A DNA stretch of 64,000 nt. Source: Actinacidiphila glaucinigra (GTDB lineage Bacteria; Actinomycetota; Actinomycetes; Streptomycetales; Streptomycetaceae). Positions 1-64,000 of the stretch are shown one piece after another; positions within the stretch are counted from its first letter, which is position 1; every line of letters starts with the position of its first letter. The DNA lies in assembly GCF_900188405.1 (NCBI RefSeq), contig NZ_FZOF01000005.1, positions 434,001 to 498,000 on the forward strand. The letters are read 5' to 3'. Below the pieces are notes generated by a model, which searched no databases, was not told the DNA's origin, and was given only the letters and a program-made list of their open reading frames with translations. The position numbers and the translations under genes are program-made.

Positions 1-2763
1 TCCTGGGTGCTGGCGGGCATGGAGTGGGCCGCGGTCGACCAGGACGCGGACATCGTGAGCATGAGCCTGGGCTCCGAGAACCCCTCCGACGGCACGGATC
101 CCCTCAGCGCCGCGGTCGACCGCCTGAGCGCGCAGACCGGTGCGCTGTTCGTGATCGCCGCGGGCAACATGGGCACGCCCGGCAGCATCGGCGCGCCGGG
201 CGCGGCGGACGCCGCGCTCACCGTGGGAGCCGTCGACTCCTCCGACGAGATGGCCTGGTTCTCCAGCCAGGGTCCGCGCGTCGGCGACGGCGGCCTCAAG
301 CCGGAGATCACCGCCCCGGGCGTCGACGTCCTGGCCGCCCGCTCGCAGTACGCGCCCGAGGGCGAGGGCAGCTACCAGACGCTCAGCGGCACCTCGATGG
401 CCACACCGCACGTCGCGGGCGCGGCGGCCCTGCTCGCGGCCGCGCGTCCCGGGCTGACCGGCGCCCAGCTCAAGGACCTGCTGGTGAGCAGCTCGAAGCG
501 CACCCCGCAGTACGACGCGTTCCAGGCGGGCAGCGGCCGGGTGGACGTCCCGTCGGCGCTCGGCGCCGGCGTGTTCGCCTCGGCGACCGCGTTCACCGGC
601 CAGGCGGAGGCGGGCGGCGGCGCGACCGCGATCCGGCGCCCGGTCACGTACACCAACACCGGGGGTTCCCCGGTGACGCTCGCCCTGTCCGTCGACGCAC
701 CGAACGCCCCCGCGGGGCTGTTCGCGCTGTCCGCGTCGCAGGTCGTCGTGCCGGCGCACGGCACCGCCGAGGTCACCGTCGCCATCGACGGTTCGAAGGC
801 GACCGGCAACGGCCGCTGGTCCGGCCAGGTCGTCGCGGCCGACACGGCGGGGAAGACGGTCACCCACACGGCGGTGTCGCTGGGCGACGCCGCCCACAAG
901 CTGACCATGGTCCTCAAGGACGGCGAAGGCAAGCCCATGTCCGGCGTCGTCCAGGTGCTGCGCTCCGGCGACTTCGACCCGGCGTTCTACCTCGTCGACC
1001 AGACCGGGCGGCTGGAGACCTGGATCCCGGACGACGTCTACTCGGTGCTGTCCTTCAAGGACGTGCGCGGGGTGCACGGCGGGCACTCGATGGGCATGGC
1101 GCTCCTCGGCGACCCCGAGGTCGTCATGGACCGCGACCGGACGGTGACGCTGGACGCGACGAAGCTCCAGCGCGTCGAGATGACGACACCGCAGCCGACC
1201 GAGGCGACGTACCAGCGCCTGGAGTACAACCGCGCGATGGGCGGCGGCACATGGCGCGACTACATGGAGACCCAGACCAGCTACGACAGCCTCTGGGCCC
1301 AGCCCACCACGCACAAGGTCACCCACGGCGACTTCTACCTCGGCGCCCGCTGGCGCAAGGAGCAGCCCGCCCTGTCAGTGACGACCCGCGACGACGAGTT
1401 CACCGACGTCCTGCGGCAGGAGGACGTCACCGCACTCCCCAAGGGCAACTACTCGTTCCCGCTGGTGGCCGCCGGTGACGGCGCGAGCGCGGACTACGCC
1501 GGCCTTTCCGCCCGCGGCAAGGCCGTGGTCGTGCGCCGCAACGGGAACGTGGACGACGCCGAGCAGGCCGCGGCGGCGGTCGCGGCGGGCGCCAGACTCC
1601 TGCTCGTCGTGAACGACCAGCCGGGACGCCAGCTGCGGAGCTACACCGGCGACCCCTTCCTCCCGCCCGCCCCCATCGACGTCGCGCTGCTCAGCACCGA
1701 CGAGGGCGAGCGGCTCATGCGCCGCGCGTCGGCGCGGGGCGCCGTCCTGAAGGTCGGCTCGCAGCCGGTCAGCCCGTACGTCTACGACCTCATGTGGACG
1801 TGGCACAACGAGATCCCGGGCCGGCTCGTCGTCGAGGGCGGCACGAAGAACCTGGCCCGGGTCGACGTGACCTTCGACAGCCCCGACCCGGCCAAGGGCG
1901 GCGGCGAGTTCCGCTTCGACTGGCCCGTGTACTCCAACTGGGGCCTCGGCCTGACGATGCGGGAGCCGGTGAACTCCCGGCGGGTCGACTGGGTCTCCAC
2001 CGGACCCGGGTACTCCTGGGGCCAGGAGGCGTACGTCGACGGCCTGATGTACGAGATCGAGCCGCGCGCCACGTACCGGGCGGGCAGCAGGCACTCCCAG
2101 GAGTGGTTCAAGCCCGTCGAGCGGCCGTACCTCAACAACAACTACAAGCTGCCCACCCGCAGCGGGAGCTGGCTGGCCTTCGACATCCCCGCCTGGGGCG
2201 GCGCGGACCACGTCGGCATGTCGATGGACTACGACCGCACGCGGCAGACGCTGGCGCTCTACCAGGGCGGCACGCTCCTGGGCCGGAGCACGACCAACAC
2301 CAGCATGGGGGGCACCGCCCCGGCCGCGGGCAAGCTGCCCTACCGCCTGGTGCTGGACGCGAGCCGTGACGCGTCGGTGAGCCCCTACTCCTCCGCCACG
2401 CGCACCGAGTGGGAGTTCACGTCCAAGGCGCCGTCGGGCGACGACGCCGCGGTGCTGCCGCTGCCGCAGATCGACTACCGCGTCGCCACGGACGAGGAGG
2501 GCAGGGCCGCCCGGAACGACACGCTGTCCGTGACCGCCGCCCACCTCCCGGGCGCGGTGGGCGCGGGTACCCTCTCGGCCGTCTCGCTGGAGGTGTCCTA
2601 CGACGACGGACGCACCTGGCGGAAGACCGCCTGCGGGCACGACGGCCGCTTCAAGCTGTCCGCCCCGAAGCAGGCCCGGTTCGTCTCGCTGCGTGCGCGT
2701 GCGCACGACTCCGCGGGCAACGCGGTCACCCAGACCGTGACCCGGGCCTTCGGCCTGCGCTGA
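1..2763 (+). CDS. S8 (subtilisin-like) secreted serine peptidase, 5'-truncated by window edge
   Basis: The reading frame is open from base 1, so the start and the catalytic Asp and His lie upstream. The visible part opens at SWVLAGMEWAA, which matches residue 327 of the related peptidase at 5271-9008, so about 326 residues are missing. The oxyanion segment (VIAAGN) and the catalytic Ser in GTSMATPHVAG (Ser codon 394-396) are present. About 750 residues follow the catalytic domain, including a segment like a protease-associated domain and Ig/jelly-roll-like beta regions; these are conserved in the downstream paralogue but their role is unknown. It is probably secreted, by analogy with the paralogue, and degrades extracellular protein. 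A strong hairpin follows the stop codon. Confidence 0.93.
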   Translation, partial: SWVLAGMEWAAVDQDADIVSMSLGSENPSDGTDPLSAAVDRLSAQTGALFVIAAGNMGTPGSIGAPGAADAALTVGAVDSSDEMAWFSSQGPRVGDGGLKPEITAPGVDVLAARSQYAPEGEGSYQTLSGTSMATPHVAGAAALLAAARPGLTGAQLKDLLVSSSKRTPQYDAFQAGSGRVDVPSALGAGVFASATAFTGQAEAGGGATAIRRPVTYTNTGGSPVTLALSVDAPNAPAGLFALSASQVVVPAHGTAEVTVAIDGSKATGNGRWSGQVVAADTAGKTVTHTAVSLGDAAHKLTMVLKDGEGKPMSGVVQVLRSGDFDPAFYLVDQTGRLETWIPDDVYSVLSFKDVRGVHGGHSMGMALLGDPEVVMDRDRTVTLDATKLQRVEMTTPQPTEATYQRLEYNRAMGGGTWRDYMETQTSYDSLWAQPTTHKVTHGDFYLGARWRKEQPALSVTTRDDEFTDVLRQEDVTALPKGNYSFPLVAAGDGASADYAGLSARGKAVVVRRNGNVDDAEQAAAAVAAGARLLLVVNDQPGRQLRSYTGDPFLPPAPIDVALLSTDEGERLMRRASARGAVLKVGSQPVSPYVYDLMWTWHNEIPGRLVVEGGTKNLARVDVTFDSPDPAKGGGEFRFDWPVYSNWGLGLTMREPVNSRRVDWVSTGPGYSWGQEAYVDGLMYEIEPRATYRAGSRHSQEWFKPVERPYLNNNYKLPTRSGSWLAFDIPAWGGADHVGMSMDYDRTRQTLALYQGGTLLGRSTTNTSMGGTAPAAGKLPYRLVLDASRDASVSPYSSATRTEWEFTSKAPSGDDAAVLPLPQIDYRVATDEEGRAARNDTLSVTAAHLPGAVGAGTLSAVSLEVSYDDGRTWRKTACGHDGRFKLSAPKQARFVSLRARAHDSAGNAVTQTVTRAFGLR

Positions 2764-2786
2764 CAGGGGGGCACCGCATCCCCACC

Positions 2787-2820
2787 GGTGCGGGCGGGCC
2801 GTCCACGGCCCGCCCGCACC
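2787..2820 (+). terminator. Hairpin terminator after the first subtilase
   Basis: A perfect 15-bp stem (2787-2801 with 2806-2820, 4-nt loop) lies 24 bp after the stop codon. There is no U-tract, as is common for Streptomyces terminators. It also lies just beyond the end of the minus-strand gene remnant, so it may act in both directions. Confidence 0.7.
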
Positions 2821-2977
2821 GCCGTCATCGCCCCCGCGCCGCGAGCGCGGCGGCCGGGATCCCGTGTGCCGCGAGCCGCGCCAGGAGTTCCGCCTCCTGC
2901 GGCCGTGTGACGGCGATCCGCAGACCGGTCCCCGCGTCGTGCGCGACGAAGACCGTCCGTCCCCCGCACCGGCCGTA

Positions 2978-3280
2978 GGCCGTGTCGTCAAATGAGCTCC
3001 CCCAGCTACCGCTGGGAGGTGCCCCCACCGCCCGGAGGGCGGGCTCGGCGGCTCCCCCAGCTGACGCTGGGCGGTGCCCCCAGGTGCGGTGCATCGCAAG
3101 GCGGAGAGTCGTCCTCGTAGTGGGCTACTCGGACGATTCGACAACGCAGCGTGGGGGCACCTCCCAGCGAAGCTGGGGGAGTGCCGTGCCTGGGGGCACC
3201 TCCCGGCGGAGCTGGGGGAGCGTCGCCGAGTGGGGGCACCCCCGGCCGAAGGTTGGGGGAGGGCATTTGACGACACGGCC
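2978..3280. mobile_element. 303-bp MITE-like element with 17-bp terminal inverted repeats and TA duplication
   Basis: The ends are perfect 17-bp inverted repeats, GGCCGTGTCGTCAAATG at 2978-2994 and its complement at 3264-3280; similarity continues imperfectly for about 12 bp more. TA flanks both sides (2976-2977 and 3281-3282), consistent with a 2-bp target duplication as made by IS630/Tc1-mariner or IS427-type IS5 transposases. No transposase ORF fits inside, so it is non-autonomous and would need a transposase supplied in trans. It interrupts a minus-strand hypothetical gene. Confidence 0.85.
2997..3262. repeat. Five copies of a ~33-bp palindromic unit inside the MITE
   Basis: Units begin near 2997, 3054, 3150, 3190 and 3231. 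Each has the pattern CTCCCCCAGCT, a short spacer, GCTGGGAGGTGCCCCC or its complement. Two are in one orientation and three in the other, so the element could fold into a large clustered stem-loop structure. The last copy (3231-3262) is the most diverged. Confidence 0.8.
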
Positions 3281-3661
3281 TAAGCGTGGATCGTGTACGG
3301 GGCCAGGTCGAGCAGCAGGCCGAACTGCGCGTCGTCCCGTGCGTCGATGTCGATCCCCATTCCGGGGTCGTCCCTCCGGGAGCGCGTCCCGGCTGTCACC
3401 GCCTCCCGGGCCAGGGCGAGCACACCCCGGTACGAGGACAGCGCCTCGTCGGGCCAGGCACCGTCGGTGTAGGCGTCGACGTGCGCGCTGTGGAGATCCG
3501 GCCGCAGGACGCGCAACGCCTCCCGGTGGACGAGCACCACGTCCGCGGGCTCCAGTCCGCACGCGGGCACGAATCCGCGGCGCCGGCCGCCGTCCTTGTC
3601 GATCACCCCGAAGACCCTGCCATACGCCTTCGCCCCCCCGCTTCACGCGGTGCCACGGAAG

Positions 3662-3703
3662 ACGCCGGGACCCCGGGGGCGGCGGCCCCCGGGGTCCCGG
3701 CGT
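3662..3703 (-). terminator. 19-bp stem hairpin downstream of the FMN reductase gene
   Basis: A perfect 19-bp stem (3662-3680 with 3685-3703, 4-nt loop) begins 8 bp past the stop codon of the minus-strand reductase. It also separates that gene from the interrupted gene downstream. Confidence 0.75.
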
Positions 3704-3711
3704 GGGGCGGG

Positions 3712-4269
3712 TCAGGCCGCGGCGGCGCCGGCCCGGCTGAGCTGCTCGATGACCCCGGTCAGGCCCTCGACGACCTCGGAGTCGTCGGCCGGGTGGGTCT
3801 CGGCGAAGCGGATCACGGAGCCCGGGATGGAGAGCTTGACGTCCGTGAGGACCGCGGCACCGGCGATGCCGGCGGCCTTGCGGGCCTCGTCCTGCGCCCA
3901 CACGCCGCCGTACTGGCCGTACGAGGTGCCGACCACGGCGACCGGCTTGCCGGACAGGGCGCCCGCGCCGTGGGGGCGCGACAGCCAGTCGATGGCGTTC
4001 TTGAGGACGGCCGGGATGGTGCCGTTGTACTCGGGCGAGAAGAGCAGGAGCGCGTCGGCCGCGGCGGCGGTGGCCCGCAGGCGTGCGGCGGCCTCCGGCA
4101 CCGAGCCCTCGACGTCGATGTCCTCGTTGTAGAAGGGGACCTCCGCCAGACCCTCGTAGAGCGTGATCTCGACGCCCTCGGGGGCGTGCTTCATGGCGGC
4201 CTCGGCGAGCTGGCGGTTGTGCGAACCGGCGCGGAGGCTGCCGACCAGAGCGAGGATGCGGACGGACAT
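3712..4269 (-). CDS. NAD(P)H-dependent FMN reductase (flavodoxin-like)
   Basis: The product has 185 residues, the usual length for the NADPH-dependent FMN reductase family (PF03358). An N-terminal strand-loop (LALVGSLRAGSHNRQLAE) forms the FMN phosphate-binding region, and SPEYNGTIPAVLKNAIDWL is the family's hallmark flavin-contact motif. Such enzymes reduce flavins, quinones or azo/chromate-type acceptors in the cytoplasm. The gene is divergent from a TetR regulator with 112 bp between the start codons; two similar palindromes in that gap suggest direct repression and induction by a reactive small molecule. A strong hairpin follows the stop. The physiological electron acceptor cannot be read from the sequence. 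Confidence 0.93.
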   Translation of the reverse strand: MSVRILALVGSLRAGSHNRQLAEAAMKHAPEGVEITLYEGLAEVPFYNEDIDVEGSVPEAAARLRATAAAADALLLFSPEYNGTIPAVLKNAIDWLSRPHGAGALSGKPVAVVGTSYGQYGGVWAQDEARKAAGIAGAAVLTDVKLSIPGSVIRFAETHPADDSEVVEGLTGVIEQLSRAGAAAA

Positions 4270-4300
4270 GGGCGATCTCCCTAGCTGCTTGACCGACTGA

Positions 4301-4320
4301 AAACGGACCGCGGTCCGGTT
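4301..4320. promoter_or_regulatory. Palindromic operator 1, probable TetR site
   Basis: AAACGGACCGCGGTCCGGTT is an inverted repeat with one mismatched pair, centred at 4310/4311. It lies between the divergent FMN reductase and TetR genes and shares its core with the second palindrome centred 36 bp away. Confidence 0.8.
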
Positions 4321-4336
4321 GAAAGTTGTAGCAGCT

Positions 4337-4356
4337 AAACGGACTGCGGTCCACTT
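4337..4356. promoter_or_regulatory. Palindromic operator 2, probable TetR site
   Basis: AAACGGACTGCGGTCCACTT is a weaker version of operator 1, keeping the ACGGAC-(C/T)GCGGTCC core. It lies 26 bp upstream of the TetR start codon, so occupancy would also affect the regulator's own expression. Confidence 0.75.
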
Positions 4357-4381
4357 TCATTCCCGCCGCTACGCTGTGGCC

Positions 4382-5032
4382 ATGACCGAGCCGCCCCGCG
4401 CCGTCTTCCCCGTGCGCGACGCCTCCGCCGGACCCGCGGACCTCACGCTCACACCGGCGGGCGAGCCACCGCGGCTGCGCGCCGACGCCGCGCGGAACCG
4501 CAAGCGCCTGCTGGAGGTGGCGGCGGAACTCGCCGCCGAGCGCGGCGCGGCGAACGTCACCATGGAGGCCGTCGCCGCCGCGGCCGAGGTCGGCAAGGGG
4601 ACGGTCTTCCGGCGCTTCGGCGACCGCGGGGGGCTGATGCTGTCGCTGCTCGACCACATCGAGCAGCAGATCCAGGCCGCCTTCCTCTCGGGCCCGCCGC
4701 CCTTGGGGCCGGACGCCCCGCCGCTGGAGCGGCTGCGCGCCTTCGGCCCGGCCGTGATACGTCACGAGCACGCCCATCGCGACCTGTACATGGCCGCGCA
4801 CCGGGAGCAGAGCCGCCGCTACAACCCGTCGTACCAGGTCAGGCTCACTCATCTGACGCTGCTGCTCCGGCAGGTGGGCGCCCCCGGTGACGTCGAACTG
4901 ACCGGGCACACCCTGCAGGGCTATCTCGACACCGTGCTCGTCGAGTACCTGCTCACGTCCCGCGGCATGCCCGTCGAGCGGCTGGACGCCGGCTGGCACG
5001 ACCTCGTCGACCGCCTCGGCACACCGCGGTAG
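4382..5032 (+). CDS. TetR/AcrR family transcriptional regulator
   Basis: The product has 216 residues from ATG 4382; a longer in-frame TTG start at 4319 would overlap the operators and is rejected. Residues about 38-85 form the TetR helix-turn-helix (RKRLLEVAAELAAERG...TMEAVAAAAEVGKGTVFRRFGDRGGLM). The C-terminal part is an all-helical ligand and dimer domain. It faces an FMN reductase gene across two matching palindromes, so it most likely represses that gene and itself. The inducer is unknown. Confidence 0.95.
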   Translation: MTEPPRAVFPVRDASAGPADLTLTPAGEPPRLRADAARNRKRLLEVAAELAAERGAANVTMEAVAAAAEVGKGTVFRRFGDRGGLMLSLLDHIEQQIQAAFLSGPPPLGPDAPPLERLRAFGPAVIRHEHAHRDLYMAAHREQSRRYNPSYQVRLTHLTLLLRQVGAPGDVELTGHTLQGYLDTVLVEYLLTSRGMPVERLDAGWHDLVDRLGTPR

Positions 5033-5270
5033 CGGGCCGCGGGCCTCGTCGCGTCCCCACTGCCGCGCTCCCACGCGCCGCGCTCCCGTGTCGCCGCGCT
5101 CCCCTGTCGCCGCGCCCTGCCCGGCACCGGCGGGCGGGGCCCGATTTTGTCGTGATCCCGACAGCAGGCGGAAAGACGCCGCTGTTCGTCTCTCGTTTAC
5201 CGGTCCGTTGAATCGTTTAACTCGCTAGCATGCGGCGGACATTGGATGGATCTAACGTGAAGGATCCCCT

Positions 5271-8200
5271 GTGAGACCGCTCTTCCCAGGCCGAACCGGC
5301 CTGCCGATCGTCGCGGGTGTCGCGGCCGTGCTGATGGTGATCCCACCGGCGGCTGCCAGCGACCACGCCGCCGCCGGCTCCCCGTCGGACAGCGTGACCG
5401 TGACCGGCGGAGCCCCCGCCGGCTCCACCCCGCGCACCGTCACCCTCATCACCGGCGACCGGGTCACCGTCGCACCCGGCGGCGACGGCCGCGCCTCCGT
5501 GACCGTGGAAGGCCCCCGGGGCCACCGCGCGGACGCCCGCATCACCACGCGGCAAGGCGACACCTACGTCTACCCGTTCGCCGCCGAGCGGTACGTGGCG
5601 GCCGGGCTGCTGGACACCGACCTCTTCAACGTCACGCGCCTGATCGCGGACGGTTACGACGACGCGCGGTCCAAGGGCCTGCCCGTCATCCTGACCTACT
5701 CCTCCGACGCCCGCCGCAGGCTCGCGGCGCCCGCCCTCCCCGAGGGGGCCACCGGCGCACGCGCGCTGACCAGCATCGACAGCACCGCCACCACCCAGGA
5801 CCACGACCAGGCGGCGGAGTTCTGGGCCGACCTGACCGGCCCGGCCACCGCGCAGACCACCGCGAAGGCGAAAGCCGGCGGCCTCGCCCTCACCGGCGGC
5901 GTGCGCAAGGTGTGGCTGGACGGCAAGGTCAAGGCCGACCTCGCGGACAGCGTCGCGCAGATCGGCGCCCCCGACGTGTGGGCGGGCGGCGACACGGGCC
6001 AGGGTGTGGACGTCGCGGTCCTCGACACGGGCTACGACCCCGGGCACCCCGACCTCGACGGCGTCGTCACCGACTCCCGCAGCTTCGTGCCCGGCGAGGA
6101 CGTCGACGACCACCACGGCCACGGCACCCACGTGGCGTCCACCATCGCCGGCAGCGGCGCCGCCTCCGACGGCAAGGAGAAGGGCGTCGCCCCCGGCGTG
6201 CGGCTGCACGTGGGCAAGGTCCTCAGCAACGCCGGCAGCGGTTCCGACTCCTGGATCATCAGCGGCATGGAGTGGGCCGCCCGCGAGGCCAAGGCCCGCG
6301 TGGTCAGCATGAGTCTCGGCAGCGACCAGCCCACCGACGGCACCGACCCGATGAGCCAGGCGGTGAACGAACTCAGCGCCGAGACCGGCACGCTGTTCAC
6401 CATAGCCGCCGGCAACTCGGGCCCGTACGAGGGCACCGTGGCGGCGCCCGGCGCCGCCGACGCCGCGCTCACCGTCGGCGCCGTCGACTCCTCCGACGCC
6501 ATCGCCGACTTCTCCAGCCGCGGCCCCCGCTTCCGGGACGACGCGATGAAGCCGGAGATCACCGCCCCCGGCGTCGACATCCTGGCGGCCCGCTCGCAGT
6601 GGGCGCCCTTCGGCACCGGGTCGTACGCCACCCTCAGCGGCACGTCGATGGCCACCCCGCACGTGGCGGGCGTCGCCGCCCTGGTGGCGGCGAAGCACCC
6701 CGACTGGAACGGCGCCCGGATCAAGGACGCCCTGGTCTCGACCTCCGTGGCGACGCCGGACATCCCCGCGGACTCCGGCGGCAACGGCCGCGTGGACGCG
6801 GTGGCCGCCACCAGCAGCACGCTCGTGGCCACGGCCACCGCCGACGCCGGCATCCACCCCCCGGGCGGCGAGGCCGGCGGGACCGTCACCCGCACCGTGG
6901 AATGGGCCAACTCCGGTGACACCGCGGTCACCGTGACGCCGCGCCTGGACGCGGGGGACGCGCCCGAGGGCCTCTTCACGGTGACAGACCGTCAGGTCAC
7001 TGTCCCCGCACACGGCACCGCGTCCACCACCGTGACCACCACGCTCGACCGGGCCCCGGCGGGATCCCGCTTCACCGGGCACGTCGAGGGCGTCGTCGAC
7101 GGCAAGGCCGTCACGCGCACCCTGCTCGCGGTCAGCACCCGTGACGAGTACCACCACCTGCGCGTCCACGTCACCGACCGCGCCGGCGACCCGATGGTCG
7201 GCCTGGTGATGTACCAGCGCAAGGGCGACGAGTACGCGCAGGCCCTCTACACCGACCTCGACGGCGTGCTCGACACCGTCGTCCCGCCGGGCACGTACAC
7301 CGTCTGGACCTGGGGCGCCGTGCGCGGCGTCCACGGCGAGTCCTCCTACGGGCGGGCGCTGCTGGCCAGGACCGGCGTCGTGGTCGGCAACGCCGACACC
7401 GACACGACGCTGGACGGCACGAAGCTGCGCAGGACCGAGGTCGTCACGCCGAAGACCTCCACGGACAGCGACATCCGCATGGACTTCAACCAGTCCTTCA
7501 AGGACGGGTCCCCGGCGATCACGGACACCGCGACGGTCGGCGACGGCTTCGACAGCGTGTGGGCGCTGCCCATGCCGAAGGCCTCCGGCGGCGACCTGGC
7601 GTACACGGCCCGCTGGCGCATGCAGCAGCCGCTGCTGGCGCTCTCCTCCGGTGACCAGGTCTTCGACGACCTGTGGCTCCAGCCCGGTTCCGGCCGTCCC
7701 GCCGAGGGCACCGGCACGCTGCCCGCGGTCTTCGCCGGCAAGGGCACCGCGGCCGAGTACGCGTCCGCCGGCGCCAAGGGCAAGGTGGCCGTGGTCCGCT
7801 ACACGGGGGACGACGACCAGATCACCGACGCCCAGAAGGCGGGCGTCGCCCTGCTGGTCGTGGTGAACGACCTGGACGGCCGGCTGCGCGAGCCCGTGCG
7901 CCGCACCACCCTCGTCGTCGCCGGCATCTCCCGCACCGAGGGCGAGACGCTGATCGGCCGCATCCAGGACAGCCGTTCCGGCTCGGTGCCGATGCGGGTC
8001 GTCGGCCACGCCGAGACGGACTACCTGTACGACCTGGTGCACACCTGGCACGGGACGATCCCGCAGACCCAGCGCTACGCGCCGGCCGAGCACCGGCTGG
8101 CCCGGGTCGACGTCGGGTTCCGCAACGAACCCGGCACGGAGGTCGACGAGTTCCGCTACGACATCCAGCCCTACCTGGGTGTCAAGGTCGGCGGCACCCG

Positions 8201-9008
8201 GCTGTCGTCCGCCGGCGCCGAGCGCACCGACTGGGTGACCCCGTCGGGTGAGGCGACCTGGATGGAGGAGGCCGCCAACGGCATCCGCTCGATCCAGTTC
8301 TCCGGGCTGGTCGGCTACCCGGCCGGGCGCACCACCGACGTCCAGTGGTTCGGGCCCGTGGAGCACCCGCGGATGAACGAGAGCCAGTGGCTGCCGCAGC
8401 GCAACGGCGACGTCCTCGACGTCACCATCCCGGCCTGGGGTGACGGCGGCCGCGACCACGCGGGTGTGGTCGGTCCGGGCACCACCTCCCAGGTGAACGA
8501 GCTCTACCGGGGCGGCGACCTCGTCACCCGCACCGAGGGCGGCTGGCTGGGCGGCGACGTCCCGGCGGCGTCCGGCCGGTACCGGCTGGTGACGTCCACC
8601 GAGCGGACGGAGGGGTACCCGTACTCCACCGCGACCCGCACCGAGTGGGGCTTCTCCTCCGCGACGCCGGGCACGGACGACCCGCAGGTGCTCCCGCTCC
8701 TGCAGCTCGACTACGGGATCCGCACCGATGCGGGCGGCGCCGCGCGGCGCGACGCCGAACTCACGGTGAGCGCCTCCCCGTTGCCGGGCGTGTCGGCCGG
8801 GCGGGTCAGCACCGACGCGGTGGAGGTCTCGTACGACGACGGCCGGACGTGGCACCGGGCCTCGCTGCGCGGCGCGGAGGACGGCGCCGCCCGGGTCCGC
8901 CTGGACGCGCCGCGACGCGCCGAGTTCCTGTCGCTGCGCGTGCGCGCCTCGGACAAGCGCGGCAACACGGTGACGCAGACGGTGATCCGGGCGACCGGCC
9001 TGGCCTGA
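5271..9008 (+). CDS. S8 (subtilisin-like) secreted serine peptidase, 1245 residues
   Basis: The GTG start is preceded by AAGGA at a normal distance. A Sec-type signal peptide (RPLFPGRTGLPIVAG...PPAAAS) is followed by a propeptide-like region to about residue 235. The catalytic triad is Asp252 (VLDTGYDPGHPD), His284 (HGHGTHVAS) and Ser459 (GTSMATPHVAG), with the oxyanion Asn in IAAGNSG. About 750 residues follow the catalytic domain, including a PA-like insertion (GKVAVVRYTG) and beta-rich segments shared with the truncated paralogue upstream. It probably degrades extracellular protein. The catalytic cores of the two paralogues align almost without gaps, pointing to an old tandem duplication. 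A terminator hairpin follows. Confidence 0.95.
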   Translation: MRPLFPGRTGLPIVAGVAAVLMVIPPAAASDHAAAGSPSDSVTVTGGAPAGSTPRTVTLITGDRVTVAPGGDGRASVTVEGPRGHRADARITTRQGDTYVYPFAAERYVAAGLLDTDLFNVTRLIADGYDDARSKGLPVILTYSSDARRRLAAPALPEGATGARALTSIDSTATTQDHDQAAEFWADLTGPATAQTTAKAKAGGLALTGGVRKVWLDGKVKADLADSVAQIGAPDVWAGGDTGQGVDVAVLDTGYDPGHPDLDGVVTDSRSFVPGEDVDDHHGHGTHVASTIAGSGAASDGKEKGVAPGVRLHVGKVLSNAGSGSDSWIISGMEWAAREAKARVVSMSLGSDQPTDGTDPMSQAVNELSAETGTLFTIAAGNSGPYEGTVAAPGAADAALTVGAVDSSDAIADFSSRGPRFRDDAMKPEITAPGVDILAARSQWAPFGTGSYATLSGTSMATPHVAGVAALVAAKHPDWNGARIKDALVSTSVATPDIPADSGGNGRVDAVAATSSTLVATATADAGIHPPGGEAGGTVTRTVEWANSGDTAVTVTPRLDAGDAPEGLFTVTDRQVTVPAHGTASTTVTTTLDRAPAGSRFTGHVEGVVDGKAVTRTLLAVSTRDEYHHLRVHVTDRAGDPMVGLVMYQRKGDEYAQALYTDLDGVLDTVVPPGTYTVWTWGAVRGVHGESSYGRALLARTGVVVGNADTDTTLDGTKLRRTEVVTPKTSTDSDIRMDFNQSFKDGSPAITDTATVGDGFDSVWALPMPKASGGDLAYTARWRMQQPLLALSSGDQVFDDLWLQPGSGRPAEGTGTLPAVFAGKGTAAEYASAGAKGKVAVVRYTGDDDQITDAQKAGVALLVVVNDLDGRLREPVRRTTLVVAGISRTEGETLIGRIQDSRSGSVPMRVVGHAETDYLYDLVHTWHGTIPQTQRYAPAEHRLARVDVGFRNEPGTEVDEFRYDIQPYLGVKVGGTRLSSAGAERTDWVTPSGEATWMEEAANGIRSIQFSGLVGYPAGRTTDVQWFGPVEHPRMNESQWLPQRNGDVLDVTIPAWGDGGRDHAGVVGPGTTSQVNELYRGGDLVTRTEGGWLGGDVPAASGRYRLVTSTERTEGYPYSTATRTEWGFSSATPGTDDPQVLPLLQLDYGIRTDAGGAARRDAELTVSASPLPGVSAGRVSTDAVEVSYDDGRTWHRASLRGAEDGAARVRLDAPRRAEFLSLRVRASDKRGNTVTQTVIRATGLA

Positions 9009-9022
9009 TCCGCGTCCGCACA

Positions 9023-9058
9023 CAGCGCGGCCGGTCCCCTCGGGGGCCGGCCGCGCTG
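9023..9058 (+). terminator. Hairpin terminator after the second subtilase
   Basis: A 17-bp GC-rich stem (9023-9039 with 9042-9058) with one G-T wobble begins 14 bp after the stop codon. It has no clear U-tract. Confidence 0.7.
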
Positions 9059-9196
9059 CCGTTCCCCGGCGCTCCCCCGTTGCCCCGAACCGGCAACGGG
9101 GAGGCGGCGTCCGCTGCCGGCAGCGGACCTGGCCGGCCCTCGGCCCGGCATGATCGGATGGGAGGTGCGGGAGGCGTACGCGGGTGGGGAGACACG

Positions 9197-9991
9197 GTGG
9201 AACAGGTGGAACGGAACAGGTCGTCGGCCGTGGTGTGGCTGCTGATCGCCGTGACGGCACTGGCCGTCGGGGTGGCGATGGTCTTCCTCACGCGTGACGC
9301 GCTGGAGCGGGAACGGGAGTTCCGCGCCGCGCCGCCGTGCGCCTCGGCACCGGTCGAGGTGTCGGAGTGCCGGTGGGAGCAGCGGTTCACCGTACGGTCG
9401 GTGGACACCCACAGCGGCAAGCGGCAGTCGCCCGAGGCGGACTTCCTGCTGCCCTCCGGAAAACCGTGGCACCTGACCTTCCGCCGGACGGGCCCGGTGC
9501 TCTCGCAGCTGGAGCCGGACGACAAGGTCGTCGGCCTCATCTGGCGGGGGCAGGTCGTCGAGGTGCGGGACGCCGCGGGAACCTGGCAGGAGACGAGCGA
9601 CGGGCCCCTGGAGTGGCCGGAGGACCGCCTCGTCGGCGCGCTCGCCGGACTCTCGACCGGCCTGATGGCGCTCGTCGGCGCGTTGTGGGCGCTCTTCACG
9701 CGGGGGCCGCGGCACGCGCGCGCGGCGAGGGTGGTGCGGTGGCACGGCGTCCCCATGGGCGTCGCGGCCGTCGTGGTGCTCTGGGTGCAGGCCGCCGGCG
9801 AGTGGCCGATGTGGTCCATCCCGGCGGTCTGGGGACCGCTGGCGCTGCTCCTTCTCGCCTCGGCGGCGGCCTTCGCCGCGGCGGCGCTCCGCGGCGAACT
9901 CGGCTACGAGGCCCCGTCCTCCGCGGGGTCGCCCCGGGCGCCGGGAGGCCTGCCGGGCGCGGGCTCGGGGCCGGGGACCGTACGTGCCTGA
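9197..9991 (+). CDS. Hypothetical membrane protein
   Basis: A GTG start at 9197 preceded by a purine-rich GGGTGGGGA gives 264 residues; the open frame extends upstream but without coding character. One hydrophobic helix near residues 10-32 is followed by an extracytoplasmic-like domain of about 100 residues with two cysteines (PPCASAPVEVSECRW). Three more hydrophobic helices follow from about residue 137 and the tail is Gly/Pro/Ala-rich. This layout recalls actinobacterial DUF3592-like membrane proteins, but I cannot assign it. The gene lies between two peptidase genes and ends in a terminator shared with the opposite strand. Confidence 0.8.
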   Translation: MEQVERNRSSAVVWLLIAVTALAVGVAMVFLTRDALEREREFRAAPPCASAPVEVSECRWEQRFTVRSVDTHSGKRQSPEADFLLPSGKPWHLTFRRTGPVLSQLEPDDKVVGLIWRGQVVEVRDAAGTWQETSDGPLEWPEDRLVGALAGLSTGLMALVGALWALFTRGPRHARAARVVRWHGVPMGVAAVVVLWVQAAGEWPMWSIPAVWGPLALLLLASAAAFAAAALRGELGYEAPSSAGSPRAPGGLPGAGSGPGTVRA

Positions 9992-10015
9992 TCCGGCCGG
10001 GCGCCATGACGAAAC

Positions 10016-10051
10016 GGTGCCGGCCCCCTCGTCACCGAGGGGGCCGGCACC
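10016..10051. terminator. Bidirectional terminator between convergent genes
   Basis: A perfect 16-bp stem with the 4-nt loop TCAC lies between the stop codons of the membrane protein gene (9991) and the minus-strand subtilase (10067). Position and symmetry suit termination in both directions. Confidence 0.85.
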
Positions 10052-10066
10052 GTCGCGTGGGGCCCG

Positions 10067-13063
10067 TCAGCCGATGGTGACGAGGGTGCCCGCCGCGTTC
10101 GGGTAGCCGATGTAGGCGGTAGCGGGACGGCCGGACGGGACGCCGCTCCACGAGGCGGTCAGCGTCAGCGGGACGCCGGGCTTCGTGGCGGGGTTCCGCG
10201 GTGTCACCGTGAACGTGCCCTGCGTCGGCGTGCTGTCCGGGCCGATCAGGTTGGCCTGGAAGGAGAACGGGAAGTCCGTCAGCTCCGGCTGGCCGCCCAG
10301 CGTCATGACGAGGGCCAGGTACTTGCCGGCCTTCATGCTCGGCAGGCTCACCACCGGCCGCGTCTGGTCCAGGGCGAGGTCACCGACGATGTACGGGTCC
10401 TGGCCGTCGCCCGGGTCGTACGCGATCAGCAGGGTGAGGCGGGCCTCGGGGTTGTCGGGCGTGACGAAGAACTGCCCGGCCTGCGTGCCCTCCGGCACCG
10501 TGAAGGCGAAGTCCTGCTCGGGCTTGTCGTTGGACACCGCGTTGCGGACCGGGGTGCCCGCGACCGGGCCGCGCGGGGTCAGTGCGAGCGAGGTGGTGCC
10601 CGGCGTCACCTGGAAGGAGACACTGCCGCTGCCCGCGGGGCCGGAGACCTGGTCGGGGGCGATCAGGCTCCACGGGGTCAGGACGACCGGGCTGCGCACG
10701 CCGGTGCGGCCGTGCCGCCAGGTGAGGTCACCGGTGACGGTCTCGCCGGACCGCCCGGTCGTCAGCTCGAAGCTGACGGTGAACCTGGCCTTCTGGCCCG
10801 CCCTGCTGAAGTGCAGTACGGAGGGGTGGACGGTGGCCTTGACCCCGGGCACCGAGATCGAGGCCCGGTAGGTGCCCGGCGTCACGGCCGTGACGGTACG
10901 GGTCACGGTCTGCGAGCCGACCATCCGCCCGATGGCGATCGACGGGTAGTTGAGGTCGCTGGGGTCCACGGCCTTCACCCCGCTGCCGGTGTCGACGCCC
11001 AGGCCCTCCAGGTAGCCCAGCCAGTCCTTCTCGGTGGAGTCGTAGACCAGGCCCGGTGCGAACATGCCCGCCGGCCGCACCTCACCGGCGCCCTGCGCGA
11101 ACAGGTCGGTGTTCTTCGCACCGGTCGCCGTCTTCGTGTCGACGGCGGTCGTCATCATCGCGGACTTCACGGCCATCGGCGACCACGAGGGGTGCTCGGC
11201 CAGGTAGAGCGCGGCAAGGCCGGCGATGTGCGGGGTCGCCATCGAGGTGCCGGTCATGAAGTCGTAGTCGTGGCCGAAGTTGGAGGCGGGCGCGACGGCC
11301 GCGAGGATGCCGACGCCCGGGGCGGCGATGTCGGGCTTGAGGAGGTCGCCGTTGTTCACGGTCGACGGACCGCGCGAGGAGAACGGCGCGATCTGCGGGT
11401 ACGGCTGGCCGGTCGTGCCGCCCGGGAGCAGGCTCGCCTCGGCCCCGGCGGTGGCGGCGTACGCCCGGACGTCGGTGGCACCGGGGGTGTTGAGGTGCAC
11501 CGTGGGCACCGCGTGCAGGTCGCCGTCGGTGTCGAGGTCGCTGACGTTGACCAGGACCATGCCGACGCCGCCGGCCCGCTGGACCTCGTGGGACTTGTCC
11601 ACACGCGGGTTGACGCCCCGGTCGCAGACGACGATCGCGCCGGCGGCCTTCACCGGGTCGAGGGTGCCGTCCTGGCACAGCGCGGCGTCACCGGCGGAGG
11701 CGGCGGCGTTCCTCACCTTCTCGGCAAGCACGAGGGGCTTCGGGCCGAGCGGGGAGTCGACGGTGGTGCTTCCGCCGACGTAGGTGTCGCCGTTGCCGAG
11801 GCGCACGGTGGCCTCATAGGGCGCCAGGGTGCTCGCGGCCACCGTGGTCGTCCACGGGGCGACGTTGTCGGCGGAGGACACCTCGGGACCGGAGTTGCCG
11901 GCGGCGGTGGCGACGAAGACGCCCGCGGCCGCGGCGGTGCGGAAGGCGGCCTGGACCGGGGAGTCCGGCGCGGTCTCGATGACCGAGCCCGCGGAGTAGT
12001 TGAGGACGTCGACGCCGTCGGCGACCGCCTGGTCGACGGCCGCGACGATGTCGGAGGTCATGCCGCCGCTGTCGCCGGCCGCCTTGCCGGTCCAGAACGC
12101 CTTGTAGACGGCGATCGCGGCGGCCGGCGCGACACCGGAGACCTCGCCGAGGTGCCGCCCGTCGACGGTGACGTCGACCCCGCTGTCGCCCGCGGCGGTG
12201 GAGGCGGTGTGCGTGCCGTGGCCCTCGCCGTCCCGCGCGGAGACGTAGTCCGCGCGGCGCTCGGCGGGCACCTGGGCCAGCCAGGCGTCGCCGAACCAAC
12301 GGGCACTGATCAGCTTGCTGTTGCAGGCGCCGACGGTGAACTCCTCGCCGGCCTGGCAGGTTCCGGTGAAGGTGCCGCCGTCCGCCTTCCGCATGACAAC
12401 CTTGTCGCCCTTGCGGTAGGGGCGGTACGGGTCCTTCGACGTGGGCCGCGCGGTGCCCAGCGGGGCGGCGGCGAAGGAGCGGCTCTCCGGCCAGATGCCG
12501 GTGTCGATGTCGCCGACGACGACACCGCGGCCGGCCTCCTTGGTGCCGCCGAGGGCCGACCACAGGCCGTGCCGCCCGGTGAGCCCGAGGAAGTCCTGCG
12601 AGTTCCGGTCGTCGGAGACCTTGTTGAGGGTGTCGGGCGCGACCGACAGCACTCCGGGGGCCTTGGAGAGTTCCGCCACCTGCGTGGCGGACAGGTCCGC
12701 GGTGAAGCCGTTGGTGACCACGGAGTACCGGCTCTTGATCCGCGCGCCCACCGAGGCCGCCGCGGCGCGCTGGGCGCCGGTGAGGTGCGCGCGGTAGCGC
12801 ACGGCGTCCGGGTCGGCCAGGTCGACCTTGGCGCCCGGCGCGGGGGCGGTGCCGGGTATGCCGTCGACTCCGCCGCGGTAGGCGGCGATCGGCCGGTCGG
12901 CGAGGGTGACGATGTAGCGGCCCGCGACGAGGTGGCCCGCCACCGGGACCGGCTCGGGCCCGGCCGCGGGAGCGGCCTGGGAGGGGACGGCGGACGACAG
13001 GGCCAGTGCGACGGCGGCGGCCGCCACCAGGGCGGCCGGTCTGATGCGTGACGTCGAGGTCAC
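10067..13063 (-). CDS. S8 secreted serine peptidase with I9 propeptide and PA domain
   Basis: The product has 998 residues. A signal peptide (residues 1-30, ending PSQAAPA) is followed by an inhibitor-I9-like propeptide (GRYIVTLADRPIAAY...KAPGVLSVAPD). The triad is Asp187 (GDIDTGIWPES), His282 (GEGHGTHTAS) and Ser607 (GTSMATPHIAG). The 325-residue gap between His and Ser accommodates a protease-associated domain, as in plant cucumisin-type subtilases. A C-terminal Fn3-like domain and a beta-sandwich follow. It differs in architecture from the twin peptidases upstream. It is divergent from a LuxR-type regulator 206 bp away that may control it. It shares a terminator with the convergent membrane protein gene. 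Confidence 0.95.
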   Translation of the reverse strand: MTSTSRIRPAALVAAAAVALALSSAVPSQAAPAAGPEPVPVAGHLVAGRYIVTLADRPIAAYRGGVDGIPGTAPAPGAKVDLADPDAVRYRAHLTGAQRAAAASVGARIKSRYSVVTNGFTADLSATQVAELSKAPGVLSVAPDTLNKVSDDRNSQDFLGLTGRHGLWSALGGTKEAGRGVVVGDIDTGIWPESRSFAAAPLGTARPTSKDPYRPYRKGDKVVMRKADGGTFTGTCQAGEEFTVGACNSKLISARWFGDAWLAQVPAERRADYVSARDGEGHGTHTASTAAGDSGVDVTVDGRHLGEVSGVAPAAAIAVYKAFWTGKAAGDSGGMTSDIVAAVDQAVADGVDVLNYSAGSVIETAPDSPVQAAFRTAAAAGVFVATAAGNSGPEVSSADNVAPWTTTVAASTLAPYEATVRLGNGDTYVGGSTTVDSPLGPKPLVLAEKVRNAAASAGDAALCQDGTLDPVKAAGAIVVCDRGVNPRVDKSHEVQRAGGVGMVLVNVSDLDTDGDLHAVPTVHLNTPGATDVRAYAATAGAEASLLPGGTTGQPYPQIAPFSSRGPSTVNNGDLLKPDIAAPGVGILAAVAPASNFGHDYDFMTGTSMATPHIAGLAALYLAEHPSWSPMAVKSAMMTTAVDTKTATGAKNTDLFAQGAGEVRPAGMFAPGLVYDSTEKDWLGYLEGLGVDTGSGVKAVDPSDLNYPSIAIGRMVGSQTVTRTVTAVTPGTYRASISVPGVKATVHPSVLHFSRAGQKARFTVSFELTTGRSGETVTGDLTWRHGRTGVRSPVVLTPWSLIAPDQVSGPAGSGSVSFQVTPGTTSLALTPRGPVAGTPVRNAVSNDKPEQDFAFTVPEGTQAGQFFVTPDNPEARLTLLIAYDPGDGQDPYIVGDLALDQTRPVVSLPSMKAGKYLALVMTLGGQPELTDFPFSFQANLIGPDSTPTQGTFTVTPRNPATKPGVPLTLTASWSGVPSGRPATAYIGYPNAAGTLVTIG

Positions 13064-13269
13064 GTTCGGTCCTCCAGAGGGAAGAGGCCAGGGACGTCAC
13101 CGCGCGTCGGAGCGCGGTGGGGTGTGCGGGGGCGGGTACGGAACCGCCGCTCCCGGTGCGGGTGTGAGGAACGATTCAAAAGTGAACGTCCCACGACCGT
13201 TCGATGTCCAGATAATCTTGTGGCGTCTTCGGACAGCTGGCGGACCACGCCATCACGAGGAGCGCGTAC

Positions 13270-14256
13270 GTGCTGCAGGCCCTGGGTATCAGCGAGTTCG
13301 ACGAGGACGTCTACCGCGCCTTCCTCAACCGGGCCGGCCTCGACGCACAGGAGTACGCCGGAACGGCCGGAGTCTCCCCGGAGCGCGTCCGCCACGCCGT
13401 GGCACGGCTGGCCGGGCTCGGTCTCCTGCGCCGCGACGGACGGGGCGAGTTCCGCCCCGTCGGGCCCGGTACCGCGCTCACCGCCCTGCTCGACCGGCGC
13501 CGGCTGGAGGCCGAGGCCGCCTTCGCAGGGGTGCGGTCGGTCGTCGACGACCTCGCCGAGGAGTACCGGGCCGGACGGCTGCGCAGCGACCCGGGCAGCC
13601 TGGTGGAGGTGCTTTCGGGACGCGATGTCGTCGCGCCGCGCATCGACGAGCTCAACCGCTCGGTCAGCACGCACATATGGATCCTCGACAAGCCGCCCTA
13701 CCTCGACCGCGCGGACGGGCTCCCGCACACCAACGAGGCGGAGAAGGCGTCGACCGCCGCGTGGGCGCGCGACGGAGTCGACATCCGCTCGGTCTACTGC
13801 CCGGAGTCCATGGAGCGGCCCGGCCGGTTCGAGACGGTGCTGGAGATGGCCGCGCTCGGCGAGCAGGCCCGGATGCTGCCCAGCCTCCCCTTCAAGCTGC
13901 ACATCATCGACCGCCGCGTGGCCCTCGTCCCGCTGGTCGGCGGAGTCTACGACAGCCTCGCCGTCGTGCACCCGTCCGGTCTGCTGGACGCCCTCATCGA
14001 GCTGTACGAGGCGTACTGGGCCAGGGCCGAACCGATCGGCGCACCGGCCCGGACGGCCGGCGGGGAGGGACCCACCCCGGAGGAGGTCGCGCTGCTGACG
14101 ATGCTCCGTGCCGGGCTCAAGGACCAGGCGATCGCCCGTCAACTGGGCTTGAGCACACGGACGGCGACCCGCCGCATCGCGGCGCTCATGGCACGGCTGG
14201 ACGCGAACACGCGCTTCCAGGCCGGGTCGGAGGCCCATGCGCGTGGCTGGATCTGA
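13270..14256 (+). CDS. LuxR/TrmB-like transcriptional regulator
   Basis: The product has 328 residues from GTG. The N-terminal winged helix (FDEDVYRAFLNRAGLDAQEYAG...VSPERVRHAVARLAGLGLL) resembles TrmB-type domains. The middle part recalls phospholipase-D-like effector regions of TrmB-type regulators. The C-terminus carries a LuxR-type helix-turn-helix (LTMLRAGLKDQAIARQLGLSTRTATRRIAALMARL). Many Streptomyces encode such proteins next to secreted-enzyme genes. The divergent placement suggests regulation of the 998-residue subtilase. A possible -10 (GATAAT, 13211-13216) lies upstream, but I see no convincing -35. Confidence 0.9.
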   Translation: MLQALGISEFDEDVYRAFLNRAGLDAQEYAGTAGVSPERVRHAVARLAGLGLLRRDGRGEFRPVGPGTALTALLDRRRLEAEAAFAGVRSVVDDLAEEYRAGRLRSDPGSLVEVLSGRDVVAPRIDELNRSVSTHIWILDKPPYLDRADGLPHTNEAEKASTAAWARDGVDIRSVYCPESMERPGRFETVLEMAALGEQARMLPSLPFKLHIIDRRVALVPLVGGVYDSLAVVHPSGLLDALIELYEAYWARAEPIGAPARTAGGEGPTPEEVALLTMLRAGLKDQAIARQLGLSTRTATRRIAALMARLDANTRFQAGSEAHARGWI

Positions 14257-14341
14257 TCCGTCCTGACGGCACATCACACCGGAACCGATCACATGCGGCC
14301 AAGTGCACACGGAGCGGGCCGAGACGGGTCACCATCGGCGT

Positions 14342-14974
14342 ATGAACGCATCCGCGACCGCCGCCCTCACCCCGCTCCCCGACGGGGTCTGGTCCACCCT
14401 GTCCGCCGCCCGCGAGGCGTACCGCGCCGCCGTCCCGGCCGCGTACGACGAGGTGCTGACGGAGGTCGCGGAGCGTGCCCGGGACACCGGAAGCCTCGGC
14501 AAGACGGACATCGCCGCGCTGGTGGTGTGGAAGCGGCTGCAGGCGAGCACCGCGTGGGTCGTCGAGCTGATGAACCTGCGCGACGCGGAGGTCCGGGCCG
14601 TCACGTCCGGGGCCGTGGACGCGGTCCGCGACCCGCAGGCCCCGCGCGGCGCGGCCGCCCGCGAGGGCCGCAGGGCCCTGCTCCCCCTGCCCGGCTGCCG
14701 CAACGGCGACGCACTGGCCTCGGCACTGCTCACCGCCGCCGCACCGGACCGGATGGCCGTCTACGACCGCCGCGCGCAGTTCGGCCTGGAGCGGCTGGGC
14801 TACCAGTTGACGTCGGCGCCGGGCCGCTACGGCCGCTACATGGACCTCCTCGACGACCTCCTCGTCCGCTCCGGCCCCGTCGCGGACGGCTGGACCGCCC
14901 GCGACATGGACACGGCCCTGTACTGGCTCGGCCGCCAGGCCGCGCCGGCGCCCGGGGACGCCGAGGAGGAGTAG
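14342..14974 (+). CDS. Hypothetical protein
   Basis: The product has 210 residues from ATG 14342; the frame is open to 14303 but without an earlier good start. The sequence is soluble and helix-rich with no signal peptide. Features include an N-terminal segment (DGVWSTLSAAREAYRAAVPAAYDEVLTEVAERA) and a C-terminal part with many Tyr/Arg residues (RMAVYDRRAQFGLERLGYQL) and an acidic tail (GDAEEE). I do not recognise the family. It stands between a LuxR regulator and the convergent GH36 gene. Confidence 0.8.
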   Translation: MNASATAALTPLPDGVWSTLSAAREAYRAAVPAAYDEVLTEVAERARDTGSLGKTDIAALVVWKRLQASTAWVVELMNLRDAEVRAVTSGAVDAVRDPQAPRGAAAREGRRALLPLPGCRNGDALASALLTAAAPDRMAVYDRRAQFGLERLGYQLTSAPGRYGRYMDLLDDLLVRSGPVADGWTARDMDTALYWLGRQAAPAPGDAEEE

Positions 14975-15021
14975 GGGGACGGGCGAGCGAGAAGCGATCC
15001 GGGCCCGGGGCGCGGGGTGGG

Positions 15022-17202
15022 TCAGTCGGCTTGGCGCAGCTCGATCAGCAGGGACTGTTCGGGGTTGAGCTGCGGCATCGGCAGGCCCGCGGCGGTGAGG
15101 AGCGTGCCGGGGAGGGTGAGGCGGTCGTCGATCGCCTCGGTGAGCCAGGCCGGGCCGCTCCTCTGGTGGAAGGAGGGCAGGCCGATGTCCGTGCGGACGC
15201 GTACGCGGTAGCGGAGGGCGGGGTCGAGGCCGGGCAGCGGTACCCGGCCCGGCTGGCCCTCGGGGGAGGTCGCCACGCGGGCCCAGCAGTACAGCGCGGC
15301 CGTGCCGTCGTGGGCGACGACGCCGTGCAGCAGCGTCGCGTCGTCCGGGAGGTCGGCGCGGACGGTGCGTCCGCCGTGCAGCAGCGGGCGCACCTCGCGG
15401 TACAGGGCGGTCCACGCGGTGAGCCGGGCCAGCTCCTCCGGCGTGCAGCGGGTGATGTCCTGCTCGATGCCGGGGTGGCCGAAGAGCGCGGTGGCAAGGC
15501 GGAAGGTGTCGGAGCTGACGCGGGCGGTGGTGTGGCTGGGGTGGGGACCCACGTGGGCGCCGACGAGCTCCGGGGGGAGCAGTTGGCCCGTCCACCGCTG
15601 GATGGACTGCCGTTCCACCGGGTCGTTGCAGTCGGAGGCCCACACCCGGTCGGTCCTGGCGAGGATGCCCAGGTCGACGCGGCCGCCGCCGCTGGCGCAG
15701 CTCTCGATCTCCAGGGCGGGGTGGCGCTCCCGGAGGGTGTCCAGCAGCCGGTAGAGCGCCTCGACCTGGGCGCGCGCCGCCGGGCGGTCGGCCGGTCCGT
15801 TCACGGCCTCGTGCACCTCGCGGTTGTGGTCCCACTTGAGGTAGGCGATGCCGTACTCCCCGATCAGGGCGTCCAGCGCCCCGAGCAGGTGGGCGACGAC
15901 GCCGGGGTGGGAGAGGTCGAGGACGTGCTGCTGCCGGGCCGCGGGGCCGACGCCGCTCACGGGGGCGAGGACCCAGTCCGGGTGCTCGCGGGCCAGGTCC
16001 GAGTCGAGGTTGACCATCTCGGGTTCGACCCACAGGCCGAACTCCATGCCCAGGGAGCGCACATGGCCGGCGAGCGGCGTCAGCCCGTCGGGCCACACCT
16101 CCCGGTCGACCGTCCAGTCGCCGAGCCCCGCGCGGTCGGAGCGGCGGCCGCGGAACCAGCCGTCGTCCAGGACGAAGCGCTCCACTCCGACCTCGGCCGC
16201 ACGGTCGGCGAGCCGCAGGAGGCGTTCCGGGTCGTGGTCGAAGTACACCGCCTCCCAGCTGTTGAGGATGACCGGTCGCGGGCGGCGCGGGTGGCCGGGG
16301 CGGTCGCGGAGCAGGGCGTGGAAGCGGTCGGCGAGGCCGTCCAGGCCGGCCCCGGACCAGGCGTAGTGGCAGACGGGCGTGCGGTGGGTGTCGCCGGGTG
16401 CGAGCCGGACCTCTCCGGCGCGCAGCAGTTCCCCGCCGCCGAGCACGGCGGCGTGGACGCCCGCGCCCTCGGGCAGTTGCTCGACGAGGTAGCGCTGGTC
16501 GCCGCTCCAGGCGACGTGCAGGCCCCAGACCTCGCCCTCGCGGAAGCCGAAGCCGGGTACGCCGACGGCGACGAGGTACGGCGAGTCCAGGCCGGGCTTG
16601 CCGCGCCGGACGTCGCGGGTGTGGGTGCCGTGCGCGAGGAGGCGGCGTTGCGGGGAGCGTTCGCGGCTCCACTTGCCGGTGAAGTCGAGGATCTCGCCGG
16701 CCCGGCGGGGCAGCGGGAGCAGCGCGGTGACCTGCGCGAGGTCGTACGGGGCCGGGTCCGCGTCCGGCTGACGGGTGATCTCGCTGCGGACGGCGAGCAC
16801 CCCGGAGGGCGCCAGCCGGTAGGTGATCGTGATATCGAGCCCCGCCGCGGCGTCGGTGAGGGAGACGGCGAGTTCGCCGCCCTCGGCGTCCTGCCGGACG
16901 GCGGTGCCGGTGGTGGTCAGCCGGGGGGCGGCGGCGCCGCCGTCGAGGTGCCCGTGGTGCGCGGGGGTGCCGGCCCAGCCGTCCGCCTCGGTGGGCCAGA
17001 CGGTGAATCGGCGGGGCGCGTCGAGGGAGTTGTTGAGGACGGCGGGCTCGGCGGTCAGGCTGAGGGCGGCCAGGTCGTCGGCGGACAGCGGACCGAGGTC
17101 GGCCCCCCAGTGGAGCACCCTGGGCACCGGCTCGGTGAGTTCGACGACGAACGCGGTGCCGGCCGCGCGCAGGGGGACGATCCGCGCGGTGGTGTCTGCC
17201 AT
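15022..17202 (-). CDS. Alpha-galactosidase, GH36
   Basis: The product has 726 residues, typical of GH36. The N-terminal beta-supersandwich is followed by a TIM barrel with the nucleophile Asp458 (YLKWDHNREV), the SCASGGGRVDLGI segment and the acid/base Asp524 (ASDCNDPVERQ). The WVEPEMVN substrate-pocket motif is present. No signal peptide is seen, so it should hydrolyse imported alpha-galactosides in the cytoplasm. It is the last gene of the minus-strand sugar cluster, 85 bp after the binding-protein gene. A paralogue at 41279-43417 has SDNTD where this one has SDCND, so substrate preference may differ. Confidence 0.95.
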   Translation of the reverse strand: MADTTARIVPLRAAGTAFVVELTEPVPRVLHWGADLGPLSADDLAALSLTAEPAVLNNSLDAPRRFTVWPTEADGWAGTPAHHGHLDGGAAAPRLTTTGTAVRQDAEGGELAVSLTDAAAGLDITITYRLAPSGVLAVRSEITRQPDADPAPYDLAQVTALLPLPRRAGEILDFTGKWSRERSPQRRLLAHGTHTRDVRRGKPGLDSPYLVAVGVPGFGFREGEVWGLHVAWSGDQRYLVEQLPEGAGVHAAVLGGGELLRAGEVRLAPGDTHRTPVCHYAWSGAGLDGLADRFHALLRDRPGHPRRPRPVILNSWEAVYFDHDPERLLRLADRAAEVGVERFVLDDGWFRGRRSDRAGLGDWTVDREVWPDGLTPLAGHVRSLGMEFGLWVEPEMVNLDSDLAREHPDWVLAPVSGVGPAARQQHVLDLSHPGVVAHLLGALDALIGEYGIAYLKWDHNREVHEAVNGPADRPAARAQVEALYRLLDTLRERHPALEIESCASGGGRVDLGILARTDRVWASDCNDPVERQSIQRWTGQLLPPELVGAHVGPHPSHTTARVSSDTFRLATALFGHPGIEQDITRCTPEELARLTAWTALYREVRPLLHGGRTVRADLPDDATLLHGVVAHDGTAALYCWARVATSPEGQPGRVPLPGLDPALRYRVRVRTDIGLPSFHQRSGPAWLTEAIDDRLTLPGTLLTAAGLPMPQLNPEQSLLIELRQAD

Positions 17203-17287
17203 GGGGGTCCTTTCGGTGTGCTCCGCCGCCGGACGGCCCGGGATGGGGGCGCGTCCGGCGGCGGGGGCTCGGTTCGCTTGCGGTGGC

Positions 17288-18637
17288 TCAGTTCTTCGCG
17301 AGGAGGGTCTTGCTCTGCTTCTCCATGTCCGCGAAGACGGAGTCGTCCTTCTGGCCGGCGAAGTAGCCTTCGAACAGCGGGTTCAGCGCGTCCTGCACCG
17401 CGGCGCCGTTGCCGTAGACCGGGGACGGGTACAGGACCTTGTCCTTCAGCATGCTGGTGAAGACCGACAGGTCGACCCCGTCGGCGGCCAGGGCCTTCGT
17501 CGCGGCGTCCATGGAGGCGGGGATGGACGGGAAGAACGTGCCGGTGCGGGAGGCCTTGGACTGGCAGGCCTCGGAGCCCATGTAGGACACCCACTTCCAG
17601 GTCAGTTCGGGGTGCTTGGTGCCCGCCCAGATGTTGTTGCCGTTGGAGTTGCTCATCACGGCGCGGGTCTTGCCGTCGGGGCCGTACGGCGGCGCCGCGA
17701 TGCCGGTCTTGACGCCGGGGATCTTGGCGAAGGTGGAGGCGGACCAGGAACCGCCGATCTCCATCGCCACCCGGTGGGAGGAGAGCAGGTCGACGTCGCT
17801 GACGCTGGAGGTGAACTCGCCGAGCTTGGGGGCGTATCCCTTCTCCGTCAGGGAGCGCGCCCACTTCAGCGTCTTCACCAGGCGGGGGTCGCCGTAGTTG
17901 AAGACCGTCGGCCAGCTCTCCTTGTCGCCGAGCCGCCACCCGGTGCTGGAGGCGAACGGGCTCCAGGAGGTCTGCCCGATGAAGTCCTTCGCGGCGATCT
18001 GGCCGAAGCCGAAGGTCTTGACGTGGCCCTTGTCGAAGCCGGGCTCGTCGCCGCGGCGCCCCTTCTCATCCACGGTGAGGTGGGCGATCATCTTGCCGAA
18101 CTCGCCGCCGTCGTCGGGGTTCCACGTCACGGACTCGACGTCGGCCTTGCTGTAGCCGGCCTTGGTCAGGGCGTCCTGGTCGTAGTAGAGACCGGCCGCG
18201 GCCCAGTCCAGCGGCAGCGCGTACTGCTTGCCGTCGGTGAACTTCCAGGCGTTCACGCCGACGGAGAACCGGGACAGGTCGAACTTGTCCTTGGCGATGA
18301 AGTCGTCCATCGGCAGCAGCTGGTTCTGGCCGGCGTACGCCTGGAAGAACTGCACGCTGTTCTGGAAGGCGTCGGGGGCGCTGCCCGCGACGAAGCCCGC
18401 GGTCAGCTTGGTGAAGTAGTCGTCGACGTTGTACTGCGAGATCTTGACGGTCGTGCCGGGGTTGGCCTTCTCGAAGTCCGCGGCGCAGGTCTTGTACGCG
18501 GCGGCCTGCTTGTCGTCCCAGGTCCACCAGTTGACGGTCTGCGAACCGCCCGCGGTGTCCGAGCCGGAGGAGCAGGCGGACAGCACCGCGGCGAGGGTGA
18601 GCGTGGCCCCGAGGGCGACGACTGCGCGCATTCTCAT
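17288..18637 (-). CDS. ABC transporter extracellular sugar-binding lipoprotein
   Basis: The product has 449 residues from ATG 18637 with a good GAAGGAATC ribosome site. A lipoprotein signal ends at the lipobox LSAC, followed by SSGSDTAGG. The mature part is a typical family-1 solute-binding protein (QTVNWWTWDDKQAAAYKTCAADFEKANPGT...). It should capture an oligosaccharide outside the membrane and deliver it to the two permeases encoded upstream. The start codon overlaps the esterase stop codon (ATGA), so translation is probably coupled. It is unusual that the binding-protein gene follows the enzyme genes instead of preceding the permeases. Confidence 0.94.
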   Translation of the reverse strand: MRMRAVVALGATLTLAAVLSACSSGSDTAGGSQTVNWWTWDDKQAAAYKTCAADFEKANPGTTVKISQYNVDDYFTKLTAGFVAGSAPDAFQNSVQFFQAYAGQNQLLPMDDFIAKDKFDLSRFSVGVNAWKFTDGKQYALPLDWAAAGLYYDQDALTKAGYSKADVESVTWNPDDGGEFGKMIAHLTVDEKGRRGDEPGFDKGHVKTFGFGQIAAKDFIGQTSWSPFASSTGWRLGDKESWPTVFNYGDPRLVKTLKWARSLTEKGYAPKLGEFTSSVSDVDLLSSHRVAMEIGGSWSASTFAKIPGVKTGIAAPPYGPDGKTRAVMSNSNGNNIWAGTKHPELTWKWVSYMGSEACQSKASRTGTFFPSIPASMDAATKALAADGVDLSVFTSMLKDKVLYPSPVYGNGAAVQDALNPLFEGYFAGQKDDSVFADMEKQSKTLLAKN

Positions 18638-19644
18638 GATTCCTTCTTTCGGGACTGCTGGTGAGGGTGATGGGACGACGTCTTGAGGAGCGCGCGGAAG
18701 GCGCTCAGGGCGATGACCAGGTCCTCGGGGCCGCCGGCGTCGTGGCCGTTGAACTCCCACAGCCGCATCTGCTTCGGCCCGCCGTAACGGTGGTACGCGG
18801 CGAGCGTGGTGGCCGGCGGGCAGACCTCGTCGCGCAGCCCGGCGGAGAACCAGGCGGGCGCGGTGGCGCGGCGGGCGAAGGCGAGCCCGTCGAAGTAGCC
18901 GAGGGTCCGGAAGGTCTGCTCGACCCGGTCCCGGCGGGCGCCGAGGTAGCCGATGAGCTCGGCGTACGGCTGCTCGCCGGTGAGCCGGGCGGCCTGCCGG
19001 ATGTCGCACAGGAACGGCGCCTGGAAGTGCGCGGCGCGCAGTCCGGGGACGAGACCGGCGACCGCCAGGGCGATGCCGCCGCCCTGGCTGGGGCCGGTCA
19101 CCGCGACCCGGTCGGGGTCGGCGTGCGGCGAGGTCCGCAGGGCTTCGACGGCGCGTACGGCGTCGGTGAAGACACGGCGGTAGACGTATGTGTCCCTGTC
19201 CTCGATGCCGCGGGTGAGGAACCCGGGGTGGGAGGGGCCGCTGCCGACCGGGTCCGCGGTGGCGCCGCCGCCCGCCCAGGCGCCGCCCTGGCCGCGGGTG
19301 TCCACCAGCAGGTGGGCGTAGCCGGCGGAGGCCCACAGCAGGTCCTCGACGGGGGCGCCGCGTCCGCTGCCGTAGCCGTGGAACTGCACGACCGCGGGCA
19401 GCGGGCCGCTACGGTGGCGCGGCAGCCGCAGCCAGCCGTGGACAGGGTGGCCGCCGAATCCGGGGAAGACCGCGTCGTAGACGTCCACGGTCTCCAGGTC
19501 GGTGTCGACCGGGGTGAGTTCGAGCCGAGGTTCGTGGTCGCGGGCGGCCTCCAGGGTGTCCTTCCAGAAGGCGTCGAAGTCGGCGGGCTCGCGGTATGCG
19601 CTGCGGTAGGCCCACAGTTCGGGGACGTCGTCCTCGGTCAGCAC
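18634..19644 (-). CDS. Acetyl xylan esterase-like carbohydrate esterase, CE7
   Basis: GTG at 19644 overlaps the end of the GH95 gene (GTGCTGA), giving 336 residues. CE7 signatures are present: DTRGQGG, the nucleophile motif GPSQGGG and a late catalytic His in NGHDAGG (the usual HE pair reads HD here). These enzymes remove O-acetyl groups from short xylo- or other oligosaccharides and from cephalosporin C, usually inside the cell; no signal peptide is seen. Position between GH95 and the binding protein suggests deacetylation of imported oligosaccharides. The stop overlaps the next start, so the three genes form a coupled chain. Confidence 0.92.
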   Translation of the reverse strand: MLTEDDVPELWAYRSAYREPADFDAFWKDTLEAARDHEPRLELTPVDTDLETVDVYDAVFPGFGGHPVHGWLRLPRHRSGPLPAVVQFHGYGSGRGAPVEDLLWASAGYAHLLVDTRGQGGAWAGGGATADPVGSGPSHPGFLTRGIEDRDTYVYRRVFTDAVRAVEALRTSPHADPDRVAVTGPSQGGGIALAVAGLVPGLRAAHFQAPFLCDIRQAARLTGEQPYAELIGYLGARRDRVEQTFRTLGYFDGLAFARRATAPAWFSAGLRDEVCPPATTLAAYHRYGGPKQMRLWEFNGHDAGGPEDLVIALSAFRALLKTSSHHPHQQSRKKES

Positions 19645-22061
19645 GGCCGGGCCTCCTCGCGCGGGGTGAGGTCGGCGCCGAGGGTGACGGCGGCTCCGGT
19701 GGCGACGCGTACCCGGGTGGTGCGGTCGCGGTGGCGGACGGTCACCGGCGCGGTGTCGTCCCCGGCGAGCCGGCGCACCGTCACGGAGGTGACGGCGCCG
19801 TCGTGCCAGGCGAAGTCGGCCGACAGGCCGCCGCGGCAGCGCAGGCCGACGGCCTCGCCCTCGCGCCACTGTGCGGGGAGGGCGGGCAGCAGGTGGACGG
19901 TGCCGTCGTGGCTCTGCAGCACCATCTCGGTGAGCGCCGCCATGAGGCCGTAGTTGCCGTCGATCTGGAACGGCGGGTGGGTGGAGAACAGGTTGGGGAG
20001 CAGGCCGCCCCACTCCGAGCCGTCGACGGGCGCGTCGGTGTCCGGGTCGCCCTCGAACGGGCGGGTCGCCTCGAGGAGGAGCGAGCGGGCCGTCGCGGCG
20101 TCGCGCAACCGGGCGCGCAGGGCGATCTTCCAGGCCCATGACCACCCCATCGCGCCGGGACCGCGTCTGTCGAGCAGGGCCGCGGCGGCGGCCGCGAGTT
20201 CCGGGGTGCCGTCCGGGTCGATCAGGCCGAGCGGGTGGACGGTGACCAGCTGGGAGAGGTGACGGTGGTGGGGGTCCTCCTCGGGGAGGTCGTCGGCCCA
20301 TTCCTGGAGCCAGCCGCCCGCGGCGATCCGGGGCGGGTGCAGGCGCGGCAGGGTTGCGGAGATGCGGCCGCTCAGCGGGGTGTCGATGCCGAGGAGCGCG
20401 GCGGCGCGCCGGGTGCGTTCGAGGACGGCCCGGGTGAGTGCGGTGTCCATGGTGGAGGAGCGGGTGAGCGAGGCCATGGAGCCGTCGGCGGTGAGGTAGT
20501 GGTTCTCCGGCGAGGTGGAGGGGAGGGTGCCCAGCCGCCCCGTGCCGTCGTCCACCAGCCAGTCGAGCAGGAACTCGGCGCAGCCGCTGAGCAGCGGCCA
20601 GGCGCGTTCGCGCAGGAAGGCGGTGTCCTGGGTGAACTCCCAGTGATCCCACAGGTGCTGGACGAGCCAGGCGCCGCCCATCTGCCAGATCGCCCAGGAC
20701 GCGGCGCCGCGGCCCATGCCGACGGGCAGCGCCCAGCCCCACATGTCGGTGTTGTGGTGGGCGACCCAGCCGCGGGCGCCGTACAGCTGCCGGGCGACGT
20801 CCCGGCCGTGCGCGGCAACGCGGTCGAGGAGGTCGAACAGCGGCTCGTGGCAGGGGCCGAGGCCGGCGGCCTCCGCGCCCCAGTAGTTCATCTGTGTGTT
20901 GATGTTGATCGTGTAGTTGGACGACCAGGCGGGGCGCAGGTCGGCGTTCCAGATGCCCTGGAGGTTGGCGGGCGGTCCGGCGTGGGGGCGGGAGGCGGCG
21001 GCCAGGAGGTAGCGGCCGAGCTGGAACAGCACGGTGGCGGTGAGGAGTTCGTCGTCGCCGGAGAGGATGTCGCGGGCGACGTCGTGGGTGCCCGGGCGGC
21101 GCGGTCCGATGCGCAGCGAGGTGCCGCCGAGGAGGGCGCGCTGGTCGGTCTCGTGTGCCTTGAGCAGCTCGCCCGTGCCGTGTTCCGCGGCCCGGGCGGC
21201 GCTGTCGGCGGCGGCTTCGAGATGCGCGGCGCGGCCGGCCGGGGCGTCGAGTCCCCGCCAGTGGCGCAGCGCCTCGGTGGAGCTCGCCACGACGGCGAGG
21301 AGCCGGGTGGCGCCGGTGACGCGAAGGGCTCCCCCGTCGGCGGTGACCTCTCCGTCGGTGGTCACGCGCAGGGCGAGCGCCCCGAAGGGGTCGTAGCCGT
21401 TGACGGGGCCGTCCGCGTACCGCAGTGGTTCCGGGACGTCCGGTTCGTGGGCGGGTGCCCCGTCGACGGGGATCTCGACGCCGATGACGACCCCTTCGGG
21501 GCCGGCGCAGCGGTGCACCTCCCGGAGGGGGGTGGTGACCTCCAGCCGCACGTCGACGGTGCCGCCTCGCGCGGCGAGGTCGGTGCACAGCGTCCCGGTG
21601 GCGGCGTCGGCCCAGGTCCGGCGGGTGACCGAGGCGCCCGACGGCAGGTCGAAGGCGTCCTCGGCGATCCCGCTGTCGAGGTTGAGGGTGCGGCCCCGGT
21701 ACGTGGCATCCTGCGCGCCGGGCACGGTCAGCCACAGGTCGGCGTAGGGCAGGTACTCCTGGCTGTACGGGCCCTCGAAGGCCATCAGGAGTCCCTCGGC
21801 CCGGTGCGGTTCGCCGGCCCGGAGCGCGTCGCGGACCTCCTCGAGCCGCCGCGGGCCGGCGCCGGCGGCGACGACGTCGGCGAGCGCCTTCGCGGGCCCG
21901 CCGGGGGTGCCGGACCACACGGTGGAGTCGTTGATCTGGATCCGGGCGCGGTGGGTGCCGCCGAAGACCATGGCGCCGAGCCGGCCGTTGCCGACCGGTG
22001 CCGCCTCGTTCCAGTCGGCCGCGGGCGCGGGCCAGCGGAGCAGCAGGTCGGTGGGGTTCAT
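19638..22061 (-). CDS. GH95 glycoside hydrolase (alpha-L-fucosidase / alpha-L-galactosidase)
   Basis: The product has 807 residues. It starts with the GH95 hallmark WNEAAPVGNGRLGAMVFGG and includes the active-site region NYTININTQMNYWGAE with the paired Asn residues known from GH95, and LPSTSPENHY, near the usual acid Glu. GH95 enzymes invert terminal alpha-1,2-L-fucose or alpha-L-galactose, for example on xyloglucan side chains. No signal peptide is seen, so action on imported oligosaccharides is likely. It lies 28 bp after the second permease and overlaps the CE7 esterase. Fucose and L-galactose specificity cannot be separated from the sequence alone. Confidence 0.93.
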   Translation of the reverse strand: MNPTDLLLRWPAPAADWNEAAPVGNGRLGAMVFGGTHRARIQINDSTVWSGTPGGPAKALADVVAAGAGPRRLEEVRDALRAGEPHRAEGLLMAFEGPYSQEYLPYADLWLTVPGAQDATYRGRTLNLDSGIAEDAFDLPSGASVTRRTWADAATGTLCTDLAARGGTVDVRLEVTTPLREVHRCAGPEGVVIGVEIPVDGAPAHEPDVPEPLRYADGPVNGYDPFGALALRVTTDGEVTADGGALRVTGATRLLAVVASSTEALRHWRGLDAPAGRAAHLEAAADSAARAAEHGTGELLKAHETDQRALLGGTSLRIGPRRPGTHDVARDILSGDDELLTATVLFQLGRYLLAAASRPHAGPPANLQGIWNADLRPAWSSNYTININTQMNYWGAEAAGLGPCHEPLFDLLDRVAAHGRDVARQLYGARGWVAHHNTDMWGWALPVGMGRGAASWAIWQMGGAWLVQHLWDHWEFTQDTAFLRERAWPLLSGCAEFLLDWLVDDGTGRLGTLPSTSPENHYLTADGSMASLTRSSTMDTALTRAVLERTRRAAALLGIDTPLSGRISATLPRLHPPRIAAGGWLQEWADDLPEEDPHHRHLSQLVTVHPLGLIDPDGTPELAAAAAALLDRRGPGAMGWSWAWKIALRARLRDAATARSLLLEATRPFEGDPDTDAPVDGSEWGGLLPNLFSTHPPFQIDGNYGLMAALTEMVLQSHDGTVHLLPALPAQWREGEAVGLRCRGGLSADFAWHDGAVTSVTVRRLAGDDTAPVTVRHRDRTTRVRVATGAAVTLGADLTPREEARPC

Positions 22062-22089
22062 GGGGTGCCGTCCTGGGGCGCGTGCGCGG

Positions 22090-23016
22090 TCACTTGAGCC
22101 CGGAGAAGCCGATGGAGTTGACGATCCGCCTGCCGAAGGCGAGGAAGAGCAGCAGCATCGGCAGCGCCGCGATGAGGGCGGCGGCCATCAGCCCCGCCCA
22201 GTCGGGGGCGGCCTGCGGCGAGGACTGCTTGAACACGCCGAGCGCGAGCGTCAGCGGCTGCACCCCGGCGTCGTTGGTGACCAGCAGCGGCCACATGTAG
22301 TCGTTCCAGGCGTTGACGAACATCAGGAGCGACACGGTCGCGATCGGCGCCGCCGACATCGGCAGGATGATGCGGTAGAGGATCCGCAGCGGTCCCGCGC
22401 CGTCGATGATCGCGGCCTCCTCGATCTCGCTGCTCAGGCCGAGCATGAACTGGCGCAGGAAGAACACCGTGAACGCCTGGAAGAGCCCGCCGGGCAGGAT
22501 GAGTCCGGCGAAGGTGTTGGTGAGGCCGAGGTCCTTGATGAGGACGAAGTTCGGCAGCAGCGTGAAGACGCTCGGCACCATCAGCGCGCTGATGAGGATG
22601 CCGAACACCAGGTTGCGGCCGCGCCAGTGCAGTCGTGAGAAGGCGTAGGCCGCGCAGGCGGAGAAAAGCACGATGAGCACGGTCTGCACGGATGCGTAGA
22701 TCACCGAGTTGCGCAGGTAGAGCGCGATGTCGAGGGACGCGCCCGAGCCGCCCTGGGCCAGGGCCTCGGCGGTGGAGGCCAGGCCCAGCGCCCGTTTGAA
22801 GGCGCCGAAGGTGAACCCGACGGGCAGCGGCGAGGAGGGGTCGGTGGCGAGCCGGTAGTTGTTGGACAGCGCGGTGCGCACGATCCAGTAGAAGGGGAAG
22901 AGCGTGATCAGCGAGACGAGGCCGAGGTAGGCCCAGGCCACGATCCGGCCGGGGGTCGCCTTGCGGGTGCGGGTGCGCCGCACGCTCGTCGTACGGGGTG
23001 CGAGGGGGAGCGTCAT
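22090..23016 (-). CDS. Carbohydrate ABC transporter permease (MalG type)
   Basis: The product has 308 residues with about six membrane helices. The EAA loop that contacts the ATPase is EEAAIIDGAGPLRILYRIILPM. It pairs with the permease encoded 12 bp upstream and with the lipoprotein at 17288-18637. No ATP-binding subunit is encoded nearby, so an ATPase shared among sugar importers (MsiK in Streptomyces) is inferred. Confidence 0.95.
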   Translation of the reverse strand: MTLPLAPRTTSVRRTRTRKATPGRIVAWAYLGLVSLITLFPFYWIVRTALSNNYRLATDPSSPLPVGFTFGAFKRALGLASTAEALAQGGSGASLDIALYLRNSVIYASVQTVLIVLFSACAAYAFSRLHWRGRNLVFGILISALMVPSVFTLLPNFVLIKDLGLTNTFAGLILPGGLFQAFTVFFLRQFMLGLSSEIEEAAIIDGAGPLRILYRIILPMSAAPIATVSLLMFVNAWNDYMWPLLVTNDAGVQPLTLALGVFKQSSPQAAPDWAGLMAAALIAALPMLLLFLAFGRRIVNSIGFSGLK

Positions 23017-23028
23017 CGGGGGCCTCCT

Positions 23029-24081
23029 TCAGTTCAGGTCGGATTCGTCGGCCCGAGCGAGCCGGAGCTGGGTGAAGGTGACCGTGATGAGCAGGGCGAA
23101 CAGGGCCAGCGACATCGTCGCCGCGTAGCCGAAGTCGAACTGGCGGAAAGCCTTGTCGTAGATGTACATCTGCAGCACGTTCGAGGCGTTGGCGGGGCCG
23201 CCCCTGGTGGTGACGGCGACGATGTCGAAGACCTGGAAGGCGTTGATCACCGTCAGGACGACCACCATCACGAGGATCGGCCGCAGCAGCGGCACGGTGA
23301 GCCGGCGGAACATCTGGAACTCGCTGGCGCCGTCCACCCGCCCGGCCTCGTAGATCGTGGACGGGATGGTCTGCAGCCCGGCGAAGATCAGCAGGGAGTA
23401 GTAGCCCATCCACTTCCAGACGCTGATCGCGGCGAGCGAGGGGATCGCCCAGGGGCCGCTGCCGAGGAAGAGCACCGGATGGCCGATCAGGTGGTCGAGC
23501 ACGATGTTGACGACCCCGAGATGCGGGTCGAGCATCCACTGCCACACCAGCGCGGCGATCACGTTGGAGATCAGGAACGGCAACAGCATCACGCCGCGCA
23601 GCAGCGAGGAGTCGGTGACGCGGTGCAGCACCACCGCGGTCACCAGGGAGATCAGGGTGCCGAAGACGACGGAGAGGGCCACGAACCAGAGGGTGACGAG
23701 GAGGGAGTGCCAGAAGACCCCGTCACCGGCCATCTCGCGGAAGTTGGCCAGTCCCACCCAGCGCGGCGGGGTGAGGACGTGGAACTCGGTGAAGCCCAGG
23801 TAGATGCCGCGCAGGGTCGGGTAGGCGTAGAAGATCGCGAACCCGACCACGGCGGGCAGGATCAGCAGCAGCGCGACCGGCAGGTCCCGCCGCCGGGCCG
23901 CCGCGGACCGGGTCGCGGTCACGCGCCCGGGCCGGCGGCCGCCGGTGTTCTTGCGGACCTTCAGGGGTCCGCGGGTCTCGCGGGTCTTCGGGCTGGAAGA
24001 GGCCGTGGTGGCCCCCGTACCGGCTGCGCCGGACGGCGGTGCCACCGGCGTCGTGTGGCTGCCCTGCGATGTGACCACCAC
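23029..24081 (-). CDS. Carbohydrate ABC transporter permease (MalF/UgpA type)
   Basis: The product has 350 residues from GTG preceded by AAGGAGAG. A long charged N-terminal tail (residues 1-70, rich in Thr, Pro and Arg) precedes six hydrophobic helices. The EAA loop reads YEAGRVDGASEFQMFRRLTVPLL. It is the first permease of the locus, 85 bp after the GH27 gene on the same strand. No separate promoter is obvious in that gap, so co-transcription with GH27 is plausible. Confidence 0.95.
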   Translation of the reverse strand: MVVTSQGSHTTPVAPPSGAAGTGATTASSSPKTRETRGPLKVRKNTGGRRPGRVTATRSAAARRRDLPVALLLILPAVVGFAIFYAYPTLRGIYLGFTEFHVLTPPRWVGLANFREMAGDGVFWHSLLVTLWFVALSVVFGTLISLVTAVVLHRVTDSSLLRGVMLLPFLISNVIAALVWQWMLDPHLGVVNIVLDHLIGHPVLFLGSGPWAIPSLAAISVWKWMGYYSLLIFAGLQTIPSTIYEAGRVDGASEFQMFRRLTVPLLRPILVMVVVLTVINAFQVFDIVAVTTRGGPANASNVLQMYIYDKAFRQFDFGYAATMSLALFALLITVTFTQLRLARADESDLN

Positions 24082-24166
24082 GGCACTCTCCTTCTCGTGC
24101 GTCGGGCCTTCTCGTGCGTCGGGCCGAACGGGTGGGACGGCGGCCCGCTGCCGGGCCGGCCGTCGG

Positions 24167-26308
24167 TCAGACGGTGATCCGGTCGACGTCGGACACGTAG
24201 TCGGACGGGTTGCCGAAGGCGATCGTGTTGGCCCCGGCCTTGAGGTGGACGGGCACGGTGACCGACCGCGGGCGGCCCCAGTCGTTGTCGTTGCCGCCGT
24301 GCAGCGGCAGCTGGAAGGCGGTGCCGTTGACGGTGACCACGGCCGTACGGCCCGAGGATCCGTCGGTGAAGTCCACCGTCATCAGGTAGGTGCCGTCCTT
24401 CGGCGCCGTCACGTCCTTGATCGTCACGGAGGCGTCGACGCCCAGGTTGCCGACCTTCTTGCCGCCGGAGCAGCGGGAGCAGTCGCTGATGCTCGCGTTG
24501 CCGGTGCGGGGGTTCCCCGACGCCTCGGCCTCGTAGGCGGTGCGCCCTTCGGCGGCGGGGGTGGTCAGGGAGACGGCGTTGCCCGGTGCGGACGTACGGC
24601 CCCTGGCGTCGTGGGCGACGACGGTGAACACGTAGCCGGTGGCGGCGTCCAGGCCGGTGACGGTGGCGGAGGTGCCGTCAACCGTGGCGACCTTGGCGCC
24701 GCCGGCGTACACCTCGTAACCGGTGGTGGCGGTGCCGGTGTTCACCGCGTCCCAGGCGAGCGAGACGCTGCCGGCCGTGGCGGCGGTGGCGCGCACGCCG
24801 AGCGGGACTCCGGGCTTTCCGGTCGTCTTCGCCGGGGTGACGCGCAGCAGCCGGGAGCCGTGCGGCGGCAGGTTGTCGGTGAAGCCGTCACCGACCGTGC
24901 CGAGGTTCTTGCGGCTCCACAGGTCGCGGACGGCGGGCCTGCCGCTGATGCCCAGCTCGCTCCAGTCGGCGGTCACGTCGGAGTAGCCCTTGCCGAGGTT
25001 GAACAGGGCGACCGTGTAGCTGCCGTCGGCGTTGCGGGCGTACCAGACCTGCTGCGGGGTGTCCTGGCTGAGCGGCCTGGCGGGGTTGCCGGCCTGGTCG
25101 ACGGCGATGACCTCGTCGTTGGTGAGCAGCGACAGGCCGTACGCGTCGAGCTTGGTGAGGTCGTCGCCGATGTACAGCGGGGCGCTCTCGATGGCCCACA
25201 GCGTCATGTAGCTCTGCCGCTCGACCTCGTTGAGGCCGTCGAGCGGGCCCGCGCCGACGTCGAGGGAGTCGAGGTTGTTCCAGTGCCCCGGCCCGGCGTC
25301 GTCGATCCACGGGACGACGTCGTTCCACCGCTGCTTGACCGAGTTGTTCCAGGTCACCAGGGTGTCGCAGTAGCACTCGACGTCGGTGTCCACGCGCCAG
25401 CCGTTGGAGTTCTCCTTCCAGACGTCCACCTTGTCGTGGCTGAGCGACCAGGACAGAACGAACTGGATGGGCCGGCCGGTCCGCTCCAGCGCGGCGTGCC
25501 AGGTCTTGATGTCGGGGACGTTGTCGTGTGCCGCGTCACCCTGGTTGGAGCCGGGGCCGACACCGTCGATCTTCAGGAAGTCCACTCCCCAGCCGGCCAG
25601 TTGGTCGGCCACGGACTGGATGTACTTCTCGGTGCACGGGCTGGCGAAGTTCAGCTGGTAGGAGACGTTGTCCCAGCCGCTGGTCTTGCGCAGGTCGGGG
25701 TAGACGATGTCCTTGGTCGTGCACCCCGGCGCCCCGTGGATCGGCGTCCTGCCGTCGTTGTACGTGTCGATGTACAGGCCGACCGCCAGGTAGAGCCCGA
25801 ACTTCAGGCCCTTGGCGTGCAGTCGGTCGCCGAGCCACTTCATGCCGTGCGGGAACTTGACGGGGTCCGCGACGGGCCGGCCGTACTCGTCGGAAAGGCT
25901 CTTGTTCGTCTCGCTGCCGACGTTCCAGCCGGCGTCGATGTTGACGTACTCGTAGCCGTGCCGCTTCAGCTTGGACGCGAGGATGTCGGCCTGCTGCAGC
26001 ACGTGCGGCTCGGTGAGCCAGGAGCCGCCGTAGCCGGGGAAGTTGGTGGACTCCAGGCTCCAGCTGCTCCAGCCCATGTAGGGCTTGGCGCCGACCACGG
26101 GGGCGGTCTCCGAAACGGCGGCCGCCGCCCGCGGCACGGAGGACGCGGATGCGGAGGACGCGGGTGCGGCGGGCGACGCCGCGGCGGGTACGGCGAGGGC
26201 CGTGGCGAGCGCGGTGGCGACGAGCGCGGGCACGGCGGCCTTGCGCATGCCGCCGCGCCTGCGTGCCACGGGCCATCTGAGACGTGCGAGTACAGCTGAA
26301 CGGGCCAT
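24167..26308 (-). CDS. Secreted GH27 glycosidase with Fn3 and CBM-like domains
   Basis: ATG 26308 with GGAG 7 nt upstream gives 713 residues. A signal peptide with an Arg-rich n-region is followed by a GH27 barrel: AKPYMGWSSWSLES, nucleophile Asp248 (FLKIDGVGPG) and acid/base Asp309 (WRVDTDVECYCDT). A beta-sandwich, an Fn3 domain (about 525-610) and a CBM6/35-like module with a Cys pair (SDCSRCSGG) follow. GH27 members remove terminal alpha-galactose or beta-L-arabinopyranose. As the only exported glycosidase of this cluster it may trim side chains outside before uptake. It has a recognisable promoter and is divergent from ROK. Confidence 0.93.
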   Translation of the reverse strand: MARSAVLARLRWPVARRRGGMRKAAVPALVATALATALAVPAAASPAAPASSASASSVPRAAAAVSETAPVVGAKPYMGWSSWSLESTNFPGYGGSWLTEPHVLQQADILASKLKRHGYEYVNIDAGWNVGSETNKSLSDEYGRPVADPVKFPHGMKWLGDRLHAKGLKFGLYLAVGLYIDTYNDGRTPIHGAPGCTTKDIVYPDLRKTSGWDNVSYQLNFASPCTEKYIQSVADQLAGWGVDFLKIDGVGPGSNQGDAAHDNVPDIKTWHAALERTGRPIQFVLSWSLSHDKVDVWKENSNGWRVDTDVECYCDTLVTWNNSVKQRWNDVVPWIDDAGPGHWNNLDSLDVGAGPLDGLNEVERQSYMTLWAIESAPLYIGDDLTKLDAYGLSLLTNDEVIAVDQAGNPARPLSQDTPQQVWYARNADGSYTVALFNLGKGYSDVTADWSELGISGRPAVRDLWSRKNLGTVGDGFTDNLPPHGSRLLRVTPAKTTGKPGVPLGVRATAATAGSVSLAWDAVNTGTATTGYEVYAGGAKVATVDGTSATVTGLDAATGYVFTVVAHDARGRTSAPGNAVSLTTPAAEGRTAYEAEASGNPRTGNASISDCSRCSGGKKVGNLGVDASVTIKDVTAPKDGTYLMTVDFTDGSSGRTAVVTVNGTAFQLPLHGGNDNDWGRPRSVTVPVHLKAGANTIAFGNPSDYVSDVDRITV

Positions 26309-26490
26309 GGGGGCACTCCATCCCGGCGCGACGGCGTCCGCTTCGAGTGGGCAGGGGGTACGGCAGGGGGGTCCCCCGGTGGCGGTCGTCCCGGAACACC
26401 ACCGAGGGCGGGCGTGCCGCGACCGGGGGAGGCTCCGGTCGCGCTCCTCGCCGGGGGGCACTTCGTCCGCTCCGGGCGAGGAGTGCGGCG

Positions 26491-26520
26491 AATGTAGCCA
26501 GGCTTTCCTTCCAGCGTCAA
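26491..26520 (-). promoter_or_regulatory. Promoter of the GH27 sugar operon
   Basis: On the minus strand, -35 TTGACG (26520-26515) and -10 TACATT (26496-26491) are separated by 18 bp. The spacer contains CTGGAAGGAAAG, similar to motifs near the ROK gene and the second GH36 gene, so it may hold a repressor site. Confidence 0.65.
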
Positions 26521-26630
26521 CATATTCCGCGGCAAAAATCGGATGTCTGATCCGCCGGATCACAGCCCTGGCCGGAGAATCCGCCTCGGAACCCCTGTGT
26601 TCTCGCCGAAAGATGGGATGAGTAGGCCTC

Positions 26631-26659
26631 TTCCTTACTTTCCCTTGGAAAGGTATGGT
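26631..26659 (+). promoter_or_regulatory. Probable leaderless promoter and inverted repeat of the first ROK gene
   Basis: A -10-like TATGGT (26654-26659) lies 7 nt before ATG 26667, so transcription may start at or next to the start codon. Upstream, CTTTCC-CTT-GGAAAG forms a short perfect inverted repeat near 26638-26652. A weak -35 (TTCCTT, 26631-26636) is 17 bp away. Confidence 0.5.
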
Positions 26660-26666
26660 CCCGGGC

Positions 26667-27821
26667 ATGAGCCTCGCCGACCAGCCCCCCGCCGCCGTCC
26701 TGGTCTTCCAGACCCTGCTCGTCCACGGCTCCCTCACCCGTGCCGAGATCGGGCGGCGCACGGGTCTGTCGGCGGGCGCGGTGACCAAGGCCGCCACTCC
26801 CCTGCTGGCGGACGGCTGGATCACCGAACTCGGCAGACCGGCCGGCGAGCGGGCCAGCGGCCGCCCCGCGACCCCGATGGCCGTACGCGCCGACCGCGCG
26901 CGGTTCGTCGGCGTGAAGGTGACCGGTGACGAACTCATCGGCGTGCTCACCGACCTGACCGCCCGGCCGCTGGCCTCCCGGCGCGCCGCACTGGACTCCC
27001 GAGACGTCGGGACCGTAGTACTGGCGATCGCCCGGCTCATCGGGCAACTGCGCGCCGCCGCGGGCGCGGAGGGGGACGACGCCGTCCACAGCGTCGGCGT
27101 CACGATCTCCGGGGACGTGGACGGGCAGACCGGCACCGTGCAGTACTCGCCGTTCCTCGACTGGCGCCGGGTGCCGCTCGCGCAGCTGGTGGAGTCGGCG
27201 TCCGGCATCCCGACCGTGATCGAGAACGACGTGCGCGCGCTGACCGTCGCCGAGCAGTGGTTCGGCGCCGGGGTGGGGCTGTCCTCGTTCGCCCTGGTCA
27301 CGGTCGGCGCGGGCATCGGCTGCGGGCTGTCCATCGGCGGCCGGGTGGTGTCCGGGGCCCACGGGGTGTCCGGCGAGGTGGGGCATCTGCCGGTGGGCGG
27401 CACCGACCGCACCTGCACCTGCGGCAACACCGGGTGCGTGGAGACCGTCGCCTCCACGCACGCCATCACCGAGCAGGCCCGGCAGGCCACCGGCGACCCC
27501 GCGCTCACGATGGAGGAGGCGGTGCGGCTGGCCCACGCCGACAACGCGGCCGTCCGCGCGGTCTTCTCACGCGCCGGGCACGTGATGGGACTGGCGATGG
27601 CCTCGGTGGCCAACCTCATCGGCCCGGAGCGCATCATCATCTCCGGCGAGGGCGCGGCCTCCTACGACCTGTTCGCCGACCAGATCCGGCAGACCTTCGC
27701 CGACCACGCCTTCGGCGCCGCGGCCGACTGCGACCTCGTCGTGCGTCCGCTGCCCTTCGAGGAGTGGGCGCGCGGCGGCGCGGCCGTCGCCGCACAGCGG
27801 GTCTTCGCCCCCGCGAAGTGA
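26667..27821 (+). CDS. ROK family transcriptional regulator
   Basis: ATG 26667 gives 384 residues. ATG 26655 is possible but lies within a likely -10 element. The N-terminal winged helix (TLLVHGSLTRAEIGRRTGLSAGAVTKAATPLLADGW) is followed by the ROK sugar-kinase-like fold, with the Zn-binding type motif CTCGNTGCVE. ROK repressors bind a sugar ligand and release DNA. It is divergent from the GH27 operon and is the natural candidate regulator for it. A close paralogue lies at 39924-41099. Confidence 0.95.
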   Translation: MSLADQPPAAVLVFQTLLVHGSLTRAEIGRRTGLSAGAVTKAATPLLADGWITELGRPAGERASGRPATPMAVRADRARFVGVKVTGDELIGVLTDLTARPLASRRAALDSRDVGTVVLAIARLIGQLRAAAGAEGDDAVHSVGVTISGDVDGQTGTVQYSPFLDWRRVPLAQLVESASGIPTVIENDVRALTVAEQWFGAGVGLSSFALVTVGAGIGCGLSIGGRVVSGAHGVSGEVGHLPVGGTDRTCTCGNTGCVETVASTHAITEQARQATGDPALTMEEAVRLAHADNAAVRAVFSRAGHVMGLAMASVANLIGPERIIISGEGAASYDLFADQIRQTFADHAFGAAADCDLVVRPLPFEEWARGGAAVAAQRVFAPAK

Positions 27822-27872
27822 CGTCCGCCGCGCGGGGCGCCGGAAAACAGGAGGCGGCCCGGCCTCGCGCCG

Positions 27873-28517
27873 GTGCAGACTCGGGCGGTGATCGTCGTGC
27901 AGCCCGTACTGGAGACAGGAACCACGGACGGCTTCACCCTCTGGCCGGTGGCCGAGTGGGTGCCGTTCACCTTAATGCCGCTGCACGGCGGGCTGTCGGC
28001 GGCCGAGATCGGTACGGCCGTGATGACCGTCGCGGCGTACAACGGCATGGAGGCGGACGATGCGGACCTCCCCGGCCGGTCAGGGGATCCGGTGGAGGCC
28101 TTCCTCCTGGGGCTGCTGTCCGAGGAGGACCTCCGGTCCTCCGGCGGCTTGCGGGTCACCGACCCCGTAGGCGGGGCCGTGCTGCTTCCCGGCTGCTGCT
28201 GCGGCATGGAGGACTGGCGGGAGACCTGGCTCGGCGTCCTCGACGGTACCGGTGACACGTGGCTCGGCCACAACCCCTGGCCGCTCGCCGAACGGCGCGG
28301 CGACGTCGTCCGGTTGAGCGTCGACGCCGGGCGGGACGACAGCCCGGCGTTCGAGGTGGCCGCCGACGTGCTGCGCCGCGGGGTCGCCGGCGCCGAGCGG
28401 GATCTGGCGGGGTTCCTCGGTGCCGCCGCCGACTGGGCCGCCGTACGTCTGCCCGAGCACGCCCCCGCGATCGTCGGCGCGCTCGCCCGCGCGGTCGGCA
28501 TGCCGCCACCGTCGTAG
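27873..28517 (+). CDS. Hypothetical protein with a TTA codon
   Basis: Up to 214 residues from GTG 27873; GTG 27888 and 27897 are alternative starts. The sequence is acidic and soluble (PVLETGTTDGFTLWPVAEWVPF... LLPGCCCGMEDWRETWLGVLDG) and appears complete, but I cannot name the family. Codon 34 is TTA (27972-27974), the rare leucine codon read by bldA tRNA in Streptomyces, which would tie translation to development. Its 3' two-thirds overlap the extension of the minus-strand DMT transporter frame. Confidence 0.8.
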   Translation: MQTRAVIVVQPVLETGTTDGFTLWPVAEWVPFTLMPLHGGLSAAEIGTAVMTVAAYNGMEADDADLPGRSGDPVEAFLLGLLSEEDLRSSGGLRVTDPVGGAVLLPGCCCGMEDWRETWLGVLDGTGDTWLGHNPWPLAERRGDVVRLSVDAGRDDSPAFEVAADVLRRGVAGAERDLAGFLGAAADWAAVRLPEHAPAIVGALARAVGMPPPS

Positions 28518-29411
28518 CCGTGGTCCCCGCGACCGCGTGAGCCCGACCCCGGCGAGGACGACCAGCATGCCGGCCACCACCCTTCCGCCCACCGACTCGC
28601 CGAGCACGAGGGCGCCGAGCCCCACCGACACGACCGGGAGCAGGTAGCCGGCGGTGGCCGCGTCGGTCGGTCCCTCGTCGGCGATGATGCGCACCGTCAG
28701 GTGGAAGGTGACACCCGTGCACAGGAGACCGAGGACGAGGACCGCCACGGAGGAACGCGGCGTCACCGCGATCCCGCCCGTGCCGGTGACGAACAGGGCG
28801 GGCGCGCTCAGCGCGGTCGCGGCGGTCAACTGCGCGGCGGCGAGCGGGAGCGTGCCCGTACCCGTGCCGGCGAGCCTGCGCCCCATGTAGGAGAAGGCGA
28901 GCGCGTAGCTCGCCGCCGCGCCCACGAGTGCCAGGGCGCCCCAGCTCACGAGGCCCGAGCGGTGCCAGGGGGCGAAGATCAGGAGGACGCCCGCGAAACC
29001 GGCGAGGAGGCCGCCGAGGCGGGGTCCTCGGATGCCCCGTTCCGTGCCCAGGGCCAGACCGATGAGCAGCGACCACAGCGGCGTCGTGGCGTTGAGGACG
29101 CCCGCGACGCCGGAGTCGACGCTCTGCTCGCCGACGCTGAAGAGCAGGAAGGGCGCGGCGTTGCACAGGAAGGCCGCCACTGTGAGGCGGCCCCACAACA
29201 CCCGCCCCCGCGGCAGGCGCAGGCCCGCGCGCAGGGCGAGTACGAGCAGCAGGGCCGCACCGAAAGCGCAGCGCAGGAAGGTGACCCAGGCGGGCGGCAG
29301 ACCCTCCAGCGCGATCTTGATCCACAGGAAGGTCGACCCCCACAGCAGCGCCAGCACTCCCAGGCGCAGCAGCGCCCTCGCACCGCTCCCACCACCGGAC
29401 ACCACGGACAC
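28080..29411 (-). CDS. EamA/DMT family transporter with no stop codon at the expected end
   Basis: GTG 29411 follows GGGGAG. About ten hydrophobic helices occur in two EamA repeats (ALLWGSTFLWIKIALEGLPP; AASYALAFSYMG), exporting or importing small metabolites. The EamA fold ends near 28510 (GVGLTRSRGPRLRR), about 300 residues as usual. No in-frame stop occurs until 28080, so the frame extends about 140 polar residues antisense to the neighbouring hypothetical gene. That tail has no transporter character. A lost stop or a base error is likely. It is divergent from a LysR regulator. Confidence 0.82.
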   Translation of the reverse strand: MSVVSGGGSGARALLRLGVLALLWGSTFLWIKIALEGLPPAWVTFLRCAFGAALLLVLALRAGLRLPRGRVLWGRLTVAAFLCNAAPFLLFSVGEQSVDSGVAGVLNATTPLWSLLIGLALGTERGIRGPRLGGLLAGFAGVLLIFAPWHRSGLVSWGALALVGAAASYALAFSYMGRRLAGTGTGTLPLAAAQLTAATALSAPALFVTGTGGIAVTPRSSVAVLVLGLLCTGVTFHLTVRIIADEGPTDAATAGYLLPVVSVGLGALVLGESVGGRVVAGMLVVLAGVGLTRSRGPRLRRWRHADRAGERADDRGGVLGQTYGGPVGGGTEEPRQIPLGAGDPAAQHVGGHLERRAVVPPGVDAQPDDVAAPFGERPGVVAEPRVTGTVEDAEPGLPPVLHAAAAAGKQHGPAYGVGDPQAAGGPEVLLGQQPQEEGLHRIP

Positions 29412-29513
29412 CCCGGTCTCCCCTCGTCGCGCGTCACCGTCCTCCCGACGCTCCCCCACGGCATCCTGGTACCACAAGCGAAGGTTCACACATCTACCGT
29501 TAAGCTGAGCTAC

Positions 29514-30458
29514 ATGCTCGACGTGCGCCGCATGCAGGTCCTCCGGGCGGTGGTCACCAGCGGGTCGGTCACCGCCGCCGCCACCCACCTCGGTTACACA
29601 CCCTCGGCCGTCAGCCAGCAGATCGCCGTCCTGGAGAGACAGGCCGGGATCCCGCTGCTCGAACGGGTCGGGCGCGGGGTGCAGCCGACGCCGGCCGGGC
29701 TGCTGCTCACCGAGTACGCCGGCCGCATCGGCAGGGAGGTCGCCGAGGCCGAGACGGCGCTGGCCGATCTGCGCGCGGGCCGTACGGGCACGCTGACGGT
29801 GCGTTATTTCCCGACGGCCGGAGCCGATCTGGTGGCCCCCGCGGTCGCGCGGCTGCGCCGCGAGCACCCGGGGGTACGGATCGAGCTCGGCCTGGTCGAC
29901 CCCGGCGATCCGCTGCCGGAGGTGGAGAAGGGCCGCGCGGACCTGGCGATCGTGGTGCGGCCGCGCGGTCAGGCCCGTGAGGGACTGCGTCTGGTGCATC
30001 TGCGGGACGACCCCTACCGGGCGGTCCTCCCCAAGGGCCACCGCCTCGCCGCGAAGCGGGTGCTCGACCTCAACGACCTCGCCGGTGAGCCATGGGTGGG
30101 CAGCGAGTCCCCGGACGGCTCGTGCCTGGAGCTGATCCTCCAGGCGTGCGCCGCGGCCGGCTTCAGCCCCGACGTCGTGGTGCAGAGCGAGGACTACGCC
30201 ACCGCCCAGGGGTTCGTGGCCGCCGGCCTCGGGGTGAGCCTGCTGCCGCGGGCCGCCCTGGCGCACCACCATCCCGGGGTGGTCGTGCGGAAGGTGCGCG
30301 GCCCGGAGCCCGTACGGGCGGTCCACGCGGCCGTGCGGGAGGCGTCGCTGCGGCAGCCCCCGGTGCGGGGGCTGCTCGACGCACTGCGGGACGTCGCGCG
30401 GGGCGCCGCGGGGCCCCGCCGTTTCCTGATGGCCCGTCAGGCGGCGTCCCGCGGATAG
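29514..30458 (+). CDS. LysR family transcriptional regulator
   Basis: The product has 314 residues from ATG 29514. The N-terminal helix-turn-helix is clear (MQVLRAVVTSGSVTAAATHLGYTPSAVSQQIAVLERQ), followed by a two-lobed LysR substrate-binding domain. It is divergent from the DMT transporter gene with 102 bp between starts, the classic LysR-target layout. The 3' end overlaps the convergent hypothetical gene by 22 bp. The ligand is unknown. Confidence 0.95.
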   Translation: MLDVRRMQVLRAVVTSGSVTAAATHLGYTPSAVSQQIAVLERQAGIPLLERVGRGVQPTPAGLLLTEYAGRIGREVAEAETALADLRAGRTGTLTVRYFPTAGADLVAPAVARLRREHPGVRIELGLVDPGDPLPEVEKGRADLAIVVRPRGQAREGLRLVHLRDDPYRAVLPKGHRLAAKRVLDLNDLAGEPWVGSESPDGSCLELILQACAAAGFSPDVVVQSEDYATAQGFVAAGLGVSLLPRAALAHHHPGVVVRKVRGPEPVRAVHAAVREASLRQPPVRGLLDALRDVARGAAGPRRFLMARQAASRG

Positions 30459-31129
30459 CCGATGCCCGCGAGGTCCTCGGCCAGCGCCTCGAGCCTCACC
30501 TCCGGGTTCAGCCTCGCGACGACCTCCGGGGTGAGCGGGCGCAGCGCGTGGACATGGCGTACGGCGTCCAGGTCGACCGGCACCTCGTAGTAGTCCTCGG
30601 CGAAGGCGCGGAAGGCCTCGGGGGAACGGTCGGTCAGCAGGCTGAACAGGTACGACGCGCCGTCGGCGTCCTCACGGCCCTCGGGCAGGTCGACGGAGCC
30701 GTGCCGCCACGCGTCGTCCCCCGCGCCACGCCACAGGCAGACGGTCGCGACCGGCACGCCGTCCTCGTCACAGAACGCCGGCTCCTCGACATACGGACGG
30801 AACGCCTCGGGGACCTCGTCGACGACACCCGGCCAGGGCTCGTGGTCCTCCGACCCGTAGGGGCTCACCGGGGACTCGTGGTCGAAGCCGCGGACGAAGG
30901 CCCCGGCGGCGGAGAACACGATCGCGTACTCGTCGCCCGAGCCGTTGCGCAGGGAGGCCATCTCCTCGCCGGTGTCCCACGCGGCGTCGAAGGAGTGGTG
31001 GCGCATCTCCCAGTCGGGGCTGAGGATCGCGTCGAGCATCGCCAGGGCGCGGCAGTGGTCGCGCAGTTCGGCGATGGAGGGCAGAAGCGGGGCCACGTCG
31101 TGAACGGTCACGCGCACATCCAAGCCCAT
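30437..31129 (-). CDS. Hypothetical protein
   Basis: The product has 230 residues from ATG 31129 (GLDVRVTVHDVAPLLPSIAELRDHCRALAMLDAI). It is acidic and soluble with many aromatic residues (MRHHSFDAAWDTGEEMASLRNGSGDEYAIVFSAAGAF), resembling conserved actinobacterial proteins of unknown function. No signal peptide or membrane segment is seen. It is convergent with the LysR gene, overlapping by 22 bp, and divergent from the APH-family gene. Confidence 0.82.
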   Translation of the reverse strand: MGLDVRVTVHDVAPLLPSIAELRDHCRALAMLDAILSPDWEMRHHSFDAAWDTGEEMASLRNGSGDEYAIVFSAAGAFVRGFDHESPVSPYGSEDHEPWPGVVDEVPEAFRPYVEEPAFCDEDGVPVATVCLWRGAGDDAWRHGSVDLPEGREDADGASYLFSLLTDRSPEAFRAFAEDYYEVPVDLDAVRHVHALRPLTPEVVARLNPEVRLEALAEDLAGIGYPRDAA

Positions 31130-31236
31130 GGCCCCGGCAGCGCCGCACCCGGGGCTCCGGGCACGCGGAAATCCATTGCCGCGCGCACCCCCTGTCCGCT
31201 CATCATGGTCCGGCGGAACCACTTCGGAAGGCGGAC

Positions 31237-32130
31237 ATGCCCCCACGCACCCCGAACGGCGACGGGCCCGGGACCGGCACGGCCCTGGTACGCCGGCTGC
31301 TGCACGCGCAGTTCCCCCACTGGTCGGACCTCCCGCTCGCCCCCACCGGGTCGGCCGGCACCTCCAACGCCATGTACCGGCTGGGAACGGACATGGTCGT
31401 GCGGCTGCCCATGACCGCGAGTGCCGCGGGCGACGTCGACAAGGAGCACCGCTGGCTGCCGCGGCTCGCGCCGGGGCTCCCCGCGTCCGTCCCCGCGCCC
31501 CTGGGCAAGGGGGCTCCCGTCGACGGCTACCCCTGGGCGTGGTCGGTGTACGGCTGGCTGGAGGGCGAGAACCCGGCCCCGGGCCGTCTCGCCGAACCCG
31601 CCGCGCTCGCGGGCGACTTGGCGGCGTTCGTCACCGCCCTGCAGCGCGTCGACCCCGCCGGCGCCCCGCCCGCGTACCGCAGCGAGCCCCTCGCCGCCCG
31701 CGACCGCGCGACGCGCTCCGCGATCGACGCGCTGCGCACGGAGGTGGACACGGCGGCGGCCGGCGCGGTGTGGGAGGCCGCGCTGACGGCTCCGGACCCC
31801 CAGGGGCCGCCGGTGTGGGTGCACGCGGATCTGCAGCCGGGCAACCTCCTGGTGGCGGACGGTCGCCTGTCCGCGGTCATCGACTTCGGCTGCACGGGCC
31901 TCGGCGACCCCGCAGTGGACACGATCGCCGCGTGGTACGTGCTGCCCGCCGCGGCCCGCGGTGTGTTCCGCGCGGCGCTGGGCAGCGACGACGCGACCTG
32001 GGCACGCGGTCGCGGCTGGGCGCTGTCGATCGCGTTGATGGAGCTGCGGCACCACCGGGGCACCCACGAGCGCATGGCGTCGATCGCGCGGCACGTCCTC
32101 GGCGAGCTACTCGCCGACGGGGCGCGCTGA
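31237..32130 (+). CDS. Aminoglycoside phosphotransferase (APH) family protein
   Basis: The product has 297 residues. A kinase-like fold is shown by the catalytic loop HADLQPGNLL with Asp198 and the metal-binding DFG (VIDFGCTGLGDPA). The N-lobe (GTSNAMYRLGTDMVVRLPM) carries a nucleotide-binding region. Members phosphorylate small hydroxylated compounds, sometimes antibiotics; many in Streptomyces have unknown substrates. No resistance or biosynthetic neighbour is present, so calling it a resistance gene is not justified. Confidence 0.92.
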   Translation: MPPRTPNGDGPGTGTALVRRLLHAQFPHWSDLPLAPTGSAGTSNAMYRLGTDMVVRLPMTASAAGDVDKEHRWLPRLAPGLPASVPAPLGKGAPVDGYPWAWSVYGWLEGENPAPGRLAEPAALAGDLAAFVTALQRVDPAGAPPAYRSEPLAARDRATRSAIDALRTEVDTAAAGAVWEAALTAPDPQGPPVWVHADLQPGNLLVADGRLSAVIDFGCTGLGDPAVDTIAAWYVLPAAARGVFRAALGSDDATWARGRGWALSIALMELRHHRGTHERMASIARHVLGELLADGAR

Positions 32131-32294
32131 CCCGACGGGGGTGGCGCATCCTACCCGGGGCCGCCGGGCCGCTCGCCGGCATCGGCGATTCCCCCACCGG
32201 CCTCGTCACCTTCAGTAGCGTCACCGTCACCAACCGGGGTGGCGGCGCGCGGACGCGCGGACGCCTGGAGAGCGACGGCAAGGAGCGGACGCCG

Positions 32295-32669
32295 ATGGCG
32301 AATGTGGAGACCTCCCTCAAGGAGACGATGACGTCGATCGAGGGCAGCGTGGGTGCTGCCCTGGTCGACTACACCAGCGGCATGGCGCTGGGCACGATCG
32401 GTGGTGGCAAGGACCTCGACCTGACCGTCGCGGCCGCCGGCAACACCGACGTGATCCGGGCCAAGGCCCGGACGATGAAGGAACTGGGCCTCAAGGAGGA
32501 GATCGAGGACGTCCTGATCACCATGGGCACGCAGTACCACCTGATCCGGCTGCTCAAGAGCCGTGACGGCAACGGTCTGTTCCTCTACCTGGTGCTCGAC
32601 CGGCGCAACGCCAACCTGGCGATGGCCCGGCACCGCCTCAGGCGTATCGAGGCGGACCTCGAGTTGTAG
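32295..32669 (+). CDS. Roadblock/LC7 domain protein
   Basis: The product has 124 residues. The fold is suggested by SLKETMTSIEGSVGAALVDYTSGMALGT and the later beta strands LITMGTQYHLIRLLKSRDGNGLFLYLVLDR. Roadblock proteins form dimers and often modulate small GTPases. In Streptomyces they commonly sit in conservons with a histidine-kinase-like protein and GTPase, but here the partners are absent, so its target is unclear. Confidence 0.88.
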   Translation: MANVETSLKETMTSIEGSVGAALVDYTSGMALGTIGGGKDLDLTVAAAGNTDVIRAKARTMKELGLKEEIEDVLITMGTQYHLIRLLKSRDGNGLFLYLVLDRRNANLAMARHRLRRIEADLEL

Positions 32670-32703
32670 CCGCCGGTCCTTCCTCGGGGTTCCGTGCGCC
32701 CGG

Positions 32704-32725
32704 GAATTGAAGATTCCTTCAATTC
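32704..32725. promoter_or_regulatory. AT-rich inverted repeat upstream of the ArsR-like gene
   Basis: GAATTGAA (32704-32711) and TTCAATTC (32718-32725) form perfect 8-bp arms with a 6-bp centre. It stands out as AT-rich in this GC-rich window. It lies 145 bp upstream of the ArsR-type start and 35 bp after the roadblock stop, so it may be the operator of a regulator here. Confidence 0.5.
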
Positions 32726-32869
32726 GGCACATCCTGATCCGCACAAGCACGGCGGTGCACGGGCCCCGGAGGGGGAAGGATTGGACGCAACGTCGCGCCG
32801 GTGGCAGCGGGAGCCGCCGCCGGCGGGTGCGGGAAGGGCCGTCGGAATCCGGGCAGGAGCGATCAGACG

Positions 32870-33244
32870 ATGCAGGTACCCCTGTACCAGGCCAAGGCGG
32901 AGTTCTTCCGCATGCTCGGGCACCCCGTGCGGATCAGGGTCCTGGAGCTGCTCCAGAACGGCCCGGTGCCGGTGCGGGACCTGCTGAACGAGATCGAGAT
33001 CGAGCCGTCGAACCTGTCCCAGCAGCTCGCGGTGCTGCGCCGGTCCGGCATCGTGGTGTCGATTCGCGAGGGCTCCACCGTCAGCTACGCCCTCGCCGGC
33101 GGTGACGTCGCCGAACTCCTGCGCGCGGCCCGCCGCATCCTCACCGAACTCCTCGCGGGCCAGACCGAGCTGCTCGCGGAACTCCGCCAGGCCGACGCCC
33201 CGCCCGCGCACACGGACGAGCACGTCAGCCACCCCGCCGGCTGA
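32870..33244 (+). CDS. ArsR/SmtB-like winged-helix regulator
   Basis: The product has 124 residues from ATG 32870 with AGGAG upstream. A winged helix (EFFRMLGHPVRIRVLELLQNGPVPVRDLLNEI...PSNLSQQLAVLRRSGIVV) dominates the N-terminal two-thirds. No Cys-based metal site is visible, so metal sensing is doubtful. It is followed 45 bp later by a GNAT-AAA+ fusion gene. A similar regulator is often adjacent to SulP transporters in actinomycetes, but none is here. Confidence 0.92.
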   Translation: MQVPLYQAKAEFFRMLGHPVRIRVLELLQNGPVPVRDLLNEIEIEPSNLSQQLAVLRRSGIVVSIREGSTVSYALAGGDVAELLRAARRILTELLAGQTELLAELRQADAPPAHTDEHVSHPAG

Positions 33245-33289
33245 GCGTTCCGGCGCCGGCTGGGCCAGAATGGTCGGGAGGTGAGCGCC

Positions 33290-34576
33290 ATGACGCCTTG
33301 GCGGGTTCGTGATCTGGAGGAAGGCGACCTCGACCAGGTCGTGCGGATCTGGGAGGAGTCGCGCGACACGGCCGAGGATCCCGCGGTGACCCTCGCGGAG
33401 GTCGTCGGGGCGCTGCGCGTGGGGGCGCCCGCCGTGGTGGCGATGGTCGGCGACCGGGTCGTGGGGGCCGCGGTGTCCTCGACGGCCCAGGAACGGGCCT
33501 GGGTGCTGCGGCTCGCCATCGCCCGGCAGTGGCGGCACCACGGGATGGGCTCGGCGCTGCTGGCCGCCCTGGAGGACGGCCTCGGCCGGACGGGGGTGCG
33601 CAGGATCGGGGCGCTGCTGCCGGCGGGCGAGGTCGGGGAGCAGGCGTTCCGCAATTCCGGGTACTCCTTCCGCCCGGGGCTGGGCTACTTCGAGAAGCTG
33701 CTGTCCGCCGACTCCGCGGAGGCCACGCTGCTCGACCAGCTCGGTGGCGCGGTCCCCGAGGAGGGGCTGTGGGACCGCATCGCGGGCATGGCCGCGGAGA
33801 AGGCGCTCATCGAGCGGCGGCTGGTGCTTCCGCTGGAGAACCCGGGGGTCGCGGAGCGCTACCACCTGGTGCCGCCGCGTGCCGTGGTCCTCTTCGGTCC
33901 GCCGGGCACGGGCAAGACGACGTTCGCCAAGGCCGTGGCGTCCCGGCTGGCGTGGCCGTTCATCGAGGTGCTCCCGTACCAGCTGGCCGAGGACGCGCAC
34001 GGCGTGGCGGACGGGCTGCGGCGGCTCTTCGCCCGGGTCGAGCACCTGGAGCAGGTGGTGCTCTTCTTCGACGAGGCGGAGGAGATCGCCTCGGAGCGGC
34101 AGGACCCCTCCACCCTGGCCCACCGGGTGACCAACGAGCTCCTCAAGCTCATCCCGCAGTTCCGGCGCGGCGAGCGCCGGCTGCTGATCTGCGCGACCAA
34201 CGCGGTGCGCTCGCTGGACCCGGCCTTCCTGCGGCCCGGCCGTTTCGACTTCCTGATCCCGGTCGGCCCGCCGGACCCCGCGGCCCGAAGGGCCATCTGG
34301 GTCCGCTACATCGGCCCGGACCGGGTGGCGGACATCGACCTGGACGCCCTGGTCGAGGCCAGCGACCGCTTCACGCCGGCGGACATCGAGTACGCGGCCC
34401 AGGCCGCCGCGCAGACCGCCTTCGAGCGGCACCTGGCGACGGACCCCCGCGCCACCGCGGACCTGACGCACCGCACCGAGGACTATCTGCAGGCCGTCGC
34501 CCGCACCCGCACCACCCTCACGACGGAGGACATCCGCGCCTTCGACCACGACCTGCGCTCCGCCGCCCGCGTGTGA
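33290..34576 (+). CDS. GNAT acetyltransferase-AAA+ ATPase fusion protein
   Basis: ATG 33290 with GGGAGG 8 nt upstream is preferred over GTG 33281, which overlaps that site; it gives 428 residues. Residues 1 to about 150 form a GNAT domain (RLAIARQWRHHGMGSALLAALEDGL is the acetyl-CoA loop). A AAA+ module follows: Walker A GPPGTGKT (from residue 203), Walker B VVLFFDEAEE and an Arg-containing sensor region (RPGRFDFLIPVG). ATP-driven remodelling of a partner coupled to acetylation is conceivable, but no substrate is known to me. It may share a transcript with the ArsR-like gene. Confidence 0.93.
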   Translation: MTPWRVRDLEEGDLDQVVRIWEESRDTAEDPAVTLAEVVGALRVGAPAVVAMVGDRVVGAAVSSTAQERAWVLRLAIARQWRHHGMGSALLAALEDGLGRTGVRRIGALLPAGEVGEQAFRNSGYSFRPGLGYFEKLLSADSAEATLLDQLGGAVPEEGLWDRIAGMAAEKALIERRLVLPLENPGVAERYHLVPPRAVVLFGPPGTGKTTFAKAVASRLAWPFIEVLPYQLAEDAHGVADGLRRLFARVEHLEQVVLFFDEAEEIASERQDPSTLAHRVTNELLKLIPQFRRGERRLLICATNAVRSLDPAFLRPGRFDFLIPVGPPDPAARRAIWVRYIGPDRVADIDLDALVEASDRFTPADIEYAAQAAAQTAFERHLATDPRATADLTHRTEDYLQAVARTRTTLTTEDIRAFDHDLRSAARV

Positions 34577-34763
34577 GGCACGCGGGGCCCGGCCGACGGG
34601 GGTGAGCGAAGGGGGCGGCCGTTCCCGCCGGGTTCGTGGCCGAAACCGGCGGACATCCGCGATGGGCGGGCGGCCGCCCCCCGAGGGGCCCTATGGTGAC
34701 CGTGGGTCGGCAGATACGCGCTCCCCCGTCCGTGTCTGCCGGCCCGTCCTGCCTTCCGGCCGC

Positions 34764-34793
34764 CGTGGGGCCCGGCGCGTGCCGGGCCCCACG
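34764..34793. terminator. Bidirectional terminator between GNAT-AAA+ and GH27 genes
   Basis: A perfect 13-bp stem (34764-34776 with 34781-34793, loop GCGT) lies 5 bp past the stop codon of the minus-strand GH27 gene and about 190 bp past the plus-strand stop. Confidence 0.8.
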
Positions 34794-34798
34794 GGGCG

Positions 34799-36625
34799 TC
34801 AGGACAGCTTGGGCACGTCGATCCGGTCGATGTCCGGGGCGTACGAGGTGCCGCTGCCGAAGGTGACGGTGTTGGCACCCGCCTCGAGCGTGACGGGGAC
34901 ACTCACCGTCTCGACGGTGCCCCAGTCGCCCGTGGAGGGGAACCGGTGCCCCGTGGCGGCGTCGCCGTTGGCGGAGACCTGGACGGTGCGGACGTCACCG
35001 CTCACGTAGGCGACCTTGACCAGGTAGGTGCCGGCCTTCTTCACCACGACGTCGTTGAAGGTGAGCGCGCCCCCGAGGTAGAGGTTGCCGGCCTTGCGGC
35101 CGCCGGAGCAGGCGGAGCAGTCGGCGAGGGAGGCGTTGCCCGCCAGGGTGTTGCCGGCGGCCTCCGCCTCGTAGCCGGTGGTGCGCTGGGCGGGTCCGTG
35201 CGGGGTGACGGTGAACAGGCGCGATCCGTGCGCCGGGAGGGACTTGGTGACCTTGTCCCGGTACGAGCCGAGGTCCTCGTGGCTCCACACGTCGCGGACG
35301 GAGGCGCGGCCGGAGAAGCCGAGCGAGGTCCAGTCGGCGGTCACGGCCGCGGGGGTGGCGGCGAGGTTGAACAGCGCGACGGTGTAGCTGCCGTCGGCGT
35401 TCTTCGCCGCCCAGACCTGCTGGTCGTCGGCGGGGGTGACGGGGCGGGCCGGCGGGGTGCTCGACTGGTTGAGGGCGATGACCTCGCGGTTGGTCAGCAG
35501 GGAGAGCCCGTAGTCGTCGAGGCGGGTGAGGTCGTCACCGGTGTACAGCGGGGACTTGGCGATGGCCCACAGCGTCATGTAGGTCTGCCGCTCGGCCTTG
35601 GTGAGGCCGTCCATCTCGCCGTTGCCGACGTCGAGGGAGTCCAGGTCGTTCCAGCCGCCGGGGCCGCCGTGCCGGCTCCAGGCGGCGGCGTCGTCGAAGC
35701 GGTCGTCGACCGAGTTCTCCCAGCTGACGAGGGTGTCGCAGTAGCACTCGACGTCGGTGTCGATGCGCCAGCCGTCGGAGTACTTCTTCCAGTCGGCGAC
35801 GTGGCCGATGTCCAGCGACCAGGACAGTTCGAGGTGGATGGGACGGCCGGTGGCGGCGATGGCCTTCTGCCAGGCGGCGATGTCGGCGCGGTTGTCGTAG
35901 TTGTCGCCGCTCTTGAAGGAGCCGGGGCCGACGCCGTCGATCTTCAGGAAGTCGTAGCCCCAGTCGGCGATCATCCGCGCCTGGGAGTCGACGTACTTCT
36001 GCGCGCAGGGGTTCGAGAAGTCGATCTTGTAGGAGCTGTCCCAGCCGTTGGTGGTGCGCAGGTCGTCGTAGACGATGTCGGCGGTGGTGCAGTCGGTGGT
36101 GTTCCAGATCGGCACCTTGCCGTCGCCGTACCCCTCCTTCTCCAGGCCGACGGGCAGGTAGATGCCGGCCTTGAGGCCCTTGGCGTGGACGTGGTCGGCG
36201 ACCGCCTTCATGCCGCGCGGGAAGCGCTCGGGGTCGGGGGTCTGCCGGCCGTACGCGTCGAACTCGGGCTTCCAGGACTGGTCGCGCCACCAGCCGGCGT
36301 CCAGGTTGACGTAGTCGTAGCCGTACTTCTTCAGCTTGGCGGCCATGGCGTCGGCCTGCTTGAGGACGTTCGCCTCCGTCAGGTAGCTGTAGTCGCCGGT
36401 GGGGTTGAGTCCGGGGTACTTCGAGGACTGCATGCTCCAGCTCGACCAGCCCATGTAGGGCTTGGCGGCGGCGTGGTGCGCGGTGGCCGCGGTCGCGGTG
36501 GGCGCGGTGTCCGGGCCGGTCGCCCCGGCCGCGGGGACGGCCGCCGACACTCCGGCGGTGAGGGCCAGGACGAGCAGGGTCCTGGCGGCGGTCGAGGGCA
36601 GGGTGGAGCGCGAGGGTGACCGCAT
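34799..36625 (-). CDS. Secreted GH27 glycosidase with CBM-like domain (second copy)
   Basis: The product has 608 residues. A signal peptide (LVLALTAGVSAAVPAAGA) precedes a GH27 barrel with AKPYMGWSSWSMQS, nucleophile Asp230 (FLKIDGVGPG) and acid/base Asp291 (WRIDTDVECYCDT). A beta-sandwich and a C-terminal CBM6/35-like module with a Cys pair (ADCSACSGG) follow. It lacks the Fn3 domain of the copy at 24167-26308 but is otherwise collinear. It is the last gene of the second ROK operon and should release galactose-type sugars outside the cell for import by the preceding permeases. Confidence 0.93.
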   Translation of the reverse strand: MRSPSRSTLPSTAARTLLVLALTAGVSAAVPAAGATGPDTAPTATAATAHHAAAKPYMGWSSWSMQSSKYPGLNPTGDYSYLTEANVLKQADAMAAKLKKYGYDYVNLDAGWWRDQSWKPEFDAYGRQTPDPERFPRGMKAVADHVHAKGLKAGIYLPVGLEKEGYGDGKVPIWNTTDCTTADIVYDDLRTTNGWDSSYKIDFSNPCAQKYVDSQARMIADWGYDFLKIDGVGPGSFKSGDNYDNRADIAAWQKAIAATGRPIHLELSWSLDIGHVADWKKYSDGWRIDTDVECYCDTLVSWENSVDDRFDDAAAWSRHGGPGGWNDLDSLDVGNGEMDGLTKAERQTYMTLWAIAKSPLYTGDDLTRLDDYGLSLLTNREVIALNQSSTPPARPVTPADDQQVWAAKNADGSYTVALFNLAATPAAVTADWTSLGFSGRASVRDVWSHEDLGSYRDKVTKSLPAHGSRLFTVTPHGPAQRTTGYEAEAAGNTLAGNASLADCSACSGGRKAGNLYLGGALTFNDVVVKKAGTYLVKVAYVSGDVRTVQVSANGDAATGHRFPSTGDWGTVETVSVPVTLEAGANTVTFGSGTSYAPDIDRIDVPKLS

Positions 36626-36689
36626 GGGTCGGGCCTCCTGGGGGTGGGGGTACGGCGGGTGCGGTGCGGGTGTGCCGGGCCTGGCGAGG

Positions 36690-37616
36690 TCAGCCCTTGC
36701 CCGAGCCGATGGTCAGGCCGCTGATGAACTGCCGCTGGAGCGCGAAGTACACGAGCAGCGTGGGGACGGCGGTCATCAGCGCGCCGGCGGCGATGAGGTT
36801 GGGGTTGGTGAAGTACTGGCCCTGCAGGTTGGCCAGGGCGGAGGTGATGGGGCGCTTGTCACCCGTCTCGATGAGGGCGAGCGGCCAGAAGAAGTCGTTG
36901 TAGATCCAGATCGACTCCAGGGTGGCCAGCGCGGCGAAGGCGGGCCGGCACAGCGGCAGGATGATCTGGAAGAACTGCCGCCACACCTGGGCGCCGTCGA
37001 CGAGGGCCGCCTCGGAGATCTCCCCCGGGATGGTCTTCATGTAGTTGCTCAGCACGAAGGTGCAGAAGCCGCACTGGTAGGCGATGTGGATGGCGATGAT
37101 GCCCCACGTCGAGTTGTACAGGAGCAGCGAGTCGCTCATCCACGCCGGCAGCGGGACCAGCAGGTAGAGCCGGTAGAGCGGGGTGATGAGCACCTGCGCG
37201 GGCAGCAGGTTGCCCGCGGTGAAGAGCATCAGCAGCGCGATGTTCCAGCGGAAGTCGAAGCGGGAGACGAAGAAGGCGACGGCCGCGGAGAACAGCAGGG
37301 TGCCCAGCACGGACGGGACGGTGATGAGGACCGAGTTCCAGAAGAAGTGCGGCATGCCGGACTGGTTCCAGGCGTCGGTGTAGTTCTGCAGGCTGATGCC
37401 GCGGGGCCAGGACAGGTAGCCGTGCTTGCTGGTGTCCGCGTAGGGGCGCAGCGAGGTGTAGACGGCCCACAGCAGCGGCAGCAGCCACAGCAGCGCGATC
37501 GTGGCGAGCATCAGGTGCCGGCCGGTCTGCCGCGGGGGCTTGGACACGGCGCCGCCGTACGGCGGTTCGTCGCGGGGGCGGGCCGGGCTGACGGGCGCGG
37601 TGGCGGTCGTGGTCAC
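36690..37616 (-). CDS. Carbohydrate ABC transporter permease (MalG type), second locus
   Basis: The product has 308 residues from GTG 37616. The N-terminus is Pro/Arg-rich, followed by six hydrophobic helices; the EAA loop reads SEAALVDGAQVWRQFFQIILPL. The start overlaps the stop of the partner permease (GTGA), implying translational coupling. No ATPase is encoded nearby. Confidence 0.95.
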   Translation of the reverse strand: MTTTATAPVSPARPRDEPPYGGAVSKPPRQTGRHLMLATIALLWLLPLLWAVYTSLRPYADTSKHGYLSWPRGISLQNYTDAWNQSGMPHFFWNSVLITVPSVLGTLLFSAAVAFFVSRFDFRWNIALLMLFTAGNLLPAQVLITPLYRLYLLVPLPAWMSDSLLLYNSTWGIIAIHIAYQCGFCTFVLSNYMKTIPGEISEAALVDGAQVWRQFFQIILPLCRPAFAALATLESIWIYNDFFWPLALIETGDKRPITSALANLQGQYFTNPNLIAAGALMTAVPTLLVYFALQRQFISGLTIGSGKG

Positions 37617-38581
37617 CGGTCCTCCTTCCGGAAGTTCTGGACGAGGAAGGTCCCGATGGCGGCGAGGGAGACCAGGAGCAGGACGACCGCGAGGGCGGAG
37701 CCGTAACCGATGTGGCTGGACTCACCGATGATGTTGTCGGTGATCAGCAGGGACAGCAGTTCCATGCCGGGCTTGCTGCCGACGCCGCCGCCGAGCACGT
37801 AGACGACGTCGAAGGCCCGCAGGGACTCCATGACGGTGACGACCAGGATGATGACGTTGACCGGCTTGAGGGCGGGGAAGACCACCTTCAGGAAGGTCTG
37901 GCGGCCGTTGGCGCCGTCGAGGGCGGCGGCCTCCTTCAGGGCCGGGTCGACGCCCTTCAGCCCGGCCAGGTAGAGGATCATGATGTAGCCGGTGTGCCGC
38001 CAGGCCGAGGCGACCAGGACGGCCCACAGGTTGAGGTCGGGGTCGCCCAGCCAGTCGACGTGGTGGCCGGGGGCCGCCGCGTTCAGGATGCCGTCCAGCA
38101 GGCCCGTGTCGGGGTTGTAGATGATCTCCCAGATGAGACCGACCACGGCCAGCGAGAGCACCATCGGCAGGAAGATCGCCGTCTGGTAGACCCGGGTGAA
38201 GCGGAGCTTCCGGTCGAGCTGGTAGGCGAGGAAGATCCCGAACGGGGTGGGCAGCAGCGCGGTGAAGAGCAGCCAGATGACGTTGTGCCGCACCGCGGGC
38301 CAGAACGGCGGGTAGTTGGTGAGGATCTGGTGGTAGTTGTCGAGCCCGACCCAGTGGATGTCGGACAGGTAGATGCCGTCCCAGCTGGTGAAGGACAGGC
38401 CCATGGAGGCCAGGGCCGGCAGCCAGACGAAGACCAGCAGGGCGAGCAGCGGCACCCCGATGACGACGGCCAGGAAGAGCCGGTCACCGGGACCGAGCCG
38501 GCGGGGGCGGCGGCGGGACGCCCCGGTGGCGGGGGCCTGCGGCGCGGGTGCGGGGGGAGCGGTGGGGGACGCGGAGGGCAC
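37613..38581 (-). CDS. Carbohydrate ABC transporter permease (MalF type), second locus
   Basis: GTG 38581, preceded by GGAAGG, gives 322 residues. The frame stays open further upstream but only through antisense-like sequence over the binding-protein gene. Six hydrophobic helices follow a Pro/Ala-rich tail (PSASPTAPPAPAPQAPATGA). The EAA loop is KEAAALDGANGRQTFLKVVFPAL. It lies 20 bp after the binding-protein gene. Confidence 0.94.
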   Translation of the reverse strand: MPSASPTAPPAPAPQAPATGASRRRPRRLGPGDRLFLAVVIGVPLLALLVFVWLPALASMGLSFTSWDGIYLSDIHWVGLDNYHQILTNYPPFWPAVRHNVIWLLFTALLPTPFGIFLAYQLDRKLRFTRVYQTAIFLPMVLSLAVVGLIWEIIYNPDTGLLDGILNAAAPGHHVDWLGDPDLNLWAVLVASAWRHTGYIMILYLAGLKGVDPALKEAAALDGANGRQTFLKVVFPALKPVNVIILVVTVMESLRAFDVVYVLGGGVGSKPGMELLSLLITDNIIGESSHIGYGSALAVVLLLVSLAAIGTFLVQNFRKEDR

Positions 38582-38601
38582 GGTGAACCTTCCCGGTCCG
38601 G

Positions 38602-39915
38602 TCAGGAGGTGAAGAAGCGCGAGCGCTGCGACTCGATGCGCTTCAGCAGGGCGGCACCGTCGTCCGGGTGGCCGAGCCACTGGGTGAGTCCGGGCAGGAC
38701 GACCGTGGAGATGAACCCGGGGTCGCTGTCGCGGTCGGCGAACTGGGTGATGTGCTTGGCGGAGGCGATGAGTTCGGCGGACTTCTTCTGCAGCGGGTTG
38801 TAGGAGCCGGTGTCGGCCTGCGCGTGGACGGCCACGTTGCTGGGGTCGACGCCCATGTACAGGCCCTCGGCCTTGGCGCTGCCCAGGAACTCCAGGAGCT
38901 TCTTGGCGCCCTTCTCGTTCTTGGGGCGACGGCTGAGCATGAAGCCGTCCGTGGGCGCCTCGACGGCGTCCTGCCCGTTGGCCGGGTCGATCTCGGGGAA
39001 GGGGAAGAAGTCGATGTCGGCGCGGAGCGCCTCGTCGGAGACCTGCTGGCCGAGGAAGAGGCCGATGACCGCCATGCCGGACTTCTTGTCCAGCAGGGAC
39101 TGGGCCGCGTCCTGCCACGAGCGTCCGCCGGCGCCCTGCTGGTAGTACGGGCTGATCTCGCGCCACAGGTCGAGGGTGGTGGCGGCGCGCTTGTCGGTCC
39201 AGGAGACCTCGCCGCGCATCAGGGACATGTGGAACTCGTAGCCGTTGGCCCGCAGGTTGAGGTAGTCGAAGGCGCCGAGGATGCTCCAGGCGTCGCCGCC
39301 GCCGTACCCGGAGGCGATCGGGGAGAGGCCGTCCTTCTTCATCCGCTTGGCGAGCGCGGTGAACTCGGACCAGGTGCGCGGGACGGTGTAGCCGCGCTCC
39401 TGGAAGAGGCTCTTCCGGTAGAAGACGCCCCAGGGGTAGTTGTACAGCGGGACGAAGTAGAACTTGCCGTCCTCGCCCTGGGACAGCTGCTTGGTGGCCT
39501 CGCTGAAGCCGCCGCCTATCTTCTCCCACACGTCGTCGAGGGGGGTGGCGAGGCCCTTCTTGGCGAAGTACTGCATGCGGTAGCCGGCGAACCAGGTGAA
39601 GACGTCGTCCGGGGTGCCCTGCAGATAGCTGGAGATGCTCTTCTGGAAGCTGTCGTGGTCGACGGTGTTGGTCTTGACCGTCAGGCCGCTCTCCTTGGCG
39701 AAGGCCTTGGTCACGGCCGCGTAGGCGGACTTGGGCGTGGCGTCGGCCCCGTTGGACCCGAAGGTCACCGTCTTGGGGTCGGCCGCCGCCCCGCCGCCGC
39801 AGGCGGTGAGGAGGGGGGCGGCAAGCGCCGCGGCGCCGAGCCCGAACAGCCCGCCGACCACGGTGCGGCGGCTGGGCTGAGGCGCGGTCAGGACGGTGCG
39901 GCTCTGCAGCGTCAT
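38602..39915 (-). CDS. ABC transporter sugar-binding lipoprotein, second locus
   Basis: The product has 437 residues. The signal combines a twin-arginine motif (SRRTVVGGLFGLG) with a lipobox (LTAC|GGG), so Tat export of a lipoprotein is likely, unlike the Sec-type first-locus protein. The rest is a family-1 solute-binding protein (VTKAFAKESGLTVKTNTVDHDSFQKSISSYLQGTPDDVF). A TAGGAGTAGCG ribosome site precedes the start. It lies 8 bp after the ROK gene, so regulator and transporter are probably on one transcript. Confidence 0.94.
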   Translation of the reverse strand: MTLQSRTVLTAPQPSRRTVVGGLFGLGAAALAAPLLTACGGGAAADPKTVTFGSNGADATPKSAYAAVTKAFAKESGLTVKTNTVDHDSFQKSISSYLQGTPDDVFTWFAGYRMQYFAKKGLATPLDDVWEKIGGGFSEATKQLSQGEDGKFYFVPLYNYPWGVFYRKSLFQERGYTVPRTWSEFTALAKRMKKDGLSPIASGYGGGDAWSILGAFDYLNLRANGYEFHMSLMRGEVSWTDKRAATTLDLWREISPYYQQGAGGRSWQDAAQSLLDKKSGMAVIGLFLGQQVSDEALRADIDFFPFPEIDPANGQDAVEAPTDGFMLSRRPKNEKGAKKLLEFLGSAKAEGLYMGVDPSNVAVHAQADTGSYNPLQKKSAELIASAKHITQFADRDSDPGFISTVVLPGLTQWLGHPDDGAALLKRIESQRSRFFTS

Positions 39916-39923
39916 CGCTACTC

Positions 39924-41099
39924 CTAGTACGTGTCTGATCTGATGAAGGACTGGATCGCGGTGGCCGCGGCCCCGCGCGCCCACTCCTCGAAGGGCAGCG
40001 GCCGCGTCCGCAGGTCGCACTGCCCGGCGGTGCCGAAGGCGGAGGCGGCGAACGCCTCGAGGATCTGGTCGGCGAACAGGTCGTGGGCCACCAGGCCCTC
40101 GCCCGAGATGATCACTCGCTCGGGGCCGAAGAGGTTGGCCACCGAACCGATGGCACGGCCGATCGCCGCACCGGCCCGCGCGTACACCTCCCTGGCCCCC
40201 GGGTCGCCCCCGTGGGCCAGCCTCAGCGCCTCGGCGGCGTCGGCCACGGGGATGCCCGTCGCCTCGCGGACGGCGCGGACGATGGCGGGGTCCGCCGCGA
40301 TCGCCTCCACGCAGCCGCGGTTGCCGCAGTGGCAAGGCGGTCCGGCCGGGTCGATGGACAGATGCCCGATCTCACCGGCCACGCCGTACGCGCCCGAGAC
40401 CACCCGTCCGTGCACGACCAGACCGCAGCCGATGCCCGCGCCGACCGTCACCACGGCGAAGTCGGACAGGCCCACCCCGGCGCCGAACCACTGCTCGGCG
40501 ACGGTGAGCGCCCTGACGTCGTTGTCGACGGTGACGGGCAGGCCCGTGGTCATCTCCGCCAGCTCCGCCAGCGGGATGTCGCGCCAGTCGAGGAACGGCG
40601 AGTAGCGCACCACGCCGCCGGCCCGGTCCACGTCGCCGGAGACCGCGATGCCCAGGCCGCTGACGGGGACGCCGAAACCGTCGGCCTCCGCGAGCAGTTC
40701 GTGCACCAGGGCCGCCGCCGACTCCAGGACGGCCCGGGGGCCGGGGGCCGCCAGCGGTACGTGGCGGGAGGTACGGATCCGGCAGCACAGGTCGGTGAGC
40801 ACGCCGATGATCTCGTCCCCGGTGATCTTGAGGCCGATGAACAGCGCCCGGCCGCCGTCCACCCGCACGGGGTTGGCCGGCCGCCCCAGGGAGGGGCGCG
40901 CCTCCTCGTCCACGTCCTCGACGAGGTAACCGGCCTCGATCAGCGGCCGGACCGCCTTGGTGACCGCGGCCGCGGACAGCCCGGCACGCTTGGCGACCTC
41001 GGTGCGGGTGAGCGGACCGTGGCAGAGGACGGTGGTGAAGATCTGGGAGGCGGCCGGCGTGTGGGCCGGGAACGCCTCCCCCGGCAGGATCGAGCGCAT
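39924..41099 (-). CDS. ROK family transcriptional regulator, second locus
   Basis: ATG 41099 gives 391 residues; a longer frame to 41147 runs through the promoter and is rejected. The winged helix (FTTVLCHGPLTRTEVAKRAGLSAAAVTKAVRPLIEAGYL) and ROK fold closely match the first-locus regulator, with metal motif CHCGNRGCVE. A strong promoter places the transcription start at about the start codon, so the mRNA is probably leaderless. It is divergent from GH36 and co-oriented with its own transporter genes, hence probably autoregulated and controlling both directions. Confidence 0.95.
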   Translation of the reverse strand: MRSILPGEAFPAHTPAASQIFTTVLCHGPLTRTEVAKRAGLSAAAVTKAVRPLIEAGYLVEDVDEEARPSLGRPANPVRVDGGRALFIGLKITGDEIIGVLTDLCCRIRTSRHVPLAAPGPRAVLESAAALVHELLAEADGFGVPVSGLGIAVSGDVDRAGGVVRYSPFLDWRDIPLAELAEMTTGLPVTVDNDVRALTVAEQWFGAGVGLSDFAVVTVGAGIGCGLVVHGRVVSGAYGVAGEIGHLSIDPAGPPCHCGNRGCVEAIAADPAIVRAVREATGIPVADAAEALRLAHGGDPGAREVYARAGAAIGRAIGSVANLFGPERVIISGEGLVAHDLFADQILEAFAASAFGTAGQCDLRTRPLPFEEWARGAAATAIQSFIRSDTY

Positions 41100-41106
41100 G
41101 GCCGGG

Positions 41107-41143
41107 AACCTAGGGGGGTTCTTTTCTGCTGTCAATAAAAGAA
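41107..41143 (-). promoter_or_regulatory. Promoter of the second ROK operon with inverted repeat
   Basis: On the minus strand, -35 TTGACA (41135-41130) and -10 TAGGTT (41112-41107) are separated by 17 bp, and the -10 ends 7 nt before the start codon. TTCTTTT (41119-41125) and AAAAGAA (41137-41143) form perfect 7-bp arms around the -35, a likely repressor site. Confidence 0.75.
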
Positions 41144-41210
41144 TCAAGGTTCCTCGGAAGTTGCCCCTGTGAGGTCACGTCAACTGGAAAACCCCGGACC
41201 AGGGTGGGTG

Positions 41211-41240
41211 TTGACATCCGATCCAAGGTAAGGATTGGCT
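41211..41240 (+). promoter_or_regulatory. Promoter region of the second GH36 gene with inverted repeat
   Basis: A perfect -35 TTGACA (41211-41216) is present, but the -10 is poor (TTGGCT at 41235-41240 is only a guess). The spacer is filled by an imperfect inverted repeat CCGATCC-AAGGTAA-GGATTGG (41218-41238), suited to repressor binding. Confidence 0.6.
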
Positions 41241-41278
41241 GCCGCCTGTCCCCTGGCACCACCAGAACGTGAGGACCC

Positions 41279-43417
41279 ATGCCCGTGATCTCCCATGCCC
41301 CGGACACCGGGATCTGGCTGCTGAGCACCCCGCGCACGTCGTACGCGCTGCGCATCGACGCCACCGGTGCCCCCTGCCACATCGCCTGGGGTCCGCGGCT
41401 GACCCTCGAGGAGGCGGCCGAACTCGCCGTCCCCGCGGGGCCGGACGCGAGCAGCTTCGAGGGCCGGCCCCCGGTGGGCGAGGAGCTCCCCGTCGACGGC
41501 GGCGCCCGCTTCGGGCCGCCGTCGCTCCAGGTCCGCTTCGCCGACGGGACCCGGGCCTTCGAGTGGCGGCCCGTAGGACACGACGTACACGAACCCGCCC
41601 CCGGCGCAGCCGAGTTGTCGCTGCGGTTCCGCGACCGCGTCCACCCGCTGGAAGTCACCCTGCGGTACCGCGTGCACGAGGACAGCGACGTCATCGAGCG
41701 GCACACCGTCCTGCGCAACGCGGGCGACCGAGGCATCACCGTGCTCCGGGCCGACTCCGCCGCGTGGAGCCTGCCGCCGCTGCCCGACTACCGGCTCAGC
41801 CACGTGACCGGCCAGTGGTCCGCGGAGAGCCAACTGCGCCGGGACCGGCTGCCGTACGGCGAGACCGTGCTGACCAGCCGTCGCGGCATCACCAGTCACC
41901 ACGCGAACCCCTGGGTGATGCTCGACGCGGGCGACGCCACCGAGACCCACGGCCGGGTGTGGAGCGCCGCCCTGGCGTGGAGCGGCAGTTGGCGGATCAC
42001 CGCGCAGCGGACCCCCGACGGCCGGGCCGGGTTCACCGGGGGCGCCGGGCACGACGGGACGAGCGTGCCGCTGGCCCCCGGCGAGGAGTTCACCACGCCG
42101 GGCTTCGCCGCCGTGTGCACCGACGGCGGCTTCGGTGCCGCGAGCCGCGCGTGGCACGCCCACACCCTGGCCCATGTCCTGCCGCACCCGTGGGAGACGG
42201 CGCCGGTGCTCTACAACTCCTGGGAGGCCACCGGCTTCGACGTCGACGAGCCCGGCCAGAGGGCGCTCGCCGCCCGGGCCGCCACGCTCGGCGTGGAGCT
42301 GTACGTCGTCGACGACGGATGGTTCGGGGCACGGCGCCACGACCGTGCGGGACTGGGCGACTGGGCCCCGGCCGCCGACCGCTTCCCCTCAGGGCTCGCA
42401 CCCCTCTCCGACGAGGTGCACCGGCTCGGGATGCGCTTCGGCCTGTGGGTGGAACCGGAGATGGTCAACCCCGACAGCGACCTCTACCGCGAGCACCCGG
42501 ACTGGGTGCTGCATGTGCCGGACCGGACCCGGACCGAGCTGCGCAACCAGCTGGTCCTCAACTTCGCGCGGCAGGACGTCGCCGACTGGGCGTACGACTG
42601 GCTCACCCGGCTCGTCGCGAAGAACGGCGTGGACTTCCTCAAGTGGGACATGAACCGCGCCTTCAGCGAGGCCGGCTGGCCCGGCCGCGACGACGGCGCG
42701 GACCGGCTGTGGACGCGGTACGTGCACAACCTCTACGGGGTGATCGACCGGCTCCGCGCCGACCACCCGCAGTTGCGGATCGAGTCCTGCAGCGGCGGCG
42801 GGGGCCGGGTGGACCTCGGCATCCTCTCCCGCACCGACCAGGCGTGGCCCTCGGACAACACCGACGCCGCCGACCGCGTGGCCATCCAGCACGGCTACGG
42901 CCAGGTCTACCCCGCGCGCACGATGGCCGCCTGGGTGACCGACGTGCCGAACCAGCTGACGCACCGCACGGTGCCGCTGCGCTTCCGCTTCCACGTCGCG
43001 ATGGCCGGGCTGCTGGGCATCGGCGGTGACCTCACCCGCTGGCCCGAGGAGGAACTGGCCGAAGGCGCCGAGCTGGTGGCCGGGTACAAGCGGGTCCGGC
43101 ACCTCGTCCAGCACGGCGCGCTGCACCGCCTGCGCGGCCCCGGGGACGAGGGCCCGACCGTGGTGGAGTACGCCGCGCACGACGGGAGCGAGGCGCTGGT
43201 GCTCGCCTGGCAGCGCGTGCAGCGGCACGGCGGCCCGCGGGGACCGGTGCGGCTGGGCGGTCTCACGCCGGGGGCCCGCTACCGCGACACGCGCACGGGG
43301 ACCGTGCACCACGCGACGGTGCTCGACGGGTACGGACTCTCGCTCGACCTGCCGCCGGGGGACTGGGCCAGCTCGGCCGTGCACCTGGTCCGCCTCGCGG
43401 AGCGGGACGGCGCGTGA
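41279..43417 (+). CDS. Alpha-galactosidase, GH36 (second copy)
   Basis: The product has 712 residues from ATG 41279 with GAGGA upstream. An N-terminal beta-supersandwich precedes a TIM barrel with the nucleophile Asp457 (FLKWDMNRAF), SCSGGGGRVDLGI and the acid/base Asp526 (PSDNTDAADR), together with WVEPEMVN. No signal peptide is seen, so it should cleave imported alpha-galactosides. It is divergent from the ROK operon and has its own promoter. The active-site SDNTD is the common form in GH36, unlike the SDCND of the first copy. Confidence 0.95.
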   Translation: MPVISHAPDTGIWLLSTPRTSYALRIDATGAPCHIAWGPRLTLEEAAELAVPAGPDASSFEGRPPVGEELPVDGGARFGPPSLQVRFADGTRAFEWRPVGHDVHEPAPGAAELSLRFRDRVHPLEVTLRYRVHEDSDVIERHTVLRNAGDRGITVLRADSAAWSLPPLPDYRLSHVTGQWSAESQLRRDRLPYGETVLTSRRGITSHHANPWVMLDAGDATETHGRVWSAALAWSGSWRITAQRTPDGRAGFTGGAGHDGTSVPLAPGEEFTTPGFAAVCTDGGFGAASRAWHAHTLAHVLPHPWETAPVLYNSWEATGFDVDEPGQRALAARAATLGVELYVVDDGWFGARRHDRAGLGDWAPAADRFPSGLAPLSDEVHRLGMRFGLWVEPEMVNPDSDLYREHPDWVLHVPDRTRTELRNQLVLNFARQDVADWAYDWLTRLVAKNGVDFLKWDMNRAFSEAGWPGRDDGADRLWTRYVHNLYGVIDRLRADHPQLRIESCSGGGGRVDLGILSRTDQAWPSDNTDAADRVAIQHGYGQVYPARTMAAWVTDVPNQLTHRTVPLRFRFHVAMAGLLGIGGDLTRWPEEELAEGAELVAGYKRVRHLVQHGALHRLRGPGDEGPTVVEYAAHDGSEALVLAWQRVQRHGGPRGPVRLGGLTPGARYRDTRTGTVHHATVLDGYGLSLDLPPGDWASSAVHLVRLAERDGA

Positions 43418-43586
43418 CCGCCCGGCCGGGCCGCGGCACGCCCCGCGCATGTGGGCAACTGCACAAACCCGCAGCTGCCGGAGCTTGTCCGGTGTGACGT
43501 GACACCGTCAAGGTGAGCTCCGTCCGCCCGTCCCGAAGACCCGCCGGCCCTCTGCACGTTCCTCACCCGATCACGAAGGGCGTTGC

Positions 43587-46500
43587 ATGTCCCACCGCTT
43601 CAGACGAGCACGCTTCACGGCGCTCGCCGCCCTGTTGTCCACCATCGCCGTGCCTTCCGTCGCCCACGCCGCGGACCCGGACGCCCCTGCGTCCCGGTCC
43701 GCGGCCCACGCGGCCCCCGCGGCTCACTCCCTCACCCTCGCCGACGGCTCGGTGCTGCGCTGGTCCGACGACGGCTCAGGCACCCTGACCCGCAAGGACG
43801 GCACCACCCGGGCCTTCCCCGTGGCGGCCGGCAAGGGCCGCAGCGCGTTCGGCGACCCGCTGACCCCCTCGGCCGAGATCCTCCGGCGCCGGGCCGACGC
43901 CGCCGCGCTGACGCCGTACAGCGTGGGCGCGTCCACCGGCCCCGGCTCCGCGGTCCGGCCCCGCACGATGAACTCCGGTGCCGTGCCGCTCCCGAAGAAG
44001 GTCCTCGCGGCCGTCGACGGCATCGGCGACCGGGCCGCGGCCCGCACCGCGGCTCCCGCCGCGGCCGCCAAGGACCTGCCCGCCAACGAGGGCCTGACGA
44101 CGTCCTTCCAGTCGTACCTCAACGCGGGCGGCGTCAACGCGGTCGGTGCCTTCCAGGACACCGCCACATATCTGCGCGCGCTGCCCGGCGAGGGCCAGAT
44201 CGTCACCAACGTGTCGCTGGGCGACCTCACCGACCAGGGCATGGCCGACGCTGGCGACGAGTACGTGCGCCTCAACGGCCCGACCACGGTGCTCCGCGAC
44301 GGCAAGCGCTACCTGGACTTCCCCTCCCTGCCGCTGATACCGACCTACACCAGCGACAACAAGGGCCGCCTCGACCCGGCCGGCGCCATCGAGGGCCAGG
44401 ACCCCAACCTCGCCGAAGTACTCCTGGACTTCTCGATGATGGCCCCGCTGCCGCACGACCGGCAGCGCCCGGAGGCCACCGGCAGCGGCGCCACCGACCT
44501 GCTGGGCATCGCGCCCGGCGCGCAGTACCGGCTGGTGATCCCCGAGGAGCCCTCCGCCGTGGGCATCGCGGCCGCGCTGCGGGCCGCTGCCGCCCAGAAG
44601 CCCCGGCCGGACGTCATCACCGCGAGCCTCGGATTCGGCACGGACGGCTCGATCGGCTTCCCCTCGCGGTGGCTGGAGGACGACCCGGAGATCAGGGACA
44701 CCCTGCGCTCGATCGTGGACTCGGGGATCGTCGTGGTCGTCTCGTCCAACGACGGCACCCGCCTCGGCCTGCCGGTGTCGGTCGGCCCCGACGGCGGCAG
44801 CACCCCGACCGACCTGACGTCGAGCAGCCGCGCGCAGACGTTCATCGACGACGTCGCGCCCACCACCACCCCCACCCTGGTCCGCGACACCGGGGTGATC
44901 GCCGCCGGCGGCACCACCGTCGACGACACCCTGAGCTCGGACGACGTACGCACCGCCGTCTACCCGACGACCCGCTACAACGGGTCCGCCGGCTACTCCT
45001 CGGGGTTCGGCAGCCGGATCGACCTGGCGGCGCCCGGCGACAACCTGCCCTCGCTGATCCACACCCCGGACGGACCGGGCGTGGTGCTCAACGGCGGCAC
45101 CTCGGCCTCCGCCCCGATGATCGCCGCCGCGGCGGCCAACGTACTGGCGGCCGCCGAGGCGACCGGGCAGAAGCTCAGCCCGCGTGAGGTCAGGAAGCTG
45201 CTGGTCGACACCGGCCGCCCGATCGCCCAGCCCCCGCAGGCCGACCGGGAACTGCGCATGGGCCCGCAGCTGGACGTGACCGCGGCGGTGGAGAGGGTGC
45301 TCGCCGAGCGCCACGACCTCACCCCGGCCGCGGTGCGGCTGTCCGTCGCCGAGCGCCAGTTGCTGTCGGTGAGCCCGACCACCGCCTTCGTCGAGGCCAC
45401 CGACCCCTCCGCCATCGATTTGGCGGGCCCCGCCGACGCCTGGGGCAACCCGTCCGGGCAGAACGCGGTCTCGCCCCTCACGTTCGGCCTCGACCTCACG
45501 GGCGCCCACCAGAAACTGACGTACCGTCTGCGCGTGGGCGACAAGGGCACGATCCCGTCCGCGGGCCCCAGCCTGCGCGTCCTGCCCCGCGAGCTGCTGG
45601 CCGCAGCCGGCCTGCCCCTCGCCTCCGGCGAACCGCGCACCCTGCAGGTGACGTTCGAGGCGCTCTCCGGGAGCAAGGTGGTGGCCTCGACCGGCCGGCG
45701 GCTCACCTTCGGCGCCGCCGACGGCACATATGTGCAGCCCAAGGCTCCGACCGCGCCCGGCTCGTCCCCGCTGGGCAAGCCCGTCACCGTGCACTACGAC
45801 CTCACCGGCCTGCGGGACGCGACCGCACCCGAGCTGGTGCTCTCCTCGGTCGGCCACTGGACGCCCTTCACCACCAGCGACAAGTGGCGTGCCCAGTGGC
45901 GCACCCCGCTCACCGGCACCAAGGGCACGGTGACCATCCCCGCCTCCGCCTTCGGACCAGGTGGCGCCGGGCTCTACGGCATCGGCGTCACGCTCTACGA
46001 CGGCCAGGTCTTCGGGGACTTCCGCGCCCTGCGCGTCGGGCCCGGCGCGGACCAGCGGCCGCAGGCACCGCTGCTGGGGCTGGGGAGGTCCGCCACGGCC
46101 CACACCGTCGAGCTGAGCCGCCCGGAACCGAAGTTGACGGTCGCCTGGGACGCCTCCTCGGTGCGGCACGCCGACGGCGCGGCCATCGAGTTCCTCACCC
46201 CGGCCCCCACCCTGTACGGGGCGCTCAACACCGCCACCAACCAGAACGGCAGCGGCCGCGACGACAACGGCGTCGACCACGCCTCCACCCTCTTCCGGCC
46301 GCTGCCCTCGGTGAAGGGCCGGACCGTGCTCGACCTGAGGGCACTCGGTCTGCCGACCGGACTGCAGTACCCGGTCCGGATCCTCCCCACCCGGGCCGGA
46401 AAGCCCGTGGGGCAGGCGTCGCCCACGTCGTTCGTGCAGTACCTCGACGGCGACACCGTCTCCGGTACCCTGGAGAACATCGAGGTCAGCGGCGGCAAGG

Positions 46501-47555
46501 CTCTGCTCTCCACCGACGACTTCGCCGAGGGCGACGACGGCTGGATCCACCTGGAGGGCTCCGCCACCACCGCGTACTCGCTCTCCGAGGGCACCCTCGG
46601 CACCACGGTGTCCCGTGAGACCGGCACCTCGATGATGCAGGAGGTGCTGGGGGCCGACCCCGGCACGGGACACACCCTCATCGGCCACCGGCCGTTCGAC
46701 GGCGGCGTGCTCCCCGAGGTCGACCTGCGCGACACCGCGACCGGTGAGCGCGTGAAGCTCAGCACACTCGACCCGGGCACGGGCTCGACATCGGTCTACT
46801 TCCAGGGCGGGGTCGTCGACCCGGCCCGTCACCGGGCGGCCGTGACGACCTTCGACGGGGTCTCGGGCGTGGCCTCGCTGTGGACCGTCGACATGGCCAC
46901 CGGCAAGGTCTCCGCGCCGATCCCGCTCAACGCGGACAGTCCGGGGCGAACCTTCGGCAACGTCTCCGTCGACGCGTCGACCGGGACGTTCTTCGCCGCC
47001 ACCACCGGGACCATGGGGCCCTGCCTGTCCGGACGCGTCCCCTACTGGGCCGTGTCGGTCGACGCCGGCACCCGCGAGGTGTCGCCGCTGACGACCATGC
47101 CCGCCTGCACCGCCGGGCTCCTGCCCGACGGCAGGGGCGACCGGGTCTACGTCGCAGCCGGCCCGGCCACCCCCAGCTACACCACGGGCGAGTTCCCCAC
47201 CAGCAGCTGGCGTTCGGCCGACCAGAAGTCCCTGGCCACCGCCGCCCCGGCCGACCTGGGCACCCGCGGCGTCATGTGGCCGGTGCTCGACACCCGGCAC
47301 CACGTCGCGCTCGTCGCCCATCTCTACGAGGAGGCCACCACGGGCGACAACAACGCCCTGAGCGAGATCACCGTCGTCGACCCCGACACGGGCAGGGTGC
47401 TCGCCCGGCACCCCGTCGCCAACCTCGTCAACTCCACGCTCAGCACCAGCAACTTCGACTTCACCAGCCGGCGCGGGCTGTTCCTCGACCCCGGCACGCG
47501 CACGGTCTTCCTGGTGAACCCCTGGGCCAACGGGCTCCAGCGGTTCACCTACTGA
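43587..47555 (+). CDS. Large secreted serine peptidase with sedolisin (S53)-like catalytic residues
   Basis: The product has 1322 residues. A signal peptide (residues 1-29, ending SVAHA) precedes a long pro-region. In the catalytic region Glu277 and Asp281 form an E-x3-D motif (LAEVLLD), APGA follows (GIAPGAQYRLVIP), and the nucleophile Ser506 lies in GGTSASAPMIAAAAA. I see no S8-type Asp/His pair (DTG; HGTH). E-x3-D plus GTSxxxP is the sedolisin pattern, although GTSASAP also occurs in S8 peptidases and automatic pipelines may call this S8. About 800 residues follow, with Fn3-like parts and WD/YVTN-like repeats near the C-terminus (VVDPARHRAAVTTFDG). A hairpin terminator follows. Confidence 0.85.
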   Translation: MSHRFRRARFTALAALLSTIAVPSVAHAADPDAPASRSAAHAAPAAHSLTLADGSVLRWSDDGSGTLTRKDGTTRAFPVAAGKGRSAFGDPLTPSAEILRRRADAAALTPYSVGASTGPGSAVRPRTMNSGAVPLPKKVLAAVDGIGDRAAARTAAPAAAAKDLPANEGLTTSFQSYLNAGGVNAVGAFQDTATYLRALPGEGQIVTNVSLGDLTDQGMADAGDEYVRLNGPTTVLRDGKRYLDFPSLPLIPTYTSDNKGRLDPAGAIEGQDPNLAEVLLDFSMMAPLPHDRQRPEATGSGATDLLGIAPGAQYRLVIPEEPSAVGIAAALRAAAAQKPRPDVITASLGFGTDGSIGFPSRWLEDDPEIRDTLRSIVDSGIVVVVSSNDGTRLGLPVSVGPDGGSTPTDLTSSSRAQTFIDDVAPTTTPTLVRDTGVIAAGGTTVDDTLSSDDVRTAVYPTTRYNGSAGYSSGFGSRIDLAAPGDNLPSLIHTPDGPGVVLNGGTSASAPMIAAAAANVLAAAEATGQKLSPREVRKLLVDTGRPIAQPPQADRELRMGPQLDVTAAVERVLAERHDLTPAAVRLSVAERQLLSVSPTTAFVEATDPSAIDLAGPADAWGNPSGQNAVSPLTFGLDLTGAHQKLTYRLRVGDKGTIPSAGPSLRVLPRELLAAAGLPLASGEPRTLQVTFEALSGSKVVASTGRRLTFGAADGTYVQPKAPTAPGSSPLGKPVTVHYDLTGLRDATAPELVLSSVGHWTPFTTSDKWRAQWRTPLTGTKGTVTIPASAFGPGGAGLYGIGVTLYDGQVFGDFRALRVGPGADQRPQAPLLGLGRSATAHTVELSRPEPKLTVAWDASSVRHADGAAIEFLTPAPTLYGALNTATNQNGSGRDDNGVDHASTLFRPLPSVKGRTVLDLRALGLPTGLQYPVRILPTRAGKPVGQASPTSFVQYLDGDTVSGTLENIEVSGGKALLSTDDFAEGDDGWIHLEGSATTAYSLSEGTLGTTVSRETGTSMMQEVLGADPGTGHTLIGHRPFDGGVLPEVDLRDTATGERVKLSTLDPGTGSTSVYFQGGVVDPARHRAAVTTFDGVSGVASLWTVDMATGKVSAPIPLNADSPGRTFGNVSVDASTGTFFAATTGTMGPCLSGRVPYWAVSVDAGTREVSPLTTMPACTAGLLPDGRGDRVYVAAGPATPSYTTGEFPTSSWRSADQKSLATAAPADLGTRGVMWPVLDTRHHVALVAHLYEEATTGDNNALSEITVVDPDTGRVLARHPVANLVNSTLSTSNFDFTSRRGLFLDPGTRTVFLVNPWANGLQRFTY

Positions 47556-47569
47556 CCGCGGGCCCACGG

Positions 47570-47605
47570 GGCCGGGTCCGCCACGTACAGACGGCGGACC
47601 CGGCC
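47570..47605 (+). terminator. Hairpin terminator after the large peptidase gene
   Basis: A 13-bp perfect stem (47570-47582 with 47593-47605, 10-nt loop) begins 14 bp after the stop codon. No U-tract follows. Confidence 0.7.
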
Positions 47606-47673
47606 TCCAGGATCGCGTGGTGACACCTGTGCTACGTTAAGCGCGTTGCAGTTTTGGTACCCATGAACTTTAC

Positions 47674-47715
47674 GTGCACCTGCCGGGATGTAACCGACAG
47701 GTGCACTTTTGTTTT
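47674..47715 (+). promoter_or_regulatory. Hairpin with T-run in the cold-shock gene leader
   Basis: GTGCACCTG (47674-47682) pairs perfectly with CAGGTGCAC (47698-47706), followed directly by TTTTGTTTT. This is a terminator-like structure 81 bp upstream of the cold-shock start codon. A candidate promoter (TTGCAG 47646-47651, TTTACG 47669-47674, spacer 17) lies just before it, so the hairpin would start the mRNA leader and could act as an attenuator or RNA thermosensor. Confidence 0.6.
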
Positions 47716-47796
47716 CCGGTCTTTCCGGAGGGGTCAATGCGGCGACGGGAGGTCGCAAAGTGCGGCCTTCGTGTACTGCTCCCAAAGGAGATTCCC

Positions 47797-48000
47797 ATGG
47801 CGACCGGCACCGTGAAGTGGTTCAACTCGGAAAAGGGCTTCGGCTTCATCGAGCAGGACGGCGGCGGCGCCGACGTCTTCGCTCACTACTCCAACATCGC
47901 CACCTCGGGCTTCCGTGAGCTCCAGGAGGGCCAGAAGGTGAGCTTCGACGTCACGCAGGGCCAGAAGGGCCCGCAGGCGGAGAACATCCTCCCCATCTGA
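47797..48000 (+). CDS. Cold-shock protein (CspA family)
   Basis: The product has 67 residues. RNP1 (KGFGFIEQ) and RNP2 (DVFAHYSNI) motifs are clear in a single OB-fold. It binds single-stranded RNA/DNA and melts mRNA structure. AAAGGAG lies 6 nt before ATG. An unusual hairpin leader precedes it and a terminator hairpin follows, so it is a single-gene unit. Streptomyces chromosomes carry several such genes and I cannot assign a specific locus name. Confidence 0.97.
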
Positions 48001-48017
48001 TCCACCGGGGATGCAAG

Positions 48018-48045
48018 GGGCCGGCACCTCTCGGGGTGCCGGCCC
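48018..48045. terminator. Terminator between cold-shock and BTAD regulator genes
   Basis: An 11-bp stem (48018-48028 with 48035-48045, 6-nt loop) is followed by TTCCTCTTT, closer to a classical rho-independent terminator than others here. It also lies past the end of the minus-strand regulator. Confidence 0.8.
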
Positions 48046-48072
48046 TTCCTCTTTGGGGCGCGGGCGCCGGGC

Positions 48073-50076
48073 CTACCGGGCGAGCGCCGCCGCGACGGCG
48101 CAGAGGTGGCGGTCCACCGGGCCCGCGGTGAGCAGACCGCTGCCGGCTCCCGCGAGTTGGCCGGCGGCGGGGAGCAGGCGGGCGTGGAGTTCCTCGAGGA
48201 CCTCGCGATCGCCGAGCTCGACGGCGAGCACGCCCTGCAGACAGCACAGCGCCTCGTACAGCAGGTCGGGGGGTGGCTCGGGCAGCGCCCGCAGCGCCGC
48301 CAGGGCCTCGGCGCGACGGCCGGCGCGCAGCAGGGCGAAGGGTTCCGCCCACGGCCGGTACGGCCCCCAGTCCGCGGCCGGGTCCACGCGCTCGGCGAGC
48401 CGCGCCGCCGGGACGGGGCCGTCGGCCAGGTCGAGGCAGAGCAGCGACAGCGGCAGCAGGCCCCGTTCGACGCCCGGCATCCCGGCGCCCTCCAGCCGCG
48501 CCGCGGCGGCCCGGTAGGCGGCTTCGGCCCGCGAGGCGCCCCCGCCGCCGGAGGCGGCCGTGCGCAGCGCGCGGTACCACTGGGTGAAGACGCCCGCCAG
48601 GGGCAGTTCGTGACGTTCTGCGAGTACGTCGACCGCGGCGGCGTGCAGGTCGGCCGCGGGGAAGTCGGCGAGGGCGCTGCGGGCCTGGAGACGGATCAGG
48701 TGCCCGAGCACCTCGTACGTCGTCAGGCCGTGCCGCCGGGCGAGCGCCACCAGTTCGGCGCCGACCGCGTCCCTGCGCGGGGCGAGGCCCGCCCGGGTGC
48801 ACGTCTGCATGAACACCCCGTTGAGGGCGAACGCGAGGAGAGCCGGGTCGTCGAGCCGGCGGGCCGCCTCCTCGGCCTGCCGCGCCGCCTGCGGTCCGCG
48901 CGGGGTGCGGATGCCGCGGGTCTCCACCGCGATCGTGGCCAGCAGCCGGCAGCGGGCCGTCTCGTGCGCGGCGCCGGCGGGAAGTGCGGCCAGGGTGCGC
49001 TCGGCCGCGGCGACGACGCGCCGGGCCTGTTCCGGGTCGTCGCCGCGGGTCCAGATCGCCGGCACGTCGTACGCGCCGATCACCCGGGCGGTCAGCTCCG
49101 GGTCGCCGGTCTCCTCCGCCGCGGTGACGGCGGCGAGGCGGTGTTCGCGGGCGGCTTCCAGGCCGCCGCCCCCGGTCAGCGCGAGATTGCGCAGCAGGCC
49201 GACCGTCGACTCCAGCCGGGCGCGGGCCCCGGCGGCGACGGTGCGGTCGTACGCCTCGGCCGCCCGCGTCCACACACGGGCGGCCGCGTCGCCCGGGTCG
49301 GCGGGCGGGGGCGCCTGCGGGTCCAGGCGCGGGTCCTGGGCGAGTACGTCCGCCTCCAGGCGGCGCAGCGCCGGTCCGGGGTCGAGCCCCAGGCCCTGGG
49401 CCAGCATCGCCCGGGCCCTGCGCAGCACGGCGAGCGCGTCCCCCTGGCGGCCCGAGCGGTACAGCGCGAGCGCCAGGAGCCGCCAGGCGTCCTCACGCCA
49501 CGGGTGCTCGGTCAGGTGCGCGTCCAGGTCGGGTACCGCCTCGGCGGCCAGGCCGAGTCGCAGCCGGGCCTCGGCGCGCCGCTCGACGGCCCGCAACCGC
49601 AGTTCGGCGAGGCGGGAGCGCTCGCCGCGGGCCCACTCCCGGTGGGCGTACTCGCCGTACGAGGGGCCGCGCCACAGTTCCAGGGCCTCGCCGAGCCGCG
49701 CCAGCGCCGGCGCGGGCGGCAGAGCCGCGGCGGCGTCGACGGCGGCCTCGAACCGCCAGGCGTCCACGCTGTCCGGGTCCGCCCGCAGCGCGTACCCGGT
49801 GCCCGCGGTGACCAGGAGCCGCGTGGGTGCCCGCGGCCGCCGCCCCGGTTCCAGCCCGCGGCGCAGCGCGCCGACGAAGGTCTGCACGGCCCCGACGGCA
49901 CCGGCCGGCGGCTCGTCCCACAGATCCGCCACCAGGCGGTTCACCGGTACGACACGGCGGCGTGCCACGACCAGCCGCGCCAGCACCTCCCGGTGCCGCG
50001 GTCCCCCGAGCGCGAGCGCGCGACCGTCGCCGTCCCAGGCGACGACCGGCCCGAGCACACCGAACGCGACCCGCAC
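48073..50076 (-). CDS. AfsR/SARP-type regulator with BTAD domain
   Basis: GTG 50076 gives 667 residues. An OmpR-like winged helix (FGVLGPVVAWDGDGRALALGG... LWDEPPAGAVGAVQTFVGALRRGL) and a bacterial transcriptional activator domain (FEAAVDAAAALPPAPALARLGEALELWRGP) fill about the first 240 residues. The rest is alpha-helical and TPR-like (residues 250-667). No Walker A motif is visible, so it lacks the NB-ARC ATPase of AfsR. SARPs often activate antibiotic genes, but none is nearby. It is divergent from an alpha/beta hydrolase gene. Confidence 0.9.
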   Translation of the reverse strand: MRVAFGVLGPVVAWDGDGRALALGGPRHREVLARLVVARRRVVPVNRLVADLWDEPPAGAVGAVQTFVGALRRGLEPGRRPRAPTRLLVTAGTGYALRADPDSVDAWRFEAAVDAAAALPPAPALARLGEALELWRGPSYGEYAHREWARGERSRLAELRLRAVERRAEARLRLGLAAEAVPDLDAHLTEHPWREDAWRLLALALYRSGRQGDALAVLRRARAMLAQGLGLDPGPALRRLEADVLAQDPRLDPQAPPPADPGDAAARVWTRAAEAYDRTVAAGARARLESTVGLLRNLALTGGGGLEAAREHRLAAVTAAEETGDPELTARVIGAYDVPAIWTRGDDPEQARRVVAAAERTLAALPAGAAHETARCRLLATIAVETRGIRTPRGPQAARQAEEAARRLDDPALLAFALNGVFMQTCTRAGLAPRRDAVGAELVALARRHGLTTYEVLGHLIRLQARSALADFPAADLHAAAVDVLAERHELPLAGVFTQWYRALRTAASGGGGASRAEAAYRAAAARLEGAGMPGVERGLLPLSLLCLDLADGPVPAARLAERVDPAADWGPYRPWAEPFALLRAGRRAEALAALRALPEPPPDLLYEALCCLQGVLAVELGDREVLEELHARLLPAAGQLAGAGSGLLTAGPVDRHLCAVAAALAR

Positions 50077-50210
50077 CCTGCCCACCTCTCCGGTCGTCGT
50101 CCCCGCTGCCACGGTACGCGCTGACCGGTTGCTGATCGGCGGGCGGGAGGCTCGGGACGTCCGCCCCGGCGGGCAGCCGACTCCACGACCACGGAACGAG
50201 AGAACGCACC

Positions 50211-51089
50211 ATGACACCGTTCGTCCCCGGCTTCACCCACCACCGCGTCCCCGTCGCCGACGGGGTCGCCCTCAACGTCGCCGTCGGCGGCTCGGGCAGC
50301 CCCCTCGTGCTGCTGCACGGCTTCCCGCAGACCCATCTCATGTGGCGGCACGTCGCCGCCGACCTGGCCGCCGACCACACCGTGATCTGCCCCGACCTGC
50401 GGGGTTACGGCGCCAGCGACAAGCCGGCCGCGGCGGGACCCGCCACGTACGCCAAGCGCACCATGGCCGCGGACGTCGTCGCGCTGGCCCGCGCCCTCGG
50501 TCACGACCGCTTTGCGCTCGCCGGCCACGACCGCGGCGCCCTGGTCGCCTTCCGCGCCGGGCTCGACCATCCCGACGCGGTCAGCCGGCTGGCCTGTCTC
50601 GACGTGCTGCCGACCCTGGACATGTGGGACGTCCTGCGCGGCGCGGACGCGGCCGTCGCCTTCCACCTCTATCTGATGGCCCAGCCGCCGGGCCTGCCCG
50701 AGGAGTTGATCGGCGCCGCCCCCGACGCCTTCTTCGGCCACTTCCTCGACGTCTGGAACCCGTCCCCGGACGCCGTCCCGCCCGCGGTGCGCGCCGCGTA
50801 CCTCGACGCGTGCCGCGCGGCCGTCCCCTCGATCGTGGCCGACTACCGCGCCTCGGCGACGGTCGACATCGACCACGACCGCGCCGACCGGGCCGCGGGG
50901 CGGCGGCTGCGGATGCCGGTCGCGGTCCTCCAGCAGGACTGGGGTGCCGCCCTCGGCTACGACGCACGCGCCCTCTGGCAGGCCTGGGCGCCGGACCTGA
51001 CGCACACCACGGTCGGCTGCGGCCACTTCATGGCGGAGGAGGACCCGGAACTCGTCGCGACGGCACTGCGCACGCTCGTCGCCTCCTGA
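50211..51089 (+). CDS. Alpha/beta hydrolase (haloacetate dehalogenase/epoxide hydrolase-like)
   Basis: The product has 292 residues. The oxyanion motif HGFPQTHLMWR, nucleophile Asp107 in GHDRGAL and the late catalytic His in GCGHFMAEE match the Asp-nucleophile branch, which includes haloacetate dehalogenases and epoxide hydrolases. PDLRGYGASDKP follows the usual pattern. No signal peptide is seen. Its divergent position suggests control by the BTAD regulator. The substrate cannot be deduced. Confidence 0.93.
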   Translation: MTPFVPGFTHHRVPVADGVALNVAVGGSGSPLVLLHGFPQTHLMWRHVAADLAADHTVICPDLRGYGASDKPAAAGPATYAKRTMAADVVALARALGHDRFALAGHDRGALVAFRAGLDHPDAVSRLACLDVLPTLDMWDVLRGADAAVAFHLYLMAQPPGLPEELIGAAPDAFFGHFLDVWNPSPDAVPPAVRAAYLDACRAAVPSIVADYRASATVDIDHDRADRAAGRRLRMPVAVLQQDWGAALGYDARALWQAWAPDLTHTTVGCGHFMAEEDPELVATALRTLVAS

Positions 51090-51184
51090 CCTCCGCACGC
51101 AGTCGCGGTCCGGTCCGGGAAGAACACGGGTGAGAGTTTCGTTACAGTTGTGAGTCGTAATGAAAACCCATCGAGGAGAACCGG

Positions 51185-51808
51185 ATGTGTGTCGCTCTCG
51201 CCCCCGGGACCGGCTCGCCGCCGCGCATCGCGACCGCCGAGCACTGGTTCGACTTCGTCTGCCCCTACTGCTACGTCGCCCAGGACCGCTCCCGGATCCT
51301 CCGGGAGCACGGGGTGCACGTGGTCGGGCACGCGCTGCAGATCCACCCCGAGATCGGGCCCGGCGGCATACCGGCCGCCCCGCGCACCGGTCCGGGCTAC
51401 GTGTTCCTCGCCCGGGAGGCCGAGGCCGCCGGCCTGCCGCTGCGCTGGACGGACCGCATCGGCTGCTCCCGCCCGGCGCTGGCGGCCCACGAATGGCTCG
51501 CGGCCACCTCGCCGGAGGCCGCCGGCCGCTTCGCCGCCGCGGTTTTCGCGGCGAACTTCGCCGACGGCCTCGACATCGAGTCCCGGGAGCTGCTGCTCTC
51601 CCTCGCGGCCGAGGCCGGCGGCGACGCGGACGGACTGCGCACGGCATGGGACTCCCCGGCGATGACCGGAGCGCTGGCCGCGTCGAAGTCGCTCGCCGCC
51701 CGGTACGGCGTCCACTTCACGCCCACCTGGGTCTCCGGCCGGCACGGGATCGCCGGGCTGCGGCCCCGGAAGTTGTTCCGGGACTGGGCCGAGGCGCTCA
51801 CGTCCTGA
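51185..51808 (+). CDS. DsbA family protein (thioredoxin fold)
   Basis: The product has 207 residues. The redox-type motif C26-P-Y-C29 lies in WFDFVCPYCYVAQ, and the remainder is the helical insertion and thioredoxin fold of the DsbA/2-hydroxychromene-2-carboxylate isomerase group (PTWVSGRHGIAGLRP contains the cis-Pro region). No signal peptide is seen, so it probably acts in the cytoplasm, as FrnE-like proteins do. It is followed by a convergent small gene. Confidence 0.92.
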   Translation: MCVALAPGTGSPPRIATAEHWFDFVCPYCYVAQDRSRILREHGVHVVGHALQIHPEIGPGGIPAAPRTGPGYVFLAREAEAAGLPLRWTDRIGCSRPALAAHEWLAATSPEAAGRFAAAVFAANFADGLDIESRELLLSLAAEAGGDADGLRTAWDSPAMTGALAASKSLAARYGVHFTPTWVSGRHGIAGLRPRKLFRDWAEALTS

Positions 51809-51825
51809 GCCGGGACGGCGGCCGC

Positions 51826-52014
51826 CTACTTCAGCAGCGCCTCCATGTGGGCCGCGGCTTCGCGGGCGGCCTCGTCCGGGGTGCGGCCCTGCTCACGGGC
51901 GAACAGGTAGGCGGCGTACCAGTCCCACCAGTGGTGCTCCGGTGCGGTCGCCTCGTACGCGCCGTGGCGGTCCTCGGTCTCGTGCAGGAGCCCGGCCAGG
52001 GTCGTGACGTCCAT
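51826..52014 (-). CDS. Small conserved hypothetical protein (62 residues)
   Basis: The sequence (VTTLAGLLHETEDRHGAYEATAPEHHWWDWYAAYLFAREQ) is acidic, aromatic and helical, with a well-placed AGAGGAGG ribosome site. The WWDWYAAY core and codon usage support a real gene. Function is not known to me. A 36-bp perfect palindrome lies 26 bp upstream of its start. Confidence 0.85.
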   Translation of the reverse strand: MDVTTLAGLLHETEDRHGAYEATAPEHHWWDWYAAYLFAREQGRTPDEAAREAAAHMEALLK

Positions 52015-52040
52015 GGCGGAACCTCCTCTGTGATGTGGCC

Positions 52041-52076
52041 CGGAATCCCACCGTCCGCGCGGACGGTGGGATTCCG
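52041..52076. repeat. Perfect 36-bp palindrome between two minus-strand genes
   Basis: The left half is CGGAATCCCACCGTCCGC and the right half is its exact complement, with no central spacer. It is 13 bp downstream of the epoxide hydrolase stop codon, fitting a terminator hairpin, and just upstream of the small hypothetical gene. No T-run follows on either strand. It could also be a protein-binding site. Confidence 0.85.
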
Positions 52077-52089
52077 CAACCCGGGGCGG

Positions 52090-53289
52090 CTACCGCATCG
52101 GGCGGAAGCCCGTGCGGACCTCGTTCACGAAGAGCTCCGGCTGCTCCCAGGCGGCGAAGTGCCCGCCCTTGGGGAGCCGGTTGTAGTGGACCAGGTTCGG
52201 ATAGGCCTGCTCGGCCCAGCTCCTGGGGGCCTGGTAGAGCTCGTCCGGGAAGACGCTGACGGCGACGGGGAGCTTGACGCCCTTCGCACCGAAGAACGGG
52301 GTCGTGTTCTCCCCGTACAGGCGTGCCGCGGAGACGGCGGTGTTGGTCAGCCAGAACAGGGTGATGTTGTCCAGCACGTCGTCGCGGGACAGGCCCTCGC
52401 TCACGCCGTTGAAAGCCCTGGTGATCAGCTCCAGGCTGGCCTTGTCGTGGTCGAGCATGAAGGCCGCCAGACCCACCGGGGAGTCCGCCAGGGCCGTCAG
52501 CGACTGCGGGCGCGAGCCCATGATGTACGCGTAGTAGACGTGCCGGTACACGAAGTCGAGCTGCTCGACGGCGGCCTTCTCCTCGTCGTTGGCGAGGACG
52601 ACGTCGGACGGCAGCGGGTTGCCGGCCACGATCGCCTCCTCGATGGCGGGCGGGATCACCTTCGGCATGTTGGTGTGGATGCCGACCAGGCCCTCGGGCT
52701 CCTGCACACCCATGAGGTCGGTGACGACCGCGCCCCAGTCGCCGCCCTGCGCGACGTACCTGGTGTAGCCCAGGCGCTTCATCAGCTCGCCCCATGCGGC
52801 GGCTATGCGCTCCGGGCCCCAGCCCTTGGCGGTGGGCTTGCCGGAGAAGCCGTAGCCCGGCATCGAGGGGATCACCACGTGGAAGGCGTCGGAGGCGTCG
52901 CCGCCGTGGGCCGTCGGGTCGGTGAGCGGCTCGACGATCTTCAGCTGCTCGACGATCGAGCCCGGCCAGCCGTGCGTCACGATCACCGGAAGGGCGTCCG
53001 CGTGCTTCGAGCGCACGTGGATGAAGTGGATGTCCAGCCCGTCGATCTCGGTGATGAAGTGCGGCAGGGCCTTCAGCTTCGCCTCGACCTTGCGCCAGTC
53101 GTACTCCTTCGCCCAGTAGCGGGCGAGTTCCTTGATCGTGGCGAGCTGGGTGCCCTGCGACTGGTCGCCGACGGTCTCCTTCTCGGGGAAGCGCGCCGCC
53201 TCGATGCGCGCGCGCAGGTCCGCGAGTTCCGCGTCGGAGAACTCGAACGTGAACGGACGGATCTCCGGGTGCTGCGGAGTGAAGGACAT
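52090..53289 (-). CDS. Epoxide hydrolase (EHN plus alpha/beta hydrolase)
   Basis: The product has 399 residues. An N-terminal EHN domain (residues 1-110, IRPFTFEFSDAELADLRARIEAARFPEKET) precedes the hydrolase fold with oxyanion motif HGWPGS and nucleophile Asp184 in QGGDWGA; the catalytic His lies in GGHFAAWEQPE. Such enzymes hydrolyse epoxides to diols. It is divergent from the LAL regulator gene, a pairing repeatedly seen in Streptomyces, which is the likely regulator. A perfect palindrome follows the stop codon. Confidence 0.95.
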   Translation of the reverse strand: MSFTPQHPEIRPFTFEFSDAELADLRARIEAARFPEKETVGDQSQGTQLATIKELARYWAKEYDWRKVEAKLKALPHFITEIDGLDIHFIHVRSKHADALPVIVTHGWPGSIVEQLKIVEPLTDPTAHGGDASDAFHVVIPSMPGYGFSGKPTAKGWGPERIAAAWGELMKRLGYTRYVAQGGDWGAVVTDLMGVQEPEGLVGIHTNMPKVIPPAIEEAIVAGNPLPSDVVLANDEEKAAVEQLDFVYRHVYYAYIMGSRPQSLTALADSPVGLAAFMLDHDKASLELITRAFNGVSEGLSRDDVLDNITLFWLTNTAVSAARLYGENTTPFFGAKGVKLPVAVSVFPDELYQAPRSWAEQAYPNLVHYNRLPKGGHFAAWEQPELFVNEVRTGFRPMR

Positions 53290-53512
53290 CTGGGCGTCTC
53301 CTTGTCATGTGCGACGACACTGCGTCGCCGGCTCACTCAAAGTGGCCCGAAAGGGGTCGGCATCGCCCCAGGGAAAACCACGGGGATCACCCCGGGGCCG
53401 CACCCCGGGGACGACGGCCATCCCCCGGGGGTCGCAAGGTGAAACAACTCACCCAAAAGGCGCGAATGAACTAAAATGACCACGTCAGGCGCGCGATCAG
53501 GAAGATCGACCC

Positions 53513-56326
53513 ATGGGTGTGCCCGCGATCGACGCACAGCTCGGGCTGCGGGGCCGGGAGCAGGAGCTGGCCGCGCTGGAGCGGGTCCTGGCCACGGCAC
53601 GGTCGGGCACCAGCGCTGTCCTGGTCCTGCGCGGCGAGGCGGGTATCGGCAAGACCGCGCTCCTCGACCACACGGCGGCCCGGGCCACCGGATTCCGCAC
53701 CACCGCCGTCGCGGGCGTCGAGGCGGAGATGGAGCTGCCCTTCGCCAGCCTCCACCAGTTGTGCGCACCTCTGCTGTGCCGGATCGACGGGCTGCCCGGA
53801 CCTCAGCGGGACGCCCTGTCCGTCGCGTTCGGGCTGCGGGAGGGCGCCGCACCCAACCGGTTCCTCGTGGGCCTGGCCGTACTGAGCCTGCTGGCCGGGG
53901 CCGCGGAGGAACGGCCGCTGGCCTGTTTCGTGGACGACGCCCAGTGGCTGGACGGCGGCTCCCGGCAGGTGCTGGCCTTCGTCGCCAGGCGGCTGATGGC
54001 CGAGGCGGTGGCCCTGGTCCTGGCCGTACGCGAGCCCGACGACGACCGGGAGCTGGCCGGGCTCCCCGAGCTGGCCGTGAAGGGGCTGAGCGAACCCGAC
54101 GCACGCGCCCTGCTGGCCTCGGCCGTGCGCGTGCCGCTGGACCCTGTGGTGCGGGACCGGATCGTCGCCGAAGCCCACGGCAACCCGATGGTCCTGCTGC
54201 ACCTGCCGAGCACGCTCACCCCGTCCGAACTGGCGGGCGGCTTCTGGCTCCCGGGCAGGCGCGCGGCGGCGGGCCACGTGGAGAGCGCGTTCCACCAGCG
54301 GTTCCTGACGCTGCCGCGGGACAGTCGCCGGCTGCTGCTGACCGCCGCGGCCGAGCCGACCGGCGACGTGGCGCTGCTGTGGCGCGCGGCCGCCGCGCAG
54401 GGCATACCGGCGGACGCCGCGTGTCCGGCCGAGGCCTCGGAGCTGGTCGAGTTCGGCGCCACGGTGCGTTTCCCCCACCCCCTGGCCCGCTCGGCCGTCT
54501 ACCGGCGGACGCCGGCGCCGGAGCGCCGGGCGGCGCACCACGCGCTGGCCGAGGCCACCGATCCCCGCCTCGATCCCGATCGCCGGGCGTGGCACCGCGC
54601 CCACGCCGCCGCGCGGCCCGACGAGAGCGTCGCCCTCGACCTGGAACGCTCGGCGTGCCGGGCGCAGGGCCGGGGAGGGGCCGCCGCCGCTGCCGCGTTC
54701 CTGCGCCAGGCGGTCGAGCTCACCCCCGATCCCGCGCGCCGCGCCGGCCGTGCCCTGGCCGCCGCCCAGGCCGCCATCGACGCCGGCGGGGTCGACCGCG
54801 CCCGCACTCTGCTGGCGACCGCAGAAACCGGCCCGCTCGACGCACTGCAGCGCGCCCGAGCCGAACGGCTGCGGGCCCGCCTGGAGTTCTCCCAGGTACG
54901 CGGCAGCGACGCGCCCCGGCTGCTGCTCGACGCAGCACGGCGGCTGGCACCGCTCGACGTCTCGCTCGCCCGTGACACCCTGCTCGAGGCTGTCGGCGCG
55001 GCGATCTTCGCGGGCGGCCTCAGTGAGGGGCCCGGCCTGCGCGAGGTCGCGCAGGAGGCCCGCGCGGCGCCCGCGCCACCCGTGCCGCGGACGCTCGACG
55101 CACTCCTGGACAGTGTGGCCGCTCTGGTCCTCGACGGCTTCGCGGCGAGCGTGGACGCCCTCGGGGACGCGCTGTTCCGCGTACGCCAGGAACTGCGCTC
55201 CGGCGCCGCCGGCGCGGACGGCGACCGGCGCTGGCTCTGGCTGGCCTGCCCGGTGACGCCCGAGCCCCTCGCGCTGGAGCTGTGGAACGACGACGCATGG
55301 TGCGAACTGGCGTCCGGCGCGGTGTGCATCGCCCGCGCGGGGGGATCCCTCGCCGTCCTCCCGATGGCGCTGAGCTACCAGGCGTGCTTCCACGTGCACG
55401 CCGGAGAGTTCGACACCGCGCAGGCCCTGATCGACGAGGCGGCCGCGATCTCGGAGGCGACGGGCAGCGTGCCGATGATGTACACCTCGCTCCTACTGGC
55501 CGCCTGGCGGGGCGAGGAGTCCCGGGCGCTGGAGCTGATCGAGCACCACATCCGGGAGGTGGGCGACCGCGGGGAGGGCCGCGCCCTCGGTCTCGCCGAG
55601 TACTCGACCGCCGTGCTCTACAACGGACTCGGCCGCTACGACGCCGCGCTGCAGGCGGCGGCGCGCGCCTGCCGGTACGAGGACCTGGGCTTCCTCGGCT
55701 GGACGCTGTCCGAGCTGATCGAGGCGGCCGCCCGCAGCGGGCGGCCGGAGGCCGCCGCCACGGCGCTGGAACGGCTCGCCGAACGCACCCGAGCCTGCGG
55801 CACCGAGTGGGCCCTGGGCACGGAGGCCTGCGCCCGCGCGCTGCTGAGCGGCGACGACCACGCGGCCGACGCCCTCTACCAGGATGCGATCGAGCACCTC
55901 GAACGCTGCCGCATCGCCGTCCAGCTGGCCCGCGCCCGCCTGCTGTACGGCGAGTGGCTGCGCCGACGCAACCGCCGCCAGGAAGCCCGCGCCCAACTGC
56001 GCGCCGCCCACGAGGTGTTCAGCCGCATCAAGGCCGACGGCTTCGCCGAACGCGCCCACCGCGAACTGCTGGCGACCGGCGAGACCGTACGCAAGCGGGC
56101 ACTCGGCACAGCGGACCGGTACCGGCTGACCAGCCAGGAGGCCCAGATCGCGGTCCTGGCGAGGGAGGGGCACACCAACTCCGAGATCGCCGCCCAGCTG
56201 TTCATCAGTCCGCGCACGGTGGAGTGGCACCTCGGCAACGTCTTCACCAAGCTCGGCGTCTCCGGGCGGCGGCAGCTGCGCACGGCGCTGTCCCCCGCGG
56301 GGACGGCGACCGGGCAGTGGGTCTGA
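53513..56326 (+). CDS. LuxR family LAL-type regulator (large ATP-binding)
   Basis: The product has 937 residues. Walker A GEAGIGKT at residues 41-48 and Walker B-like LACFVDDAQWLD form the STAND-type ATPase module, followed by a long TPR-like helical region, with a LuxR helix-turn-helix at the C-terminus (LAREGHTNSEIAAQLFISPRTVEWHLGNVFTKLG). LAL regulators control catabolic or antibiotic genes in response to ligands and ATP. It is divergent from the epoxide hydrolase gene with 223 bp between starts; that gap holds several CCCCGGGG clusters that could be binding sites. Confidence 0.95.
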   Translation: MGVPAIDAQLGLRGREQELAALERVLATARSGTSAVLVLRGEAGIGKTALLDHTAARATGFRTTAVAGVEAEMELPFASLHQLCAPLLCRIDGLPGPQRDALSVAFGLREGAAPNRFLVGLAVLSLLAGAAEERPLACFVDDAQWLDGGSRQVLAFVARRLMAEAVALVLAVREPDDDRELAGLPELAVKGLSEPDARALLASAVRVPLDPVVRDRIVAEAHGNPMVLLHLPSTLTPSELAGGFWLPGRRAAAGHVESAFHQRFLTLPRDSRRLLLTAAAEPTGDVALLWRAAAAQGIPADAACPAEASELVEFGATVRFPHPLARSAVYRRTPAPERRAAHHALAEATDPRLDPDRRAWHRAHAAARPDESVALDLERSACRAQGRGGAAAAAAFLRQAVELTPDPARRAGRALAAAQAAIDAGGVDRARTLLATAETGPLDALQRARAERLRARLEFSQVRGSDAPRLLLDAARRLAPLDVSLARDTLLEAVGAAIFAGGLSEGPGLREVAQEARAAPAPPVPRTLDALLDSVAALVLDGFAASVDALGDALFRVRQELRSGAAGADGDRRWLWLACPVTPEPLALELWNDDAWCELASGAVCIARAGGSLAVLPMALSYQACFHVHAGEFDTAQALIDEAAAISEATGSVPMMYTSLLLAAWRGEESRALELIEHHIREVGDRGEGRALGLAEYSTAVLYNGLGRYDAALQAAARACRYEDLGFLGWTLSELIEAAARSGRPEAAATALERLAERTRACGTEWALGTEACARALLSGDDHAADALYQDAIEHLERCRIAVQLARARLLYGEWLRRRNRRQEARAQLRAAHEVFSRIKADGFAERAHRELLATGETVRKRALGTADRYRLTSQEAQIAVLAREGHTNSEIAAQLFISPRTVEWHLGNVFTKLGVSGRRQLRTALSPAGTATGQWV

Positions 56327-56338
56327 GCCGCGGGCTCG

Positions 56339-56938
56339 TCAGCCCCTGTCCACCATGCGCTGAGGCCTGCCGTCGGACGGGGAGAGTTCGACCACGTGGA
56401 CCTCGTCCCGTTCGCCGGTGTCCACCGTCAGGCGGACCCGGTCCGGTCCGTCCCACTCCGCCGCGCGCAGGGCGTAGTGGTCGCCGTTGACGAGACCGAC
56501 GTGCCAGCGGCGCGTCGTCAGTCCTGACCCCTCGTCGACGTAGACCCACCACAGCGGGTCGATCATGGCCGCTCCCTCCTCGACCACCAGGTGCCGGTCG
56601 GGGCGGTCGGGCGCCCCGGCGCGCAGGGTCTCCTGCCCGCCGGGAGAGCCGAACAGGCCGGCCGCCAACGTCACCACGAGCGTGCCGAAGACGCCCGCCA
56701 CCAGGATCAGGGAACGCAGGATGGCGCCCCGCACCGCGAGGAGCAGCGCCGCGGTCAGGGTCGCTCCCACCGCAACGGCGAACACCATGGGATGGTCCAG
56801 GAGTTGGGCCGCGACCAGCAGCCCGCCCGAGCGGCGCCGCTCCCGCCGCCCGGTCCACGCGCCGAGGATCAGCAGCCCGGCGACCCCGAACAGCACCACC
56901 GCCGCCGCCCGTCGTCGACGGTCCGTCATCTCGGCCAC
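56339..56938 (-). CDS. Hypothetical membrane protein
   Basis: The product has 199 residues from GTG 56938 (a Met at residue 4 could also start it). Three hydrophobic segments occur: about residues 11-27, 48-68 and 74-95. The C-terminal half is a soluble domain (LVVEEGAAMIDPLWWVYVDEGSGLTTRRWHVGLVNGDHYALRAAEWDG). I do not recognise it. It is convergent with the LAL gene, with stop codons 12 bp apart. Confidence 0.8.
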   Translation of the reverse strand: MAEMTDRRRRAAAVVLFGVAGLLILGAWTGRRERRRSGGLLVAAQLLDHPMVFAVAVGATLTAALLLAVRGAILRSLILVAGVFGTLVVTLAAGLFGSPGGQETLRAGAPDRPDRHLVVEEGAAMIDPLWWVYVDEGSGLTTRRWHVGLVNGDHYALRAAEWDGPDRVRLTVDTGERDEVHVVELSPSDGRPQRMVDRG

Positions 56939-57053
56939 ACCCGACTCCCCACCCCTGGCATCCGCACGCGCACAGACTAGCCTCGGCCGATCATGGAGCC
57001 GACCGGGCGGGCCCGTAATCGCAGAACGGGCGCGCGCACCGCGCGCCGCCTCG

Positions 57054-57446
57054 TCAACCGCCCCCGGTCCGCGGACCGTTGACCACGAGGTCGCTGACGC
57101 GGCGGTCCCGGTCCCCGCCGAGGGCGTCGCCGCCGACGCGCCGGAGGAAGCCCCTCAGGAGCGGCACGTCCTGCGGGGCGAGCCCAGGGCGGACGCTGTG
57201 CCGTCCGCCGTCGACGGAGCCGATCAGACTGGACGTCGTCCCGGTGGACGGCCTGGACGAGGGCCTCGCGGGCCGGGAGGTGCCAGTGCAGCGTGCCCGC
57301 GCCGACGACTGCCCGCTCGGCGATGGCGTTGAGGGAGGCGGTGCCCGATTCGGCGAACGCGTCCTGGGCCACCCGCGGGATGTGCTCCCGGTTGCGGAGC
57401 GCGTCGGCGCGCCGGCGGGTCCGTACCGGTCACGGGGCCTCCCCAT
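57054..57446 (-). pseudogene. Degraded TetR family regulator
   Basis: Fragments of a TetR protein lie in different frames. An N-terminal start-like segment (MGRPRDRYGPAG) is in one frame; the helix-turn-helix (LRNREHIPRVAQDAFAESGTASLNAIAERAVVGAGTLHWHLPAREALVQAVHRDD) is in the next; and a C-terminal part (PQDVPLLRGFLRRVGGDALGGDRDRRVSDLVVNG) is back in the first. The total is about 130 codons, whereas TetR proteins usually have about 190, so the middle is partly deleted in addition to two frameshifts. It appears non-functional. Confidence 0.75.
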
Positions 57447-57558
57447 CGCGCCGTCGGCTGCGGTGGAGCCCGCCCCCGCCGCGCGGGTGCTCCGGGCCCG
57501 TCGCCCGTCACCCGCGGTGACCGGTCCGGTCGGTGGCGCGGGCCGTGGCGTCCCGGTG

Positions 57559-57987
57559 TCACTCGCAGTCCGTGAGGCGGCGCAGCAGGCGGCCCGCCTC
57601 GAGGACCTTGCGGACGTCCTCCGGCGGCAGGGTGGCGAGGCGCGCGGCGAGGGCCTCCGCCTCGCCGCAGGCCATCCGGACGAGTTCCCGCCTCCCCGGC
57701 GCGGTCATGACCACCCGGGTGGCACGGCCGTCGGCCGGGTCGGGTTCGCGGCGGACCAGCCCGCCCGCCTCCAGCTGGCCCACTGCGGCGGTGACGGTGG
57801 GCTGGGTGCACGCGGCCCGCTCGGCGAGGACGCCGACCCGGCAGGGGCCGTACTGGTTGAGCAGGGCGAGGACGATGAGCGGGGTCGGCTGTACCCGCGG
57901 CTCGGGGCGGGCCCGGCGCAGCAGCCGCACCAGGCGGTGCAGGGAGACCACGAATTCCAGGGCGTCGTCCTCGCCGACCGCCGCCAT
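57559..57987 (-). CDS. MarR family transcriptional regulator
   Basis: The product has 142 residues. The winged helix is clear (LIVLALLNQYGPCRVGVLAERAACTQPTVTAAVGQLEAGGLVRREPDPADGRATRVVMT). It lies 30 bp after the asparagine synthetase gene on the same strand, so the two are probably co-transcribed. Its target may include its own operon; an inverted repeat upstream of asnB is a candidate site. Confidence 0.93.
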   Translation of the reverse strand: MAAVGEDDALEFVVSLHRLVRLLRRARPEPRVQPTPLIVLALLNQYGPCRVGVLAERAACTQPTVTAAVGQLEAGGLVRREPDPADGRATRVVMTAPGRRELVRMACGEAEALAARLATLPPEDVRKVLEAGRLLRRLTDCE

Positions 57988-58017
57988 CGTCCGCCCCCTC
58001 GCTTCGTCCGCGTCGGG

Positions 58018-59862
58018 TCAGGGAATTCCGATCGTCGGCGAGTACAGGTCCATCCACAGCGCCAGGTCGAGGGCGCGTTCCAGGCCGTGCCGGGCGGCGT
58101 GGGTGCTGACCGGGGTGTCGGTCCGCACCGCGTCCTCCAGCCAGGTCCGGCTGACCAGGTCGAACACCGGGTGCGTGGGCTTGGCCAGCAGGTCCTTGGC
58201 GTTCTCCTGGAGCGCGACGAAGTACTTCGGGTCCTGGGTGGAGGGGTAGGGGCTCTTGACCCGGTCGTAGACCGAACGGGGCAGCACGTCGGCGGTGGCC
58301 TCGCGCAGCAGGCTCTTCTCCCTGCCGTCGAAGGACTTCAGCGACCAGGGCGCGTTGTAGACGTACTGGACCAGTCGGTGGTCGCAGAACGGGACCCTGA
58401 CCTCCAGCCCGTTGGCCATGCTCGCCCGGTCCTTGCGGTCGAGGAGGATGCGCACGAAGCGGGTGAGGTGCAGGTGGCTGATGACGCGCATCCGGTACTC
58501 GAAGTCGCTCTCGCCGTCGAGGCGGTCGACCCCGGCGACCGCGCGCCGGTAGCCGTCGTGGACGTAGCCCTCCAGGTCCAGGGCCTTGGACACCTGGTCG
58601 GTGAGGATGTTGCCGTCGTCGCCGAACTCGGTCGAGAACCGCACCAGCCAGGGGAAGGTGTCGGCCCTGCGGGCCTCCTCGTCGAAGAACTGGCGGTAGC
58701 CGCCGAAGACCTCGTCCGCGGACTCGCCGGAAAGCGCGACGGTGGAGTGCTGCCGGATGGCCTTGAAGAGCAGGTAGAGCGAGGAGTCCATGTCCCCGAG
58801 CCCGGCCGGGATGTCGCGGGCGCGGATCACCCTCGCCCGCACCTCGGGATCGGCGAGCTGGTCGGAGTCGAGGACGATGTCCTGGTGCTCGGTCCCGCAC
58901 AGCTCGGCGACGTCGTGGACGAACGGGGTGTCGGGCGTACCGCGCAGGCTGTCGGGGACGAAGTGCTCGGTCTGGCCGACGAAGTCGACCGCGAAACTGC
59001 GCACCCTCTCGCCCTGTTCGCCGAGCTGCCGCGCCGCGAGCGCGGTCATCGCCGAGGAGTCCAGGCCGCCGGAGAGCAGGGTGCAGCGCGGCACGTCGGA
59101 GACGAGCTGGCGGCGCACGATGTCCTCGAGCAGCTCGCGCACGCGGGCGATCGAGGTCTCCTTGTCGTCGGTGTGCGGCTCGGTCCGCAGCGACCAGTAG
59201 ACGTGGGTGCGGATGCCGTTGCGCCCGACGGTGACCACCGTGCCGGGCTCGACCTCGCGCATGCCGTCCCAGACCGCGTGACCGGGCGTCTTGACGAAGG
59301 CGAAGAGCTCCCGCAGCCCGTCCAGGGTGACGCGGCGCGGGACGAGGGGGTTGGCCAGGATCGCCTTGGGCTCGGACCCGAACAGCACGCCGTCGTCGGT
59401 CGGGTAGAAGTAGAACGGCTTGATCCCCATCCGGTCGCGGATCATCACGAGCTTCTGCTCACGGCTGTCCCAGATGGCGAAGGCGTACATGCCGTTGAGC
59501 CGTTCGGCGACGCCCTCACCCCACTCCAGGTAGCCGCGGAGCACCACTTCGGTGTCGGAGGTGGTGGTGAAGCGGTGGCCGCGCGCGGTCAGTTCCTCGC
59601 GCAGTTCGGCGAAGTTGTAGGCCTCGCCCGAGTACACCATCGCCACCGCGCCGCCCTCGGGTGCCTCGGCGCTCATCGGCTGCCTGCCGCCCGGCAGGTC
59701 GATGATCGCGAGCCTTCGGTGTCCGAGCGCGGCGGGCCCGTCCACCCAGGTGCCGCGGTCGTCGGGCCCGCGGCAGGCCATCGTCTCGGTCATCGCGTCG
59801 ACTGTTGCCTGCTCGTTCCGCAGGTCCCTGCGGAACGAGATCCATCCGGCGATTCCGCACAT
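58018..59862 (-). CDS. asnB: Asparagine synthetase (glutamine-hydrolysing)
   Basis: The product has 614 residues. The glutaminase starts at Cys2 (MCGIAGWI), used as the N-terminal nucleophile after Met removal, and includes HRRLAIIDLPGGRQPM. The synthetase domain carries the PP-loop LSGGLDSSAM (residues about 255-265). It transfers ammonia from glutamine to an AMP-activated carboxylate, classically aspartate to asparagine. The protein is full length, unlike lasso-peptide B/C relatives. It is followed by MarR. Amidation of another substrate is possible because of the nearby cell-envelope-type genes. Confidence 0.94.
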   Translation of the reverse strand: MCGIAGWISFRRDLRNEQATVDAMTETMACRGPDDRGTWVDGPAALGHRRLAIIDLPGGRQPMSAEAPEGGAVAMVYSGEAYNFAELREELTARGHRFTTTSDTEVVLRGYLEWGEGVAERLNGMYAFAIWDSREQKLVMIRDRMGIKPFYFYPTDDGVLFGSEPKAILANPLVPRRVTLDGLRELFAFVKTPGHAVWDGMREVEPGTVVTVGRNGIRTHVYWSLRTEPHTDDKETSIARVRELLEDIVRRQLVSDVPRCTLLSGGLDSSAMTALAARQLGEQGERVRSFAVDFVGQTEHFVPDSLRGTPDTPFVHDVAELCGTEHQDIVLDSDQLADPEVRARVIRARDIPAGLGDMDSSLYLLFKAIRQHSTVALSGESADEVFGGYRQFFDEEARRADTFPWLVRFSTEFGDDGNILTDQVSKALDLEGYVHDGYRRAVAGVDRLDGESDFEYRMRVISHLHLTRFVRILLDRKDRASMANGLEVRVPFCDHRLVQYVYNAPWSLKSFDGREKSLLREATADVLPRSVYDRVKSPYPSTQDPKYFVALQENAKDLLAKPTHPVFDLVSRTWLEDAVRTDTPVSTHAARHGLERALDLALWMDLYSPTIGIP

Positions 59863-59960
59863 GCGTATGCCTCCGGGCTCTAGCTGTGCCCGACCGTCGT
59901 CCGCTGCGTCACGGATCGGGTTGGCCCTGGCCGGCTCCGCGGCGCGAATGTCACTCCGAG

Positions 59961-59983
59961 TGATATGTATCGGGCACCTATCA
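59961..59983. promoter_or_regulatory. Inverted repeat upstream of asnB
   Basis: TGATA (59961-59965) and TATCA (59979-59983) form an AT-rich inverted repeat about 100 bp upstream of the asnB start. Its symmetry and AT content suit a MarR-type operator, but the match is short. A convincing -10/-35 pair is not seen. Confidence 0.4.
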
Positions 59984-60012
59984 ATCGAGTCTCCGTCGGC
60001 TCCCGCCGAGCG

Positions 60013-60747
60013 TCAAACGCCCGCGCCGACCCCGTGCTCCACGAGGGGGCCTACCGTCAGACCGGCCTCCCGGCAGGCCGTGACCAGCGCGGGGAGCGCC
60101 GCGAGCGTCGCGCGCCAGGACCCCGGGGCGGAGGCGTGGTCGCTGTCGTGGAGCAGGACGGTGGCGCCCGCGCGCAGATCGGGGCGGAGGGTCGCCAGCA
60201 CCGACTGGGCGGTGGCGCCGGGCGTCCAGTCGCGTCCCCAGGCGCTCCACAGGACCGGGGTCAGGCCGGCGCGGCGGGCCGCCGCCCAGCGGCCGCCGGT
60301 GAGGATGCCGTACGGGGGCCGGTACCACAGCGGCGCGGTGCCGCAGGTCTCGCGGACCGCCCGGACGGCGCGGGCCAGGCCGGCCCGCTCGCGCGCGGCA
60401 TCCGGCAGCCAGGGGCGGTCGTGGGTCCAGCCGTGGACGGCGATCTCGTGGCCGCGCCGGACGGCCTCGCGCACGACGCGGGGATGTCCGTCCACCCGCG
60501 CGCCCAGGACGAAGAAGGTGGCCCGGACCGACAGTTCGTCGAGGGCGTCCAGGAAGCGCGGTGTGGAGACCGGATCCGGCCCGTCGTCGAAGGTGAGGGC
60601 CACATGGTCGGGGCGCCCGAGGCCGGCCAGGGCGGGGAAGGCCCGGCGGCGCAGTCCGGGGAGCCAGGTGGCGGCCGGGACGATGTGGCCGGCCGCCAGG
60701 ACGCCCCCCGCCAGCGCGGCCCGACGGGCGTCGCCGCCGCGCCTCAT
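60013..60747 (-). CDS. Polysaccharide deacetylase (NodB domain)
   Basis: ATG 60747 gives 244 residues. NodB motifs are present: TFDDGPDP (metal and catalytic Asp), HGWTHDRP (metal His pair) and RPPYG. An N-terminal hydrophobic stretch (RRAALAGGVLAAGHIVPAA) is a possible membrane anchor or signal. Such enzymes remove N- or O-acetyl groups from cell-wall or exported glycans. The start overlaps the stop of the DMT gene (ATGA), so it is probably translated with it. Confidence 0.92.
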   Translation of the reverse strand: MRRGGDARRAALAGGVLAAGHIVPAATWLPGLRRRAFPALAGLGRPDHVALTFDDGPDPVSTPRFLDALDELSVRATFFVLGARVDGHPRVVREAVRRGHEIAVHGWTHDRPWLPDAARERAGLARAVRAVRETCGTAPLWYRPPYGILTGGRWAAARRAGLTPVLWSAWGRDWTPGATAQSVLATLRPDLRAGATVLLHDSDHASAPGSWRATLAALPALVTACREAGLTVGPLVEHGVGAGV

Positions 60748-61682
60748 CGCGGCCCGCCGTGGACGGGACGGTGACGGTCCCGCGCCGTGCCCGGGCCGTG
60801 CCCCCTCGGCACGTCCCAGCCGCCGGCCACGGCGGGCGAGCGCGACAGCCCGACGGCCCCCGCGGCCATCAGGACGACGCCCGCCGCCTCGGGCACCACG
60901 TGTGCACCGAGCGCGATCCGTTCCTCGAAGAGCACCCAGCCCAGCGCCACACTCACCACCGCGTCCCCGATGGTGAGCGCCGGCTGGGACGCCGCGAGAC
61001 TGCCGGCCCGCAGGGTCACCTGGAGCAGCAGCAGGCTGAGCAGCCCGACGGCGCCCGCCGCGTACAACTGCCAGGAGGCGAACACCCGGGGCAGGCCGTC
61101 CGGGACGAGCCCGGTGACGTCCTTGATCAGCGCCGCCGTGCAGGCGAAACACACGGCCGTGGCGCACCCCAGGACGCAGGCCCGCGCACCACCGCTCAGC
61201 GCCCGCCCGACGAGCCACAGGACGAGCACCAGCAGCGCCAGCGGCACGGCGGTACGCGGCCAGGTGCCCGGCAGGGCCTGCGCCTCGCCTCCGGAGGGCC
61301 TCGCGGTGCCGAGGAACAGGGCCAGTCCCCCGGCCAGCGCGAGGAACCACAGCCAGGTCCCGGCGTCGGGCCGCCGGGCGAACGCGAGGCTTCCCGCCAT
61401 CAGGGTGAACAGCAGCTCGGTCGCCATCAGCGGCTGCACGACCGACAGCGCTCCCACCGCCAGGGCACTGGCCTGCAGGGCCCCGGAGACCACGAGCGCC
61501 GCCATGCCGGCCGCCCAGAACGGGCGCCGGACCAGTTCCAGCAGGTGCCGCAGCCGCCCGCGCAGGCCGTGGCCCGCGCACTCTTCCTCCTCCTGCTGCA
61601 GGGCGGCACGCCGCTGCAGTGCGGAGGCCGCGCCGTTCGCGAGGGCCGCCAGCAGTGCCAGCACGACCGTCAGGACGGGCAC
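60744..61682 (-). CDS. DMT family transporter (EamA-like)
   Basis: The product has 312 residues with nine to ten hydrophobic helices (LTVVLALLAALANGAASALQ; GALQASALAVGALSVVQPLMATELLFTLMAG). The QPLMATELLF type motif resembles the NIPA-like actinobacterial group, whose substrates are uncertain. It starts 4 bp after the SDR gene and overlaps the deacetylase gene, indicating a coupled operon. The C-terminal tail is Gly/Arg/His-rich and hydrophilic. Confidence 0.93.
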   Translation of the reverse strand: MPVLTVVLALLAALANGAASALQRRAALQQEEEECAGHGLRGRLRHLLELVRRPFWAAGMAALVVSGALQASALAVGALSVVQPLMATELLFTLMAGSLAFARRPDAGTWLWFLALAGGLALFLGTARPSGGEAQALPGTWPRTAVPLALLVLVLWLVGRALSGGARACVLGCATAVCFACTAALIKDVTGLVPDGLPRVFASWQLYAAGAVGLLSLLLLQVTLRAGSLAASQPALTIGDAVVSVALGWVLFEERIALGAHVVPEAAGVVLMAAGAVGLSRSPAVAGGWDVPRGHGPGTARDRHRPVHGGPR

Positions 61683-61686
61683 CGCG

Positions 61687-62520
61687 TCATCCGTACTTGC
61701 CCGCGAGGCGCCGGTAGACCCACGGCATCACGCCGCGCACCGCCACCGGGATGCGCAGCCAGCGGGGGACGTACACCTCGTCCCGTCCGCGGCGGATCGC
61801 GTCGGTCACCACCCCCGCGACCCGCTCGGCGGGCATCGGGCGGGGCCTGGAGCGGGTGTACGCCACGCCCCGCGTCGCGAAGAACGGGGTGTCGACGACG
61901 CCCGGGACGACGTGGGTCATCCGCACCCCGCTGCCGGCCAGCTCGTAGCGGAGCGAGTCTGCGAAGGCGCCCAGCGCCGCCTTGGCCGCGGAGTAGACGG
62001 CCTCCTCGCGGACGCCGACGCTGCCCGCGAAGGAGCCGATCAGCACGATGTGGCCGCTGCGCCGGGCCAGCATGCCCGGCAGCACCCGGCGGACCAGCTC
62101 CATCGCCGAGACGACGTCGACCGTGAAGATCCGTTCGATGACGCCCTGCGGCATCGAGGCGAAGGGGCCGGCCCAGCCGACGCCCGCCCCGGCCACCAGC
62201 AGGTCGACCCGGCCGCCCGTCACGAGCGCGGCGTCGCGCACCAGCCGGCCGGCGCCTCCGGGGTCCCCCAGGTCGGCCGGCAGCGCGGTCGCCGAGGTGC
62301 GCTCGGCCACCGCCCGCAGGCGCTCGTGGTCGCGGCCGCTGACCAGCAACCGCCATCCCTCGGCGGCGAGTCGGTCGGCGATCGCGGCGCCGATGCCCGA
62401 GGACGCGCCGGTGACCAGCGCGACCGGGGCCGGTCCGCCGGCCGCGTCCGCCGGGCCGCGCACGGGCTCGCCGTGCACCGTCTTGCCGCCGGGGACCGCT
62501 TGGGGAGGGTGAGAGGTCAT
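61687..62520 (-). CDS. Short-chain dehydrogenase/reductase
   Basis: The product has 277 residues. A disordered N-terminal extension (about 28 residues) precedes the Rossmann cofactor motif TGASSGIG, the AGAG segment and the catalytic Tyr-x3-Lys (YSAAK) with Ser upstream (IGSFAGSVG). It oxidises or reduces an alcohol/ketone with NAD(P). It is the first gene of the operon SDR-DMT-deacetylase. The substrate is unknown, possibly a lipid or sugar. Confidence 0.94.
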
Positions 62521-62828
62521 GGCACCGCTTTCTGTCCCTGCCGCCGCTGCAGCTGCCGCCCGGGGCGGCCGGTACGGCTCCCCGGGGGCACGTCCCCCTC
62601 CGGTCTCAGTAAACCGTCCGATCGCCGGACCGGCTCTGTGGGCGACCCCGCCCGGGAGCCGCGGTGGGCGCCTCGGCCGTCGTGCGGGCGGTGGTAGGGG
62701 CGCTTCGTTTCAAGACGGGGCAAATCGGTTAGACCCGAGTAGTCCGCGACTGGTGTACGAGGTGATCACGTGCCGGATGTGCTCGCAGCTGCCCCGCCCG
62801 CTTCCTCCCGGCAGGACGTGGTGCCGCG
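62521..62828. other. Divergent intergenic region
   Basis: 308 bp separate the SDR and glycosyltransferase starts. It should carry two promoters. I see AT-richer stretches at 62708-62740 and a CGATCG-centred semi-palindrome near 62614-62633, but no promoter I can defend. Confidence 0.4.
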
Positions 62829-63962
62829 GTGACGCACACCGGGCGTGCGGACCGTGCGCCCCGGCGTTTCCTCGTGCTCAGCGCCGCCATGGGCGCCGGT
62901 CACGACGCGGTCGCCGACGAGCTCGTCGCGCGGCTCACCGCCCGCGGCGGACAGGCCCGCCGGGCCGATGTCCTGGACCTCCTCCCCGCGCACGCCGGCG
63001 CGGCGCTGCGCGGGTTCTACCGCGCCACCGTCCTGCACCTCCCGCTGCTCTACGCGGGCATCTACGCGACGTTCCTGCGCCCGGGCGGTGCACGCCGCAC
63101 CCCCGGCCCCGGCGGGCTCGCCGGGCTCGCCGAGCGCGGACTCGCCGAACTCGTCCGGCGCGAGCGGCCGGGACTGGTCGTCCCGGTGTTCCATCTGGCC
63201 GCCCAGCTCACCGGCGGGATGCGGGCCCGTGGATCCCTCCCGGTGCCGAGCGCGGTGGTCGTCACGGACTTCGACGTGCACAGCCAGTGGCTGCACCCCG
63301 GCAACGACCTGTACTGCTGTCTCACGGAGAGCGCCGCCCGCCGGGTGCGGGAGGCCACCGGCCGCCCGGCCGCGGCGACCGGTCCCCTGGTGGCATCCCG
63401 CTTCCTGGCGCCCGCCCCGGACGCCGGGCCCTGGCAGCGGGTGTTCCGCGCCCGGGCGCCGGAGCGGCCGGTCGTCCTGCTCTCCGCCGGTGCCTGGGGA
63501 GCCGGCACACATCTGGCGGACACCGCCGCCCTGCTCGCCCGGGCCGGTTTCCTGCCGGTGGCGCTGTGCGGCGAGAACCGGCGGCTGCGGGCCCGCCTCT
63601 CCCGCGTCCCCGGGACGCTCGCGCTGGGCTGGGAACGGGACATGCCCGCGCTGATGAGCGCGGCGGACGCACTGGTGGACAACGCCGCCGGGCAGACCGC
63701 GCTGGAGGCGCTGGCCATGGGACTGCCCGTCGTCGGCTACCGCCCCATCCCGGGCCACGGCAAGGCCGGGGCGCACCAGATGGCCGCGCTCGGGCTGACC
63801 CGCTTCGCCCCCGACCCGTGGACGCTGATCGACCTCCTGGACGGCCTCACCCGTCCGCGCCACGAGCACCGCACCCCCTCCCCGGCCGCGGCCGCGCTCT
63901 TCGCCCCGGACACCGCGTCGCACCTGATGGAGGCCTGCGCACCGGACCCGGTCGCGGTCTGA
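62829..63962 (+). CDS. MGDG synthase-like glycosyltransferase (GT28)
   Basis: GTG 62829 gives 377 residues. The N-terminal domain starts with the family's AAMGAGHDAVADEL motif (diacylglycerol glucosyl/galactosyltransferase type), followed by PVFHLAAQLTGG. A GT-B C-terminal domain has the donor site SAADALVDNAAGQTALEALAMGLPVV. Such enzymes transfer a sugar to diacylglycerol or undecaprenyl-type lipids at the membrane. It is divergent from the SDR-DMT-deacetylase operon, so an envelope glycolipid role is a reasonable inference. Confidence 0.9.
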   Translation: MTHTGRADRAPRRFLVLSAAMGAGHDAVADELVARLTARGGQARRADVLDLLPAHAGAALRGFYRATVLHLPLLYAGIYATFLRPGGARRTPGPGGLAGLAERGLAELVRRERPGLVVPVFHLAAQLTGGMRARGSLPVPSAVVVTDFDVHSQWLHPGNDLYCCLTESAARRVREATGRPAAATGPLVASRFLAPAPDAGPWQRVFRARAPERPVVLLSAGAWGAGTHLADTAALLARAGFLPVALCGENRRLRARLSRVPGTLALGWERDMPALMSAADALVDNAAGQTALEALAMGLPVVGYRPIPGHGKAGAHQMAALGLTRFAPDPWTLIDLLDGLTRPRHEHRTPSPAAAALFAPDTASHLMEACAPDPVAV

Positions 63963-63967
63963 CGGCA

Positions 63968-64000
63968 TGGACATCCTGCTGCACGCCCTGTCCATCACGG
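63968..64000 (+). CDS. Possible start of a following gene, truncated by window edge
   Basis: An ATG 5 bp past the previous stop codon opens a frame reading MDILLHALSIT to the edge. The tight spacing suggests coupling to the glycosyltransferase gene. Eleven codons are too few for any assignment. Confidence 0.3.

Follow-up and report, generated by a model that had tools for sequence, protein, structure and literature searches.

A folded core inside MITE-like elements of Actinomycetota, and a 303-bp copy that truncates a gene in Actinacidiphila glaucinigra

Introduction

MITEs are usually regarded as decaying remnants of one transposon. Among the closest described systems, Correia repeats (Neisseria), ERIC and RUP are intergenic MITE-like repeats of about 100-160 bp with a TA duplication and RNA-like hairpins, and insertion sequences (ISs) of the IS5/IS427 type make a 2-bp TA duplication in CTAG-like sites. 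In the accessible part of PMC11109978, the mobile/repeat motif MRSC-65-2 is described as multi-copy, with a long covarying stem, thought to be selfish and possibly relevant as DNA; the same part presents it as a single long stem with repeated UYCCGG, counts 250 mobile/repeat candidates and has S. avermitilis among its genomes (PMC11109978). Here we follow up an earlier note on a stretch of 64,000 nucleotides from Actinacidiphila glaucinigra (the whole stretch is called the window below), in which a MITE-like element had been seen to split a gene.

Results

The element in the window and its copies in the same genome

The earlier note had described a 303-bp segment whose 17-bp inverted ends match perfectly and which lies between two TA copies; the sequence confirms this description with exact ends. 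The element occupies 2978-3280 and contains no gene; its perfect 17-bp inverted ends sit within a 53-nt imperfect arm that is 81% complementary, and TA at 2976-2977 and at 3281-3282 flanks it. When up to three mismatches are allowed, the element end occurs twice in the window versus 0.20 occurrences expected from shuffles, and folding of the element DNA gives z = -16.7. The parts of the locus are as follows.

2825..2977, minus strand: interrupted gene, 3' part, 50 residues and stop
2976..2977: TA, target duplication copy 1
2978..2994, plus strand: left 17-bp terminal inverted repeat, GGCCGTGTCGTCAAATG
2998..3027, minus strand: palindromic unit of about 30 bp, left 1, missing in four aligned copies of 173/174 nt
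3053..3082, minus strand: palindromic unit of about 30 bp, left 2
3083..3151, plus strand: conserved structured core, inner part of a fold of about 100 nt (match of core model R1)
3152..3181, plus strand: palindromic unit of about 30 bp, right 1
3191..3220, plus strand: palindromic unit of about 30 bp, right 2
3231..3260, plus strand: palindromic unit of about 30 bp, right 3, variant type
3264..3280, minus strand: right 17-bp terminal inverted repeat
3281..3282: TA, target duplication copy 2
3280..3606, minus strand: interrupted gene, 5' part, 108 codons and a TAG made by the junction

Core model R1 matches the window at 3086-3163 on the plus strand with 61 bits. The outer stem of the fold appears to have been replaced by the palindromic units, so that the core in the window is left without it.

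The earlier note had also called the element MITE-like and proposed a genome-wide count of its copies, and many copies were indeed found in the same genome (a 9.8-Mb draft of 80 contigs). Both ends were present at 21 of 24 related places examined, with lengths of 127 to 304 nt; of these 21 two-ended copies, 13 are flanked by TA at both ends and 11 show the arrangement CTA..TAG. The head TGGGGGCACCTCCC occurs exactly 24 times in this genome, namely in 20 two-ended copies, in one one-ended relative and at three places elsewhere. Thirteen copies were aligned, and the number of palindromic units of about 30 bp differs among them: none in four copies of 173/174 nt, one in two 200-nt copies, four in three copies of 262-266 nt, and five in four copies of 300-304 nt, the window copy included. 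These units take the place of short native segments and are not simple additions; the five units within 2998-3260 of the window replace a small number of native bases, which at two sites are AGG. The right-most variant unit (query part 249-289) is also dispersed at many other places of this genome. By every feature tested, the element in the window is a MITE.

A covarying core within differing ends

A core of about 100 nt is common to elements with differing ends. RNAalifold folded 14 copies of this core into a structure of 38 pairs, 13 of them with compensatory changes. In an alignment of 89 distinct core matches that was fitted to the model, 96.0% of the cells pair and 26 of the 38 pairs are changed on both sides, and the covariation score is 0.320 versus 0.119 for shuffled and at most 0.077 for slid controls. 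An alignment of 44 diverse copies, likewise fitted to the model, has compensatory changes in 30 of the 38 pairs and a score of 0.454 (0.146 shuffled, at most 0.109 slid). The same architecture emerged when 15 copies that lie outside the family were aligned independently of the model, and here 25 of 37 pairs show compensatory changes.

The core contains a pair of internal loops, in one of which AAG faces a single base and in the other GA faces GACAA, and these loops together with the adjoining short stems hold most of the near-invariant positions. Averaged over the core, conservation is equal in unpaired and paired positions (0.78 vs 0.79), and the end loop is variable. In distant copies the stem sequences diverge yet still pair, and the motifs of the internal loops are nearly unchanged. 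G.U cells outnumber A.C cells by 518 to 26 in A2 and by 105 to 20 in A3, which includes two reverse-strand rows; the folding energies of the two strands are -65 vs -41.8 kcal/mol in one copy and -72.4 vs -61.6 kcal/mol in another, and at two loci the model scores 104.8 and 95.3 bits on one strand vs 33.7 and 34.9 bits on the other. The fold belongs to one strand. A search of Rfam release 15 with positions 2700-3700 of the window and with 16 core loci returned nothing near gathering score.

Of 120 aligned rows, 108 were kept after removal of duplicates, of two reverse-strand doubles, of the window row and of cores shorter than 95 or longer than 104 nt, and 72 of these entered a tree of the cores (36 were excluded for weak ends or length). 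The core sits inside roughly 11 kinds of ends, a number obtained by merging by hand classes that were out of register; automatic clustering gave 16 classes, one of which holds 42 of the 72 rows. When the tree of the 72 cores is set against the end types, most forks are unresolved, and the counts of end changes stand without a control. It is the interior and not the ends that is the constant part of this family, which is unusual for a MITE.

Distribution of the core

All genomes scanned belong to Actinomycetota. Within the family, 155 of the 200 genomes scanned have an R1 match, covering 12 of 17 genera. At the level of the class, R1 matched in 76 of 394 genomes and in 22 of 138 genera; 44 of the 76 genomes come from other families, 16 of them with E <= 1e-6 and the remainder weaker, these E-values being rough. 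R2 was run on 396 genomes from across the phylum and, at an equally rough threshold of 1e-5, matched in 14, three of which are from other classes and carry inverted ends of their own. Chance matches are disfavoured because near-identical copies repeat, the loops are kept and inverted ends are present. A scan of named genomes gave at least 80 records with the core, and 78 of the 80 among the matches listed are from Streptomyces. Core matches were also found in 52 plasmid records (51 Streptomyces and 1 Embleya), and none in the phage records scanned. In one genome (G041), core copies lie at or near the ends of contigs C2, C16, C28 and C64, as if the assembly had been broken by the repeat.

Landing on stop codons

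With automatic boundaries, TA was present on both sides in 42 of 108 copies, a low count that partly comes from misplaced automatic edges. From these 42, 40 had strong enough ends and 36 of those also had enough flank, and the 36 were used as a clean set. In 25 of this set, a coding-like ORF terminates exactly at the junction. At 28 of 29 junction stops, the site without the element would likewise read as a stop, and the genes ending there have therefore not been shortened. Among copies whose restored site is CTAG, 21 of 28 lie on a gene stop by a simple coding test, versus 16 of 65 background CTAGs counted with the elements masked (Fisher p = 4e-5 for stop vs intergenic, copies being treated as independent); a stricter gene caller placed 13 of the 28 on a stop. 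In the A. glaucinigra genome, 9 of 13 copies are on a stop codon, with a threshold set by the analyst, and the window copy is the sole one of the 13 inside a coding-like frame. In annotated plasmids, a gene ends exactly at 3 of 13 copies, or at 3 of 6 when the count is restricted to copies flanked by TA at both ends, with four gene ends in total; of the 19 plasmid regions, five were without annotation in the stretch examined and 13 of the other 14 were used. In the excluded region (L375), the core falls within a frame annotated as a hypothetical protein. The principle of stop-codon landing is clear, its share varying with the test, and the mid-gene landing of the window copy is atypical of the cleanly bounded copies of the family. 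Among the papers listed in a literature search, none gave an account of this core or of stop-codon landing.

These positions raise the question of whether the core might be a regulatory or 3'-end element (a terminator or an mRNA-stabilising structure) that has been kept for helping the genes at whose stops it lies. Its fold is very stable, and in 27 members of the clean set of 36 a coding-like ORF ends right beside the element (at eight non-CTAG sites the codon is unchecked). However, although the fold is strand-specific, its orientation at stops is close to random, with 12 copies sense and 17 antisense to the neighbouring gene, and mobility is indicated by the inverted ends, by the TA duplication and by the number of copies. 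A crude gene caller gave 10 ++ and 23 -- orientations, and annotated plasmids, in which the bias of that caller is absent, gave 4 ++ and 1 --. Because orientation is inconsistent, a simple role in the mRNA of the neighbour is disfavoured and a role in the life of the element itself is favoured; we consider a helper of neighbouring genes unlikely.

A transposase partner

The earlier note had pointed to an IS630 or IS427-type transposase with matching ends, and a candidate of the latter type was found. In a genome of another genus of the family (G051), the end GGGCCTGTCGTCAAA is found at three places, each time paired with a second end at a distance of 892 bp. The one place that was read fully has TA on both sides of the 892 bp and the site CTA..TAC. 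The left and right ends of this IS are identical to the 17-bp end of the window element in 15 of 17 and 14 of 17 positions, and its two frames match DUF4096 (6e-28) and DDE_Tnp_1 (1.6e-23); we take it to be an IS427-type member of the IS5 family. For two further end types of the MITE family, matches of 17/17 and 16/17 were found with the ends of other DUF4096 ISs. Since ends are shared with DUF4096 ISs, a partner of the IS5/IS427 type is supported.

Within the A. glaucinigra draft, no full IS with the ends of the window element was found, none of the DUF4096 loci carries such an end, and no transposase was seen at the single leftover end matches on contigs C44, C17 and C32. IS5 transposases are annotated near two plasmid copies, and the stretch examined around them was without the ends of those copies. 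In the matching IS that was read fully (L181), the two transposase frames overlap near the run CGAAAAAGGGG at about 1878-1889, where a programmed frameshift is possible. At L180 (1503-1563, G088:C1:23558-23618), there is a palindromic mini-element of 61 nt, with GGGCCTGTCGTCAAA at its ends and TA copies outside, and pairs of ends at similar spacing also occur elsewhere in that genome.

An ordinary MITE would be an internal-deletion derivative of such an IS, with a functionless hairpin interior and with copies alike through recent spread. Long palindromes are common in MITEs, and the copies in one genome are often near-identical, as after a burst. However, the matching IS shares only its ends with the copies compared: blastn of its interior against the window element and a 173-nt copy gave only matches of chance length (10 bases or fewer). 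Likewise, stems of distant copies differ widely but pair, and the internal-loop motifs are nearly constant, which weakens this explanation. We regard this explanation as improbable. Mobilisation by an IS630/Tc1-type transposase appears very unlikely. Transposases of this type also use TA in CTAG, and one of the plasmid copies has an annotated IS630 transposase at a distance of about 0.9 kb, but the ends found here match the DUF4096/DDE_Tnp_1 IS, and for two other end types the matching ISs are likewise of the DUF4096 kind.

The interrupted gene

As the earlier note had proposed, deletion of the element joins the two minus-strand fragments, and the current stop codon is a product of the junction. 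The ORF at 3606-3280 ends in a TAG made of TA (3282-3281) and G3280, the outermost base of the element, and so its stop is junction-made. From TA 2977-2976 the frame continues on the minus strand for 50 residues and then stops, and the joined frame comprises 158 residues and a stop, that is, 159 codons. The window copy inserted mid-gene, in the sense codon TAC, and truncated the gene.

A search of 34 other genomes of the genus gave homologues of the joined protein, with 55-62% identity, at nine places in 8 genomes, and they align without a gap across residues 108/109 in the stretch shown; a tenth place, in a ninth genome, gave a partial alignment only. The refutation that the earlier note had envisaged, no uninterrupted homologue in any relative, did not occur. 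Because homologues in eight genomes span the join, the gene is real and interrupted, with the uninterrupted site in relatives established at the protein level; that the split frame is a chance arrangement of pieces that were never one gene has next to no probability and is refuted by these alignments over both pieces, the ninth genome aligning partly. The insertion had been called datable, and this did not hold up: the best homologue is just 62% identical and cannot bracket the event in time. No family was found for the joined protein in Pfam, for three homologues in Pfam and NCBIfam, or for two homologues in PADLOC. In G034:C5 and G027:C1, there are five places where a DUF4096 transposase is encoded some 0.7 kb away from a homologue of the gene. 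Large ORFs at 7-2763 and 5271-9008 of the window flank the neighbourhood of the gene, and they carry a GTSMATPH motif of subtilisin-like type.

Discussion

Taken together, we are highly confident in a joint reading in which the element is a MITE relative of IS427-type ISs of the IS5 family, mobilised in trans, with rebuilding of TAG at its target and with a core that may work as RNA or single-stranded DNA. An IS5-type transposase acting in trans would cut the inverted ends and insert the element at TA. Most ends start with G, and TA followed by this G would rebuild TAG; insertion into the CTAG stop of a gene should thus leave that gene intact. Such rebuilding would explain both why many clean copies lie on stops and why the window copy, which entered a sense codon, truncates its gene. 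The strand-specific core may act in the spread of the element and not for the neighbouring gene, either as an RNA or in the form of folded single-stranded DNA, possibly bound by a host or transposition protein. This role in the life cycle of the element is our best guess and the least certain part of the reading.

A further and more tentative possibility, which we would at present sooner doubt than accept, is that the folded core is itself the replicator. It might be a phylum-wide structured parasite, made of RNA or single-stranded DNA, that rides many IS5-type transposases by means of their inverted ends, its near-invariant internal loops recruiting a shared factor and its hosts being spared by the rebuilding of stops.

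One covarying folded core persists across Actinomycetota while the transposon ends around it vary, and a working RNA or single-stranded DNA part in such elements, with its binding partner, becomes testable. Landing on stop codons suggests a way in which insertions are tolerated in gene-dense genomes. For annotators, TA followed by G at a junction may mark either an untouched natural stop or a truncation, as in the window.

With regard to known systems, the window element resembles the matching IS427-type IS of the IS5 family in 15/17 and 14/17 end bases and in its TA flanks, but differs in having no gene and in sharing no interior with it. The likeness to Correia repeats, ERIC and RUP is one of design only, judged by description (TA duplication and strong hairpins); in contrast to them, the family described here has one covarying core in roughly 11 end types, a phylum-wide range and stop-codon landing. 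As far as the accessible part of PMC11109978 goes, MRSC-65-2 is alike in being multi-copy with a covarying stem and differs in being a single stem with repeated UYCCGG, and the core may already be among the 250 mobile/repeat candidates counted there.

Follow-up and report, generated by a model that had tools for sequence, protein, structure and literature searches.

A ROK-flanked operon joining GH27, GH95, CE7 and GH36 genes to an importer without a local ATPase in Actinacidiphila glaucinigra

Genes, export signals and control elements of the operon

As listed in Table 1, all seven expected genes were found on the minus strand of the window (the whole 64,000-nucleotide stretch of A. glaucinigra DNA that was analysed), next to a divergent ROK gene. 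Pfam families agreed with the first-pass annotation, which had placed a GH27, two permeases, a GH95, an esterase, a solute-binding protein (SBP) and a GH36 on one strand with overlapping GH95, CE7 and SBP genes: the CE7 start lay inside the GH95 gene (7-nt overlap), and the CE7 stop overlapped the SBP start by 4 nt (ATGA). The order ROK, GH27, permease, permease, GH95, CE7, SBP, GH36 was the same in five of the six same-genus genomes examined, indicating that the arrangement was far from chance. The divergent ROK regulator is a member of the operon unit.

Table 1. Coordinates of the operon, the ROK gene and candidate control elements in the window
Feature	Position	Strand	Basis
GH27 glycosidase, predicted secreted	24167..26308	-	Pfam Melibiase_2, Melibiase_C, fn3, sub-threshold CBM35
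ABC sugar permease 1, CUT1, MalF/UgpA-like	23029..24081	-	Pfam BPD_transp_1; NCBIfam UgpA/MalF below cut-off
ABC sugar permease 2, MalG/UgpE-like	22090..23016	-	BPD_transp_1; EAA loop motif EEAAIIDGAGPL read directly
GH95, alpha-L-fucosidase/alpha-L-galactosidase family, predicted cytoplasmic	19638..22061	-	Pfam and PDB matches
CE7 acetyl esterase, predicted cytoplasmic	18634..19644	-	Pfam AXE1; PDB 1vlq; motifs
SBP, predicted lipoprotein	17288..18637	-	Pfam SBP_bac_1
GH36 alpha-galactosidase, AgaA/AgaB type, predicted cytoplasmic	15022..17202	-	Pfam Melibiase; PDB AgaB 314 bits
ROK-family regulator, N-terminal HTH, divergent	26655..27821	+	Pfam ROK; conserved beside operon
Operator-like palindrome TTACTTTCC-CTT-GGAAAGGTA	26635..26655	+	Just upstream of ROK; conserved in aligned loci
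Predicted operon promoter TTGACG-18 bp-TACATT, spacer with GGAAGGAAA	26491..26520	-	Conserved intergenic block; consensus reading
12-bp hairpin, predicted 5' leader of GH27	26373..26408	-	Kept in nine loci

A Sec-type signal at the GH27 N-terminus and an LSAC lipobox in the SBP were read by eye, and no signal peptide was evident by eye in GH95, CE7 or GH36; the cellular locations in Table 1 are those that these signals predict. The GH95 catalytic domain (PF22124) scored 465.9 bits and retained the catalytic Asn pair (N386 and N388), with the TININTQMNYW motif aligned to 4ufc; its PDB matches were BH0842, 8zbv, 7kmq and BACOVA_03438 (4ufc). The CE7 protein matched AXE1 (PF05448) at 315.5 bits and PDB 1vlq, an acetyl xylan esterase/cephalosporin-C deacetylase, at 305 bits, and contained the Ser-Asp-His motifs GPSQG (nucleophile), GLRDEV and HDAGG. 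GH36 carried the Melibiase domain together with the GH36 N- and C-terminal domains (PF02065, PF16875 and PF16874). Large secreted subtilase-like proteases lay on both sides of the sugar loci, at 43587-47555 (called by Pfam) and at 1-2763, 5271-9008 and 10067-13063 (called by eye).

The elements upstream of GH27 and ROK were assigned putative roles as operator, promoter and leader hairpin. The palindrome had a single exact match in the genome, its own site, and one two-mismatch match elsewhere (reversed-pattern control, 0). A regulon search with this operator across the genome gave no second convincing site and thus no clue to further target genes. The ROK start is possibly slightly downstream of the one listed (MSLADQ...). 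In the hairpin, compared among nine Streptomyces/Actinacidiphila loci, 95% of cells were paired, two pairs showed compensatory change and the loop core CCGGGACGACC was invariant; covariation over these nine loci was not significant against shuffles, and Rfam gave no RNA family for it.

No ATPase gene was found among the operon genes, as had been expected from the first reading, in which the ATPase came from elsewhere. The MalK OB-fold domain was matched five times in the genome. A lone MalK/MsiK-type gene (372 aa) with no adjoining permease was located on contig C60 (L130:6913-8031), and another ATPase, on contig C30, sat after a complete importer. An SBP and a permease pair with no ATPase gene beside them, plus a lone MalK-type ATPase in the genome, make up the gene content of an MsiK-type system, and the C60 protein is the natural MsiK candidate. 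Its partnership with the importer would follow the precedent of Streptomyces, in which MsiK energises several sugar importers (PMC4890002, PMC6167110). The nearest solved sequence to the SBP was mycobacterial UspC, a weak match, and no close relative of known specificity was found.

Occurrence of the gene set and of the GH95-CE7 pair

GH95 orthologues with 65-90% identity to that of the window were present in seven of 35 same-genus genomes, the window genome included. GTDB genomes were then scanned with a GH95 alignment, which returned 80 loci. A simple GC-frame gene caller was used to annotate the 39 actinobacterial ones with GH95 identities of about 50% or higher, which were then clustered. 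Within 10 kb of GH95, 28 of these 39 loci had CE7 and 28 had GH36; the SBP family was present in 27 loci, ROK in 26 and GH27 in 24. The genera were Streptomyces, Streptacidiphilus, Amycolatopsis, Kutzneria, Lentzea, Planotetraspora, Microbispora, Asanoa, Microbacterium, Leifsonia, Promicromonospora and others. Pairwise GH95 distances correlated with those of CE7 (r 0.91), SBP (0.95) and GH27 (0.92) in Mantel comparisons that ignore shared ancestry; GH36 and permease distances tracked GH95 less closely, both being sometimes exchanged. This recurrence in dozens of actinobacteria indicated that the gene set is a real, apparently uncharacterised nutrient system and not an oddity. Literature searches with thin coverage of subscription journals (GH95 with CE7 in Streptomyces; GH95 with fucogalactan; GH95 with GH27/GH36 in actinobacteria) gave no description of this locus.

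Two irregularities were seen among the same-genus loci. In G031 a transposase-like gene (IS110-type by eye) lay between the two permease genes (L031:11978-13183), and the GH95 orthologue of G009 contained an in-frame TAG (L009, G009:C201; L037), possibly marking a pseudogene or a sequence error.

GH95 beside CE7 had been taken for an uncommon pairing, which the survey contradicted. Besides the 28 of 39 loci with CE7 nearby, a count extended to the window and the other loci of the genus gave 28 loci with GH95 and CE7 side by side on one strand; the two genes overlapped in 27 of the 28, mostly by 4 or 7 nt, indicating that GH95-CE7 is a conserved unit. The whole genome contained only three strong AXE1 matches, which makes it improbable that a CE7 gene stands near GH95 by chance. 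An SGNH/GDSL hydrolase lay beside the cluster in six of the eight loci without CE7 (flanks complete) versus two of 28 with CE7 (Fisher p 0.0004, kinship of the loci ignored), which fits a role of the SGNH hydrolase as a substitute esterase. Conservation of CE7, and an SGNH hydrolase in most loci without it, supports deacetylation as part of the pathway.

A second, paralogous locus was found in the window at 34799-43417, separated by 7 kb from the first locus's ROK gene; neither that ROK gene nor the paralogous locus had been named in the first-pass annotation. It contained GH27, two permeases, SBP and ROK (minus strand) and GH36 (plus strand), and GH95 and CE7 were absent from it. Identities between the two loci were 53% for GH27, 54% for ROK, 38% for GH36, 26% for the permeases and 25% for the SBP. 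The substrate of the second locus may be an undecorated relative of the one used by the first. In Planotetraspora and relatives (L039, L042; partly L041, L059), GH95, and CE7 where seen, were joined to SBP, GH36 and ROK of the second-locus type, and in G009, the sixth same-genus genome, ROK and GH36 of that type stood beside GH27, permeases, GH95, CE7 and SBP of the first-locus type. Since it occurs on two chassis, GH95-CE7 resembles a cassette joined to uptake loci of the alpha-galactoside type, and comparing the two chassis offers a direct test of what the pair contributes.

Released sugars, GH27 specificity and candidate glycans

L-fuconate-dehydratase-type genes adjoined the orthologous GH95 cluster in Microbacterium trichothecenolyticum and Streptomyces sp. 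Y2F8-2, which favours L-fucose, or its analogue L-galactose, as the sugar released by GH95. The window genome had L-fuconate-dehydratase-type loci, named by sequence resemblance, on contigs C42 and C59; the C59 locus comprised genes for an Rbs-type transporter and for L-fuconate-dehydratase-like, SDR, GntR and lactonase-like proteins, and it also held the second GH95 of the genome, an exported one. L-fuconate dehydratase was found in 33 of the 35 same-genus genomes; being near-universal in the genus, its presence in the window genome was uninformative and was set aside as evidence.

A gene resembling MR/MLE sugar-acid dehydratases, 362 aa long in every case, lay in or beside seven orthologous loci (L043:4915-6003, L052:5055-6143, L054:5049-6137, L056:5087-6175, L027:15074-16162, L058:14609-15697 and L069:14596-15684). 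In Pseudonocardiales its place was directly 5' of GH27, in the same orientation. The window genome had no close copy of it. Within the genus it was present in three of seven cluster genomes versus two of 28 others (Fisher p 0.044). As evidence for an L-galactonate/L-fuconate step the gene was not decisive, since its nearest solved relatives were mixed (anhydro-L-galactonate cycloisomerase and talarate/galactarate dehydratase).

The GH27 protein had the Melibiase fold with two catalytic Asp residues (D178 and D239, model numbering), invariant in a 17-sequence alignment. In the window protein and at least 90% of 17 relatives, the DxxW motif has Ala directly after its conserved Asp (DAGW in the window protein), and alignment to the PDB sequence match placed this Ala at position 67 of GsAbp. 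At the equivalent position GH27 alpha-galactosidases have an Asp that contacts the C6-OH, characterised beta-L-arabinopyranosidases have Ile or Glu, and two flexible enzymes from fungi have Cys (PMC4598101). The window GH27 thus had neither the Asp of the former nor the Ile or Glu of the latter. Ala in place of Asp makes it improbable that the enzyme is an ordinary alpha-galactosidase.

GsAbp, a beta-L-arabinopyranosidase and also the best PDB sequence match of GH27, was the structure closest to its AF2 model (mean pLDDT 79.5), with a VIA Z of 37.6, 31% identity and 396 residues matched at 3.0 A; for plant alpha-galactosidases Z was about 33. A GH27 isomalto-dextranase was among the structural matches, the beta-L-arabinopyranosidases being closer. 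The C-terminal domain of the model matched CBM35 (2wz8, Z 21.7, 1.1 A over 124 residues) and was similar to the CBM35 of an exo-beta-1,3-galactanase. Ala at the C6-OH site in a model nearest to GsAbp suggests that the specificity of this clade is possibly new.

Judged from its families, the enzyme set predicts a substrate with acetyl groups, an alpha-L-fucosyl or alpha-L-galactosyl residue, and alpha-D-galactose or beta-L-arabinopyranose. Of the branched, acetylated glycan proposed by the first-pass annotation, import-coupled use, acetylation and L-fucose or L-galactose ends stood, acetylation being upheld by the conserved CE7 and its putative SGNH substitute; terminal galactose as the GH27 target was weakened by the Ala at the alpha-galactosidase Asp position. 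Candidate polymers are arabinogalactan or glucuronoarabinoxylan side chains and fungal fucogalactan, each fitting part of the set.

The relationship of GH27 to GsAbp in both sequence and structure, and its galactanase-like CBM35, point to side chains of arabinogalactan-proteins or gums. GH27 would then be a secreted beta-L-arabinopyranosidase, GH95 would take alpha-1,2-L-fucose and GH36 alpha-D-galactose or beta-L-arabinopyranose. This is a possible reading, held tentatively: characterised beta-L-arabinopyranosidases have Ile or Glu and not Ala (PMC4598101), the operon encodes no galactanase, GH39, GH43 or GH51, and acetyl groups are left unexplained.

Another candidate is a corn-fibre-type glucuronoarabinoxylan. 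CE7 would deacetylate the xylan after oligosaccharide import, and GH95 and GH36 would act as alpha-L-galactosidase and alpha-D-galactosidase on its side chains. Acetyl xylan esterases are among the CE7 members. On corn xylan, Bacteroides ovatus uses a GH95 alpha-L-galactosidase together with an alpha-galactosidase (PMC4491172); two GH95 alpha-L-galactosidases are also present in Herbinix LL1355 (PMC7176698), and the window GH95 has Thr at the position of Thr370 in BACOVA_03438. However, Thr is also present in XacAfc95, which is fucose-specific and whose T395H change left its preference unaltered (PMC8245568), and at the equivalent position of the second GH95 of the genome, within a locus of L-fucose-type catabolism; the Thr/His site was therefore rejected as a discriminator of fucose and galactose. 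As the operon also lacks a xylanase, xylosidase, alpha-xylosidase and arabinofuranosidase, glucuronoarabinoxylan is a doubtful substrate.

A fungal fucogalactan, an alpha-1,6-D-galactan with alpha-1,2-L-fucose branches, could be degraded by this enzyme set with no further enzyme: GH27 would open the backbone outside the cell, and GH95 and GH36 would finish the oligosaccharides inside. Mushroom polymers with O-2-substituted 1,6-linked galactose have been described (PMC9410249), and Ala at the C6-OH site could admit a C6-linked residue; the structural matches include the GH27 isomalto-dextranase. Against this, galactose acetylation was rejected in Macrolepiota procera (PMC9410249), so that CE7 would be unexplained, GH27 was nearer to the beta-L-arabinopyranosidases than to the isomalto-dextranase, and the literature search gave no link between GH95 and mushroom fucogalactan. 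We regard a fucogalactan substrate as improbable. A bolder proposal, to which we give still less credence, is that the GH27 clade of both window loci has an unreported specificity (e.g. backbone-cutting or oligosaccharide-releasing on C6-linked alpha-galactan), and that no system for an acetylated, fucosylated alpha-galactan had been described before this operon.

The galactose of xyloglucan is beta-linked, and degradation of this polymer needs a beta-galactosidase and GH31. Among the genes from 13270 to 27821, Pfam gave no GH31 alpha-xylosidase and no GH35/GH2 beta-galactosidase, and two alpha-galactosidase-family enzymes recurred in the conserved cluster; without GH31 or GH35 in the operon, xyloglucan is unlikely as the substrate. 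That GH95 acts as an alpha-1,2-fucosidase and CE7 deacetylates galactose on xyloglucan oligosaccharides is highly improbable, even though a Xanthomonas xyloglucan locus joins GH95 with an acetyl esterase (PMC8245568).

Predicted pathway and comparison with known systems

We consider it likely that the operon is a ROK-regulated CUT1-type system for uptake and degradation of an acetylated glycan. Outside the cell, the secreted GH27-CBM35 enzyme would trim or cut the polymer. Oligosaccharides still bearing acetyl groups and alpha-L-fucosyl or alpha-L-galactosyl ends would be imported by the lipoprotein SBP and the two permeases, powered by the shared MsiK-type ATPase from another contig. In the cytoplasm, CE7 would remove the acetyl groups, GH95 the L-sugar and GH36 alpha-D-galactose (or beta-L-arabinopyranose), in an order of hydrolysis that we infer. 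The freed L-sugar could enter one of the L-fuconate-dehydratase pathways of the genome. Probably the divergent ROK protein acts as repressor at both promoters and is released by a sugar present inside the cell.

GH95 and an acetyl esterase in overlapping genes, paired with two alpha-galactosidase-family enzymes, constitute a widespread actinobacterial module, and identification of its glycan would bring to light a carbon source in soil for which many actinobacteria are equipped. The GH27 and GH95 clades may supply new specificities for the analysis of plant and fungal polysaccharides.

The importer resembles the Streptomyces CUT1 systems CebEFG-MsiK and DasABC-MsiK in its lipoprotein SBP and permease pair with no ATPase gene nearby, in the intracellular glycosidase genes beside the transporter and in the lone MalK-type ATPase elsewhere, the putative partner; it differs from them in its ROK regulator, its glycan and its enzyme set. 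GsAbp and CpArap27, GH27 group VI beta-L-arabinopyranosidases, share the nearest fold and sequence and the catalytic Asp residues with the window GH27, which has about 31% identity to them, Ala and not Ile at the specificity position, and additional fn3 and CBM35 domains. PUL-XylL of Bacteroides ovatus (BACOVA_03438) likewise directs a GH95 and an alpha-galactosidase to side chains of a complex glycan, but with SusCD, periplasmic enzymes, xylanases and many debranching enzymes, whereas the operon has an ABC importer, a GH95 predicted to be cytoplasmic and no xylanase. The Xanthomonas xyloglucan locus (GH74, GH31, GH35, GH95, CE20) also combines GH95 with an acetyl esterase; its esterase is CE20, its uptake is TonB-dependent and it includes GH31 and GH35, whereas the operon has CE7 and neither of these two glycosidases. 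The architecture of the operon is ordinary, and its enzyme combination and GH27 clade are unusual.
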